Assembly (NCBI RefSeq): GCF_022201045.2
Contig: NC_068560.1
Coordinates: 2,728,001-2,792,000 of the forward strand
DNA length: 64,000 bases
Origin: Citrus sinensis
Lineage: Eukaryota > Streptophyta > Magnoliopsida > Sapindales > Rutaceae
Reading direction: 5' to 3'
Part shown: positions 1 to 64,000 of the stretch, piece by piece
Layout of the letters: each line of letters begins with the position of its first letter
How positions within the stretch are numbered: the stretch's first letter is position 1
Translations under genes and position numbers: made by a program
Notes under the pieces: generated by a model
Seen by the model: only the letters and a program-made list of their open reading frames with translations
What the model was told of the DNA's origin: nothing
Databases searched by the model: none

Positions 1-1500
1 CATGCATTAATCACCAGGGCCACACCAACAAATCAACATTAATGTCTTCTTTGGAAACAACATCAATAGAACCCCAACTATAGCAACATACAACCCACAG
101 TATTTATTTCTAAGGCTAAAAATGGTATCTAGATAAGGAATGACAAGTTTTTACACAAATGAACTTAATGAACCACATAATGGTCCTTTAGAACAGCGAA
201 GAATTCCAATTAAAGAAATATAATAACTAAAATGTGTTAAAACAGAGCTGCCATATAAAATTAACATTAATGCCGCACATTCTTGGAAAACAATACGACA
301 AGTGTTTCCAAATCAAATACTTACTCAACCAGCCAATTACTTGGTAAGCAACAACAAAAGCTTCGACAATAACATAAGTGAATATTAATGACCTCACATC
401 ACATAGGATTTCTACACTTGTATAAACAGAGCTACCATAAAAAATCAACATTAACAATGCATGTCAATAACAGACAACATACACATGTTTCCAAGTAAAA
501 TATATACTCAAACAACTAATTACTTACAAATAAACAACAAAAGATTAAACAATGACATAAATGAACATTAAAGAATTGCATCATTTAGAAAACTGTACTT
601 GTATGAACAGAGCAACATATAAAATCCACATTAACGCCTAAACGTCATTTAGCAGACAATACAACACATGTTTCCAACTCAAGTATTTACTACTAACAGC
701 TTAATACTCAGCAATCAACAGAGCAAGCTTACGCAGAAACATAAATGAACATTAGCATTGCGTCATTTACAAGTTTGAGAGTGGTTCGTAAGTAACGGGT
801 GATGCAAGCTCACAACTTAAAAACTTACTAAACACCACTTCACCAATCAAACAATTTCGGAACTCGTGTACAACAACAGTAGGACACATATAACAGTGTA
901 TACGAAGTCAGAGAAAATCACCATTCCAACACCACTTATATGATATAAACTATACAATGGATTCTACTAGCCAATTATAACTCCTATCATCTTTTCCAGA
1001 GATATATGCAGGTAAAGTCTCCACACACACACACACACACACCCAATTTCTACGTTTTTTTAAAACGTATTTTCCTTTTACTTTTATATGATCAAATATG
1101 CTAGATTCATAATTTCGTTTCGTTTGCTTTCCCTTGCCCTCTCAGGAAACAAACAGGCGCCAAACCATAACCTCCCACAAATCATCAAGGAAAATCAAAG
1201 CATTCCACGAAGAAAAAACAAAAAAACAACGACGATTAAAACAACAGAAGATAACCAACAAAACGATGGCGTAAAGGCTAAGAAGCGTGAAATTACGTAA
1301 GAACAGAGACAAAATGGACAAAAGAGAGATCAAACGAGAGCTTACAAAACGCGAAATCCTGATCCGGCGAGAAGGAGAGGCGAATCGGAGGAGCAAGAGG
1401 TGAGATCGAAACCCTAAGTTAGAGAGAGACAATGTGAGGAGAGAGAGAGACACACACACAGAAAGAGAAGGAGAAGAGAGACAGAGATTGAGAGAGAGAA
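1..1500 (-). other. 5' end of an unidentified minus-strand gene (leader exon plus intron)
   Basis: On the minus strand, about 1500 down to 1346 looks like a plant leader exon. It is CT-rich, contains the run AACTTAGGGTTTCG, and ends at a consensus donor (TTTT|GTAAGC, donor G at 1345). The rest, down to base 1, is AT-rich and would be the first intron, so the coding part lies outside the window. A 105-codon minus ORF over this exon is pyrimidine-derived low complexity and is not called. A (CA)n run sits at about 1021-1041. The product cannot be named. Confidence 0.35.
241..780. repeat. Three tandem copies of a ~182-bp diverged repeat
   Basis: The phrase AACAGAGC...CATATAAAA..CACATTAA recurs at about 241, 425 and 606. 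Each copy is followed by the same landmarks in order: ACAC(A)TGTTTCCAA, a TACTC block, AACATAAATGAACATTA, then a TCATTT block. Spacing is 184 then 181 bp. A weaker fourth copy may precede 241. It lies in the presumed intron of the gene leaving the window. Confidence 0.75.
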
Positions 1501-1784
1501 CGTAGTTAGGGGGAATAGGTGAGTGGGACTTTGTTGGTGACAGGCTGTCTCCAGCTGTGTCCAGTCCGAGTCTGTAGGTTCGGATTTAAAAAAATAAAAT
1601 TTTTTGGGACTTCTGGTTCGGGTTTTTTACACCCGAGCCTACGTGGCTATTCGCCTTGGCGGCGTTTACGGCGACTTGTTTCTGTATTTGTTCTGTGTTC
1701 TTTCATTCTTTTCCATTTCGAGTAATATCACCTAGATCCCTGCCGTTCTAACTAATCAGAAAATGCAACAACTGTTCTGTACTT

Positions 1785-2425
1785 TTGACATAGGTGTCTA
1801 ATTTCTGGTAAAATTTAACACGATTCGATTATTCAATATGAATATGACACGAATAAATAAATATAGATCATTAAATTTGATACGATTATTAAATAAACCC
1901 GGTCTAGATCGATACGATTTTTTTCCGTGTCAGATTAGAGTTAAAACTCTTAACACATTTATCCAAACAATGACACGATTATATTTTCTTTTTTAAATCA
2001 ATTTCTAGGTTCTTATCTTTAAAACTCAAATATCAAATAAGATTCTCTCTTTTTATTTTTTTGAAAGGATAAATATATACATAGTGTTTTATTTATAAAA
2101 TTTTATATAAATTTAGAACTTTAATAGCTAGCGTATAAAATATTGGTACACATGTATACGTTATGATATTGATATATAGTATTATTTACACATATAAAAT
2201 TAAAAACTTTAATAGTATAAATGTGTAATATTTTGGAGGTATGTGTGTGTAACATTTGTTAAATATATAGATATTAAACGGGTTATTGGGTAACCCGTTT
2301 ATTTTCTGTGTGGGGTTTGGATATCAATATTTTAACACGATTATTAAATGCGTCAGGTTTGAATCAACTTAAATTTAACACAATATGAAATTAACACGAC
2401 CCGCGACCCGTTTTGTTAGCTCTAC
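1785..2425. mobile_element. Degenerate hAT-like non-autonomous element (uncertain)
   Basis: The segment is bounded by loosely inverted blocks rich in ACACGA / ACCCG motifs (GGTGTCTAATTTCTGG on the left; GACCCGCGACCCG...GTTAGCTC on the right). This composition is typical of plant hAT-type miniature elements. Inside is an exact hairpin at 2275-2301 (11-nt arms TAAACGGGTTA / TAACCCGTTTA, 5-nt loop). No coding capacity and no clear target duplication were seen. Confidence 0.3.
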
Positions 2426-5102
2426 TTGGCCTCTATATGTTAGGTTCTATTAATGCATAGCTAAATGAACCATACATTAGGTGTATAATTTTGTGTGAGC
2501 ACAGTCCGGTTAGGTTTAATTTTTGAAAAAATAAATTGAACTAAAAAATCCATCAATTTAAGGATTTCTTAAGTCAATTAAAACTATTTTTTTTAAAAGA
2601 CAAACGGAAATAAATTAAGTTTAATACATCTAAATTTTAGGTTTCGAGCAATTTTCCTTTAAATTGAGTCATATTTTTCTAATTTCATATCAACTTCATA
2701 GTGAACTAGAACTTGTATGAATGTCTACTTGACTCTAAACTTTTAAGTCATAAATTTCCTATTCGACCCCTGTAGAGATCTATGTAACAGAATATATCAA
2801 ATTATGCCTTTGTATATTATTTAGTGTAAAATCAGGGAACAAAATGATACTATTATGTCATTTCTCTTTCATTTATTTTGGGCGGTTTTAAGAGTCTGTC
2901 TGTTTGGTTAAGATGAATCTCTATCCCCGCTATCCTGTGCTCGATCAGGAAAATCCTTAAACTCGGTTAGTAACAACAGTTCATGATTGGCTGGAGTGTT
3001 AGCCGTGCTGCCGCTATCCAGCGTAGGATTTGGGAAAATCTAAACTGGACGAATGTAATTTAATGTTTGATGTCCAGATGCAATTAATTTTATAACAAAA
3101 TCTTCGTGAATTAACATTAAAACGGCAAAGACTTTGGTAAGAAGATTTTGTAATGAATCTTACATTCCATTTATATTTAGAAAGAAAAAAAAAATTTATT
3201 TGCATTATTACCTCCCATTTCAGACCCTTTTTTGTTTGATAGTGTTTCTCGTGAAGGCATTTGATAATATTTATTAAAAAAAAAAAGAACATAATTAGAT
3301 TTAAATTTTTTTATACACTTTTGTTGAAAACTAACTAATAATTAAATAATATTTTTGAAATATCTGACCGTGATGAAAATGAATTTAGATTTGGTGCTGA
3401 TTGCTGAAGTAAGAGCTCACGAGCATTTTTAATAGTTTACGATCAAAATATTAAAAAAAAAATCGTCATAAAGCTCCAAATCCAATGAGGATTATATAGC
3501 AGAATTATCAGGCTACCGTATTCCTTGCATAATTGTTTATCAAATGCCAAATAATTATTTTAAGTTCTTAAAAAATATTAATAAAATAAAATAAATCAGG
3601 TAATGCTAAAAAAAAGACTATAAATAAATTCATCCAATTTTAAAAGTTGAAACAATTAAAAAAAAAAAAAAGAGTAGAAAGGCTTTCTAAGCTAGAAGAT
3701 TATTGATCATTTTCAATAATAAATGAATCATGTTCAGTATTCAATGTAGATATCAAATATTGATTTGGTTTTTCATATAATATATCACATTAACAATTTT
3801 AATTTAAATAATGTTATAAATTTATTAAAATAAATGTGAATGCTTATAACATACACTTCTTAGTCTTCCACTGTCTCCTACTAATAACTTTTAACTTTTC
3901 TATAACTTCCACTTTCTCATAAGAAATTATGATCTATAATGTTTCTATTAATTTCATGAAATGACTGTATAACTATAAAAGAAAACTCATCTCTTTATTT
4001 TGTACATGAGTAATAATATAATCACAAATTCTTATACAAATTTAATTTGTACAAATTGATGTGCCATGATAAAATTACTTAAATTAAATATCTCAAACCA
4101 CATGATTTATTTTTATTATTTTATATTTTTATTCAACCAATTAATTAATACCAAATTAGTTTATACAAAATAAGTTTGTATAAGTCCATACGGCTGTATC
4201 ATCACTCAAAGAATAAAATAAGAGAACAATATATTATAAAGTGATTTTATTCATTCCAAATGTGTATAAAGAGTAATGATACAAACTTATCTTGCACACA
4301 CTTGGAATTAATAAAATCACATTATAATATATTGTTATCTTATTTTATTCTTTATCTTATGTTATTTCTTTATTCTGTGTTGATGACTAATAACTTTTCT
4401 AATAAAGAAGAGAAAATTATTTTACTATTATTAACCTAAAGTTTCACAAACTTCACCGCACACCTATGCAATAAATAAGCTATCATTTGATTGGAAAATG
4501 TAAAAAATCATTAGAAAGATAATTCGAAATCAAAGTCATTGGTTGACTTGGGGCATTTTTAATTACTAAAATTGAGTGATTGGATCAGGTTTTTGCATAA
4601 TATCTCTTTGATTTTTGCAATTCAAACTTAAGAGAGATGCCAGCCATAAGCTGTTTTCAATTTTTAGAGATGACAAAGACACAGCATGATTCATTATTGT
4701 AGCCAACCCATTTGGCACTTGCGGCCAACCCATTATGTTCAAATAATATATATCTTATAAATGATATTATAATAAAAGATCTGGTGGGATGAGTCATCTC
4801 TGTTTCGGTGAGCCGTCTAACAATCTAGATTCAAAATGAGCCGAATCTACTTTCAAATATTGGCGAAAAAATTCATCACCACGAGCAACCCATTGGGTTA
4901 AATGATCATTTTCTTGGTAGTGAAAACATCAAGATCAAACACACTCAAAACTAAAACATTACACTAACAACATGCCATCCGTACCGAAGCTAATACCCTT
5001 CGATCCAGAAACAAAGAACATATCCAGCAATGCATAAAACAACCTATCCAGAAAACTAAAATAAATAAAGCCAACCAATAAAGCAACTGCTTCTCGTTAT
5101 AA
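2426..5102. other. AT-rich intergenic DNA
   Basis: No supported gene. The open frames here are short and of low complexity. The one clear structure is the foldback hairpin at 4208-4353, listed separately. Around 4030-4200 several TTTGTATAA / TTATACAAA words suggest further decayed miniature-element sequence around that hairpin. Confidence 0.6.
4208..4353. repeat. Foldback (MITE-like) hairpin with ~59-bp arms
   Basis: The left arm (4208-4266) begins AAAGAATAAAATAAGAG. The right arm (4295-4353), read on the other strand, begins AAAGAATAAAATAAGAT and stays matched through the AATATATTATAA, GTGATTTTATT and ATTCCAA blocks, with only a handful of mismatches. The 28-base spacer contains AGTAATGATACAAACTTAT. 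A transcript from either strand would form a long hairpin. No protein is encoded. Confidence 0.8.
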
Positions 5103-5258
5103 TAACTATTTTCCATGTTTCACTAATGAATTAACAGTTTCAGTCACCTGAGTTGTAATCAATAGAAAGAATAAGAGAGCTAACTATTTTCCATGTTTCA
5201 CTAATGAATTAACAGTTTCAGTCACCTGAGTTGTAATCAATAGAAAGAATAAGAGAGC
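5103..5258. repeat. Perfect 78-bp tandem duplication
   Basis: 5103-5180 and 5181-5258 are identical as read (units begin TAACTATTTTCCATG and end AATAAGAGAGC). It lies about 250 bp beyond the stop of the glutamyl-tRNA synthetase gene, probably just past or inside its 3' UTR. Lack of divergence implies a recent duplication. Confidence 0.92.
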
Positions 5259-5501
5259 TGACACATTGTAAACGGTTACCTTTGCAGCAATTCCTTTTAA
5301 AACCTGACATCAATATATTAGAAATCCATTGTACTTGAATATTTAAAAAGCAAGCTGCAACTGAACTAAAAAACAGTAAATCAATTAATTAAGTCAACAG
5401 TGGTTCAAAAATATGCGAATGGAAATGTAAGAAATAAAGTTTCCCAATCACAGCTAAATAAACTCATAAAGACAGTGGACACCTTAATAAGTATAAAGGT
5501 T

Positions 5502-8500
5502 TTACTTAAAGACTGCTTGCTGGCGCCCATCTGGGATTGCAAAGAGAACCACTGGCTTTGAAGATCTGGTAAAAGGAACATCGCATCTGAAGTAGCCCTT
5601 CCTCTCCAGTTGCAAAATCTCTCCCCGCTTCAGATTCCGCATGTTTGAATCTCCAATAGCTGCAGTCTCAAATCTTGTACAGGGGTTGAGCACATCAAGG
5701 AAGTCCTCTCCTTCTTCCAGCTGCATCAACAACAATTATAAGCATTAATAAAACAGCTAACTTCATATACATGACAACTGGCATGTCAAGTTACACGCAC
5801 CAGCACCACGATACTAGAATGTTAAGACAGCCCTGTACCAACTCCAGTATGCAAGCCCCATACCCATACATGGAAGTATCCCTACTACTAAATTTTGACC
5901 ATTTCAAATTGATGGCTTCAATATTGAAATTAATGTAGAAGTAAAGGAATAAATCTGATGGCTAAAATAAGTCACAAATTCACATCATTCCAGAGACCCA
6001 ATTTCACTATTGCACAGTTTAAAACATCAGAAAGATCTTGTGCAAGGAAAATTCTGATTATCATTATGTACCTTCTTCTTTGTGATTAGATAGTCAAAGC
6101 CAACCAATGTGAGGTTAACTAACTCATTTGTCTCAGGCAGCCATGTGAGCTTCAACTTTGTGTTCTTGACAGATCCTTCAAGATGCAAAAATCCTGATAA
6201 TTGTGTAACATTTCCATCCTGGTCCCTACTAATTTCTTTTACTATGGCATTCCCCCAATCCATTAAAGTAATTTCCTCATTCGCAGAAATCAGCTGAGCA
6301 TCAGCATGGTCTATCCATATCCTTTTTGTGTATGTCGTAGCTTTTTCTCCTGCACCTTCATACTTCTTATGCCTTGGAATTATGCGCACAAATGGTTTAT
6401 CAGGGCCATCAGTTAGAGTCAGCAGTACACGTCTGTCTTCAATGACAGCAGTATGTCTAGGACAAACAGGATCAATGATCTTCTTATTAATGGTCCAAAG
6501 TTTGTCCCATTCCATAAGATTAAGATTTTTCGAAGCACCCTGCAAAAATAAGGATTCAAAAGTTAATCTTCTACTTAACAGATCTCAATGCATAACATAT
6601 GAAGCAAGTCCACAAGAATTGAAAATGTGTGAGATGTGAAAATTCTTATAGTTCAACTACATCATCTTACCTGTTCAAGAATAAACTGGATCAAAGCCTC
6701 AACCAGCAGACCCCTACGCACAATTCCTTGGACAGTAGGAAACCGAGGATCATCCCATCCATCAACTTTTCCGTTTTGTACAAACCAGAGAAGCTTGCGC
6801 TTGCTGAGAAGTGTATACACCATGTTCAATCTGCTAAACTCATAAATATGAACCTTTCTTACACCCAGATCCTCCTGAATCCTATAGTACTGTGCATTGC
6901 GATCATGGTACTCACTAGATCTGAGTGCATGTGTTATTCCTTCTTTAGCATCAACAAAAGGACAAGCAAAATCATATGTTGGGTATACCTTGTACTTGGA
7001 CCCAATTCGATGGTGGGGAATCGGATTGCAACGATAATAGACTGGATCTCGAAGAGATTTGTTGGGATCTTGCATGTCCAACTTCCCACGAAGACAGCAC
7101 TCCAAACCCCTTTCAGATCCTGCAATCATTTCTTTCCACAATTTCATATTCTCCTCAATGCTGTTGTTTCTGCATTTTGATTCTATCCCGTCCATCCTTT
7201 CTTTCTGCATTTGCTCACGAGGCGTGTCATCAACATAAGCCTTGCCCTGACGAATCAAATTCTCAGCCATTTCCATCAAATCAGGAAAGTAGTCTGAAGT
7301 GTAGGTTACTGTTTCATATTTGATGCCCAATGTCTCAATATCTTTAAGAAGATTGTCCACAAATTCATTGCTTTCTTTAGCAGGATTTGTGTCATCAAAA
7401 CGCACAATCAGCTGACCTTGGTACCGTTGAGCAAAATACTGGTTCAGTAGAGCTGCTTTTGAGTGCCCGATGTGAAGATAACCACTTGGTTCTGGAGCAA
7501 ATCGCAAACGCACTTTGCCAATTTCAGCATCAGGAAGATCCACTTCAAAAGAAGGACGGCTGCCAGCTTTTCCCTTCTCAGATACATCCCCTTTCACACC
7601 CTGTTGTTCTTTTGACTTGGCTGCAGTTGGCTTTCCCAACCCTTTTTTACTGACATATGTTGCTGTCACTTCATCCAAAGAATCACTATATTCTGCAGAT
7701 AACGAATTGAACCAACGCACTAGATTCTGGTACTTTTTTGATTTCCTCAAACTATCCCATCTTTGCCCAGTTCCTGGGTGGATCCAAAATTAAGCATCTA
7801 TTACTATTTGGAGCACAGAGTAACAAATTTTAGGTGTTCAAAATGAAGAAGAAACTGTGGAAAGTTCAATCACTGCGTGAACCCAACAAAATGCAAAATC
7901 ATAAATAGGAGAAAAGAAACAGTGATTTGTTTTGTATATCTTCAGAGAAAACTGAACCCATATGCATTATCCGCTAAAGAGAAAATCTTGCATATATTTT
8001 TTATTTTTGGTCTTAATGGTGCCACATGCTAAGTATTCAAGATAAATACACAAGTTTTGAAACCTTTACCAGCAAGAGCTGACCAGATAGCTATGTCCAC
8101 AATTGATAAACTATGGCCAACTACGAAAGTACGTCTCTCAAGATACTTATCCACATAGGTGCATGCATTTTCAAATTCGGAACCAGATGAAAAGACTGGA
8201 GTATAATCCAGCCACTCATCAATCTGAAAAAAGACAAAAGAAAAGAAAAGGATTTGAATTACAATCTAAGCGGCTCTTCAAAAGGGGGGAAAAATTGACA
8301 TTCTTATATTCATCAAATTAAGAATAATTACCTCACCAGCTTCATATGCATTCTGACCATAGAAATTAGCTACACGACCGATATAACGGAGGAGAACATA
8401 AGTTCCTTGCAATTTTGACCTATGGTACATAAAAGTTAAAACATGAGTACATTCTTAGTCAGCTTATAATTTTCTTTTCTTTGCTAAGAAATATAACCTG

Positions 8501-8835
8501 ATTATTTTTGAAAGACAGATATTAAAAAAGAGAAACACAAAGATTGGACAATCGTGCCATTCTCATATGGAAACTATTGGCTACAACACCAAAAGAAATC
8601 AATAAACTCTGAACATATTCAAAAGGGTTTCTTTCTACCTAAATGCCCAAATGCATTAAAACATGAAAAAAATAAAAGCAGCAACAGATCATAAATACCC
8701 ATTTGAGAAAGAAAACGTAGGAGCAGAGCCTGATGTTTCAGTTGGTATCGTGATTCCCGCAAGCTTGGTAGCAGCAATGACCGATAGTGGAGGGCTGTCG
8801 GCCGGAAAAGATAACACCTTAATCTCCATAGTCAT
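5502..8835 (-). CDS. Glutamyl-tRNA synthetase, cytosolic
   Basis: Charges tRNA-Glu with glutamate for cytosolic translation. Coding exons by GT-AG junctions: 8835-8699, 8419-8332, 8223-8070, 7773-6671, 6539-6072 and 5720-5502, giving 2,169 nt, 722 aa in phase, the length expected of the plant cytosolic enzyme. Residues ~1-135 form the GST-like N-terminal domain (FSSGSEFENA, VGHSLSIVDIAIWSALAG). A linker is followed by the class Ic catalytic core with APEPSGYLHIGH (HIGH ~227-230), DDTNPAKE and the KMSKS-loop equivalent LLSKRKL (~448-454). The eukaryote-type beta-barrel anticodon domain ends at PDGRQQAVFK. The start used is MTMEIKVL; a second Met two codons later is equally possible. The bases before the start (GTGCAG|GTG) look like an acceptor, so a leader intron is likely. 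No breaks seen. Confidence 0.95.
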
Positions 8836-9350
8836 CACCTGCACTATCAAAACACCAATATCAAAATAAAACAAGAACAATAATAAACAAAGCAGCTGTC
8901 ATGTAAGACCGAAATCACAAGAGCTTAGCTGTTAAAAGAGATTTAAGCATCTACATTTATAGACTTGTAGAGAGAGAGTTTTGAAAAAGGGAGCGGTGGA
9001 TTAGTGGAAATTTCTTTTGTTCCCACTCAGGTTTTATCAAAAATGCAAAACTAACGCTGTAGCCCACAGGATTAGAAAATTGGATTAGACCCTACAAAAG
9101 CAAAAAGTAATTTGAATATGTATTTTTAAACATTACAAATAAAAAATAAAAAAAATAAAACAGGAAACTCATTTGACCAATGAAAATTACGTACACTATT
9201 TAACAAACTGCATAATAAAATTTCTAATCCGACAGAACCTATCGGTTCATGGATATTAGAGAAGAGTAAAGTCAAGTCAAGCGAGAACACAGTATGCAAC
9301 GGGCCGGACCGGCCCGATTGAACGTTCGAGGGAAACTGAAAAATCGTGAC
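8836..9350. other. Leader/promoter side of the glutamyl-tRNA synthetase gene
   Basis: Minus-strand sequence at about 8960-9000 is CT-rich (TCTCTCTCTACAAG) and resembles a short leader exon for the synthetase gene. Beyond it the DNA is AT-rich, apart from a short GC-rich imperfect palindrome GGGCCGGACCGGCCC at about 9300. No gene seen. Confidence 0.4.
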
Positions 9351-9360
9351 AGCAACCAAG

Positions 9361-10134
9361 GGATGGCACTTTCCCGGTCCGGGTTCGGCCTTTCCGGATC
9401 CGAACCCGGACACACAATTATATTACCGGACCCGGAGCCCGGTTTTCCGGGTTTTTTTACCCGGATTGCTTTACTTAGTTATGAAGGTTGTTCCTGCAGC
9501 AAATGTACTGCAACTTTTCCATAGCCACTTTCCCGTTTCAGTTTCTGTGGAGATGATTAGTCAAAAATTAACAGAGCATAAATTGCAAAGAGAAAAGCCG
9601 AGACTCACAAATATTAACAACGGCAGCTTATGAATATGATGATGAACACAGTACACAGCCGCGATCGAGTGGATTTCAACCCCTTTTGCTGGTCGCGACA
9701 GAGAAGGCTAGTGGTGCTGATGAAACGAAGAGAGCCGTGCCGCAAAGGTGGTGACAGCCGCGCCGTGGAGGTGGTGACAGCCGCGCCGGAAGGTGGTGAT
9801 AGCCGCGCCACGAAGGAGCTGATTTGAAGAAGAGAAATTAGAGGAGAGTTAGAACTGTTGAAGAGAGAGTGAGAGATTACGCTAGGCGGCTAGGCTACTG
9901 CATTTTGTTTTTTAATTTTTCGATTTATATTTAATAATTTCTAACAAATAATATTAGAATAAATAATATCCAGATCCGGGTTCCTGATTTACGGGTTCAC
10001 GTAAACCCGGATCCTGACCCGGAATCATGCGGGCTCTCAAAAGTTTATTCGGATTCCGCATTAAAATTGTTCCGGTGCGGGTTGAACCCGGATCGGATTA
10101 TCGGGTTCTGTCGGGTTCGGGTTTGGTTGCCATC
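9361..10134. mobile_element. Non-autonomous hAT-like element (GGGATGGCA ends)
   Basis: The left end reads GGGATGGCACTTTCCCGG. The right end, on the opposite strand, reads GGATGGCAACCAAACCCG. The (T)AGGGATGGCAA terminus followed by GGGTTCGGGT-type subterminal repeats is characteristic of a plant hAT group. Both ends are dense in CCGGGTT / AACCCGG words and the centre is AT-rich. Inside are three ~22-bp tandem units GGTGGTGACAGCCGCGCC (9747, 9770, 9792). No transposase; a clear 8-bp target duplication was not found, so the exact ends are approximate. Confidence 0.55.
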
Positions 10135-12625
10135 CTAAGTCCATTCACATTACCAAAGCAAAGCAGCAATTAAATAAAAAAAAAAAACAAATTCACATTT
10201 CACAGTACGTACTAAAAGCAAAGCACCAAAACTCAAAGTAGATAATTAAAATTAGCACGCACCAAAGGCAGGAGGACGAGCGCTGGCTGCTGTAGAGAGC
10301 TGGTGGTGGCGCGGCGGGTTGCTGGACGGGTGTGACGGTGGTGAGGCAACAATAAGGCGGCTGGCTGTCCTGAGAGGGATGCTGCAGTTTTAGGTTATGG
10401 GGTAATATGTGCTGCTGTTTTAGGTCATGGGGTAATTTTCATAAATTTTACACATATTAATATTTTTTGGTTCATAATTTTAAAGTTTAAAAAAATTTGG
10501 AGAAACTTTAAAATCATAAGATTTAATAAGATTGTGAAATTACGTTTTAAAAGCGGTTTTTAAAACTTTTTAAATTTTTTTTCACATTTTAAAATTTTGA
10601 ATTAAATATATATATATAAATATAGTAATTTTCTTATCCAACATCATAAAGTGCGAAAAACGTATGAAAAAATTTTAAAACCGAGAGATTTTGAAGATTT
10701 AAAACTTAGAGCGCTTAAAAAGCACGGCTTATGCGTTTTTTCGAAATTCACGCATTTTAAAATTTCGAACTCTATATATATATATATATATATATAAGTT
10801 TATAATGTTTAATCATTTCTAGTGAGGGTATTCATGCACTAATAAATTAAAAACATAAATTTTAATATATTAATGAGAAACAATATAATTTTTAATGTAT
10901 TAAAATATATGTTATTTTATATTTTAGTAATGTCCGCACTAGATAAGGACTTTTATAATGTTTACTAATAAATACAAGTAGAGCCTCCTCAAACTTTTAT
11001 CCCAAGTAATTTTTTATAATAAAAACCTTTCCTAAAATATAAAAAGAAATTATTGTCCCATGTAATTCCATATAAATTAAAATGCCATGATTATATTAGT
11101 CGAATGAAAATATAAATTAATTAATCAATACAAATAGATAGACTAAAAATTTAAAATATATGTGATAGATTATTTAATAGATTTTGCTTAACTCAAATGT
11201 GCTTTTAAAACCCGCTATTAAAGAGAAATTTATTAAGTAAATATTTATCAAATCATTGTTTTTGTTAAAAATTATGAAATAAATCATTTTGAGTGTTTCA
11301 ACCGTATTCCCATCCCAAATTGAGTCCTGATTTTGAGCCATGCCTACCAGAAGTGGCATCAACACTGCCCTAAATATAGTTTATAAACATGTAAACTAAT
11401 TTTTTTACCACGATATGTTACATTTATTTTTTATTTGAATATTAATTTAAAGACAAAATTTATTTTTTCGTTTATTTATATTATAGTAATATAATATGTT
11501 AATGTTACAGTCAGATATTTATCATCTCCAAATTCGTATAATTATGCAGAGTTTAAGCTTTATATATATACACACACACACACGGGGTAAATAAAGATTT
11601 TTCTACAAATAAATGTTTACAAAGTTTGATCCTTATTATTAGTTCGAACTGAAAGCTGGCGCATGCATAAAGTTTAGCCAGGTTTGCTCCAGGGGCATAA
11701 TAATAATAATAACACACAAATTTTAAATGTTATGTACAAAATTTTGATCTATTGATAATTTCTCAAGAGCAAGCAAACGCTATTAAAGTATTTGTTTAAT
11801 GAATCTTCTTTCTTCTTCGTAACGCTGTTTTGATTGTATTTGAACAGATCCCATTTGCCTGTGAAGAGTCAAAAAGAAAAAAAAAAAATTTATATATACA
11901 TATCCAAAACCAAACGTAACTGTCTTGTCTTCTGTCTGATGTGTCCTAATGCCATTATCCCAAAAATATCCATTGGTTACTCGCATTCCTAGGATCACCC
12001 CAGATCCGCATTTCACTGTGTGTGTGTGTAATTTTATCTTGTGTGTCACATAACTAATCTTTATGTTCAATAATCTTTTGGAAAACTTTTGGCCAGTTTT
12101 GTTTCTGGTTCCTCAGTTGGATACCAACTTAGTTGTTTTGTCTTTACCCAATTCGGACCAGAATTTCTCGGGTCCTAAATTCTCCAACTTAATCTAATAA
12201 TCTTTCTATGTACATTCTCGAATTTGGTTTGCTATTTTTTTCTTTTTTTGATCTTGTTGTATAATGTCCTTCATTTTCTGAGTAAAAATTGTTTTTTCAA
12301 TTCAGTTCATTTGATTTGGGGATCTGGGAATTTTTTGTGTTCATAAAAAAAGCATAAAAAAGTTTGAATCTTTTAACTGATTCGGCTGTTTTGGGATCGG
12401 GGTTCTTGTGGGATATTTGAAAAATTGATTCTTTTTGGGTTTTTTGGATCTCTGGTATCTCACATTTTGAGAAGAATGTGAGGTTTTTGGGGTGATGAAT
12501 TTCAAAGAGCTCAAGCATTTGCATCATTTGATTGTGTGTTTTAATGAGTAATGTGCGAAGAAATATTTGAATCATACGGTTTCTTGTTTCGGAACAAGAG
12601 ACCGTGACTGATTTGGATAAGCATT
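10135..12625. other. Intergenic DNA and 5' region of the kinase gene
   Basis: 10135-10440 holds GC-richer sequence with a repeated phrase (TTTTAGGTTATGGGGTAAT / TTTTAGGTCATGGGGTAAT), probably an old element fragment. 10440-11800 is very AT-rich with a (TA)n run at about 10774-10796. 12060-12625 is T/G-rich and is probably the promoter and leader of the kinase gene starting at 12626. Short ORFs here are not supported. Confidence 0.5.
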
Positions 12626-15600
12626 ATGGGCTGCATTTGCTCGAAAGCAATTCGAGCGAAGAAATATATTGCTAAAAACAATGCCAAAGAGAAGGAATTA
12701 ACCAAGAGAACAAACAAACGATTAGGTTCCTTTGAAAAGGAGAATGTAACAGTAGTTGTGGAAACGGATGGTATTGGCAATGAATCCACCACAAGGTTGA
12801 TAAATGATCAATCTGTTGCTGATGACGATGTGGGGTCATCCGACGATGGGGAGAAGAAGGTTAAGCTTCAAAGGCGCAGCACCATAAATGTGCAAGTGGC
12901 GCAACCTCGGATGACTAGGATCGTTAGCGTGAGCAATGGGGAGAGAGGGGCTCAGGTTGTTGCTGGTTGGCCTTCTTGGCTGACTGCTGTGGCTGGAGAA
13001 GCCATCAACGGATGGGTGCCAAGAAAGGCTGACTCTTTCGAGAAGTTAGATAAGGTTAGCTGATTATCCTGCCTTTTGATATGATTTAGGATTTTGATTT
13101 ATTATTTTTGGTTCTTGGTTGTAATGGATTATATGAAATTTTATGGCATGTAGGAAGTGAGTGTATACCTTTCTGTTGTATTTTTTTAATTCTGTTCTGC
13201 AGTAAATGGTTAGCTTTTCCATCAGAAGGTGTGATTCAGAGTAAGTCAATTTTGATTTCTTTAATTAAAACATGTTTGCACGTGTCGAGTTCAAAACTGG
13301 GATGATATCTCTATGACTAGCAACATAAAGTCCTTGTTTTCTGGATTTTTATTAATATTTTTAAGCCAATGGTGCAGATTGGACAAGGAACTTACAGCAG
13401 TGTATATAAAGCCCGAGATCTGGAGAACAACAAGTTGGTTGCACTGAAGAAAGTGCGGTTTACTAATATGGATCCAGAAAGTGTTCGTTTTATGGCCAGA
13501 GAAATCATTATTCTGCGTAGACTTGATCACCCAAATATCATGAAGCTTGAAGGTCTAATTACTTCTAGGGTGTCTGGAAGTTTATATCTTGTATTTGAAT
13601 ATATGGAGCATGATCTTGCAGGGCTTGCAGCAACACCTGGGGTGAAGTTCACTGAGGCACAGGTTCCTTCGTTTTCCCTTCTAGTTTTAGCTACTGAGAC
13701 ATAAATTGCAGTGATAGTAATGTGCATAATCATATTTATTGTTACAAGAACTAAAGAAGTAATATTTGAAATGACTTTCCTACAAAATCTGGGTAATAGC
13801 CTGTTACATTTGCAACCTTTGCAAGTTTAAGAAATAAGTGACTGTCAAGGTGGTGAGATTTCTTTTCATTTAAAGATCATATCATTTTGCATGCCACAGA
13901 GGTTTTGCATTGTGCATTATTTGTCACTTTGATGCTTCCTTATTCAACAGCAAGTTTTAACCAGAAAGAATGAACCTAGAGTTTTTCCCCTTTATTTAGT
14001 TTCCAATGTCGGATTCTATTCTTTGACCTTGCAGATAAAATGTTACATGAAACAACTACTTCATGGACTTGAGCATTGCCATAGCCGTGGAATTTTGCAT
14101 CGTGACATCAAGGGCTCTAATCTTCTGATAGACTATAATGGAATTCTCAAGATTGGTGATTTTGGGCTGGCAAATTTCTTCAAATGTTCTCAGAAGCAGC
14201 CTCTAACAAGTCGGGTAGTAACTTTGTGGTACCGACCACCCGAGCTTTTGCTTGGTTCAACCGACTATGGAGCTTCAGTAGATTTGTGGAGCAGTGGTTG
14301 CATTCTCGCAGAATTATTTGCTGGGAAGCCTATCATGCCTGGAAGAACAGAGGTACTATTCCTAGCCTGTTCTTTTAAGAGTACTTACTATTTATCATCT
14401 CCATCAATTGCCTGACACATTGTTAATCTTGCATCCAGAAATTTCTTGCAGTACAGCAGCAATTTGATAACTCTCTGGGCATTTTTTGTGTGTATTAGGA
14501 GAACAGACAGAGATAGTTTGTCTGTCTGTCTGTCTGTTTTATTGCATTTTTTATTCTCATTGATCTTTCTATTCGTTGACTTATAAGAGTTATGAGCAAC
14601 TCATACATTACATCCTTGCTAAAGGGGCAGCTCTCAAATTCCATCCACAACCAGTTATTAGATGTTTTGCACATGTAGTCTTTAGTGAAATTGATAGGAT
14701 GTGAAATCCCTTAATTTATCTTCTATAGGTAGAGCAACTGCATAAGATCTTCAAACTTTGTGGGTCACCATCTGAAGAGTACTGGAAGAGATCAAAATTG
14801 CCGCATGCCACCATTTTCAAACCACAACAACCTTACAAGCGTTGTGTTGCTGAGACATTTAAGGATATTCCTTCTTCGGCATTGTCTCTTTTGGATATTC
14901 TGCTCTCAACAGAACCTGAGGTTCGTGGAACAGCTTCTTCTGCACTTCAAAATGAGGTAAATTTGTGGGACTCGAGATGTTTATTACCTTGTTTAGGAGT
15001 TTGCTCAGATTGATTGTGCACGCTAAAGCATTCCTTGCAAATTTTTCTGTTTTCCAGTTTTTTACGACAAAGCCTCTTCCCTGTGATCCATCTAGTTTGC
15101 CTAAGTACCCACCTAGCAAGGAGTTTGATGTCAAACTTCGAGATGATGATAGAAGGTGATAATTTCCTGAATCTTTATATAATTTAGTTTTTATTTAATG
15201 GCCTCTTTTACTGCTTATGGCCTTTTCATTGGTTTGCAAAATCTGATATCCATATCTTACAGGCTTAGGGCCTCATGAAAATTATTTGATTTACAAAATT
15301 TGGATAGAATTACACCTCTTACAGAAATTTTTACCAGTATGGAGTGGTAACTAAGCTCTGATTTGTTAGTGTAATCAGTGGTAAAGAAATTTTTTTCTGG
15401 CAATTAGGTTCCTTCGTATTCTTTTTTTGACTGGAGGATAAATTGCAGTTACTTGGCAAAGCAGTAATCTCAATAACAAGAATTTATTTCACTAGCATGA
15501 TAAATGATTTTATGGCTTATCCAGGAGAGGAGGAGGTGGAAAAGGACGAGGTCTTGAGTCAATTAGGAAAACTGGCAAAGAGTCTAAGGCTGTGCCTGCA

Positions 15601-16953
15601 CCAGATGCCAATGCTGAGTTGCAGACGTCCATACAGGTAATACATTCATTCTAAAGTTTATTTTTAACTCCCTCATTTTCATGCCATGGCTGCATCCATG
15701 TTTTTGTGCATGTTTACAAAATTCTGATTTCTCTAACGATTATACTTTTTTGGACTGATACAGAAGCGACAAAATCAGAGTAATCCTAAGGCCACTAGTG
15801 AACAATTCAATTCCGACGAGGATAGTGGTTCTGGGTTTCCTATTGAGCCTCCCAAAGGAATTGGAAGGAATGCTGGTGGGCAAACAATGAAACCCACTAC
15901 CGTCGGGGCTTCACTGAATATGACAATGGACAGTGACAGAAATTCAAGATCTTACATGCATCCTGGGGCAGCTGGGTTATCCAGATTTGCCAATTCCGTT
16001 GCAGTTAGAGGTGGCCATTCCCAGTTGGATTGTAGCAATAGAGTGAATTCACAGTGGTCAGATGACTCTGGACATGAGTGGTCCCAAAATTTGCTGGACA
16101 GACCAATGTCTTCATATAACAAGAAGGGCGAAAAGCCTTCTGGAAAGGAGTCTAAGACGGTAAGGAAATTTTTAATTAAATTTAGATTGAAGGAAAATCA
16201 TTTAATCTGGATAAATGATCTATATATCTGTTTATATATTGCCAAGGGCATCCCAGAATTACTGAATCTTTAATTTAAGTTTTCAAGATACGGAAACATC
16301 CACGGACCATTTATTTTAAGAGACCTTCATTAATGACAAGAGCCTTTCATTCTATTTTGAAAACTTTGTGGACCCTCCTTTACTAAAGCAAAACCACAGA
16401 AACATCCACTATACATTTTCACGCACAAACCAACATGAATCAATCTGATCTGGATATGTGTTTTTTTTTTTTTGACATTCAAGAAGCTGCTTCAAATACT
16501 CTTGATTTAGGCGGTCTAGTGGCTGATCTTGAGACTATGGTGCCGGACTTCTTGAAATTTTATTAAAGACGCTAAAAAACTTTTTAACTGTTGGGCATGT
16601 TGGCCTGGCAGTTTGAACTGTTCACTATGTTCTCGCAAATTGATTGAACAATCTAATCTCACTGTTGTGCAGTGTTTTATGATTTTAACCACTCATTATA
16701 GACTTCTAGAATTATGGACTAACTTTTTAGTCTTTTTGTTTGACAGCAAGATTTTGCTTCCAAGAAGACCCGAATGCATTACTCTGGGCCGATACTGCCT
16801 CCAGGAGGAAACCTCGAGGAAATGCTCAAAGAGCATGAGAGACAAATCCAGCAGGCAGTTCGCAGAGCTCGAGGGGACAAGACCAAGGCCCAGAAAAATG
16901 GCGAAAGTGGACAAACACAGTCTCTTCTTCACTACGGAAGAAACGGCAGGTGA
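12626..16953 (+). CDS. CDK-like Ser/Thr protein kinase, membrane-anchored (CRK/At1g54610 type)
   Basis: Plant CDK-related kinase, probably acylated and membrane-bound. Exons in frame: 12626-13054, 13378-13662, 14035-14352, 14729-14956, 15058-15155, 15525-15636, 15764-16159 and 16747-16953, giving 690 aa. The N-terminus MGCICSK has Gly2 for myristoylation with Cys3/Cys5 for palmitoylation. The kinase domain starts near residue 138: IGQGTYSSVYKA glycine loop, VALKK (Lys167), PESVRFMARE in the PSTAIRE position, HRDIKGSN (Asp262), DFGLAN (Asp280), WYRPPELLLGSTDYG. The ~300-residue tail is basic (RRGGGGKGR) and closes with the family-typical HYSGPILPPGG and coiled EEMLKEHERQIQQAVRRAR. The non-PSTAIRE helix and acylation site separate it from cell-cycle CDKs; the substrate is unknown. 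All key catalytic residues are present. Confidence 0.93.
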
Positions 16954-18351
16954 CACTAGAAATGAAGATCATAAATGCCTCAATTTTGATGCAGAACATC
17001 AGTGCAGAATTGCTTGATTACACATTAGGAAGAAGTACCCCTTCTGGGGATCTGACTAGTCCACCACGGTTAAAAGGCTATGGATTTCGGCCCACCAAAT
17101 GAATAATTTTTACGATCAGAAATTCATTTTGAAGTTTTAACCATAGAAATTCTTTAGATGATTTAACTAGGTGGGTAACTGAAAGCAGAATTTAATCCAT
17201 TGCCAAGTGTATGATACCATGTGGTGATTGGTTTTTTTGAGGTTTGGCATGACAGTCAATTCTTTAGTTGTTTGAGGAAGAGGTCTCTTAGGCAATGTTC
17301 AATTGTTAGAGCTATGCCTTGTACAGGTTAAATTTTTTCAATTATATATATCTATTTTTACCTCATTCTCTGTATGGTTTGAGTGATCTTTCAAAATATA
17401 GTGAATGAAAAAGCAGAATCACTAAACATTATGTTTATCCGAGGTTGTGCTTGAGTGTGCCTTTTGCATGAACCACTTTTGAACAAGACAGCTTATTTAA
17501 AAGCATTCACCAAAATTTTTATGAGGAGAAGGTGCTGACGTATAGGGTATCAAAGTGTTTCTTATTTGTTAAAAGTTAAACCTGAAACTACATTTTTGTT
17601 TATTTTAACAAACATTACAAATAGTAAAACAGACAAGTATTTGCTATTTGACAAGATTTTATGCAAATGAAAATGACCTAAGTAGTTGACAGGCACTTGG
17701 CATGGATGTGATTGATGGATTTACCAATAATCATTTCAAAAATTTAAAATAGAAAATTTCAAAATATTATAAAGATGATGCATAATTAACCAAGTTGTGA
17801 AATTGAAGATATTGTTTTAATTTCAACTTAAATACGTGTTAGTCATATAATGGGTTTTAGATATTTCAACCAATGATTGCACAATCATCAAAAAAAAAAT
17901 TACAAACAAAATGAACACTCTCTATTAAAAAATTGTACAAAACTTGAAGTTATCAAAATATCAACCGTCCTTTTATATAATAACTATAAGGAGATGCATC
18001 ATTTTCAACTTCAAATCCAGCGCAGCCGAAGCAATTATACAGAAGGAAAATGATGAAACTTTCAATCACCAAATGAACAAGAAACAGAATATGATAAAAT
18101 TACACTTCACCAAACATGGCAGATGCAACAACCACTTTCATATTGCTTCATGCAAAATCATAGTAGCTTTCTTGTCTTCATCATTCATCATCCAACGTTT
18201 CCTCACTTCATCTAGAAGCATTACGACTTACAAAATCAATCACATTGCCTTCACCAATTTATTTCAAGCCTAGCTGCTGCAGAAGATCAATTCTCGAGTT
18301 CATCTGCTTCTGCATATTCTTTGCGAAAGTAACACATATCTTGCACAAACA
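16954..18351. other. Kinase 3' UTR and intergenic region before the GXM gene
   Basis: Immediately after the kinase stop the sequence is moderately GC-rich 3' UTR (to about 17380), then AT-rich. 17960-18350 is the likely promoter and leader of the methyltransferase gene (a TATATAA word at about 17975 is compatible with, but not proof of, a TATA box). The 109-codon plus-strand ORF at 17944-18273 has no recognisable protein character and is not called. Confidence 0.5.
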
Positions 18352-19239
18352 ATGAGGTCTAAAGCCAACCAAGCACTCAACTTTAAAGTGCTTCTACTGG
18401 GCATTTTCCTTGCTTTCTTGCTTCTCTTTGTGGTAAGATCAAGTTTATCATTGTCAAAAGAAAACCCATCTCCCATGTCAAAAACCCCTTTACCAAAAGC
18501 ATCGAATGTCAAGACAAATGCAGAAGCAGAAGCAGAAGCAGCAAACTGCTCACCAACTTGTACAAAGATCCCACGCTCCTTGGCACAAGCACTTATTCAC
18601 TACTCAACTTCAACAATTACCCCACAACAGACGCTCAAGGAAATCTCAGTGTCTGCAAGAGTACTCGAAAAGAAGGCTCCTTGCAATTTCTTGGTTTTCG
18701 GCTTAGGCCATGACAGCTTGATGTGGAGCACACTCAATTATGGCGGCCGTACAATATTTCTCGAAGAAGATGAAGCTTGGATAGAGCAGATTAGACGGCG
18801 GTTTCCCATGCTGGAGTCCTATCATGTCACATATGATAGCAAGGTAAACCAAGCCGAAAACTTAATGGATGTTGGCAAAGGACCTGAATGCACAGCAATT
18901 GGTGATCCTAAATACTCAATGTGCCAACTTGCTCTTAAAGGACTTCCTGCTGAAGTTTATGACATAAAATGGGACTTGATCATGGTTGACGCTCCAACGG
19001 GTTACTATGAAGAGGCACCGGGGAGGATGACAGCTATATACACTGCAGGGATGATGGCGAGGAACAGGGAGGATGGAGACACTGATGTGTTTGTGCATGA
19101 TGTGAACAGAGAGGTGGAAGATAATTTCTCCAATGCATTTTTATGCGAAGGATACATGAAGAAACAGGAGGGAAGGATAAGGCATTTCAATATTCCAAGT
19201 CACAGAGATGGCCTGGAGAGGCCATTTTGCCCGGAGTAG
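18352..19239 (+). CDS. GXM: Glucuronoxylan 4-O-methyltransferase (DUF579 family)
   Basis: Transfers a methyl group from S-adenosylmethionine to O-4 of glucuronic acid side chains on xylan, in the Golgi during secondary wall formation. The single exon encodes 295 aa, typical of the family. A cytosolic basic tip (MRSKANQ) precedes one signal-anchor helix (~11-29, KVLLLGIFLAFLLLFVV), giving a type II Golgi membrane protein. A variable stem carries an Ala-Glu run from a (GCAGAA)n microsatellite. The DUF579 domain follows: PCNFLVFGLGHDSLMW (111-125, SAM-binding loop), GGRTIFLEED, WDLIMVDAPTGY (207-218), EAPGRM..IYTAG and DVFVHDVNR. It ends at RPFCPE, slightly shorter than some relatives. The residue pattern fits GXM methyltransferases better than the IRX15 branch; that branch choice is by eye. 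Confidence 0.9.
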   Translation: MRSKANQALNFKVLLLGIFLAFLLLFVVRSSLSLSKENPSPMSKTPLPKASNVKTNAEAEAEAANCSPTCTKIPRSLAQALIHYSTSTITPQQTLKEISVSARVLEKKAPCNFLVFGLGHDSLMWSTLNYGGRTIFLEEDEAWIEQIRRRFPMLESYHVTYDSKVNQAENLMDVGKGPECTAIGDPKYSMCQLALKGLPAEVYDIKWDLIMVDAPTGYYEEAPGRMTAIYTAGMMARNREDGDTDVFVHDVNREVEDNFSNAFLCEGYMKKQEGRIRHFNIPSHRDGLERPFCPE

Positions 19240-20543
19240 GATCTTTTTTCATCTATTTCCATTTTCCTACATTTAAATGCTGTTCTTATTCCAATTTTTA
19301 CCGAAGGAAACTTAAGTACTCATTTTCATGATTGAAGATATCCCTGGGTTGAGTAATTACAAGCAACAAGCATATTTGAGAACATGTTCTTTTTCTTTGA
19401 CTGAACTATCACAAGATTCAACAATGTACAATAACATCAGCTTGCATCAACTTCGAAAGCTCAATTACGTCAAGTTTCTGCTGTTTGGACTGAGTCCATC
19501 GGGATAAATTGCATTATATTTTGTGCACTAAAAGAATTGCTTACCCAAAAAAAGGGGGGGAAAATCCTTCCATAATGCAATAAGAAAGAGTCAATGAACT
19601 AAACAGGGTTAAAAGCATATTAATTCTATAATTCCCATGTATTTTACCAGATCCACAACAAAAGACAAAAAGTGTAATTCAGAATATGGTAACCATTTCA
19701 CCTATAAAAGAAAAACCAGCAAGTTCTTTCACTATCAAAAGGCAGTTGCATCTATCATACCATCAGTTTCCCAGGCAGCAACTTTCCATACACCAAATGT
19801 ACTCCAGCACTTGAAAATTTAAATATTCTCCCAAAGCAGTAAGCACAACATTATCACTATGATTCTTCCAAAGCAGTAGGTACAACAAAATCACTAGCTT
19901 TCCAGTCAAGAAAATCATTCTTCAGAAATCTCTTCTAAGCCGCAGTTTGACTACCTATAAACATAAAAGTAACTCAGATTATTTGCTAAACTGAGCACAA
20001 TAATAATAAAAACAACTTGATTTATGAAAAAGGAGCAAAGCTGGTGCCTAAAAAAACTGCTCTGAGAAAAACAGACAAACAAATAATTGTCCTAAAAGGT
20101 TATACTTAACGAGGAAAACAGTCAAGAAAGATATAACATCAAAACCCAAACACCATAACATAGAGTTAAAAGGGTTGGCAGTGTGTAAAACGCTACATTT
20201 ATCTAGGCATTGTAGGATTCAACACATTTTAACATTTTATGCATCATTCTACTATTCAAACTAAGATGATGAATGCTACTAGAGTTGATCATGATGAGCC
20301 TACTAAGAGTAGTAAAAGAATATACTATGATTTATTAATTCTATAAATACTGAGAAGAGAGATCCTAAAGCGAATAATTGAAGCATCAAGAGGTGAAAAA
20401 GGAGACTTTCGAAATATAAAAAAGAAATACTATCATCTCAAGTCTCAAAGCAAATTATAAATTTCAGTGCACCAAAACAAGCAAGAAAGAATATACGCTC
20501 AACAAAGAATATTCTATTATCCACCCAAAGGAGTTATTTTACC
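19240..20543. other. 3' UTRs between the convergent GXM and LeuRS genes
   Basis: Convergent genes end on either side. On the minus strand the LeuRS stop overlaps a donor (CAG|GTAAGG at 20548/20547), and an acceptor-like TTTATAG lies at about 19956-19955, so a 3' UTR intron of about 590 bp is plausible. No other gene was recognised; the sequence is AT-rich and non-repetitive. Confidence 0.45.
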
Positions 20544-23500
20544 TTACCTGGTCAAGAAGATGGCGGTGGGGTTTCCAGGTGAAGGAGGATTCTGTTTTAG
20601 CAGAGAAGAGAGGGAACCAGCTTTGCTAAGAGCATCAGGGTCAGTGGCAGATAATATTTCCACCTCTTCAAGACCAAGCTGTCTCTTGATCAAGTCCAAG
20701 TTCTCCTGAAGGACCTCAATCTCTCCAAATGGCAGCTTTAAATCCAAGGCCTGAGGCCCAATTGCTTTCGCTTCATCCTTCTTGAACCTCAAGAAAGGCA
20801 TACAAAGCTTTTGGGTCTGTTTAAAGTTTGAAGCCTGTCCAACTGAGTTGTTCTGCAATGCCTCCAATATCTCCCCATCAGGAGCAAAAGTACGACTCTT
20901 ACTATCGAATTTGCTTTGCAGTATCCTCAAGCACTCTGCTTTCCATCCATCAAATTGCTCATTCACATATACCAAGCCCTTCAATTTGTCCTCAGTGAGT
21001 GTTGCAACAGGTGCACCTTTCTTATTGGCTTTCTTTGATCCAAGAATTTGCTTTTGGAGCAGCTTCCTCATCAAAACAATCGAGTCCTGCAAATACTTAT
21101 TGGCGCTCTTGAGGATCAGATCAGGAGTGCCATATGTTGGCCAACCAGCTTTCACTGCAAAGCCATCCTTCTTCAAAATCACCCTCCAAACATACTCCGC
21201 ATAATGAGGGCAGATTGGAGTGATGAGCCGAGTCTGCACATCCATAAAACGCCACACCAAATCCCGATTCAGACCCCCCGCACCACAAGACAACCTATAT
21301 TCATCCCTTGCAGCTTGAAGATCATAAAAGCCCGTTTTTAGAGCTTCTCGGAACATGTAGTTCTTGTAATGCTGATCAGTCATTTCAACAGCAATATTTA
21401 TCTCGTTCTCAAACACCCTATCAGCATAAGTAGATGGTGGACCAGTTCTCAAAGACGATTCCACAGCCAGTACCTCCTCCATCCATGCAATCTCCTTGGT
21501 GAGCCGAAGGATTCCAGTATTTGCAGTGTCAAATACGAAATTTGCATCATCTACACCATCTCCAGCATCAGCCAGAGAAAATCGTGTGGCATCTGCAGAG
21601 AATTCCTCAATGGCCTGCTTCAACGTCCTAAAATTCCCCGTAGACTTGGACATCTTCTCAGAATTAAGCATAATGTGACCATTACACCTAAATCCACGAG
21701 GCCAGTGGCGCTGGGACATGATTGCTGTGTGGTTATAAATGCAAAAAGTTAAGTGGTTCTGGATGAGGTCCTTACCAGAGACTCGAAGATCAAATGGATA
21801 CCAATATTCAAACTCCTGCTTCATCCTGTTAAGGATAGATGATGGGATATTAGATGATTCTGGATATGGGCCACCACAGAAAATAAATTCCCAGACCTCA
21901 TCAGTCATTTGACCAGGTTCTATTGAACCAGTAGTACTCCCATACATGTCTCCCTTATGTAACATGTGGGCTACTGTGTAGTAAGCCATATAAATGGTTG
22001 AATCTGATAATGACTCGACCAGGAACTGTGGGTCCCAGGGAATGCGAGTCCCAAGCCCAAACGATCTTGAGCAAGCCCATTGATTCAACCAGCCTAGAGT
22101 GTGCTCAAAGCCATGGCGGTTCTCATCATGGTATAGATTCATGGAATTTAAGCACTCAGTAGCTAGTCTCTTCCATTCTTCTTCCCCATATGTGATGTAC
22201 CATTGGTCTGTAAGAGCCACAACACATTCATCACCTGATCTTGACATGACGCGCTTCTCAGGCTCGCTATACATAATTGCCTCACCCGTTTCTATCAGCT
22301 TGCTCCTAATCAATGGCTTAGCGTCCTGGACTTTCTTCCCAGCAAAATCTCCAACAAGCATGGTACCCTCTGTAAATCCTCTCAAGTACGTCAACCTCTT
22401 GGCTTCAGCCAACTTATCTTTCTCATTCTGACTTTTAATTTTCAGATCTGTGCAAACTCTTTCAGCAGACTTGTCTCCAAATTCTGGAATGTTGATAATT
22501 GGAATAACCTCAAATGGTAACACCCACTCATCCTTCACGCCAAACTTTGCTCTGAAAGCTGGTTTTGCTTTCAAATCATGCAGCGCCATATAATCATCAG
22601 GAGCATCACTAGGAACACTGGTCACTATCCCTGTCCCTTTATCTGTTAGAATGGTCAACATAGGAAGAGCATATATGACCTCATTAAATGAAAGAGGGGA
22701 CTTTAAAGGAAGACCAATCAAATCATAACCAGTCAACTCAACCAGGCATGTAGGCTTTTTAGGAATCCTAGAGAAATTCTGATATGCAAGATTGAGAGCT
22801 GCTCTTTCTGTGACAATTAATACATCAGTTTCGCTTATTTCAAATGCTCCATATTTCCCATCAGGTAATACCCATGCATTTGTCTGTCCATACATGGTCT
22901 CTGGTCTCAAAGTAGCGGCGGCAAGATAGACTTTTTTACCCTCTAGAGGTCCAAATTTAGCAGGGAAAGGTTGCAGCACCTCCATCTTGATCAGAGTGTA
23001 ATCCTGGGGCTGAACTCCTTCACCACTTGCTCTATCATGGTCTGCACAAGGCTGGTCATCTAAGGGAGAGTATATCGTGTATCTCACGTCTTTAACAATC
23101 TTACCCATGGCTTTTAACTTCCTCATCTGCCACTGTACAAAGGAATCAAAAAATGGGTTTATCTCTGTAGTTACAAATGAGCGTCTCCAGTCACAACCCA
23201 AACCAAAAGCTTTCAGATCTTCTTTGGCCAATGGTGGAAAAAAATTGAGCCATTTCTCCGGCTCCTGGAATTCAGATATCTCACTATCAGAAAGTCCAAA
23301 ACTGCGCATGATCTCCCATTGATACATTTGGACACCAGATTTTGCAGCAGCCTTAGACTTCTTGCTCTTAAACTTATCCGGTGGAGCACCTCCATTTGCA
23401 TCCTCAGCTTCTTCTGGCTGTGGACTTTCTTCCTCCTCCGCTTCTTTGAGAAATACAGGTGGATTCCCAAACTGCTTAATTTCCCTAGCAAGCTTATCAG

Positions 23501-23810
23501 CTGAGGCCTTAATGGGCATACCAGTGCAGTGGAAACCAAATGGCAAAAGCACATTAGCACCTTTCAATCTATGATACGCCGCAGCAAATTCAAGCTTGGA
23601 AAATGAGAATGCATGCCCTAGATGCAAATAGCCATTCATATAAGGAAATGGAAAGTTTCCAAAGAACTTTTCCCCACTTTCAGGATTCGGAGGCCTTTCG
23701 CCAGGTTCAGCATTGAAAACATTACTCTCCTCCCACCAAGTGTGGACCTTTGACTCAATCTCCAGGAGACGATCTCTCCTCGCAAAGCTTTTCCCACTTT
23801 CTGTTGCCAT
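20544..23810 (-). CDS. Leucyl-tRNA synthetase, cytosolic
   Basis: Charges tRNA-Leu for cytosolic translation. One uninterrupted coding exon, 1,088 aa, in the range of eukaryotic/archaeal-type LeuRS. Class Ia landmarks: FPFPYMNGYLHLGHAFS (HIGH equivalent HLGH, 63-66); CP1 editing insert with LRPETMYGQTN and a GTGIVTSVPSDAPDDYMA block (threonine-rich region and conserved Asp of the editing site); WYPFDLRVSGKDLI; and EKMSKSTGNF (KMSKS 719-723). The C-terminal extension (VYVNEQFDGWKAECLRIL) is of the eukaryotic type, and no organelle transit peptide is seen before MATESGKSFARRDRL. An acceptor-like TTTTTCTCAG lies 9 bp before the ATG, matching a leader intron. The last codons read FLTR then TAA inside a donor consensus. 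No disruptions. Confidence 0.97.
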   Translation of the reverse strand: MATESGKSFARRDRLLEIESKVHTWWEESNVFNAEPGERPPNPESGEKFFGNFPFPYMNGYLHLGHAFSFSKLEFAAAYHRLKGANVLLPFGFHCTGMPIKASADKLAREIKQFGNPPVFLKEAEEEESPQPEEAEDANGGAPPDKFKSKKSKAAAKSGVQMYQWEIMRSFGLSDSEISEFQEPEKWLNFFPPLAKEDLKAFGLGCDWRRSFVTTEINPFFDSFVQWQMRKLKAMGKIVKDVRYTIYSPLDDQPCADHDRASGEGVQPQDYTLIKMEVLQPFPAKFGPLEGKKVYLAAATLRPETMYGQTNAWVLPDGKYGAFEISETDVLIVTERAALNLAYQNFSRIPKKPTCLVELTGYDLIGLPLKSPLSFNEVIYALPMLTILTDKGTGIVTSVPSDAPDDYMALHDLKAKPAFRAKFGVKDEWVLPFEVIPIINIPEFGDKSAERVCTDLKIKSQNEKDKLAEAKRLTYLRGFTEGTMLVGDFAGKKVQDAKPLIRSKLIETGEAIMYSEPEKRVMSRSGDECVVALTDQWYITYGEEEWKRLATECLNSMNLYHDENRHGFEHTLGWLNQWACSRSFGLGTRIPWDPQFLVESLSDSTIYMAYYTVAHMLHKGDMYGSTTGSIEPGQMTDEVWEFIFCGGPYPESSNIPSSILNRMKQEFEYWYPFDLRVSGKDLIQNHLTFCIYNHTAIMSQRHWPRGFRCNGHIMLNSEKMSKSTGNFRTLKQAIEEFSADATRFSLADAGDGVDDANFVFDTANTGILRLTKEIAWMEEVLAVESSLRTGPPSTYADRVFENEINIAVEMTDQHYKNYMFREALKTGFYDLQAARDEYRLSCGAGGLNRDLVWRFMDVQTRLITPICPHYAEYVWRVILKKDGFAVKAGWPTYGTPDLILKSANKYLQDSIVLMRKLLQKQILGSKKANKKGAPVATLTEDKLKGLVYVNEQFDGWKAECLRILQSKFDSKSRTFAPDGEILEALQNNSVGQASNFKQTQKLCMPFLRFKKDEAKAIGPQALDLKLPFGEIEVLQENLDLIKRQLGLEEVEILSATDPDALSKAGSLSSLLKQNPPSPGNPTAIFLTR

Positions 23811-23819
23811 ATCGTGGAA

Positions 23820-24400
23820 CTGAGAAAAACTGCATCAAAAAACACATGTAAGAGCAGATAAGCAATCTTTTCTTTTTACAAAAAGTTTAACACAATTAGC
23901 ATCAAAGAGCACTAATGCAAATTAAAAATAGCACATGTCAAATACAATCACATCCATTTATATGTGTGTGTGTATAGAGTATTGTAATATACCGCTCTGA
24001 GACTGATGAAACCAATAGTCAATGATAAATCATGCACAAATAATGTAGTGTATGTTTTGATTCATAGCATCAATAAAACAAAACCCACAAACTGCGAATT
24101 TTACCAAAAAGAAAATTTAGTAAAAACAAATAAATAAACCCACAAATAACACAAAACCCTAAATCATAATTCATTCAATCAAGGTAACAAAATATTAATT
24201 ACAAAAGAAACCAACTTCCGTTTTTAAGCCAATTTCATTATTATCTAAAAACCGAATCTCAACTAAACAAGAAAGCGAAAAAAATAAAATAAAGTTGAAA
24301 CCTGTGATTCAGGGCCGAAAACCGAAGGGCATTGCGGTGCAAAAACGGGGCGTTTTGTCTCAGTAGAGATAAAGCCAGCGAAAGAGAGCTTTTTATACTT
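23820..24400 (-). promoter_or_regulatory. LeuRS core promoter, leader exon and leader intron
   Basis: Minus strand: TATAAAA at 24397-24391, followed about 30 bp later by a CT-rich leader (about 24365 to 24302) ending at AATCACAG|GTTTCA. An intron of about 480 bp would end at the TTTTTCTCAG acceptor directly before the coding exon. A leader intron is common in highly expressed plant housekeeping genes. Inferred from motifs only. Confidence 0.5.
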
Positions 24401-24880
24401 TGCTTTGAGATATTTGAGATGCTGTTCTTTGGTTTGTGTTTGCGGCTTCCAAACGCCAAGAAGAAGAATTGATGACCAAGTTAAGCTGACAAGTGACTAG
24501 GGTTTTCTGGTCAAGTTGGTAATTTAAATTGCCACGTGGCAGCGTGTGAGAGGATAGCGATATGTCGATCCGACCTGGGGTGAGCAATGCCGTAATGCCC
24601 AGGAATGGATCCAAACCCGAAACCTTTCTTCGGAGCCCGGGCGCCCGCATTCATTTGTTTTAGAAAAAATAAGGGTAATCAGTAACAGAGACTAGAGAGG
24701 GACAAAGGGTCCCCCTATTATCCTTCTAAAACGCCATTGGCCATTTATACTTTGAATTTTTAATTTCGAACAGTTTCTCACCCTTAAAATTTCAAGTTTT
24801 TACAGCATGGAAAAAAACATGAGATATAAGAAATTAATTAAAGACTTAAATGACAAATATTCTTTCTGAAAATTATTATT
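24401..24880. other. Intergenic DNA left of the transposon zone
   Basis: No gene. It contains a GC-rich stretch (GGAGCCCGGGCGCCCGC near 24633), then AT-rich DNA. The phrase around 24816-24850 (GAGATATAAGAAATTAATT..AAGACTTAAATGA) recurs with few changes at about 51445-51490, on the other side of the repeat array. Confidence 0.5.
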
Positions 24881-25053
24881 AAAATACGTTGATCAATTAA
24901 TAGGCGTAGTTTTTACCATGAAAATGAAAAAAAGTATGAAATTATTTTCAGAGCCAAAAATTATATGAAAAAAGATACAATTAGCATTTAGCAATTGATG
25001 CATTTTCAGAAACAACCAACTTAAAATTGGCTTTAGAGATGTATATTTTTTTA

Positions 25054-26533
25054 GGGAGCCGCCTATGTTGCAACAATTGCAACATACCACTACTTTTGTC
25101 ATTTTGTAATTTAACCATTGGATCCAAGGGCAAGAATGGTAAAAGCAAATCCAACGGCAGGGTGTATTTATTTTGGTTTTTTTCATTGCAATCCCTCTTA
25201 TGTTTTGAAATGCCAGGAAAAAATATAATTATTATTATTTTATTTATTAGATTAGTTGTTAAATGATATGAATAAGGAATAAGTATGAAATTTAAGAGGA
25301 CTTTTATTATTGATATTAGGCAATTACAATGCATGATTTAATACTCGTTTATTTATTCCACAAATTCATAAATATTTCGTAATTTATTAATTATTACTAT
25401 CATTTCTAGATCTACTCTCATTATTTAAATTTATTAATAATTATATACTAATTATTATTTTTATATTAATTATTAATATATAAATATAATATGATATAAT
25501 AAAATAATATAATAAAATAATTTATTTTGAATATTATAATTATTATAGTAAAAATAAAAATATAATTTAAATATATTTAATGTTTGAATTAAGACAAAAG
25601 TTATCACACTGTAGTGAATTATATAATTGACTACAATCTAATTTTTTAAAACTTCCAAACATAGGTAAGTAATAAATTAATGTGAACAATATTATAACAA
25701 TATACAATATTATGTTCTAAACACATTCTAATGGTGCGTTTATTAAATAATAATTGAAATGAGCTAGAATTGTAATAATGAATTTGAATTCAAATAAGTT
25801 ATTTACTTGAACTATAGGAATTGGAATCGGAATGAACAACATTCTCATTGATGTGTTTACTTTATTTTATAATTGAAATAGACTATTACAAGTTATTAAA
25901 ATGTCATTTGTTAATTGTGTCCCTAATATTATTTGTATATATTATAATTAAACAATAATAATAATAAAACTAAAAATTATAATTATGACAATAATGTTAA
26001 TTAAAACAAAAAATTAAAAAAATTAACAATAACAATAATAACAACAAAATTAACTAAAATAATAATATTAATAATGATAATAATAAAAATTATTAATAAG
26101 TTTTAATAATAATAATAGTAATAACAACAATAATTAATAATAATTAAAATAATAAAGTTAATATATTTTAATAACAATAATTTTAATCATAACAAGATAA
26201 ATATTAATATTAATGAATTAATTACAGTATAATAACAATTAAAATAATAAAAGAAATAAATTTTAATAATAATAATGATAGTAAAAATCATAAATAATAA
26301 TAATTAAAATAAATAAAAATAATAAAATTTAATAGAAATAATCTTATATAATAATAATAATAATTAAAATTCTTTTCAAATGTCATTTTATTCTAAAAAT
26401 GGACTTATATGCAAAATTTTGTTACGTTTAGTGGCTATTGAATTTTACAGAAAATATAAGGTAGTGTAGTGTAATCAAACATAAAATGACAAAGGTTGTT
26501 GTATGTTGCAACTGCTGCAACATAGGCGGACCC
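25054..26533. mobile_element. 1,480-bp non-autonomous TIR transposon (8-bp TSD)
   Basis: Both ends begin GGG: left GGGAGCCGCCTATGTTGCAA, right (opposite strand) GGGTCCGCCTATGTTGCAG. The similarity runs about 50 bp, to TTTGTCATTTT. Direct TTTTTTTA flanks at 25046-25053 and 26534-26541. Sister repeat copies are uninterrupted here, which confirms the insertion. The interior is extremely AT-rich (AATAATAATAAT-type) and has no transposase. An 8-bp duplication suggests hAT; a following G on both sides allows a 9-bp reading with shorter ends, so Mutator-like is possible. Confidence 0.85.
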
Positions 26534-27124
26534 TTTTTTTAGCGACATTCCGTCAAATACTCTAAATTTTAATTGGCAAGCATGGCGTAGATGACCTACC
26601 GCTTATGGGCTGCACCTACAAGCAACATGCCCTAAGAGTAAGAAACAAACGAATGTCAAGTCGTACGATGCATTCAGACAGCCAACAAATGTAAATATTA
26701 TGCAATGGCATATATGAATGCTGACTCATCATTCATATTTTAAATATGGAAGATGCATCAATGATGTAAAAATAAAATAAACAACATGACGTCCACATCG
26801 TACATGAAAAATGGCGCATTAGTGGAAACGCATTATTCAGAATAGTAATCATTAAGATTATACTCAAAGAATAAACAAATTTTACTAAGAGAAATTATTA
26901 TTTTATATTTATACTCATGCAAAATTAGGTAATATTTTTTAGGAAAATTAGGCTTTATGTTTTGGGCAAATTAATATACAACTAATTTGTAGCTTTTCCA
27001 GAAATAAATAAATAAAGAAAAAATAATTGATTGCATTAACAATCGATTCATTTTGAGAAACAACCAATCCAAAATTTGCTTCCTAGATGTGTATTTTTCA
27101 TTAACATTACATCGAATACTTTAA

Positions 27125-27640
27125 AGTTGTATTTACTTTCTAAAGTGGGAGTAAGGAGTGCGGATTCCTCCAACTCTAGTGTTTACTTCATCATTTTAAG
27201 GGAAGATTGGGAATCCTACTATGTGAGTCCCACCCATTTTTGAATCATATTGCCCTTATCAATAATTTCTAATTTACATAATTAAAATTAAAATTAATAA
27301 AAAATTGTGATGTACATAATTAAGAATATTAATAATTATTATAAATTTACAAATATCATAAAATAAATGTTTATTCATCACATATATTTGTCATTAACTT
27401 TGTAATTAAAAACTATAATTCTTTAAATAAGGGTAAAATTATAATTTAAAACTATTTACTCTCAATCCAAGACAAAGTAAATACATAAATTTGATTCTGA
27501 TCTCCATTCCATACATCCATTCAAGTATAAGTAAATAACCCACTCACACTCCCACTTCACACTCTCAATCCTGAGGAGTGGGAATCCTAGGATTCCCACT
27601 CCTCAGGATTTCCATTCCAATCCAAAATGTAAACGCCACC
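27125..27640. mobile_element. 516-bp Tourist/PIF-Harbinger-like MITE (TAA TSD)
   Basis: TAA at 27122-27124 and 27641-27643 flank ends AGTTGTATTTACTTT and, from the other side, GGTGGCGTTTACATTTTGG. The ends align without gaps, mostly with C/T and G/A differences as expected from decay of methylated cytosines. Removing it restores the ATTAAATTTTAATTGGCA phrase of the sister copies. It contains a perfect palindrome at 27568-27609. No coding capacity. Confidence 0.8.
27568..27609. repeat. Perfect 42-bp palindrome
   Basis: Two exact 21-base arms without a spacer: ATCCTGAGGAGTGGGAATCC followed by T at the centre, then the exact reverse complement. It lies near the right end of the Tourist-like MITE and includes part of its subterminal GAGGAGTGGGAATCC repeats. 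Confidence 0.95.
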
Positions 27641-29138
27641 TAAATTTTAATTGGCATGTACGCCGCAGATGATATGTCGTTTACAGACCAAGAAGAGACA
27701 AAACATGACGAACGTAAAAGAAATAAACGAAAGTCATGTCGTTTGAAGCATTCATATAGTCAACAAGCATAAATAGTATACCTCGGTTCATACTATTGTT
27801 GACTCATTGTTTGTGTTTTGAACGCAAACGCTGAGCCAATGGTGTAAATCATAGAGAAACGATGAGATGTTCGTCTTGTACGTGCGAGACGACGAGTCAT
27901 CTGGCGTGTTGATTTCTAAAGGATTTGAATAAATATAAGAGACCTTTTTTTCCTTTGATGATTATGTGGAACAATAATCATTAAAATTATAATTAAAAAA
28001 AAAACCACTAACAAAAATCGTCAATTGCAATACAATTTTTAATTATTGACAACTAAAAGTGTGTATATACATACACACTCCTTTTATATTTTTTGGTTTA
28101 CGTATTTTATTATCACAAGAATGAATTAAAAAAAAAAAACTAACTAAAATTTGGATATAGGAAGCAACCATTGGCAACAGCTTGTAGTTTGTATTTTGTA
28201 CTATTATTATATGCTCATACAAAATTAGGTTTTATTTTTTACAAAAATTAGGTTTTATTATTTGGGCAAGAAAACATGTAGCTTTTCTAAAAATAAATAA
28301 ATAAATAAAGTAAAAAAATTAGCTAGATTAGCAATAGGTGTACTTTAAGAAACAACTAACATAATATTTACTTAAGAGATGTGTATCTGTTAGTGATATT
28401 ACATCGAATACATTAAATTTAATCAACACACACGGCATAGATGACCCTGCATTTGTGCACTAGGATTAGAAATGACATGATGAACATCCATAAAAGAAGA
28501 TGATGTCATGTCATTCAAAGCATTCAGACAACCAACAAGCATAACTAGTATGAGTGGTTGCATACTATAGCTGGCTTGTCATTCATATATTTGAACATTG
28601 ATGATGTATCAATGGTGTAAATGAAAAATAAACAACGAAACATCCACCTTGCACATGAGAAACGACACGTCATCAGCTATGTTGATTTCCAAAGGATTTA
28701 AATAAATGTAAGAGACCTTTTTTTCTCTAATGATTGCATGGTTCATGTATTTTATTATCACAAAAAAAAATTGGATATTGAAAGCAACCATTGGCAGCTG
28801 TTGAGTGTTAGAAAATGCATATTTATAAAGGAGAAAACCGTCATTTTACATTTCAAGTCTTACTAACAACCCTTACTTTTATGTATTTAACCTTCTTGTG
28901 ATGTAATTACGTGTGTGTTATTTTAATTAAGTATTTTATGTATTTTAGGGGCAGTATAGCCATTTCACAATAAAGGAGAGATCAGACGGCAAAACGGACA
29001 TCACTTTTGAACTCAGGACGGTCGAAAACCTTAGGAGGAGCATAAAAGGAAAAATGGCACTATTCACATGTACGGTACTATTCACGTATACGGTACTGTC
29101 TACGTTACTGTTCACGACACTGTTCACATAGACGGATC

Positions 29139-29192
29139 GATGACGTGGCATTGACCGATGATGTGGCATTGACTGATGAGGTGTCACGATCC
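29139..29192 (+). promoter_or_regulatory. U3 enhancer-like tandem repeats with TGACGTGG cores
   Basis: Three consecutive 18-bp units at 29139, 29157 and 29175 (GATGACGTGGCATTGACC and diverged forms). Exact TGACGTGG occurs at 29141, 29226 and 29376, and the same sites recur in the 3' LTR. This ACGT core is the C/G-hybrid type bound by plant bZIP factors (ABRE/as-1/UPR-like). A role in stress-induced transcription is inferred. Confidence 0.5.
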
Positions 29193-29442
29193 TGTTGGGC
29201 TAAAATTCTTATGTACTGTTGATGGTGACGTGGCAGCATATCAGTGGACGAAAAATCTCGTGTACGGTGCATGCATCACACAGGATTATTTTCAATCAAA
29301 CCGCGTTACTGTTCAAAGTCGGGTCAAACCGTGTTACTGTTCATCCGCGTGGTCAAACCGTGGACTGTTGACTGATGACGTGGCGCAATCCTGAGCGTCC
29401 AAACTGTTTTTAATCCGATGGCCATGATTTACTCCATGTATC

Positions 29443-29450
29443 TATAAAAA
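29443..29450 (+). promoter_or_regulatory. LTR TATA box (TATAAAAA)
   Basis: Consensus TATA box in the 5' LTR, followed about 10 bp later by a G-run and C-run. Transcription would start at about 29475-29480 and define R. The 3' LTR has the same box. Confidence 0.75.
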
Positions 29451-30160
29451 GGGGGCCTCCCCCCCTAATTTGATATCTCTGAATCCATTTTTGGGATCCA
29501 TTTTCTGTAATTCCCTCTCCATCTTGTATTTTCTTCGTATTTTAATAAATTCCCATTTTGCCCCTAGTTCAATTATGAGTGGCTAATTTTCTTTCAAGCT
29601 TGGGTTGAAGGTGAAGTCTCAACATGTGTCATGGGCTTAATTTGGTAAATTTATTTTCTCTTCCCCTCTAGTTTTTGTGGATGTTTTGACTTCTCGTCGA
29701 CAAATAATACTAATCTTGTCTAGTACCGCCTTGGTTTCACCGGCCCTCTAGTACAAGGTTATTATTATTTGGCACGATAAGCCCTTAGCACCATATTGAT
29801 TAGAGCGTGGTTCATGAGGTGTGGATTCCCCCCTCATGATTTAATTGGCATTAATAAGGAATATTTAGCCCATGATGCATGTTGATACGGATCCAGATAC
29901 CCAAGTACGTCATTTCAATAGAATTCTCTTCAATTTATTCTCACCATTTCAATACCAATTTTAGAATTTATTCTCTCCATTTTAATTTAAGTTTTAGCAT
30001 ATTCCAATCATTTCCACCACAAATCTAATCACTCATTCACAAAATTAATTCTACACAATTAAAATCCACCTCCTCGTGGGATCGACACTCGTCACCATTA
30101 ATCTATACTACAACAGATTCGTGCGCTTGCGAGTACATTAAAATTTGCACAACAAGTTTT

Positions 30161-30177
30161 TGGCGCCGTTGCCGGGG
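30161..30177 (+). other. Primer binding site complementary to tRNA-Asp
   Basis: TGGCGCCGTTGCCGGGG begins 6 bp after the 5' LTR. It is the exact complement of the 3' end of plant tRNA-Asp(GTC), including the CCA tail. Athila elements characteristically use this primer. Confidence 0.93.
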
Positions 30178-30565
30178 AGGTAAGTAATTTTAATTCATAA
30201 AATTAATTTTTGTGAATAATTTCTTTTATTTGTTTTCTTGTATTTTTTTTTATTATTAAAAAAAAAAGAAAAAAAAGTGAATCTACATTTAAAGGTTAGT
30301 ATTTCTTTTCTTTTTCTCTTCTTTAAAATTTTGTAATTTAATTTTCCATTTATTTTTCTTTGTAATTTTTTTTTGTTTATCTTATTAATTTAATTTTTAG
30401 TTAATTTCTTTCACGTATTTATTTTTGTGTATTTTTATAGAAAGGTTGTAATAGCGCAATAAGGTTAGTATCGTAATTTCTCACTCTTCTTTATTTTTAT
30501 TTGTTTTGTTCCCATCTTTATTTTTTGTTTTGTTTGCATCTTTATTTTTATTTTATTTGTTTTGT

Positions 30566-33500
30566 ATGCATGGTCGTAGGTCATTATTACCTAATCTTGA
30601 ACCTATAGACCTTGAATTAGAAAAAACACTTCGCACACACAAACACGTTAAAAATAAAATGGATTTACAAGCACCACAGGAGAGGCCATTTAAGGACTAT
30701 TTTAGTCCCTTAGCTAATTTGAGCACGTCATGCATAAGATACCCAAATGTAGCTGCTAGGAGCTTTGAACTAAAACCTAGTGTGCTAAATTGTCTCCCCA
30801 CATTCTATGGCTTAGAAAATGAGGACCCATATAATCATCTGAATGATTTTCATGCCATTTGTCAAACATTCAAATATGAGAATTTTTCAGATGATGATGT
30901 TAAACTTAGACTATTCCCATTTTCTTTAAAAGATAGAGCTCGTTCATGGTTAAATACTTTACCTGCTAATAGCATTTCATCCTGGGAACAAATGGTAACT
31001 AAATTTTTGAATAAATATTTCCCAGTGCATAAAACCAATGCTATTCGCAGGGAAATCTCGGAGTTTACCCAGAGAGAGGACGAGCAATTTTTCGAAACAT
31101 GGGAGCGATTCAATGGGCTACTCTTGAAGTGTCCACATCATGGGTACGAGAAATGGCACCAATGCCAATACTTTTTGGAGGGATTATTGCCAAATGTGCA
31201 AGAATGGCTAATGGCGACAAGTGGAGGAGAGCTAATGTCAAAAAGTGCATCAGAGATTTGGGAATTCTTCCAGCGACAAGCGGATAATTCCCAACAACGG
31301 AGTCGATCACTCAGGAATACTAGACGAATTAAGGGAGTAAATGAGGTTCAAATTGGCGAGTCAACTTCGGGAATCAAAGAAGTTAAGGAGATGGTTGAAG
31401 GTCTTGCTCGACAAATAGCATCGTTATCGACTGCTAAATCAACAGAACCACATGACCAGGACTCATACTCAGATCAAGCCAATGCCATAGGTGTAATGAG
31501 AAAGCCATCAAATTACAACCCATACTCCAACACATATAACCCTGGATGGAGAGACCACCCCAATTTTTCATGGTCTCAAGGATTCCAACAGAATGGACCA
31601 GCAGCTCCAGCTCCACCAATGCAACAAATTCCTCAAGTTCCTCAAGCCTCTCAGCCCCCATTCAGACCATACAATCAGAACCAGAACTACTCTCAACCCA
31701 GACCATGGGAGGATGCATTCCAAAATTTCAAGAATGTTACTCACTCCACGATTGAGCAACAGAATCGCACCATTGATGGACTACGAAATGAGTTGAGAGC
31801 AGGCTTCAATTCACAAGCCCAATCAGTTTCAAGCCTCGAGAAGATGGTGGGACAACTTGCTTCTTCAGTTCAGACCTTGGCAATGACCGTTGAGAAAGGT
31901 AAGTTTCCAAGTCAACCAGTGCCTAATCCTAAAGGAGTACATGAAGCAAGTACCAGTTCACCACAACAGCATGGAGGGGTCAAAGCAGTAATGACCTTGC
32001 GAAAAGGAAAAGAAGTCGACAACAAGGTGGAGATGCCAGTGACAAAAGAAAATCAAATTGTACCTGTGAATGTTGATGACTCATCACCGGAGGAGAAAGA
32101 AGAAACCAACCCACAAGAATATGTTCCCAAAGCTCCATTTCCTCAGAGGTTAGCAAAAGGAAAAAAGGGAAAATTCACAGGTGAGATTCTTGAAATCTTC
32201 AAACAGGTAAGTGTTAACATCCCTTTGTTTGATGCTATTAAACAAGTTCCATCTTATGCCAAGTTTCTTAAAGACCTTTGTACTAAAAAGAGAAACATGC
32301 ATGTTCAAAAGAAGGCATTTTTAACAGAAAACGTTAGTTCTATACTCCAACATAAAATTCCTTTAAAATGCAAAGACCCAGGCTCCCCCACTATCTCATG
32401 TAGTATAGGGAACCACACAATTGAGAATGCTTTGTTGGATTTAGGAGCTAGTGTAAATCTGTTACCTTATTCAGTGTTTGTGAAACTTGGACTGGGAGAA
32501 TTACACCCAACTCCAGTGGTGTTACAACTTGCAGATCGATCCACAAAAATACCTCGTGGTATTGTGGAGGACGTGCTTATCCAGGTAGACAAATTTTATT
32601 TTCCTGTTGACTTCATTGTAATTGACACTCAACCAATACAGGATTCAAGGAAGCACATCCCCATTATTCTAGGCCGACCTTTCTTGGCAACTGCGGATGC
32701 TCACATTCAATGTAGAACTGGAAATATGCAGTTGTCCTTCGGCAACATGACTATGGAGCTGAACATCTTCAACATTGCCAAACAACCTCACAGTGCAGAT
32801 GATGGAATTGTTGATGTGGATTTAATCGAAGCATTAGTTGATGACACTTTTCTTTCAAACCTTAGTGATGATCCTTTACAAACATGTTTAACTCACTTTG
32901 GTTTTGATTTTGATATTGACAGATCGGTTGATGAGGTCAACGCCCTGCTTGACTCAGCACCATCTATGGACACTAATAAATGGAAGTCAAGAGTTGAGCA
33001 ACTAGCACCATCAGAGAAGCAACTCATTCCATCATCAGAATCACCACCGAAACTCGAGCTCAAACCATTGCCCAACACTTTGGAATATGCGTTTTTGGGA
33101 GAAGAAAGTACTCTGCCGGTAATCATCTCATCATCCCTAAATGACGAACAAAAAGGTAAGTTGTTGGATGTTTTAAAAGAGCACAAAGAAGCATTAGGAT
33201 GGACCATAGCAGATATTAAAGGTATAAACCCAGTAGATTGCATGCATTACATTCACCTTGATGAAAATGCTAAAACTACTAGGGAGATGCAACGTCGGTT
33301 AAATCCTAACATGAAAGAAGTTGTTAGAACTGAGGTCCTTAAGCTATTAGATGCAGGTATCATTTACCCAATTTCTGATAGTTCATGGGTCAGTCCTGTA
33401 CAAGTTGTCCCTAAAAAGTCAGGAGTCACAGTAGTTACCAATGCTGATAATGAATTGATACCCACTAGAGTGACTACAGGATGGCGTGTATGCATTGATT

Positions 33501-35956
33501 ATAGAAAATTGAATTCTGTCACACGTAAAGACCATTTTCCTTTACCATTTATTGATCAAATGCTTGATAGATTAGCAGGCCATGAATTTTATTGCTTTCT
33601 AGATGGTTACTCAGGATATAATCAGATTCCCATAGCACCAAAAGATCAAGAGAAAACTACTTTCACTTGCCCTTTTGGCACATTTGCATATAGGAGAATG
33701 CCATTTGGATTATGTAATGCACCTGCTACATTTCAACGATGCATGTTGAGCATTTTTTCTGATATGGTGGAACGATTCCTTGAAGTCTTTATGGATGATT
33801 TTTCTGTCTTTGGTGACTCGTTTGATCAATGTTTACATCATCTAACACTAGTTCTGCAGAGATGTATCGAGAAGAACTTGGTCTTAAATTGGGAGAAATG
33901 CCATTTTATGGTAAAACAAGGTATTGTTCTCGGTCACATCATTTCGAGTAAAGGTATTGAGGTTGACAAAGCCAAGGTGGATCTCATTTCTAATCTTCCT
34001 CCACCCAAAACAGTCAAAGAAGTAAGATCTTTCCTTGGGCATGCTGGTTTCTATAGACGTTTCATTAAAGATTTTAGCAAAGTTTCTAGACCCTTATGCA
34101 ATTTACTTGCTAAGGATGTACCTTTTATCTTTAATGATTCATGTCTCATGGCGTTTGAAAAATTAAAACAGTTGTTGACATCATCACCCATCATTCAGGC
34201 CCCAAACTGGAGCTTACCATTTGAGCTCATGTGTGATGCATCTGATTATGCAGTAGGAGCAGTATTAGGACAAAGAGTTGATCGAATTCCCCATGTTATT
34301 TACTATGCTAGTATGACATTAAATGATGCACAGTTGAACTATTCAACTACTGAAAAAGAAATGCTAGCAGTAGTGTTTGCATTAGAAAAATTTCGATCTT
34401 ATCTCATTGGTTGTAAAATAATTGTGTTCACAGATCATGCTGCTCTTAAATATCTTCTCACAAAGAAAGATGCAAAAGCTAGACTAATTCGTTGGGTGTT
34501 ACTTTTGCAGGAATTTGACTTGGAATTCAAAGATAAGAAAGGGTCAGAAAATGTTGTGGCGGACCATCTCTCTCGTCTCCATTTTGACACAATAATAGAA
34601 CAATTACCATTAAATGAGTCATTTCCAGATGAACAATTAATGAGTGTGGAAGTATTACCTTGGTATGCTGATATAGTTAATTATCTTGTTACAGGTAAAC
34701 TTCCAGAGCATTGGAGCAAGCAAGACAAGATCAAATTCTTTGCGGAAATAAAGAATTTCTTTTGGGATGACCCGTATTTGTTCAAGTATTGTGCAGACCA
34801 AATTGTTAGACGATGTGTCCCAGAAAATGAAATTCAGAATATCCTTTCATTCTGCCATGAACAAGCTTGTGGAGGCCATTTCAGTGCTAAGAAAACAGCG
34901 ACTAAAGTTTTACAATGTGGTTTCTATTGGCCAACACTATTTCGAGACGCTTACACTTTTTGTTCTTCATGTGATAGGTGTCAACGAATGGGGAGCATTA
35001 CGCGAAGGAACATGATGCCACTAAATCCAATTTTAGTGGTTGAGATTTTTGACGTATGGGGTATCGACTTCATGGGACCTTTTCCCCCGTCTTTTGGTCA
35101 TCAATACATATTGGTTGCTGTTGACTATGTATCAAAATGGGTAGAAGCTATTCCATGTAGGACCAATGATCACAAGGTGGTGATAGCATTTTTGAAAAGC
35201 AACATTGTTTCACGCTTTGGATTCCCTCGAGCAATAATCAGTGATGGTGGTGCCCACTTTTGTAACAAAGCATTCAAAGCACTTTTGACAAAGTATTCAA
35301 TCACACACAAAGTGGCGACCCCGTATCATCCGCAAACCAGTGGCCAAGTTGAGATCTCCAATCGAGAAATAAAGCACATATTAGAAAAAACGGTGAGGCC
35401 GGACAGAAAAGATTGGTCATTAAGACTTGATGATGCCTTATGGGCATATAAAACGGCTTTCAAGACCCCGATTGGGATGTCACCCTACAGGCTAGTGTAT
35501 GGAAAAGCTTGCCACCTACCTGTGGAACTCGAGCATCGTGCATATTGGGCCATCAAGAAATTCAATTTTGACATGCAGCAAGCCAGCTCAGAAAGAAGAT
35601 TACAGCTGGCAGAACTTGAAGAAATTCGCAATGACGCGTACGAAAATGCCAAGATTTACAAGCAACGAATGAAAGTCTTCCATGATAAGCAAATTATGAG
35701 AAAATCGTTCACTCCAGGTCAGAAAGTGCTTTTATTCAATTCTCGCTTGCACCTATTCCCAGGTAAGTTACGCTCTCGTTGGTCTGGCCCATTTATTGTT
35801 CATACTGTTTTTCCACATGGGGCAATTGAAATTAAAGACCCAAAGAATGGTGTCACGTTTAAAGTTAATGGTCAAAGATTAAAGCCATATCTAGAGTACC
35901 AACCACATGAAGAAGACACCGAAATAAATTTGAGTGACCCACCAAATTTGAATTGA
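30566..35956 (+). CDS. Gag-Pol polyprotein, Athila-type Ty3/Gypsy retrotransposon
   Basis: A single uninterrupted frame of about 1,796 aa from MHGRRSLL. An upstream in-frame Met at 30506 would add a T-rich hydrophobic stretch and is less likely. Gag (~60-300) has the retrotransposon gag helices ([36 protein letters not shown]); no CCHC zinc knuckle is visible. Protease [12 protein letters not shown] (~620). Reverse transcriptase: [11 protein letters not shown] (~970), [19 protein letters not shown], catalytic FMDDF (~1075). RNase [16 protein letters not shown] (~1220). Integrase: H2C2 zinc site (HEQACGGH...CSSCDRC, ~1430) and D,D,E residues in GIDFMGP, SDGGAHF and SGQVE. It ends with a basic C-terminal region ([12 protein letters not shown]). 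All catalytic signatures are present, so autonomy is plausible. Confidence 0.95.
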
Positions 35957-36041
35957 TTTTTTTTTCTTTTCGTTGATTTGATTTTTCTTTCTTTCTTTTT
36001 ATTATTATTCTTTTGCTAATTGAAATTGTTTTTGCATAAGT

Positions 36042-36317
36042 GTGTTTATTTTACCATTAAGTTTTCTCTTATCATTTTTAATCATGAGTCTCATACTTAG
36101 ACCGTTCCTCCTGAACATTCTTAAACCACTTCAACATGTCAAAACTCATCTCAAAAGACAGATTCAATTTTGTAAAACACATCGCATTTGGGCTCTACAA
36201 CCACCAGAGTTAGTAGCCTATGTTGAGGGTTTAGAACACCAACTCAGAGACATTGAGAGAAGTGTTTACGACATCCAGTTGGAGCTTGAGGTAAATTCAA
36301 TAAGAGGACGATTTTAA
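36042..36317 (+). CDS. Retrotransposon ORF2: small hydrophobic / coiled-coil protein
   Basis: 91 aa, first of three ORFs after pol. An N-terminal hydrophobic stretch (LPLSFLLSFLIMSLILRPFLL) could be a membrane anchor. A basic segment (KTHLKRQIQFCKTHR) follows, then an amphipathic heptad-like helix (ELVAYVEGLEHQLRDIERSVYDI) near residues 55-80. An internal Met would give 76 aa. No family recognised. The layout loosely recalls a minimal envelope-type protein, but nothing proves it. It could equally be a leader exon or a non-functional ORF; a GAG|GTAAAT donor-like site lies near its end. Confidence 0.4.
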   Translation: MFILPLSFLLSFLIMSLILRPFLLNILKPLQHVKTHLKRQIQFCKTHRIWALQPPELVAYVEGLEHQLRDIERSVYDIQLELEVNSIRGRF

Positions 36318-36459
36318 TTTTCTTTGTGTGTTTTAATTTTTTTTTTCTATTGGTGTGCTTTAGTTTGTTACCCCGGTGAAGTGGCGGATAACGGTACTCC
36401 GTGACAATCAAGTCGGTTACTTCAGTTTCCCATAATAACTGATATTCTGAGGCGAAGGT

Positions 36460-37017
36460 ATGGACAGAAACGAGATTCTAGCGAAGCTTCACAAGCGATT
36501 CCCTTCACTTCCTCAGAATGCCCTCCTTACGATCTATAAAGCTCGGTCCGAACGCATGCGATTACTCATGAGGAATAACATACCTGCTGACATCCGTTGG
36601 TTAATCGAGGCTAAAGTACGATCGGCAGGTGAGTTACCTCCAAAATTTATTGCATACATGCCTGGTTGTGGTAAAGGAAATTATGCAAGAAAACGACGAG
36701 CTCGAAGAATTTCTGTTGCTTGTCATAAGTGTGCCAGAATGAGTTGCAATAAAAACCCATGTTCTTTAGGAATGGTGTCTGATAACAGGGAAGATAAGAT
36801 TCAATTCATTAGGGATGGCTTGAATAAGGAGTCATTGGATGATATCCTTTTGTCTCTTGAAACGCATCCCAGTGGATATGTGCAAGGAGCGATTCTCCAG
36901 TTATGGCCATTATTCCAGAAAGAGCATGCACGATATAGTCTCGGGAATCTGACTATAAACGACCCTGTTTGCCAGTTTATAAGAAAACTGGATAGGAAGC
37001 CTATCCTCGACCCATAG
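36460..37017 (+). CDS. Retrotransposon ORF3: basic Cys-cluster protein, plant-virus NABP-like
   Basis: 185 aa, intact. It begins with a helical region (NEILAKLHKRFP...LLTIYKARSERMR), then a basic run GNYARKRRARR (73-83) directly followed by Cys88-x2-Cys91-x4-Cys96-x4-Cys101. This arrangement, a YA-x-R-R basic motif then CH-x-C, resembles the cysteine-rich nucleic-acid-binding proteins of carlaviruses (Pfam Carla_C4), some of which suppress silencing or act in the nucleus. The middle Cys spacing is shorter than I expect for that family. The C-terminal half (ESLDDILLSLETHPSGYVQGAI...) is not recognised. Nucleic-acid binding and nuclear location are inferred. It lies between pol and the LOG-like ORF on the same strand and in a young element, so it is probably not decaying. 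Confidence 0.55.
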   Translation: MDRNEILAKLHKRFPSLPQNALLTIYKARSERMRLLMRNNIPADIRWLIEAKVRSAGELPPKFIAYMPGCGKGNYARKRRARRISVACHKCARMSCNKNPCSLGMVSDNREDKIQFIRDGLNKESLDDILLSLETHPSGYVQGAILQLWPLFQKEHARYSLGNLTINDPVCQFIRKLDRKPILDP

Positions 37018-37358
37018 AGGGCGTTCAAGCCGTTTCTGGACGTAGAACCAGAGGAAGATGTGAGCCACAGTCGCAACTACCTGTAAATATCCTTTCACTT
37101 TACTGTTATTTTATTTCACTATTGTTTTATTGTGTGCATTATTGTCTTTAAAAATTTTATTACTGTTTGCTTTTTCCTTATTACTGTTTTCTTTTTCCCT
37201 TTTACTGTTTCCTTTTTGACTAGCGAGCCACGTGCTTTACGCGTTATTTGACACTGACATGTTACCTCATACATAACTGTGATCCACTGTCACCAAGATT
37301 CTTAAATGTGATTTCCTTTTTGTCAAGCACTCACAAATTGTTTTCGAGAAGTATCACA

Positions 37359-38027
37359 ATGGCAGCTACTCCCAATAGACAATTCAAGAACATTTGTGTG
37401 CTTTCTGGATTTACCTATGGCAAACATAAAGAGTTCGTTGAGGCAGCTATAGATCTTGGTCGAAGCATAGCAGCGAGAAAATTACATTTGGTGTATGGAG
37501 GAGGTAATCGAGGGTTATCAAAAATGGTCTCAGAAGCAGCTTTTATCAGAGGAAGTCAAGTGTTAGGCATCATCCCAAGAGTCCTAAAACCATTGGGCAG
37601 TTCGTCTGACTCATCAACTGGAGAAGAGTTAGTCGTCTCAGGTATGCAAGAAAGAATAACTGAAATGCTTAATTATGCTGATGCTTTTATTTTCCTTCCA
37701 GGAGATCTTGCAACACTAGAGGCACTTATCACACTAGCATCTTGGGCCCATCTGCACATCCACCAGAAACCCATCGGTTTGTTAAATGTCAATAACTTTT
37801 ATGATGGCTTTATCGCATTTCTTAACCATGCAATAAAAAACTATTTCATTCCCGCTAATGTGAAAAAACTCTTTATTTGTGCTCACACTGCTAATGAGCT
37901 ACTGGATCTATTACAAGCTTATAGACCGGAGCCAGACCCCTGGACCTTTGTGTTGGAGCGTCCAAATAATGATGGTAACAGTAGCAGCAGTAAGAAGTAC
38001 AAATTAGATTTAACTCTCCGCCTGTAA
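37359..38027 (+). CDS. Retrotransposon ORF4: captured LOG-like (cytokinin-activating enzyme fold) protein
   Basis: 222 aa from the Met at 37359; the frame is open further upstream but that part lacks family character. LOG enzymes release free cytokinin bases from riboside 5'-monophosphates. Family landmarks in order: FKNICVLSGFTYGK (9-22), LVYGGGNRGLSKMVSEA (44-60), VLGIIPRVL (68-76), MQERITEM (96-103; catalytic Arg99 position kept), PGDLATLEA (114-122) in the PGGxGTxxE position, then WAHLHIHQKPIGLLNV and a C-terminal helix. In the catalytic loop two glycines became Asp and Ala and the final Glu became Ala; an adjacent Glu121 remains. Phosphoribohydrolase activity is therefore doubtful. No introns, whereas host LOG genes have several, so it was captured through RNA. 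Its frame is undisrupted. Confidence 0.85.
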   Translation: MAATPNRQFKNICVLSGFTYGKHKEFVEAAIDLGRSIAARKLHLVYGGGNRGLSKMVSEAAFIRGSQVLGIIPRVLKPLGSSSDSSTGEELVVSGMQERITEMLNYADAFIFLPGDLATLEALITLASWAHLHIHQKPIGLLNVNNFYDGFIAFLNHAIKNYFIPANVKKLFICAHTANELLDLLQAYRPEPDPWTFVLERPNNDGNSSSSKKYKLDLTLRL

Positions 38028-39970
38028 ATATTTTCTTCTGTGTTGCACCACCCAGGTGATGTCTTCTAAACTCTACTTCTTTCATTTCAAACATTGAGGA
38101 CAATGTTTCGTTCTGGTTGGGGGGAGGGAATAGTTGACAATTATGAAATTTTGGTTAAGTTTTTACTAATTTTTTGTTGTAGAAACTAACTGTTGCTAAC
38201 TTTTTGTGTTGAAGATGGCTGAATATGGAGTGTAGTGACTCTAGAAACGCATCTTCATCGTTTAAAAAAAAAAATTAAAAAAAAAAACTTAAAAAAAAAT
38301 TAAGACATTTTCTTTTTTCTTTATTATGTGTTTATGTTTATTTTTCTTCTTTTTAATTTATCCTCTATAAAAATGCATTTTCCAACTTTTGAGTCGAAGA
38401 TGGCTGAATATGGAGTGTAGTTCCTCTAGAAACGCATCTTCTTTAAAAAAAATAATAAAAAAATCATTTTCTTTTCTATCATTTTTGTAACTTTTCTAAA
38501 TTAATTTTTCTACATCATTTTCACATTTCTGCATGCATATTATTTTTTTTTTTATGTTTAGAATAGGTTGGGGGGTAGAATGTTGTTTAAAAAAAAAAAA
38601 TTTTTGATTTGTTTTAACATTGGGTGACATGATTAATTTAAATTTTAGTATTTGTATTATCTTTGGTCTTAAGTGATGTTACGCTATGTTTGCTACTTTA
38701 CATGTTGATGTCGGAGACAAATGTGAGTTGCTTGAAGGAATGAACATGTCATAATAAGTACCAAGTGAGTTTTTGAGCCTATTATTTTTCTTGGAGAATA
38801 ACCCTTTTGCCCACTCTTTATACAGCTTAGCAGTTTATTATTTTATACACGATCTCTAAATTACTTTTGAGTTAACCCTTAAAAAAAAAATTGTAAAATA
38901 AAAAAAAAAGAGAAAAAAGAAAAAGAAAAAAGAGTGTGTTGCTACATTTGGAGGCCCATCTAACTAGTAGATATGGAAGATTATTTAGAGCCCTAAAAGA
39001 CGATGGAGAGGCCATCTTTGATCCGTTTGAGCCTTTCAAGCCATCCCTTTTATTTAATATCCATAGTTAACCCTTTTGAGCCTTTAAAAAAAAAAAAAAA
39101 AAAAAAAAAACCTTTTCTTTGTCAACTTATCATCTTGACCCACTCCGATTTGGAGTATTACCCGATATCTTATAAGTTCCATCACCTATTTATGTTTGAG
39201 AAAATGTAAATAATTATTTTGTTCAGTGAAGTTATGCCAAATAAAAAAAAAAAAACAAAAACAAAAACAAAAACAAAAGTTGTTATTTCAAAAGAATAAA
39301 AATAGGTGAAATCCACCTTGCAACTTCCAAAAAAAAAAAAAAAATTCTCTGCATTTTTCTCAAACATACACTTTGTTTTCCTTATTTCCTTTCTTTGTTA
39401 GCCATATCCCTAGCCTACGTTACGTCCTAATAAAAGTCCTTCTTGATTTTAGGGAACTATAGTTTGAAGTAGAAGCTAGTTATATGGGCTAAAAAGATGT
39501 AGTGATGCATAAAAAAAAAAAGATAAATAAAGTGGGTTGACTAACATTTTATTTGACTTGAGATCGTATTATTTCTAAGCTGAGGGCATATTTATTTCAT
39601 CTTGGTGAGAGCATGTGATATCATTTCTTTATTATTTTCTCTCTCAATTACCATTCATTGGAGTGACTATGTTTATTGGGTTTTAATTTCTTTGTGAGAG
39701 TGTCACCACTTCCAGTGAGATTTTGGGGTTTGACATGTCATTCTTGAAAGTAGATATAACAAAGTCTACTGGGCTGATTCATATGGATGGTTAATATGGG
39801 TGTGATATTTCTTTAGACTGGAGATAATGCTTATACTTTTATTTGATTGCTATCATTAATCTGATTGAATAAATATGAGTGTTTCAAAAAAAAAAAAAAA
39901 AAAAAAAAGAAAAATCATTTTGAATTTGAATTTTGTTTTCGCTTTATTTGCTAGGGACTAGCAATAAGCT
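38028..39970 (+). other. Noncoding 3' tail of the retrotransposon
   Basis: Rich in A-runs and T-runs, without supported ORFs. It contains a duplicated hairpin segment (38212-38445) and two polypurine-like blocks, GGTTGGGGGGAGGG near 38116 and GGTTGGGGGG near 38567, that resemble the true polypurine tract next to the 3' LTR. Long noncoding tails of this kind are usual in Athila elements. Confidence 0.6.
38212..38445 (+). repeat. Duplicated 185-bp-spaced segment with a self-complementary arm
   Basis: AAGATGGCTGAATATGGAG followed by TGTAG, CTCTAGAAACGCATCTTC occurs at 38212 and again at 38397. Each copy starts GAAGATG (or CGAAGATG) and ends CATCTTC, so each can fold on itself. Both are followed by A-runs. 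Confidence 0.8.
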
Positions 39971-39982
39971 GGTTGGGGGGTG
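39971..39982 (+). other. Polypurine tract of the retrotransposon
   Basis: GGTTGGGGGGTG directly abuts the 3' LTR (first base 39983). Its position fits the plus-strand primer of reverse transcription. Confidence 0.75.
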
Positions 39983-41339
39983 TGTTGAGTGTTAGAAAAT
40001 GCATATTTATAAAGGAGAAAACCGTCATTTTACATTTCAAGTCTTACTAACAACCCTTACTTTTATGTATTTAACCTTCTTGTGATGTAATTACGTGTGT
40101 GTTATTTTAATTAAGTATTTTATGTATTTTAGGGGCAGTATAGCCATTTCATAATAAAGGAGAGATCAGACGGCAAAACGGACATCACTTTTGAACTCAG
40201 GACGGTCGAAAACCTTAGGAAGAGCATAAAAGGAAAAATGGCACTATTCACATGTACGGTACTATTCACGTATACGGTACTGTCTACGTTACTGTTCACG
40301 ACACTGTTCACATAGACGGATCGATGACGTGGCATTGACCGATGATGTGGCATTGACTGATGAGGTGTCACGATCCTGTTGGGCTAAAATTCTTATGTAC
40401 TGTTGATGGTGACGTGGCAGCATATCAGTGGACGAAAAATCTCGTGTACGGTGCATGCATCACACAGGATTATTTTCAATCAAACCGCGTTACTGTTCAA
40501 AGTCGGGTCAAACCGTGTTACTGTTCATCCGCGTGGTCAAACCGTGGACTGTTGACTGATGACGTGGCGCAATCCTGAGCGTCCAAACTGTTTTTAATCC
40601 GATGGCCATGATTTACTCCATGTATCTATAAAAAGGGGGCCTCCCCCCCCTAATTTGATATCTCTGAATCCATTTTTGGGATCTATTTTCTGTAATTCCC
40701 TCTCCATCTTGTATTTTCTTCGTATTTTAATAAATTCCCATTTTGCCCCTAGTTCAATTATGAGTGGCTAATTTTCTTTCAAGCTTGGGTTGAAGGTGAA
40801 GTCTCAACATGTGTCATGGGCTTAATTTGGTAAATTTATTTTCTCTTCCCCTCTAGTTTTTGTGGATGTTTTGACTTCTCGTCGACAAATAATACTAATC
40901 TTGTCTAGTACCGCCTTGGTTTCACCGGCCCTCTAGTACAAGGTTATTATTATTTGGCACGATAAGCCCTTAGCACCATATTGATTAGAGCGTGGTTCAT
41001 GAGGTGTGGATTCCCCCCTCATGATTTAATTGGCATTAATAAGGAATATTTAGCCCATGATGCATGTTGATACGGATCCAGATACCCAAGTACGTCATTT
41101 CAATAGAATTCTCTTCAATTTATTCTCACCATTTCAATACCAATTTTAGAATTTATTCTCTCCATTTTAATTTAAGTTTTAGCATATTCCAATCATTTCC
41201 ACCACAAATCTAATCACTCATTCACAAAATTAATTCTACACAATTAAAATCCACCTCCTCGTGGGATCGACACTCGTCACCATTAATCTATACTACAACA
41301 GATTCGTGCGCTTGCGAGTACATTAAAATTTGCACAACA
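39983..41339 (+). repeat. 3' LTR (1,357 bp)
   Basis: Matches the 5' LTR except, by eye, C/T at the CATTTCA(C/T)AATAAAGG site, G/A at TTAGGA(G/A)GAGC, C/T at GGGATC(C/T)ATTTT, and a C-run of eight instead of seven. Followed by the GCAGC target duplication. Confidence 0.97.
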
Positions 41340-41713
41340 GCAGCAACTTGCAATTTATACTTTGTATCGTTATTATATATTTATGCTCATGCAAGATCAG
41401 GTTTTATTTTTTAGGATAATCAGGTTTTATTTTTGGGCAAGTTAAAAATAAAGGTAACATGCAGCTTTTCTAAAATTAAAAAAATAATTGGCCGGATTTG
41501 CAATCAATGCATTTTGAGAAACAACCAATACAAAATTTGCTTTAGAGACATGCATTTTTCCGCAACATTATGTTGAATACATTAAATTTTAATTGGCACA
41601 CACGGCGCACATGACCTGTCATTTACGGTCCTGGACGAAAAATGATTTGACACACCTAAAAGAGAGAGAGAGATGTTATGTCAATTGTAGCTTTCAAACA
41701 GTCGACAAACGTA

Positions 41714-41739
41714 AATAGTATGTGCCGGCACATACTATT
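41714..41739. repeat. Perfect 26-bp palindrome in the fourth array copy
   Basis: AATAGTATGTGCC followed by its exact reverse complement. Homologous positions in the other copies (about 26690, 27770, 28545 and 51020) carry imperfect versions with the same ATAGTAT/ATACTAT arms. Confidence 0.85.
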
Positions 41740-42020
41740 ACTAAATCGTCGCTTGTATTCGGTCACTAACAATGCGTCAATGGTTTAAATCACAACGAAA
41801 CGACGAATCGTCCTCATTGTACATGTGAAAATGACGCATTATCTGACATATTGATTTCCAAAAGATTTGAATAAATGGAAGGGATCTTCTCTTTTCTTTT
41901 CTCTGATGATTACATAAAATAATAATCATCGAAATTATAATTATAGAAAAAATTAAAATTTACTAATAAAAATCATTAATTGCACGACAGTTTCTAATTA
42001 TTTACAACTAAAAGAATGGA

Positions 42021-42061
<41 letters not shown>

Positions 42062-44833
42062 CTTTAATAGTCTATGATTTAGTATTTTATTAGGGAAATT
42101 TACAGTAATAACCATTAAAGTTTTGATTTTTTTCATCTTAACCCCCCAAAAATATTTCTATCAACATTAGCCATTAAACAACTTTTGAGACCAAAATACC
42201 CCTCCCTCATCTCTCCCCCAACACTCCCTTTCACTCATCTCTCCCAAACCGATCCAACTCCCATCATCGGCAGTGACATCAACCCTCGTCGGCGGCGGCT
42301 CCATCTCTCACCGGCATCCGATCTACGATCTACAACCTTTAACAAAACCTAGGTTAGTCATTTTTCTTATATTCATTAATTTAAAATGAGATTTTAGAAT
42401 AATAATAGTTATAGCTTGAGAATAATGGTGGTGGTGGTGGTGTTTGTGGTGGTTGGTGGTGTTTGGGAGTATTTTTTTTCGATTTTGAAGTGTTGTGGCT
42501 TAATTTTGGGGGTGGGGAGGGAGGGGGGCAGGGCGCGCGCGCGCCCATCGCTGGACAGCAGAGCGCGCTGTCGCACCAGCGCGCCCATCGCACAAAAAAT
42601 TAGAGTGTTTTTTTTAACGAGTCAATTTTTTTTTCTGTAAACGTAATGTAGTAATTTTATAAATATTACAGAGACATGGCGAAATCAGAATCACCGGATA
42701 TCGAAGTAGGCAAGATGTATTTTCGTTATGCTGATCACTTTCCTGGTCGAATTTCGAGCATGTGTAAGTTATCTTCGGTCGTAAAAGCCATCGAGGGAAA
42801 ATTAACAAAGCGGCAGTTGAGTATGTTCAAAAAGGATATATTTGGGCATTTCTTGGAGTGTCGAAGTTTTCCATTTAGTGGGGTAATTTTGCACAATCTT
42901 TTACTGAGGCAAGTGGCCCATGAAGAAGATAGCCGTGAGGATCAGTTATGGTTTTAAATTGGTGAGCATTTGATTCGCTTATTAATTGTCGAATGGTGCT
43001 TGGTTACTGGACTTTCATTTGGTGTTGATACCAATCAAAAAAATGATGAAATGGAGCAGAGGCTACGTAATACGTATTTTGGTGGTGTGCATCGTAAGAT
43101 TAATGTGAACGAATTCGATGCAATTTTTAAGGAGTTGAAATTCGAGGAAATGGACGATATGAACGCATTAAAGATTGCGTTGTTTTATTTTGCGGACAAG
43201 GTACTAAATGCAAGAAAAAATTGGCTTGACCAAGTTGATGATATACAGTACTTCTGAAAGCGTCCATGGGGTCTATTGTCGTTGGAAATGATTTACGAGA
43301 GTCTTGACAATGCACTGTTCGAGAAAGACGAGAAATTTAAGAAGACTCGGTTGAAAAATCCAGATCATAACATTGAAAAATACAATCTTTACGGCTTTAC
43401 GTCTGGGGTTCAGGTGCGTTTTTTTTTGTTTATTACTAAGTTTTATAGTATTAAAAATTTGATAGTTGTTTTATTTGATTTTTCACTTTGGTTGTTATAG
43501 GCTTGGATTTACGAAGCAATCGGAGGGTTGCCATCAACATGGGTCGTCAAAACGAAGAATAAGATTCCCCGCATTTTGCAATGGAAGCCCATGGCGTCTT
43601 CGAGAATCAATTTTACGGAGGTTTATTCGTTCTTCAACGACGAATCTCGTCTTGTAAGTAATATGTATTACTTATTTTTTTAACTTTACTAAATTTAAGT
43701 TATGTATACTTACTTAAAATTTTCAATTGAATTTATGACAAGGGGACGTTTTACAAACTCTTGAGCCAATTCAAAGGAGAGTAGCAGAAAATATTGACTC
43801 TCTGTAAAGGATTACTTGCCAAGCATTCCAAACTGGGTTCATAAGGTTGGTATACTCTAAGTACTAAAAATTTTTTAATCGAATTTTTTTATTTTTCATT
43901 TACTAATTTTAAATGATACTTTATACAGCAGCAACCCTCAATGAACACGATGCCGTCGGTTACAAGGCAATCAGACGAGCATGACGATCATGACGACATA
44001 CCAAACCCAATACCAGAGCAGCGTCATGACACTTATGAGGATGAGGCCCCGGCTGTTGATGACCACCAGCAGCAAACAGACAACTCTGATGACGCACGGG
44101 ATTCTGAGGTTATAAATAATATACGATATTTTTCCTTTATAAATTATTAATTTTTTATTGTTATTCTAAAGTTTTCTGTTTTTTCTTTTGTAATAGTCGA
44201 GGACAAAGCAGTTTAATGATTACATACGACGACGGCTGGATAAGATTGATCGTAACATGTATGAAATAAAGTCAGAATTAAAAGATTTTAAAGAAACCGT
44301 TGTTGGCTTCATCGACACATTTTCTAAACGTCCAAATAAGGATTCTCTCACTGCACGCTCGTATGCGGTGAGCAAATTTAAATTTAATAATTATGTTCGT
44401 TTAACTTTTAATTTAATAGTTGTTTAATATGTTCTTCTTGGCGAATGGACAGGCCCCGACTGACTATGGAGTGTATACTGACGTGGGCAATGAAAATTTG
44501 TCTACGCCCACGTCATTGTATAGTTTCTACGGGGATGTTAGTGGGGAGAGCGTGCAGGTGTTCTCTAAGGTGCCTCTCGGCGTTAGTAAGTTCGGACGCG
44601 CGTACATACCGTCGTATGTTTATAACAATCCTTACATGATTCCTCCAGTCAGGCGAAGACAGAACATCCGGCCTTTACCTCGACCCCAAATCTTGGAGCA
44701 TGCGATTGACATGAGTACGACTGTGGATATAAATCCACTGAGAGGATTGGAGGACTCTAGCATGTTTGCTGAGTTTGATCGATGGTTCGCTGGTGATATG
44801 ACAGTGGTTCGGAGAGTCCGGCACCCGCGGTCA

Positions 44834-46201
44834 TGTTAACATATATGTTTCCATAATATTGATTTTGATGATAATAAACAAGATTAAGAATGATTAATCT
44901 TTTAAGATCAAATTATTTTTTATACATCTTAAATAAATCATTATTTTCACATTTTAAAGGTTTTATATTTAATGAAAAATGATTTTATGAAATTGATTGT
45001 GTTTATTCTTTTTAAATAAATCATTATTTTCACATTATAAATGTTTCATATTTAATGGAAAAATGATTTTATGAAATTGGTTGTTCTTCAAAGTTTATGG
45101 TTTAATTGAAAGAATTTTGAAAACTTTGAAATAAACAAGTATTGCTTGAATTTTTGGTAAAGGACTTATTTGAAAAGTTTCATATCATTTTTGGCTATAC
45201 CATAATTTCAGAAAGTTTTGGGATTAACCAAACATTACTTAGAAATTCTGAAATTGGACCTATTTGTAAAGTTTTATAACGTTTTGGGCCGTAACACAGT
45301 TTTATAAAGTTTTGGGGTCAAACGATAAATTTGGGAAATATTTCACTGTAGCAGTTACTGTAGAAAACGGCGATCCGACATCTTGATAACGGCTCACCGA
45401 CATCTAACAGAATTGAAGATTAGTCTCTGGAACTAAACGGCAAACCGACATGTGTGATAAACGGCTCGCCGATATCAACCAGTAGCCTCTAGACCTAAAC
45501 GGCGATCCGACATCTAGAAAACGGCGATCCGACAATTTGAAAAATCAGCTCAACGGTCATATTGACCAATCAAACGGCGATCCGACATCTAGTTAGCGGC
45601 GATCCGACAGTGTGCAGAAAGTCAATAACGGCTAGTTTTCAGCTCCAACTATAAATAAGCTCAATCCAATTCAAACAAGATTAATTCCAACGATCATCAT
45701 TGAGCAAAATATTGAGAATACAACTTTCATTGAGCTTTAAATCTTTGTATTCATCTCATTCATTCACACATTGAGCTTTCACTTGTGATCAAACACATTG
45801 TGTGAGAGAGATTCATTTGTAATCTTTTTTGTAAAATCAAGTTAAAAGATTGTAAGTGTTGGGATACACTTGGGTTAAGAGATTGGGGATAATCTCTTGT
45901 TGTAAAGGTCCATTGACACCTTGGAAGTCAATTGTAAGCGTTTGAAGCCTTGGGAGGCTAGCTTAGTGAAATCCTCAAGCCCGGTGTGCTTGGAGGCGTG
46001 GACGTAGGCGGGGATTGCCGAACCACGTAAAAATCCTTGAGTTTGCTTTCTCTTCCCTTACTCATTTATTATTGTGCTTTTATTGAATTTATTGTTTTCA
46101 AATTTATTAAGGCATTAGATTGGATTTGTGTGTGGTTTGCCTAGGATAATTTTTAAAAACCCAATTCACCCCCCCTCTTGGGTTGCCTAGTTAGTATTTC
46201 A
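44834..46201. mobile_element. Solo LTR (1,368 bp) inserted in the MULE
   Basis: From TGTTAACATATATG to TTAGTATTTCA, flanked by GGTCA duplications (44829-44833 and 46202-46206). The AATTCACCCCCCCTCTTGG block near the right end is typical of SIRE/Maximus-type Copia LTRs (family by memory, not searched). No internal region remains, so it is the product of LTR-LTR recombination. It splits an exon of the ULP1-like gene: reading resumes in frame after the element and one GGTCA are removed. Confidence 0.88.
45366..45620. repeat. Dispersed short repeats AACGGCGATCCGACATC inside the solo LTR
   Basis: About eight copies of AACGG(C/A)(G/T)(A/C)(T/A)CCGACAT(C) at irregular spacing, each combining AACGGC with a CGACA core. 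Four carry the full AACGGCGATCCGACA. This is GC-rich sequence within an otherwise AT-rich LTR, in what would be U3. Confidence 0.8.
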
Positions 46202-47348
46202 GGTCATTCTTTGAAATACTTTTGGGTTTAACTTCGATGGGATGGCTAGGCGATGAGGTAATTATATTTTCAAAGTTCTTTGAGTAATGTGGATTTGTAT
46301 ATAAATATTTTCTTTTAAATCGTAATGTTTATGTTTGTCTACAGCATATTCACGAGTATTTTTGCTTGCTTAGCGAGAAACAACGGCAGTATCTGAATGC
46401 CTTACTTCAACGTGTCACACATACCGACACATTTTTTTGGGTAACGTGCCAACATAACGAACATAAATATTATTTATGTTTTTTTTAATTATCGCCTTTA
46501 AGTTTTGTTAATTAATGCATTTCTTGGTTATCTATGTATTACGTGTTCTTGACTCAGTTATGGAACAATGGGGATTGTGCGGTCGATTCATTAGAATTCG
46601 ACAACCGCTTGAATAGCTATCTTTGTGGGCGACAGCACACAATGTCCAAATCGATGACGGATGTCGATATGGTATGTAGTTTATTGCATTTCATATACAA
46701 GTTGTCGATTTTTCTTAGTCCGGCCTTTTCAATTTCATATATAACGAAGATGTTTTTGAATTTTTATATACAGTTACTGATCCCTGTTAACTTGGACGGC
46801 GAGCATTGGGTACTGGCACGAGTAGACTTTCGGAAAAATAAAGTCTGGATTTATGACTCATTACTCACATGCCGCGACGACAAAAGATACAGGTTGAAAT
46901 TCAAGCCACTTGAAGTTATCTTCCCTCGATGGTTGGAATATGTTGGGTTCTACAACATCCGACCTGAGTTACGGAGTGTCGACCCCTGGAAAGTTATCGC
47001 AGTTAGGAGCCGCCACAACAGGAGCGCGGAACTGGCGATTGCGGTGTTTTTGTATTGACGGTTACGATGTATTTAATGTTCGGGCTTACATTAGAGTTTA
47101 TCGCTAGTCATGTCGAGTACTTTAGAAAGAAGATTGCGATTGACATATTTAATGACGATATTGTATTGTAAATCGTTGTAGTAATTTCACTGTTGAAATT
47201 TAAATTTTGATTCTAATTTGCGCACTTAAGTTTATATAATTTGAATGCTCACATTTTAATATTAAAAAAAAATCACACTCACATATAAGTGTACAATACA
47301 CTAAAAAAATATAACAGTTTTAACCAACGAATCATTGAAACAATACAA

Positions 47349-49984
47349 CTAACTTCGATTCGACGCAATGAGATTCTTACACCGCTTACGATTATGGCCC
47401 AGTTCATGACACCGCCCGCATCTTACAGTCCGCCGGTTAACTTCCTCGCCAGCCGAGGGTATTCTGAGCTCTTTACGACGGCTAGGTGGTGGTGCCTCAA
47501 CTGGAGGGTATACTTGCATCTCCTGAATTTCATCTGGAACTTCCCAATCAGCCACATCGCCAACTGGCTCCACTGGTTGTGCATAAGCCATCGCCAACCA
47601 TTCTGTAGTGTAAAAGTCCAAGCAAAGATTAATATAATCCACCCGGTGTGTTAGACACACCGCAATTGCATGAGCACATACAAGCTGATCAAGCTGAAAT
47701 ACTCTGCAGGAGCAAGTTTTCTTTTGCAAGTCAACCAAACCTTCCTTAAGCCCACCACCTATAACTTGAAATCGATGCGGAGACACCGGCCGAACTATCA
47801 TTCTTTCAGCTATAGTTCTCCTCTCAGTGACTATTTCATCCGCCCATGTTGTTAGCCGAGTACTCATTGATTCAGCCACAATTTTTCTATCATAAAACCA
47901 TTGCTGCAGCGTTTTCCTAAAGTGATCAACAAGATGAGTAACAGGAAATTTTCGCGGTTCCCTCATGAAAGAATTAACACTCTCCGCGATGTTGGTGGTA
48001 AGAATGTTGTACCTCCTACCTTCAAACTGAGACCTTGCCCAATTACACGTACCGACATTATTTTCTAGGTAGTCAGCCGCACCCGAGTGGATCATCCACA
48101 ACCCTTCAAGTTGTCTCTTAAATTCCTCGTGGCCATATGCTTTTGCTGTATTAATAAAGGCAGGCTCAAATTGATCCCAAAGAGCTTTTGACATTCTAAA
48201 CTGTGACTTAATGTTACCTTTCACGTGGTAAAAACAAACTCCGTGAGTTGCATTGTGAAATACTTTAAGAACGGCTCTCCTTATGGCAGTGCATCGATTA
48301 GATATAATTACCAACTCAGGTCTATCGCCAATCACTCCGTATAACTTCATCATAAACCATTCCCAAGCATCATTGTTTTCTGAATCCATGATCCCAATGG
48401 CTAACGGATACAATTGATTGTTACCATCAAGACATGTTGCCACGAACATGCTTCCACGATATAGCCCCTTGAGATGAGTACCATCTACATCAATGACAGG
48501 TCGAATGTACTACATAAAACCCTTGATGGAAGATCCGAGTGCTACAAAATAGTATAAGAAATTACCATTTCCATCCTGCTCGATGTGAGTGACTGTACCC
48601 TCATTCGCTGTAGTTAGTACGTGAGAGTATTTAGGGAGCAAGTTGTATGACTCTGCAGGGTTGCCTCGAACTATTTCAAGACCAACTTCTCTCGCCCGAT
48701 ATGCCTGCTGGTATGTTAACTGAACACCGTATTCTTGTTGCATATCTGCTCTTATGTCATTTGGAGTATAAATTCTCTTGTCTTGAATATATTTATCTGC
48801 GATAATATGACCGACAACCCGGCTCCTGACTTGATGACGTCCAGCAACCAATACCTCATTATGACAAGTGTGTACATTATCAATTCTCTGCACCACCTAA
48901 GGAACATTTTCCTCGTTCGAACATCTAGTTGCTCGAATACGCCATTTACATGATTCTAAACTACAGTGAGCCTCGAAACGTGTCGTAGTAGACTGTGCAA
49001 TCTTGAAATCAAACTTATCCCGAAAGGCAACCTTGCGTAGTTGTAATATAAACTCATTCTTCTCAGCAAATAGCTTACCCACACTGATATCATCTGAGTC
49101 ACAACTACTAACAAAGCTTGGAGCAACCATGTTCGAAGGCAAAGTTGGAGCAACACTTGTGAGGGAGTCAATTCTCCTTCTCGATCGAACCATAGAAGGA
49201 ATAGGTCTATTGCCTCTGTTATTCACAGGAGTATTGTCTTCACACTCATCCTCATGCTGAAACGACGGAACATTCGAAGGACCGGCTCCTCCATCATCAC
49301 CATTATTATTGAAATGAGTGCCCCTTATATTATTAGAAGGTTCTGCACAAACATTATCCCCCTCTGTCTCATCATGAAAATCATCATTGTCCCGAAAATC
49401 ATTATTGTGATACGGAGAATACCGTTGCTCCAACGACGTCGTTATTGGAAATACCGTTGCTCTAACATCCTGTAACGTAACGCCGTCATCATCAATGTTG
49501 TCATAATTGTCGTAGATTGGAGAGTAATATTGCTGCAGTGATATTGTCCTTGGCAACACCTCTTCTTCATTATCGGGGCCAGACATATTTGCTCTAAACG
49601 AAGTTTCTGTATCGACATGTGGCTCAATACCTTCACTCGGAACTCAAGGTGATGTGGTAACGAATATAAGAATGCATCCAAAATTAGCTACGTCGGATGC
49701 CATATGTAACACAACCCTCACCATTTCATCATCAAATATATACATGGGCAGTGCACATACACGATATAATATGTTACTAGACCTCAAAGTTGTCTTCATT
49801 GTGATACTATATTCATTAAGATTAATTTGTAACACATCGTATACTCTTGCCAATAACTGATCAAAAAGACAATTTTTTTTCAACCAAAAAAAGCTCTATT
49901 TTTACCATTGACATACTCCATACGCCCATCCTCTAATATCTCCCACCAACCATCGTAACACAATTCAAGTACAACTGAATCCAT
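47349..49984 (-). pseudogene. MULE transposase, broken
   Basis: About 878 codons, from an ATG at 49984, with one shift in the A8/T8 run near 49875. In the remaining frame there are three premature stops: TGA at 49646-49644, TAG at 48899-48897 and TAG at 48512-48510. The N-terminal region ends near VALPMYIFDDEMV-type sequence, followed by an acidic linker, the DNA-binding region (EAHCSLESCKWRIRA), the MULE catalytic domain (DVDGTHLKGLYRG first Asp; IISNRCTAIRRAV where the second Asp is Asn), a SWIM zinc finger (CSC...CAHA) and a C-terminal zinc knuckle (CGRCHELGHNRKRC). It cannot be active. It runs tail-to-tail with the ULP1-like gene, 177 bp apart. Confidence 0.9.
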
Positions 49985-50044
49985 TAAGCTTGAAATTATA
50001 AAAAAATAAATTATTTCAGCCCTATCAAATTAATAGTTAATTAT

Positions 50045-50160
50045 AATGAATCTGACTTTTGGTGTGACAGGCTGACTGTCGCACGAAACTTGGTGCGAAA
50101 GGCTACCTGTCGCTCCAAGTTTTGGTGCGACAGGCTCCCTGTCGACAGACAACCTGTCGC
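50045..50160. repeat. Subterminal GACAGGCT/CTGTCGC repeats of the MULE
   Basis: Alternating direct and inverted copies of GGTGCGACAGGCT and CTGTCGC over about 115 bp. Related GC-rich words (GCGCGCTGTCGCACCAGCGC) occur near the left end at 42530-42590. Subterminal arrays of this kind can serve as transposase binding sites; that role is inferred. Confidence 0.6.
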
Positions 50161-51100
50161 CAGATTCACCCACAAAATCATCCGCAGTTCAGTTAAACTC
50201 ACGAGCAAGAAAATAACTCATACCACTATGTGATGCCGATTAGTATTGGATCCGAATAAATTATGATCGGATTTCACTTTTTATCGTTGCCTTTTGCCGT
50301 TGCCGTTGGTTGATGATTCAAGAGTGGAAGCTGCCTTTGGTTTGACGAAAGAGGAGAAAGAATGTTGCTTTTGGTTTGTAAAGAAGGGTAATTTGGGGAA
50401 AAAAGCATATGTTTGGCTAATGTTGATAGAAAAAAGTTGAGAGGGTTAATTATGAAAATAACAAAAATTTTATGGTTATTTTTGTAAATTTCCCATTTTA
50501 TTATCACGAGATTGAAGAAGAAAATAGTTAAAATTTGCGTTGAGAGCAATCATTGGCAGTAGGTTTGCAGTTTGTTTCTGTATCTATATTATATATTTAA
50601 ACTCATGCAAAATCAAGTTTTATTTTTTGGGCAAGTTAACATGTAGCTTTCCTAAAAATAAATAAATAAAGTAAAACAATAATTGGCCAGATTAGCAATC
50701 GACATATTTTGAGAGACAACCAATATAAAATTTGCTACAAACACATGTATTTTTTTAGCCATATTACATTGAATACATTAAATTTTATGGTATACACGGC
50801 GTATATGACTTATCGTTTATAGACTAGGAGGGCAAATGTCTTAATGTACTTGCACAAAATATATGGATGTCATGTCGTTTGCTTCCACAAGCGTAAATAT
50901 TATGACCCGTCGTTTATGGTTTGCGTCAATGAGCGACCTATTGTAAGAGTTAAAAAAAAAATGTGGATGACAAAAAGTGGATGGAATGTCGTACCACTGC
51001 ATTAAGACTGACAACGAGTGTGAATAGCATGCACTTGCACATATTATAGATGACTCGTTGTTCACATATTGATTGTGGACTAGCGGAAATGTAGTCATTA

Positions 51101-52516
51101 ATAGGCAAATGATTGGATAACTTACATATATATTTTATTTATCCTTAGGTACAATTTTAGGGGAAAAAAGACCTTCTTTTTTTTTAAAGGATATTGAAGG
51201 GTGTTTTGAGTGATAACAATAGTAGTTAGGATTTATAAGTTTTCATATATTCATAAGTTTTAATACTGCATTTGATCATTAGTGTTAAAATGGTTAAAAA
51301 AAAAATCATTTGAAGGTAGATATGACATTTTCACTTAAAAATTGAGTATTTGATACGTTTATGATTTAAAATTAGTTAATTTATTTGCAAAAGATTATGC
51401 TTACCTTTTAACAATGTGTTTTAACTGTGATTGTTTTAACAACAAGGATAAAACATTAGATATAAAAAAATTAATCAAAGACTTAAATGATAAAAGTAAA
51501 TTTTAAAAGTAACCCATGTGTGTCTTCTCCTAACTTTTTTTTTGATACACTGATATGTATATTATAATAAAAAATCTAATCATACTTGCAGTTTAAAATT
51601 TGTTGAGATTTCACAACTAAGATATACTAAATATATAAACTGATTCGAACTGTAATATATCAAGTATGTTACGACACATCCTAAATTTTTGCCTCACTTA
51701 ATATCAGGGAATATCCTATTCCATCTATATTAATAACGAAACCAATTAAACAAGAAGAAGAAATAAGTCTCATTAATTATTAGGACACGAACCCATCCTC
51801 ATAATTTGCCGATGGCCTATGAGCACATAATTTGACATTAATGGTTCATTCTCTCCAACTTAACTAAGAATACAAGTAAACCACTTGGGCCTCACAAATA
51901 TGAGGAAAATGGTTCGAGCCTCCGCAGACGTATTGCAGTAGTTTAATTTAAATTTCTTTCCTCAGAACCTTAGAGTTTGAGTGAAGGCATTCTTTATCCT
52001 AAAATGAGAGTTGACGTCCCTCGAATATTTGAGAGAGTTATAAATCTGAGCGGTACCATATAATAATTGATGTAAACGAGTTTAAGTATTTGTATGATTG
52101 CAAATATTTCTCATTAAAAAAAACTAAGAATACAAGTACGTCCCCAACTCAGTGGCCCACATGTTCAATACCTCGAAGGGCAATTTGGTCATTCCGTAAG
52201 TAGAGGCTTTTTTTTTTTACAACTGACCTAATTTGATATAAATAAATAAATAAATGTCTTTATTTGATTAAAAAGCATGCAAGGGTCTAATTATAAATAC
52301 AAAATCCAAGAAAACAGTAATAATAATGAATCTCGTAAACAATAATTAAATAATAGCAATAATAAGTGGACAAAGCTAAGTTCGAGAGGCGAGATAGAAA
52401 ATTTTCCCGCACGACACAGCACAAACAAACTTTCCCTTTCATTTTCTTTTTCTCTTTCTCGCTCTCCAAACAGAGCAAAAGGACCGTCGCAAAATTCTTC
52501 ACTTCCATCCAAAATC
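51101..52516 (+). other. Intergenic DNA and promoter/leader of RABD1
   Basis: No gene to about 52280; AT-rich with decayed repeat sequence, including the 51445-51490 phrase shared with 24816-24850. 52380-52516 is a pyrimidine-rich leader (TTTCCCTTTCATTTTC, CTCTTTCTCGCTCTCC) leading into the RABD1 start codon. Confidence 0.55.
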
Positions 52517-55500
52517 ATGAGCAACGAATAGTGAGCCTCCCTGTTTCCTTCCTTTTTTGATATTTACATTGTTAACATCTACTCATTTTCATTTGACAAT
52601 ACTTCAATTTTTTTATTTTTTGGCTTTTCATTTTTTTTTTGTTGTTGTTAAAGCGATTATCTGTTCAAGCTGTTGCTTATCGGAGACTCGTCGGTCGGGA
52701 AGTCCTGCCTGCTGCTCCGATTTGCTGTCTGTTGACTTTTCCTTTCCCTTTTTATTTTCTTTTTTTATATTAATTACTTTCTATTTTAGCTTTTTGTTCT
52801 CTGAATTTGTGTTATTAAAATGATAATTTAGATGATAAATAATTGTTATTCTTGGAAATTTCAGTTTTCATTACGTTAATTACTAGTTTTTAGGCTTATT
52901 AATGTAATTTTTTTAAAATTTTTCAGGATGATTCTTATGTTGACAGCTACATCAGTACCATTGGAGTTGATTTTGTGAGTCTCTCTTCTATATATATGTA
53001 TATATGTGTATAAGTTATAATATGAGTCTATGTACGTGTATGTATGTATGTGTATGCATATGTGGAAAGAAATGTTGGCAGACTTCAGCATTTTACTTTT
53101 TTTTTTTAAATTTTGGCAGAAAATAAGAACTGTGGAGCTGGATGGGAAGACGATCAAACTGCAGATTGTGAGTCAAAATTTCCTTTTATCTTGTATTGGG
53201 AGAAATTCGATTTGTCTTATTTAGTGAAGGTTATGTTCAAGAACCTGGTCTTATTTTCTTTGTTTGAAGAGTGATATGTTGAAATGAGTGTATTTGTCTT
53301 ATAAACATCATTTAGGTAATGTCTGATGTTTGATTTTTTTTCATCTGTTTAGTGGGACACTGCTGGACAGGAGCGATTCAGGACTATAACTAGCAGTTAT
53401 TACCGAGGAGCCCATGGAATCATAGTAAGGAGCCTTCCTGCTTCTTGGTTTAAATCAGAAAGTTTGTGATTTACATGTGACATCTTAACAACTTTGTATG
53501 TGTTTATTAACTTATTTTTCATCTTTCGTTAAGCAGTACATTTTCCAATAAATCTGTATACAAGATGATGTAGTCCAAGAATGGGAGCGATAATATGATG
53601 CAAATTGTCTAATAAATTCTTATGACATATGATGTTGTCGGAAGTAAAAGTCTTGCAATGCTGTATTCTCTTTTAAGAAAGAATAAGTGGTAATTTTGTT
53701 TTTCCAATTTTTTAATTGGGCAACTGTGTGAGATTAATTAAATGTGTTGGGATTTCAATAGATTGTCTATGATGTAACTGAGATGGAGAGCTTCAATAAT
53801 GTCAAGCAGTGGTTGAATGAGATTGACAGATACGCAAATGACAGTGTATGCAAACTTCTAGTTGGGAACAAATGCGATTTAGTTGAGAACAAGGTTGTGG
53901 ACACACAGACAGCCAAGGTATATTCCTGACTTCTGTCGCCTGAACTTTGAATATAATTTTAAACTCTTCTCAAGTGCATTTGCTTGATAAGTTTCTGCAT
54001 ACCCAGGACACTCAAACTTTGGACAGTTTGTATCTCGAGCTGGAATCTTTTTTGTCAATACGACTTGTTAAAATAAGGGTTATTATCGTTTGAATCCTTC
54101 AAGAATTGCAATAAATCTAAAGTCCATAAAAAATATGATTCCATCATTTTACTATTATACCTAGACAAAATCCATTATTTTACTACATTTCATTAGCACT
54201 GATAGTTGACCTGTTGGCTGACTGATAAAATATCAATTTTGCACTTTATATTAATTCTTTTTTGGTTAAAAAATAACACACAAAGTATTACAATATTATA
54301 AATTCAAAATAGAAAGTAGCTACAAATAATTCCTATTAGCCTATGAATATAATATTTGATACCTCTATTTGTGTAATTTTTTTCCAAGGGTGAAATTGGT
54401 ATTTTTTTTGTACTAACGGAAATGTAGTAAAATGATAAGTTTTGTAAAGATATAGTTGTTAAATGATAGACTAAAATACTTCTTGTAGTTGTTTGATATA
54501 TTGTAATTCTTAAAGTAGTCAATTGATAATATCCCCTAAAATAAATGTTCGTAATATTTTCTCATTTTAATGCAACTGATTGTTTAATAAAATTGTATTT
54601 CTTTGTTAATCTTTTATCATGTGCATGCTTAGTGAGAATTTGACTTATTAGAACACAAGTTTGACTCTTCATGTAAATGTCCCTTGTATCATATCCTTCA
54701 GTGTTGAGTGTGTTTCCAATAAAATTGAGTCGGGGTATCCTTAAATACCTTTTCCTTTTTTCCAAGGGCCGTGCCAAATTGCTCTAAGTGATTCTACCCT
54801 TTATCAATGAATAATGAAAATAAAATTTTTATTAAAGCAATTTTTTCCTTAAATGGTGACTAATATTACCCCTTTTTTTGGAAAAGAAAGTCAAAACATA
54901 CCCAAAGAGAATCATTTACTTTCCTCTAATGCATTTTCTAATTTGTTTTGAGCCTTGAATGTCCGTTTTGGTGCGTATTCTCATTCCATGTCGAATCTTA
55001 TCCATATGGACAACCCCAATTACAAAATAGTCTAATGGATCTATTGAAGTTCATATGACGTTTGGGCTTTAGACCTCTCTTTCTCTCCCCCCCCCCCCCC
55101 CCACACCACTTACCTGTCTTTCACTTACCTGTTTGCATGCCTTCCCATGCACACACTTGCAAGATAATACACGGTCACTCGTACTTGTGTTTTGGTTGAG
55201 CTACTGGCTGCTAACCTCTGTAATTCAGTTTGAAACTTGCCACCCTTAATGCTTCACTCAAATGGTTGGTTAGGGTGAGATCTGTATCGTTTTCCTGGTC
55301 TCTTTCCAAGGTTATCTAAAGGGATTTGGCAGTCTGATTCTTTAGGGAATATCATTGCATAAGATATCTATTGTTTGTCAATGAATAATTTCTATTAATT
55401 AGTTATCTATATAAATTGGTAAATTTTAACTGCATAATTTGCATGCAATAAGATTTTATAAGAATCTTGTTTTCAACTCATGACTTAGACTAATGTGATA

Positions 55501-56661
55501 TGTTGAGCATTAAGCTACAAGATCTGCACATCAAAGTGCTTCACGATGTTAAGGAGAAAGCATCTTTTTCTGCTTCTTCATGTGATTTAAAGTTTCCAAG
55601 GTACTTATCCAATAAAATATCTTTCAAGACTTTGGAAATGCTTTTATGTATGACTGAGAGAAACTTGTTGGGTTGGTTTTTAGCAACAGACGGAGTTATG
55701 GACTTTGTGTTGACTTGTTATTGATTAAGACAGTACATCGGCTGATCTATTGGCATCAAGCAGCAGATGCAGAAATTATGGGTGGCATATCATTGTATCC
55801 AAATAATGTACTACATTGATTTTTCTGACTTTCTGTTGGTCTCCGAGTGAAATGCAGGCATTTGCAGATGAACTGGGGATTCCTTTCCTGGAGACTAGTG
55901 CCAAAGATGCAATCAATGTGGAGCAGGCTTTCTTGACCATGGCTGGCGAGATTAAGAAAAAGTAAAATCACTTAACTCTTTCCTTCTTGCCTTATGATTG
56001 ATTCTGTGATCCATTGCCTATTTGCAAATGCTGACTGTTCTTATTCAACAATCACCATTATTGCTGGTTATATGCATTGTGAGGAAAATTCTGCTATGAG
56101 TAACTTTTTACCTAATGTTTTCTGTTGGAACAAATTACTCTGGTAGAAAAGCCCTACAGGGTTTGAGAAATCCCATGATGTGATAATTGTGAGCATTTTA
56201 GACACCGTGTATGGGTATATTTATGACTATAAAATGTTAAGATTGTTTCTAGTTTTGGTTTGTAGTGCATAAAAGGATTCAAAATTTGACATCTGTCTAA
56301 ATTAGATTAATAACATGATAATGTACATATGCAAGATTTGAGAAATTGTTTTATCTCACCCCTAAATTTTAAGAAATTGAAACATTATCATTCAAAATAT
56401 TTAAAATTTCCAGAATTGATAGTTGTCTATTTGAGCAGTGACTGGTGGTTATCATGAACCGCGATGTGTGGTTGTGGTGTCAAATCTTGGTGAAACCTGT
56501 TGTCATCTGCTGGTTAACATAGCTGAAATAATTTCTTGATTCACTAATTATGAGTTAAAATTTGATGCAGAATGGGCAACCAGCCTACTGCAAACAAATC
56601 TTCTGGAACAGTTCAGATGAAGGGACAGCCAATCCAGCAAAACAGCAACTGCTGTGGTTAG
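52517..56661 (+). CDS. RABD1: Ras-related small GTPase RABD1 (Rab1 class)
   Basis: Rab GTPase controlling ER-to-Golgi vesicle traffic. Exons in frame: 52517-52530, 52654-52726, 52927-52974, 53120-53167, 53353-53424, 53762-53917, 55858-55961 and 56571-56661, giving 201 aa. The first exon is only 14 nt (MSNE plus part of Tyr). G motifs: GDSSVGKS (15-22), effector loop [19 protein letters not shown] and ETSAK. The C-terminus [14 protein letters not shown] carries the double Cys for geranylgeranylation. [23 protein letters not shown] and the tail favour RABD1 over RABD2. Intron 6 is about 1.9 kb because it holds a 460-bp MITE. No disruption seen. Confidence 0.95.
54077..54536. mobile_element. 460-bp MITE in RABD1 intron 6 (8-bp TSD)
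   Basis: TAAAATAA at 54069-54076 and 54537-54544 flank inverted ends GGGTTATTATC and (opposite strand) GGGGATATTATC. Weaker matching continues inward through CAAGAATTGCAATA / TAAGAATTACAATA and a shared CCATTATTTTACTACATTTC-like block. No coding capacity. TSD length fits hAT (8) or a Mutator-like element (9 with one mismatch). Confidence 0.8.
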
Positions 56662-57900
56662 CCGAGCATGTTATTTTACTACTACATGTTAGCTGACTGA
56701 TTGTAGACAGTTTTAACTATGTTGACCGCATTATCTTATGAATCTTTTAATATGTCAAATATTTATTTCCTGCTTTAAGTTCCTTCCGTTTATAACAAAT
56801 TTAATTTCTTGCTTCATTGCATTCCAAATTCCTGTCAATTTACGGGGGGAAAAAGAAAAGAGAGACGAAATCGGAGAAAATGCTCAAATTTGTTAGGGGA
56901 AGAGAGCTGTTCAAGTAGTTTTTGTTCTCGTTTATTGTCATGACCCTCTTGTAGCTTGTCTATGACCTGGAAGTCCGGTCATATCGGATGGGTAAAGTTA
57001 CCAAAACGGCATCATTTTGGGTGAAATATCATATTTATGTAACACTTTTGATAATATTTTTATGCAACAAAAAAATGTTCGCGGGTACCCTTTTCACATT
57101 GTGAAGCGCATGATCGGATGAGAGCAGTCTGGATTCTGGCATCACAAGCTAATGCTTTGATTTGCTTAGTTTGTTTTTTGTTTCTGATATTTTCTTGGCA
57201 TTGGGTGGGATGTTGTTTCTCTTTTGAGTTTCCCTTTTTTTTTTTTTTTTAATTATGGAATTTGGAGATAGTGTACATGTATGAAGATGACGTTATCAAG
57301 TTGTTTTGATAAATTCCCCTGGTCGGTTTACTTCACTAACCATTAATGCGCAAAACCTCCTAATGACCCGAAAAAATCCAGTACATAATTAAAGAATTTC
57401 AATTTTATATGCACAAAAATAAATAACTCAAATATATTATTTGATAATTCCAAAAACAACAATTCACTCTAATAAATCTCGTAGGAAATACCTTTTCGAG
57501 ACTAATTCAAAAAGAAAATACGAAGGACATATAATTGAACTTTACGTGTCATAAAGAATTCTAAATAAATTCATATACGCATCGCAACTAATTCATATAC
57601 GCATCGCAACTGATAAATTATATTTATAAATGTTAATAGCGATGGCACATAAACAATTAATTCAAGAACTTGCCCATAGATATTAATTTAAAGAGTATAA
57701 GTAACATTGCAGTACAGTTAGCCCTTGCGTGTTTAATTAGCAATTGAAAACTACTGTTGCTGATGAGGTAGAACATTATAACACTGTTGCTGATGAGGCA
57801 GCTGGTAATTCTTCTGGTGAAGATATTAAGACTATTAAAGCTGAAATGTAATTAGAGAAATATAATGCATTTCCTTAGTTTGACTTGAGAATATATATAT
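56662..57900. other. RABD1 3' UTR and intergenic DNA
   Basis: The RABD1 3' UTR probably extends to about 57250. Beyond it no gene is supported. At 57741-57851 a short open stretch repeats CTGTTGCTGATGAGG twice and reads TVADE...TVADEAAGNSSGEDI to a stop; its origin is unknown and it is probably a gene fragment. Confidence 0.45.
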
Positions 57901-57909
57901 CCAATAGGT

Positions 57910-58975
57910 AACATTTCAAAACAATATTTGTCAAAGTCTGATTAAGAGAATATACACACACGCACGTATATAACCGTACAGTAGAAGCATAAATAAAAGA
58001 AAATGAAGTTTCAACAGCTAAATAATGCAAACTCATTTTTTTTAACAAGCATTTTATTGTTTAATTAAAAAATTCGAAAACCCATTAAATACATGTAAGG
58101 ACTCACTGACGCCGAACCATATTAATTTAAATTAGTTTTCAACTGAGATTTGAATTTTGAAATTACATACACAAACAAGCCCATTTTTTTTAAATACTAA
58201 TAATAAAATATTTCATTTTTCATCTATTACTACAAGAGGTATAATCGCAAAAGTGAAAAATATTTCATTTAACAAGTCCCAATATTGTCCTCCAGCCTTC
58301 CTGCACTTCTCTGCTATCATCCTCTGTTCAATTATCAAAAACTCCTTTTACCATCCATTCGAACATACACAAACACGCCCAATTTGTAAAAAAAAAAAAA
58401 AAGTAGTAATTATAAAATATTTCAGTCGTCCACTGTTCAATTAAAAAAAACTCCTTTTACCATCCATTTCAACTCCTAATTTGAAAAAAGAAAATACTAA
58501 TAATAATAAAATATTCCAGTCGTCCATCCTTTCACAAATAAAAAATATCACCAAAAACCAATTTCCAATCTATTTCAAAACAATTTTTGCCAAAGTCCTC
58601 CTCGGCTAATTAATTCATACATTAATACAGTCCTCCTCTGCTGAATAATGCAAACCCGTTACGTTATTCTACCATTTCTTAAATTTAAAGCATTCCACCA
58701 TTTAATTAAAAAAATCGAAAACCCATTATATACAATACAAAAAGCCCACCGACACCAAACCATATTAATTTAAAATAGTTTTCAATTGAGATTTGAATTT
58801 TAAAATTACATACACAAACACACCCGATTTAAAAAAAAATAATAATAACACTAACAATAAAATATTTCAGCCGTCCTCTGTTCAGTTATCAAAAACCCAT
58901 TTCCAATCTATTTCAACAAGAGGTATATGGGTTAACAAGTCCCAATATTGTCCTCCATCCTTTCTGCACTTCTCT
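57910..58975. repeat. ~650-bp-offset direct duplication spanning the NLR 3' end
   Basis: 57910-58320 and about 58570-58975 share blocks in the same order: a TT(T/G)(G/C)CAAAGTC block, AATAATGCAAAC, TTTAATTAAAAAA.TCGAAAACCCATTA, CCATATTAATTTAAA, TGAGATTTGAATTTT, ATTACATACACAAACA, and the NLR C-terminal coding tail AACAAGTCCCAATATTGTCC. The right copy is the genuine 3' end of the NLR gene. Confidence 0.75.
58229..58316 (-). pseudogene. Fragment of a second NLR 3' coding end
   Basis: On the minus strand this reads as the end of the neighbouring NLR ([14 protein letters not shown]) but is interrupted by about 30 bp of A/T-rich sequence before the IPLV codons, and no LRR-coding DNA precedes it. 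It is the left copy of the 3' duplication. Confidence 0.7.
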
Positions 58976-61900
58976 TTCATCAACGGACATCCCACGATCT
59001 GTAATTGCAAAAGTGAGGAAGGCAGGCCCTTCTCCGGAAAGTATTTGAGCTTGGGACAATTATGGAGTTTCAATTCAGTGAGGTTTTGAAGATCAACAAT
59101 TGAGGAAGATAGGCGTTCCAGATTTGGAAAATTGAAAATCCACAGAGATGTTAGAGAGGCAGGAAGAGGAAGCGCGGTCCCTAATCTTTTGTCCTCTAGT
59201 GCAAATGACACCATGTCGTCATCACATCCACTGATTAAAAGATATCGCAGAGAGGAGAATCTGTGAAATCCCCGTCCCCGCTCAATCATTGACTTCCAAA
59301 TCTCCATATTACCCCAAATATTAAGTGACTGAAGGTTGGTGGGAAGGCCATCTTCTTCTTCAAGGCTTGGAAGCGCACCTCCTATTCCTATTGTTAATTC
59401 TTGAAGAGAGGTCAGATTGTGCAATCCCTTGGGTAAGGCCTCTAGTCTCTTACAATTAGTTATCGCCAGCATCCTGAGTTTCACACAAGGCAATCCCCCT
59501 TCGGGAAAGGACACCAGATTTCCACAACTATCTATACTGATTGTTTCAAGAGATGTGTTGTTGTCCAGTCTTTCTGCTATTGACTCCAGCTTTGAACAAC
59601 TCCAAACAACGAGGGACTTAAGAGACGAAGGTAGATTGCCAACTTCAAGGGACTCAAGCGTGGCAGGTAACTCGTTTTTTGAAAATATACATGTCAGAGA
59701 TTGACAGCTGCTAATATGCAATTCCTCAAGAAGAGATGAGGTGTACCTTCTGCTGCTGCTGCTACACTGGATGCCCTCTTCCACTGTCAAAGTCCTTATA
59801 TTATCGCAATTGTAAATCTCCAACTGCTTAAGGCTCGGTGGTAGCTGGACCGCAGCAATATATGTCAACGAATGGCAATCCTCAATATTCAAGATCTCGA
59901 GAGACGAATTGGTGTCGCACCTCCATGCCTCTGGTAACGATTTCAGTGCGTCACATTCTCTAATCTTAACTTTCTTCAACTTGGAAGGCAGAGCAACCTC
60001 AGGAAAGGAAACAAGGGAACTGCACTTGTAGATTTCTATCTCTCTCAAGGAACTGAGGCTGAGCGATGATTGTGGCAGCTTCACAAGGCCTTCGCAATTA
60101 CTCAATCTTAAATATTCAAGTCTGCATGACAACTCGCAGAGCTGCTGTTGTTGGTCTTTCTCTTCCTCCTCCACCAAGGATTGAAGTTTGGGACAGCTGT
60201 CAATCGTCAGTCTTTTGAGAGAGCAAATGTCTTGCAGTAATTCGTTATGACTCTTCCATATATGTGTTTCATTTTTAATATTTTTTATCTCCAATTCTTC
60301 CAGTTTTGGTATTCGCTGCTTCAATGGCCCTGCGAGAAACACTTGATTTGATGTATCTCTACAAACCACTGAATTCTGTGAGCCGAGATGATCAGTTGCA
60401 CTTCTCCACACAACCTTTTTACATCCACCAATTTCAATTTTGCAAAGAGCTGGAAGACTTGCAACTGAAACTAACAATTCTTCACATCCTCCAATTACAA
60501 GCATCTCCAATGCAGGAAGGTGTTCTGGAAATGTTCCTTGCAGCTTAGAACAGCTTATAATATGAAGCTCTCTCAATTTACGAAACCCTTCAACTCCCTG
60601 ACCAGATCTAAGAGGAATCCAGTCTTCCCATTCTTGCATGTCTTCAAAACAAAGAGTTTCCAAGCATGGAAAAGGAATCGGAGAATCATTCCCATAGAAC
60701 TCTGAACCCAAACTCTTTACTCTTCTCATTCCACGCACTTCAAGATGCTTTAGAGAGGGTAGTTGCCCGACTGATGGCAGGGTAGTACACACGCCGCAAT
60801 CTTCAAATTTTAAGGTCGCTAAATTTGAGAATGAGGAATCTCCCAACCAAGTTGGAAATTCTTTACCTTCATAGCCACTGATACAAAATTGTTCCAGATT
60901 TTCATGAGGTTTTAGCATGACGAGCACATCCTTTTCAGTTTCTGCCTCCCTTGAAGACAAATCATTGGTACTCTGTGTCCATTGAAACTTTAACACTTTA
61001 AGATTCTTCTTTCCATCCAATTGAGCCTCCTTCGCATCACCAATGTCTTTTACGTTCTCCAATTTTGAAATGTTAAGTGTCCCACGAAGATGCGTCAACA
61101 ATTTTAGCTCTCGTATCCCGGAACCACTGTCTTTTCCCACAACAAAATTACACAGCGTCTGAAGGCAAGTCAACTTACCAATTCCTAGTGGCATCTCCTC
61201 CAACGAACCTGTATCTAAATTATCGAGATGATGCAATTTGATGAGGTTTCCCATGTCTGCACACAACTTCTTCAGTCGCCGACAGCCCTCCAGCAGAAGA
61301 GTGTGCAAATTGTAAAGCTTGTTGACTGATTCAGGCAGAGTTCTAATCTCAGTTAGAGATAGGTTAAGGTACCTTAAATACCTCAAATCACCAAATGAAT
61401 CTGGCAGCTCGGAGATGTAATATCCACGCAAAGAGAAGACCCTCAACCGTTGGAGTTTGAACAACTTAGGAAGAATGCTACGAGCCAAGTGTCCACATGA
61501 ACTCTTTGACAATGTTACTGGTAAAAAAGTTCGCAAATGGTTGATATCATGCAAGTCCTCAAACCTTTGAACGCCATCACAAAATCCGCGAATGTATGAC
61601 AGGTGACGAATAGTTTTGGAAAAACTTTGTTGCTTGTTAACCTCTGAGGTGTACTCCATTGTGAAGTATATCTCCCCCGCAGCCCATTGAGCAAGGTCGT
61701 TGACAAGGTCATGCATCACAAATCGTGATTCATTGTTGCTTGATTGCTGGAAAAAAGATCTTGAACGTAGCTCTTGAAAGAACTTTCGACCTAGATCTTC
61801 AATAGGATTCCCACTCTCTTTGTGACCCAAGAAACCCGAAGCACACCATAATAAAATTATCTCCTCCTCTTCAAATTCATAATCCTTTGGAAACAATGAG

Positions 61901-63249
61901 CAGTATGCAAAGCATTGTTTCAAAGGTGCCGAAAGATAATAGTAGCTCACTCTAAGCGCCGGTATAATGTCACATCTCTCTTCTTGCAATTCCCATATCT
62001 TGCTACTGAGCACATCTTCCCACTCACGTCTGTCATCTTTTCCACGTAAGAGTCCACCAAGAGTTTTCGCAGCTAATGGCAAGCCGTTGCATTTGATCAC
62101 TATCTTCTTGCCAATTTCCTCCAATGACTTGTTTGAACTGAAATCTCTTGTCCCCAAAGAGTGTTGAGCGAACACAGACAGACAATCATCATTTGACAGC
62201 TTTTTCAATTGATAAGCCGGAGCAGTCCCCATGATGGCTGCAACCCCTTGATTACGAGCTGTGACAATAATCTTACTTCCCGGTGCGCCAGCCTCAAATG
62301 GAGGTCTGAGTCGATCCCAATCATTGTAATTCTCATTCCAAACGTCATCTAAAACAAGCAAAAATTTCTTTGGAGATAACTTCTTCTTCAGCTCCTCTTG
62401 AAGCTTATTCAAGTCGTGATTATCCACAATCTGGTCACTAGCAATTGAAAGTAGGATTGATTTTGTAAGCCTGATAACATCAAAATCATCAGAGACGCAA
62501 GTCCATGCCTTGAGATCAAAATGATCCTGCACTTGCTTATCATTGTAGACAAGCTGAGCGAGAGTGGTTTTGCCCAGCCCGCCCATACCAATGATAGGAA
62601 TAACAGAGAATTCACCATCATTTCTCAAATCATCCCTCAACAACAATTCAACAATTTCCTTCTTTTCTGTTTCCCTCCCATATACCTTGGCTTCATTCAC
62701 CAAAGAGGTTGTGGGTAGTCTTTGCCTATCTTTTTTGGACCTCCCAACTGAACTTACGTTCAAACCCAGCGAGTCTTTCTGTGTTACAATATCTTGAAAT
62801 CTGCCGTTGATCTCTTTGATTTTGGACATCATGGCGTAATCGAACTGAATCGATTGTGGAGTAAAAGTGGTGCAGCAGGTAGGAATGAGCTTACGAAACT
62901 TACTTGTTCTTGTACGACTGCTACTGGGTTGATCAAGAGCAGCAGCTGGATCTCGATTTCCAAGCAGCAACTTCCTCCGGAAAGCCTCAGTTTGAAACTC
63001 ATCCAGCAAGTCTTCAACATCAAAAGCCAAGTTCTGAAGCTCGCCAAGCCACAACTTCACAGACTGATCAGTCTTCTTCTCCTCAGCATCAGCAAGCACC
63101 GCCTTGATCATCACCAACATATTCTTCCACTTCTTTAGGTCGGCTTGGATTTGCTCTTGGCGTGCAAACAGCCGAATACCCTCTGAAGCTAACTTATTGA
63201 CCAGCAAATCAACGGACGCCGTAAGGATTGCCTCTCCGATGAATGACAT
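58882..63249 (-). CDS. CC-NBS-LRR disease resistance protein (RPP13-like 1 / R13L1 type)
   Basis: Intracellular immune receptor of the CNL class; one intronless frame of 1,455 aa. Coiled-coil domain (~1-165) has the EDVID-type motif [10 protein letters not shown] (77-86). [15 protein letters not shown]-loop (221-229), FLLVLDDVW kinase-2 (296-304), [14 protein letters not shown] (324-332), CNGLPLAAK (387-395), [19 protein letters not shown] (446-459) and the MHD motif [10 protein letters not shown] (511-520), all intact. About 900 residues of LRRs follow, with recurrent LP.SL..L.I..C units ending at IDWKWVFDN. The usual LLWMAEGFL reads LLWCASGFL. Length and motif set suggest a functional gene; the recognised pathogen cannot be inferred. 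A duplicated 3' fragment downstream suggests a local NLR cluster history. Confidence 0.96.
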
Positions 63250-64000
63250 TTTTTTTTTCTTTTTCTTTTTTTTTTGGTTTTACAAAGAAAGAAAGGAGCA
63301 GAATTATGGGTTATGGAAAGCAGAATGAGAAAATGGAACAGGTGAGAAAATGGATAATTAATCAGAACGAGTTTGTGATTGTGAAGGGTCTGGCCCAGCA
63401 AGCTTAGTAGAAATCACGCGTTTATACTTTATTGACCAATGACTAATAATTTGGCAATTCACTCATTAATATTTAGCAATTCACCAATCATCACCACTTG
63501 TTACGAAACCATCTCATAAACCAAGTTCGAAGGTCGAGCAGTTAATCCAGTGTCTATTTCCTAGAACCTTCATCTCATAAACCAAGTTCAATCAAAACGT
63601 TCCTCTCTCGCTATTTGTTTTTTTTCAAAACTCCTAAAACGTTTCTTTTTAGAAATATTTTACTTTATTCATCTAATATGTTATCTAACAAATAGACACA
63701 ATTGAAATCACTCTAAAGTGAAGATGAAAGGGGAAACAAAATAACCTTCCAACCACCAGTAATTTAGCAAGCTTCACTTTATTCCACCAAAGCGTAAATA
63801 AAGCCAGCCCCCACCACCATCAATAATTTTGCAAGCTTCACACGCTTGTTGTCTTCTGCTTGACGAACTGGACATGAGTGGACCAAGAATCAATGACAGA
63901 ATTTTAAAAATAATAATAAGAGAAAAACCTACACATTTTGGACTTAGAGTAGAACCATAATTAATGCTAAAATCTACTCAGCTAACATTTTCAAAATATT
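63250..64000. other. NLR 5' leader/promoter and intergenic DNA
   Basis: Directly upstream of the NLR start is a long T-run (A-run on the coding strand, 63250-63275). Further out the DNA is AT-rich, with a repeated phrase CTCATAAACCAAGTTC (63513 and 63572). No other gene was recognised up to the window end. Confidence 0.5.

Follow-up and report, generated by a model that had tools for sequence, protein, structure and literature searches.

Here we report that a complete Athila-type LTR retrotransposon of Citrus sinensis, 12.5 kb long and spanning positions 28799-41339 of the analysed window (the whole stretch of 64,000 nucleotides), holds an open reading frame (ORF) with the LONELY GUY (LOG) fold, which is maintained under purifying selection together with a neighbouring virus-type ORF and has an altered catalytic site. 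LOG-bearing Citrus elements are already in print; what is new is the combination of an altered catalytic site under selection, a virus-type neighbour, an EAR-like tail and an apparent exchange of the two-gene cassette. From the sequence, we give about an even chance to the reading that the captured LOG was repurposed as a non-hydrolytic accessory protein, with a presumed role for its tail.

Architecture, age and cargo of the element

The element and its flanks comprise the following features, in window coordinates.

28794-28798 (no strand): 5' copy of the target-site duplication GCAGC, flanking the element
28799-30154 (+): 5' LTR, 1356 bp, TG...CA, from LTR comparison
30161-30178 (+): 18-nt primer binding site that pairs with the CCA-bearing 3' end of tRNA-Asp(GTC)
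30506-35956 (+): gag-pol ORF with gag, protease, RT, RNase H and integrase, from the ORF list and Pfam
36460-37017 (+): accessory ORF, 185 aa, of the carlavirus/allexivirus nucleic-acid-binding type (NABP), with a basic stretch and a Cys cluster
37359-38027 (+): LOG-fold ORF, 222 aa, intronless, from Pfam, a PDB sequence match and a structure model
37698-37724 (+): altered active-site motif PGDLATLEA, residues 114-122 (canonical PGGxGTxEE)
38004-38024 (+): LDLTLRL (LxLxL, EAR-like), with which the predicted disordered C-terminal tail ends
39971-39982 (+): G-rich polypurine tract-like stretch GGTTGGGGGGTG, 5' of the 3' LTR
39983-41339 (+): 3' LTR, 1357 bp
41340-41344 (no strand): 3' copy of the target-site duplication GCAGC, flanking the element

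Both LTRs start with TG and end with CA; three transitions and a single gap column separate them (K2P 0.0022). With the substitution rates used for dating, 1.3e-8 to 2.2e-9 per site per year, this corresponds to an insertion age of about 0.09-0.5 My. The low LTR divergence, the GCAGC duplication and the full set of gag-pol domains bear out the preliminary description of a young, complete Athila-type element. The gag-pol ORF was called mechanically from a TTG, and its true start probably lies inside the listed frame. The tRNA-Asp-type 3' end matching the primer binding site belongs to a tRNA-like stretch present at 14 genomic sites, the one examined being tRNA-Asp(GTC) by ARAGORN; Athila elements usually prime from tRNA-Asp.

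No second (aRH-like) RNase H was found among the gag-pol domain matches (Pfam, E up to 0.1), and Pfam Athila ORF-1 (PF03078), which is carried by 16% of Athila elements (PMC6317226), was absent from the Pfam matches of the element ORFs. According to PMC6317226, the Tat lineage is marked by an additional RNase H (aRH) and Athila is without it, and tRNA-Asp is among the primers of non-chromovirus elements. Since pol has no second RNase H, the element fits Athila rather than Tat by these criteria, an assignment that rests on the domain set and a non-tRNA-Met primer site. Diverged direct repeats, about 70-85% identical, bracket the element at 24980-28735 and 41355-42014; its insertion site seems to have been an older array of repeats.

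Elsewhere the window holds two genes that are each open in a single frame, one of resistance type with Rx_N/NB-ARC/LRR domains and 1455 aa (58882-63249, -), the other a 1088-aa ORF of LeuRS type (20544-23810, -). A second long tRNA-synthetase ORF is a 362-aa GluRS/GlnRS-type fragment (6662-7750, -), and a 295-aa IRX15/GXM-type ORF lies at 18352-19239 (+). The intervals 47349-49586 (-) and 46534-47058 (+) hold Mutator-type transposase ORFs (MULE, SWIM, MuDR DNA-binding) and, on the strand opposite to these, an ORF with an Ulp1-protease domain; they may be parts of one MULE that carries an Ulp1 domain.

The LOG ORF is open over 222 codons plus a stop between pol and the 3' LTR, as the preliminary description had stated, and the family motifs quoted there are present. 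Its homology to LOG proteins is confirmed by PF03641 (E 1.1e-27), PF18306 (E 3.8e-9) and NCBIfam TIGR00730 (E 8.8e-37; 126.6 bits, above the cut-off of 96.35), and the closest solved relative is Arabidopsis At2g37210 (PDB 2a33, E 2.6e-44); against the NCBIfam equivalog model NF058542 it scores 90.5 bits, below the cut-off of 300. The AlphaFold2 model has a mean pLDDT of 80, with a confident core and residues 196-222 below 50. Foldseek places it closest to Arabidopsis LOGs (E about 2e-20, rmsd 1.2-1.4 A), so that PF03641, TIGR00730 and structural comparison agree on the LOG/TIGR00730 Rossmann fold. Identity to Arabidopsis LOG3 is about 40%.

A frame artefact was ruled out, as the ORF is open throughout and the best-scoring genome copies are open as well. 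A host LOG gene merely adjoining an insertion was likewise ruled out by the position of the ORF between the LTRs, and also by a similar NABP-LOG distance in other copies. In the viral collection, the sole relative was a distant LOG-like protein with 23% identity (contig L101, IMGVR_UViG_3300049893_003113).

The assembly searched comprised 300 Mb in 11 contigs. When Arabidopsis LOG3 was used as the query, the best 150 of 1758 candidates matched nearly the whole protein in one piece, and all 30 of the matches examined (L009-L038) were element copies; host LOG loci were therefore found by codon patterns. Each of the nine canonical host loci recovered in this way is broken into several exon matches, whereas intact element copies form one open stretch. 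As the host loci are split by introns and the element copies are uninterrupted, the gene structures agree with the RNA-mediated capture proposed earlier, likely from a spliced plant LOG message.

Comparison with the host's own LOG genes, which the preliminary description had proposed, was made in a tree of 104 proteins in which the nine host loci were represented by joined exon pieces, three of them partial. The tree was built with a quick method and SH-aLRT support, without bootstrap. The host loci cluster with two Arabidopsis LOGs, separately from the element-type proteins (SH-aLRT 100), and the Citrus A and B element proteins make up a group of their own (SH-aLRT 100) on a long branch; 37 of the 100 inner branches are unresolved.

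The window LOG has 618 relatives, and 107 of the 120 listed come from Citrus x changshan-huyou, many of them bearing a cytokinin-activating LOG name from UniRef. Citrus annotations thus probably apply the name 'cytokinin-activating LOG' to many ORFs that belong to elements and have an altered active site. Among the listed matches of the older copy L049, those that keep the canonical site include named proteins from Populus, Reevesia, Diplodiscus and Xanthoceras. There are hints that non-Citrus relatives are element-borne as well, namely a statement on P. trichocarpa in PMC9289625 and a NABP (P0169) and a LOG (P0262) that are both assigned to a 4511-base jgi contig.

Copies, selection and the two-gene cassette

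A degenerate codon pattern for PGDLATLEAL, which by design requires an intact motif, gave 831 exact genome matches (427 forward, 404 reverse) and none in the control. In a protein search with the window LOG, the best 150 of 2113 candidate places were 97-100% identical and 149 of these 150 were without an internal stop, in a sample biased towards the best copies. Forty copies were taken from the listed pattern matches along two chromosomes, a non-random sample that leaves out most best-scoring places and so leans to worse copies; LOG was intact in 13, NABP in 10 and both in four (L062 was cut by the chosen region bounds and L065 was a few bases short). NABP precedes LOG in the same order in three subfamilies.

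Six pairs of LOG copies among the best 150 places lie 11.1-11.2 kb apart, which equals one LTR plus the internal region (for example C1:7549655 and 7560799; C2:2332071 and 2343216), as if neighbouring elements shared an LTR in tandem. Two copies are rearranged: in L053 the place of LOG is taken by LTR sequence together with a fragment of gag-pol, and in L005 LTR sequence stands directly before LOG, with NABP absent from the examined stretch.

Selection was estimated by NG86 from intact ORFs only, in a set of 87 sequences (the window copy and 86 loci) with 55 intact LOG ORFs (44 distinct) and 48 intact NABP ORFs (33 distinct); many of these loci were chosen as best-scoring, which biases the set towards intactness. 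Between subfamily A, the window type, and subfamily B, which is about 75% identical, dN/dS was 0.22 for LOG (435 pairs, dS 0.73) and 0.24 for NABP (252 pairs, dS 0.96). Within subfamilies the LOG values were 0.27 in A, where single pairs with at least 5 differences ranged from 0.03 to 0.75, and 0.31 in B, where single pairs reached 1.7; the NABP value was 0.29 in both, with single pairs up to 1.8 in A. Between-lineage dN/dS can preserve the imprint of past selection (PMC2410132). Both LOG and NABP are maintained under purifying selection, with dN/dS well below 1.

The earlier expectation that the LOG ORF is kept in many insertions is upheld by the 831 motif matches and the dN/dS near 0.22. The preliminary description had also named the marks of a one-off passenger, namely presence in this single insertion, or dN/dS near 1 with stops in sister copies. 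Many sister copies in the sample of 40 do carry stops in LOG, but the ORF is not confined to one insertion and dN/dS is not near 1. A LOG that merely hitch-hikes, functionless for the element, could account for the 27 of 40 sampled copies without an intact ORF, a sample that omits the best-scoring places; it is at odds with dN/dS of 0.22-0.27, with the number of motif matches and with the constant NABP-LOG order. We consider a neutral passenger almost certainly wrong, and rejected it on dN/dS and copy spread.

The neighbouring ORF in the window matches Carla_C4 (PF01623) with E 0.0095 and 16.3 bits against a threshold of 20.9, and Viral_NABP (PF05515) with E 0.047 and 14.1 bits against 23, both under Pfam gathering. 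At the family level the matches are stronger: 36 of the 41 aligned members match Viral_NABP and 36 of 41 Carla_C4 at E 0.01 or better, and the best members reach 1.1e-8 and 1.7e-7, respectively. The ORF has 269 matches, and among the 120 listed, Citrus, Xanthoceras, Acer and Populus are represented by named proteins. A PDB sequence search with the ORF gave one chance-level match and a search with the NABP alignment gave none; the predicted structure is poor (mean pLDDT 60). The family has in common with the cysteine-rich NABPs of carlaviruses and allexiviruses (PF01623, PF05515) the basic and Cys-cluster domain and matches to both viral Pfam models. It differs in being retrotransposon-encoded and longer, about 182-185 aa, the carlavirus protein being 11-16 kDa (PMC12334012). 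By analogy, the NABP ORF might act in silencing suppression. Several Citrus gene models (P0053, P0075, P0084) join the NABP ORF to LOG.

The two accessory ORFs and pol appear to differ in their history. Between the window element and a B copy (L009/L099), pS in pol was 0.76 over 985 codons, which is saturated, so that dN/dS of pol between A and B was not computable; NABP (pS 0.54) and LOG (pS 0.46) were unsaturated. A rough two-proportion test against pol, in which the number of synonymous sites is approximate, gave z of 5.2 for NABP and 7.6 for LOG. Identity was 0.80 in the NABP-LOG spacer and 0.74 in the pol-NABP spacer, each against 0.65 after shuffling. Because the synonymous sites of pol are saturated while those of NABP and LOG are not, this comparison with one B copy suggests that the NABP-LOG 3' module was exchanged between diverged pol lineages. 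Recombination between distantly related Athila elements has been described in Arabidopsis (PMC2410132).

Active site, tail and proposed role of the element LOG

In the LOG of Corynebacterium, the phosphate is contacted by Gly116, Ala117, Gly118, Thr119 and Ser19, the ribose by Arg99, and the adenine by Met96, Lys100 and Glu121; Arg99 and Glu122 have been proposed to form the catalytic pair, and alanine at the AMP-binding and catalytic residues leads to almost complete loss of activity (PMC4979012). By motif alignment, the window LOG keeps Arg99, Thr119 and Glu121 and has Ile100, Asp116, Ala118 and Ala122. In place of PGGxGTxxE it reads PGDLATLEA, and of the catalytic pair Arg99 is present and Glu122 is replaced by Ala. 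Among the 120 listed of its 618 relatives, none has Glu122 (108 have Ala, 10 another residue and two a gap) and none has the canonical PGGxGTxE. Glu122 is present in all 120 listed relatives of L049, and PGGxGTxE in 111 of them. The replacement of Lys100 by Ile says little on its own, because Lys100 is kept in only 8 of those 120 L049 relatives.

The altered motif is itself conserved: PGDLAT[LF]E occurs in 42 of the 44 distinct intact LOG ORFs of the genome, across two subfamilies with about 75% identity. The altered site is common to A and B, so the protein under the purifying selection measured in the A-B comparison was the altered one. The old copies L048 and L049 retain PGGLGTLEEI, beside a degraded NABP, so the change in the active site most likely came after capture. 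With the older copies and relatives from other rosids retaining the canonical motif, the element may originally have carried an active LOG.

From these replacements we infer that the window LOG has ceased to be an efficient cytokinin-riboside-monophosphate phosphoribohydrolase. The preliminary description had left two roles side by side, alteration of host cytokinin or a repurposed fold; the residues favour repurposing and make activation doubtful, because the site lacks its catalytic Glu and has other residues at two of the Gly positions that bind phosphate. A Citrus element LOG that is still cytokinin-activating, and raises free cytokinin in dividing or meristematic cells, would accord with the retained fold, with Arg99, Thr119 and Glu121, with purifying selection on the ORF and with the canonical site in the L049 relatives (PGGxGTxE in 111 of 120, Glu122 in 120 of 120). 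We find it very doubtful, however, because Glu122 is missing from every listed relative of the window LOG, which also shows G116D, G118A and K100I, and alanine replacements at such residues almost abolish activity (PMC4979012).

The altered pocket could have a new substrate. A changed chemistry, with a different nucleotide bound or cleaved in the rebuilt pocket (D116, A118, A122), would explain why the altered motif is held constant in 42 of 44 distinct intact ORFs of two subfamilies under dN/dS of about 0.22. It is nonetheless quite unlikely in our view, as Asp stands for a phosphate-contacting Gly and, with the Glu gone, another general base would presumably be needed.

The second unusual feature of the protein is its C-terminal tail. 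LDLTL occupies residues 216-220 in the region with pLDDT below 50, and thus places LxLxL, one of two defined EAR patterns (PMC6283911), in an exposed region. Among listed relatives of 205-230 aa, LxLxL lies in the last 14 residues in 61 of 74 relatives of the window LOG and 65 of 81 relatives of L049, and elsewhere in the protein in 0 of 74 and 5 of 81, respectively. Several of the 29 relatives without it are one substitution off and several are truncated; four Xanthoceras relatives (P0337 type) end in KKRRLA or KKRKLA, without EAR. The tail of Citrus host LOGs could be read at one of the nine loci (L044) and has no LxLxL. Titles in print name pathogen effectors that interact with TOPLESS. Binding of TOPLESS by the LOG tail is put forward as a hypothesis, the EAR reading being that of a five-residue pattern.

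LOG is a dimer whose interface forms the pocket (PMC4979012), which opens a further route to a function without catalysis. A dominant-negative LOG, forming mixed dimers with host LOGs and so lowering active cytokinin, would fit a protein that keeps the fold, has lost a catalytic residue and belongs to a family with a pocket made between subunits. The identity of about 40% to Arabidopsis LOG3 gives no guarantee that mixed dimers form, and the conserved tail is left unexplained; we judge this reading unlikely.

For the non-hydrolytic accessory protein that we prefer, the following course may be envisaged. LOG would have been captured from a spliced plant LOG message and would then have lost its efficient cytokinin-riboside-monophosphate phosphoribohydrolase function. 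The element would keep it as a fold scaffold, and the disordered EAR-like tail would contact a partner in the host, for which a TOPLESS-type corepressor is the most plausible candidate; alternatively, LOG might pair with host LOG subunits. Together, LOG and NABP would act as a small host-manipulation cassette that favours expression or spread of the element. More tentatively, and as a less probable reading than the accessory role itself, rosid Athila-type elements in general might carry a transferable cassette of a silencing-suppressor-class NABP and an EAR-tailed LOG, the Citrus LOG being a pseudoenzyme that captures TOPLESS or host LOG by virus- or effector-like tricks.

If the accessory role is right, plant LTR retrotransposons keep and retool captured genes as accessory factors, beyond accidental capture, and in this case the fold of a hormone enzyme has been joined by a kind of protein that, outside this setting, is known from RNA viruses. 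The system lends itself to testing, since both versions of the site, canonical and altered, occur in natural proteins.

Relation to known systems

The preliminary description knew of no LOG-bearing lineage; this does not hold, because a survey of 2022 (PMC9289625) found YgdH, the LONELY GUY protein domain, in Gypsy consensus sequences of Citrus sinensis and C. clementina and, without its filter, also in Gypsy elements of P. trichocarpa, and cites Steinbauerova et al. 2011 as agreeing on the YgdH/LOG domain. By their description, these are very likely the same family as the window element or a sister family. The passages of PMC9289625 on the YgdH/LOG elements hold nothing on catalytic-site loss, the NABP ORF, the LxLxL tail or selection. 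In the literature search, which covered titles and abstract openings among the matches listed and few subscription journals, no publication was found on the altered site, the NABP neighbour or the EAR tail, and no account of apparent cassette movement between pol lineages.

With the Athila lineage the window element has in common the gag-pol domain set, the lack of a second RNase H, the tRNA-Asp primer site and ORFs between pol and the 3' LTR; it differs in that its accessory ORFs are of NABP type and LOG. Extra ORFs were counted in PMC6317226 only at >=250 codons, and both accessory ORFs, at 185 and 222 aa, fall below this cut. With the type-I LOGs (AtLOG3, 2a33; AtLOG8, 1ydh; CgLOG, 5its), the window LOG shares the fold, Arg99, Thr119 and Glu121, and the same dimer architecture is expected; unlike them it has Glu122 replaced by Ala, Gly116 by Asp, Gly118 by Ala and Lys100 by Ile, bears an LxLxL tail, and is element-borne and without introns. 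The AlkB-carrying Gypsy elements of Phalaenopsis (PMC9289625) likewise have an enzyme fold as cargo, possibly for the fitness of the element, but the domain is another one and its activity was shown in vitro, whereas the active site of the window LOG is altered.
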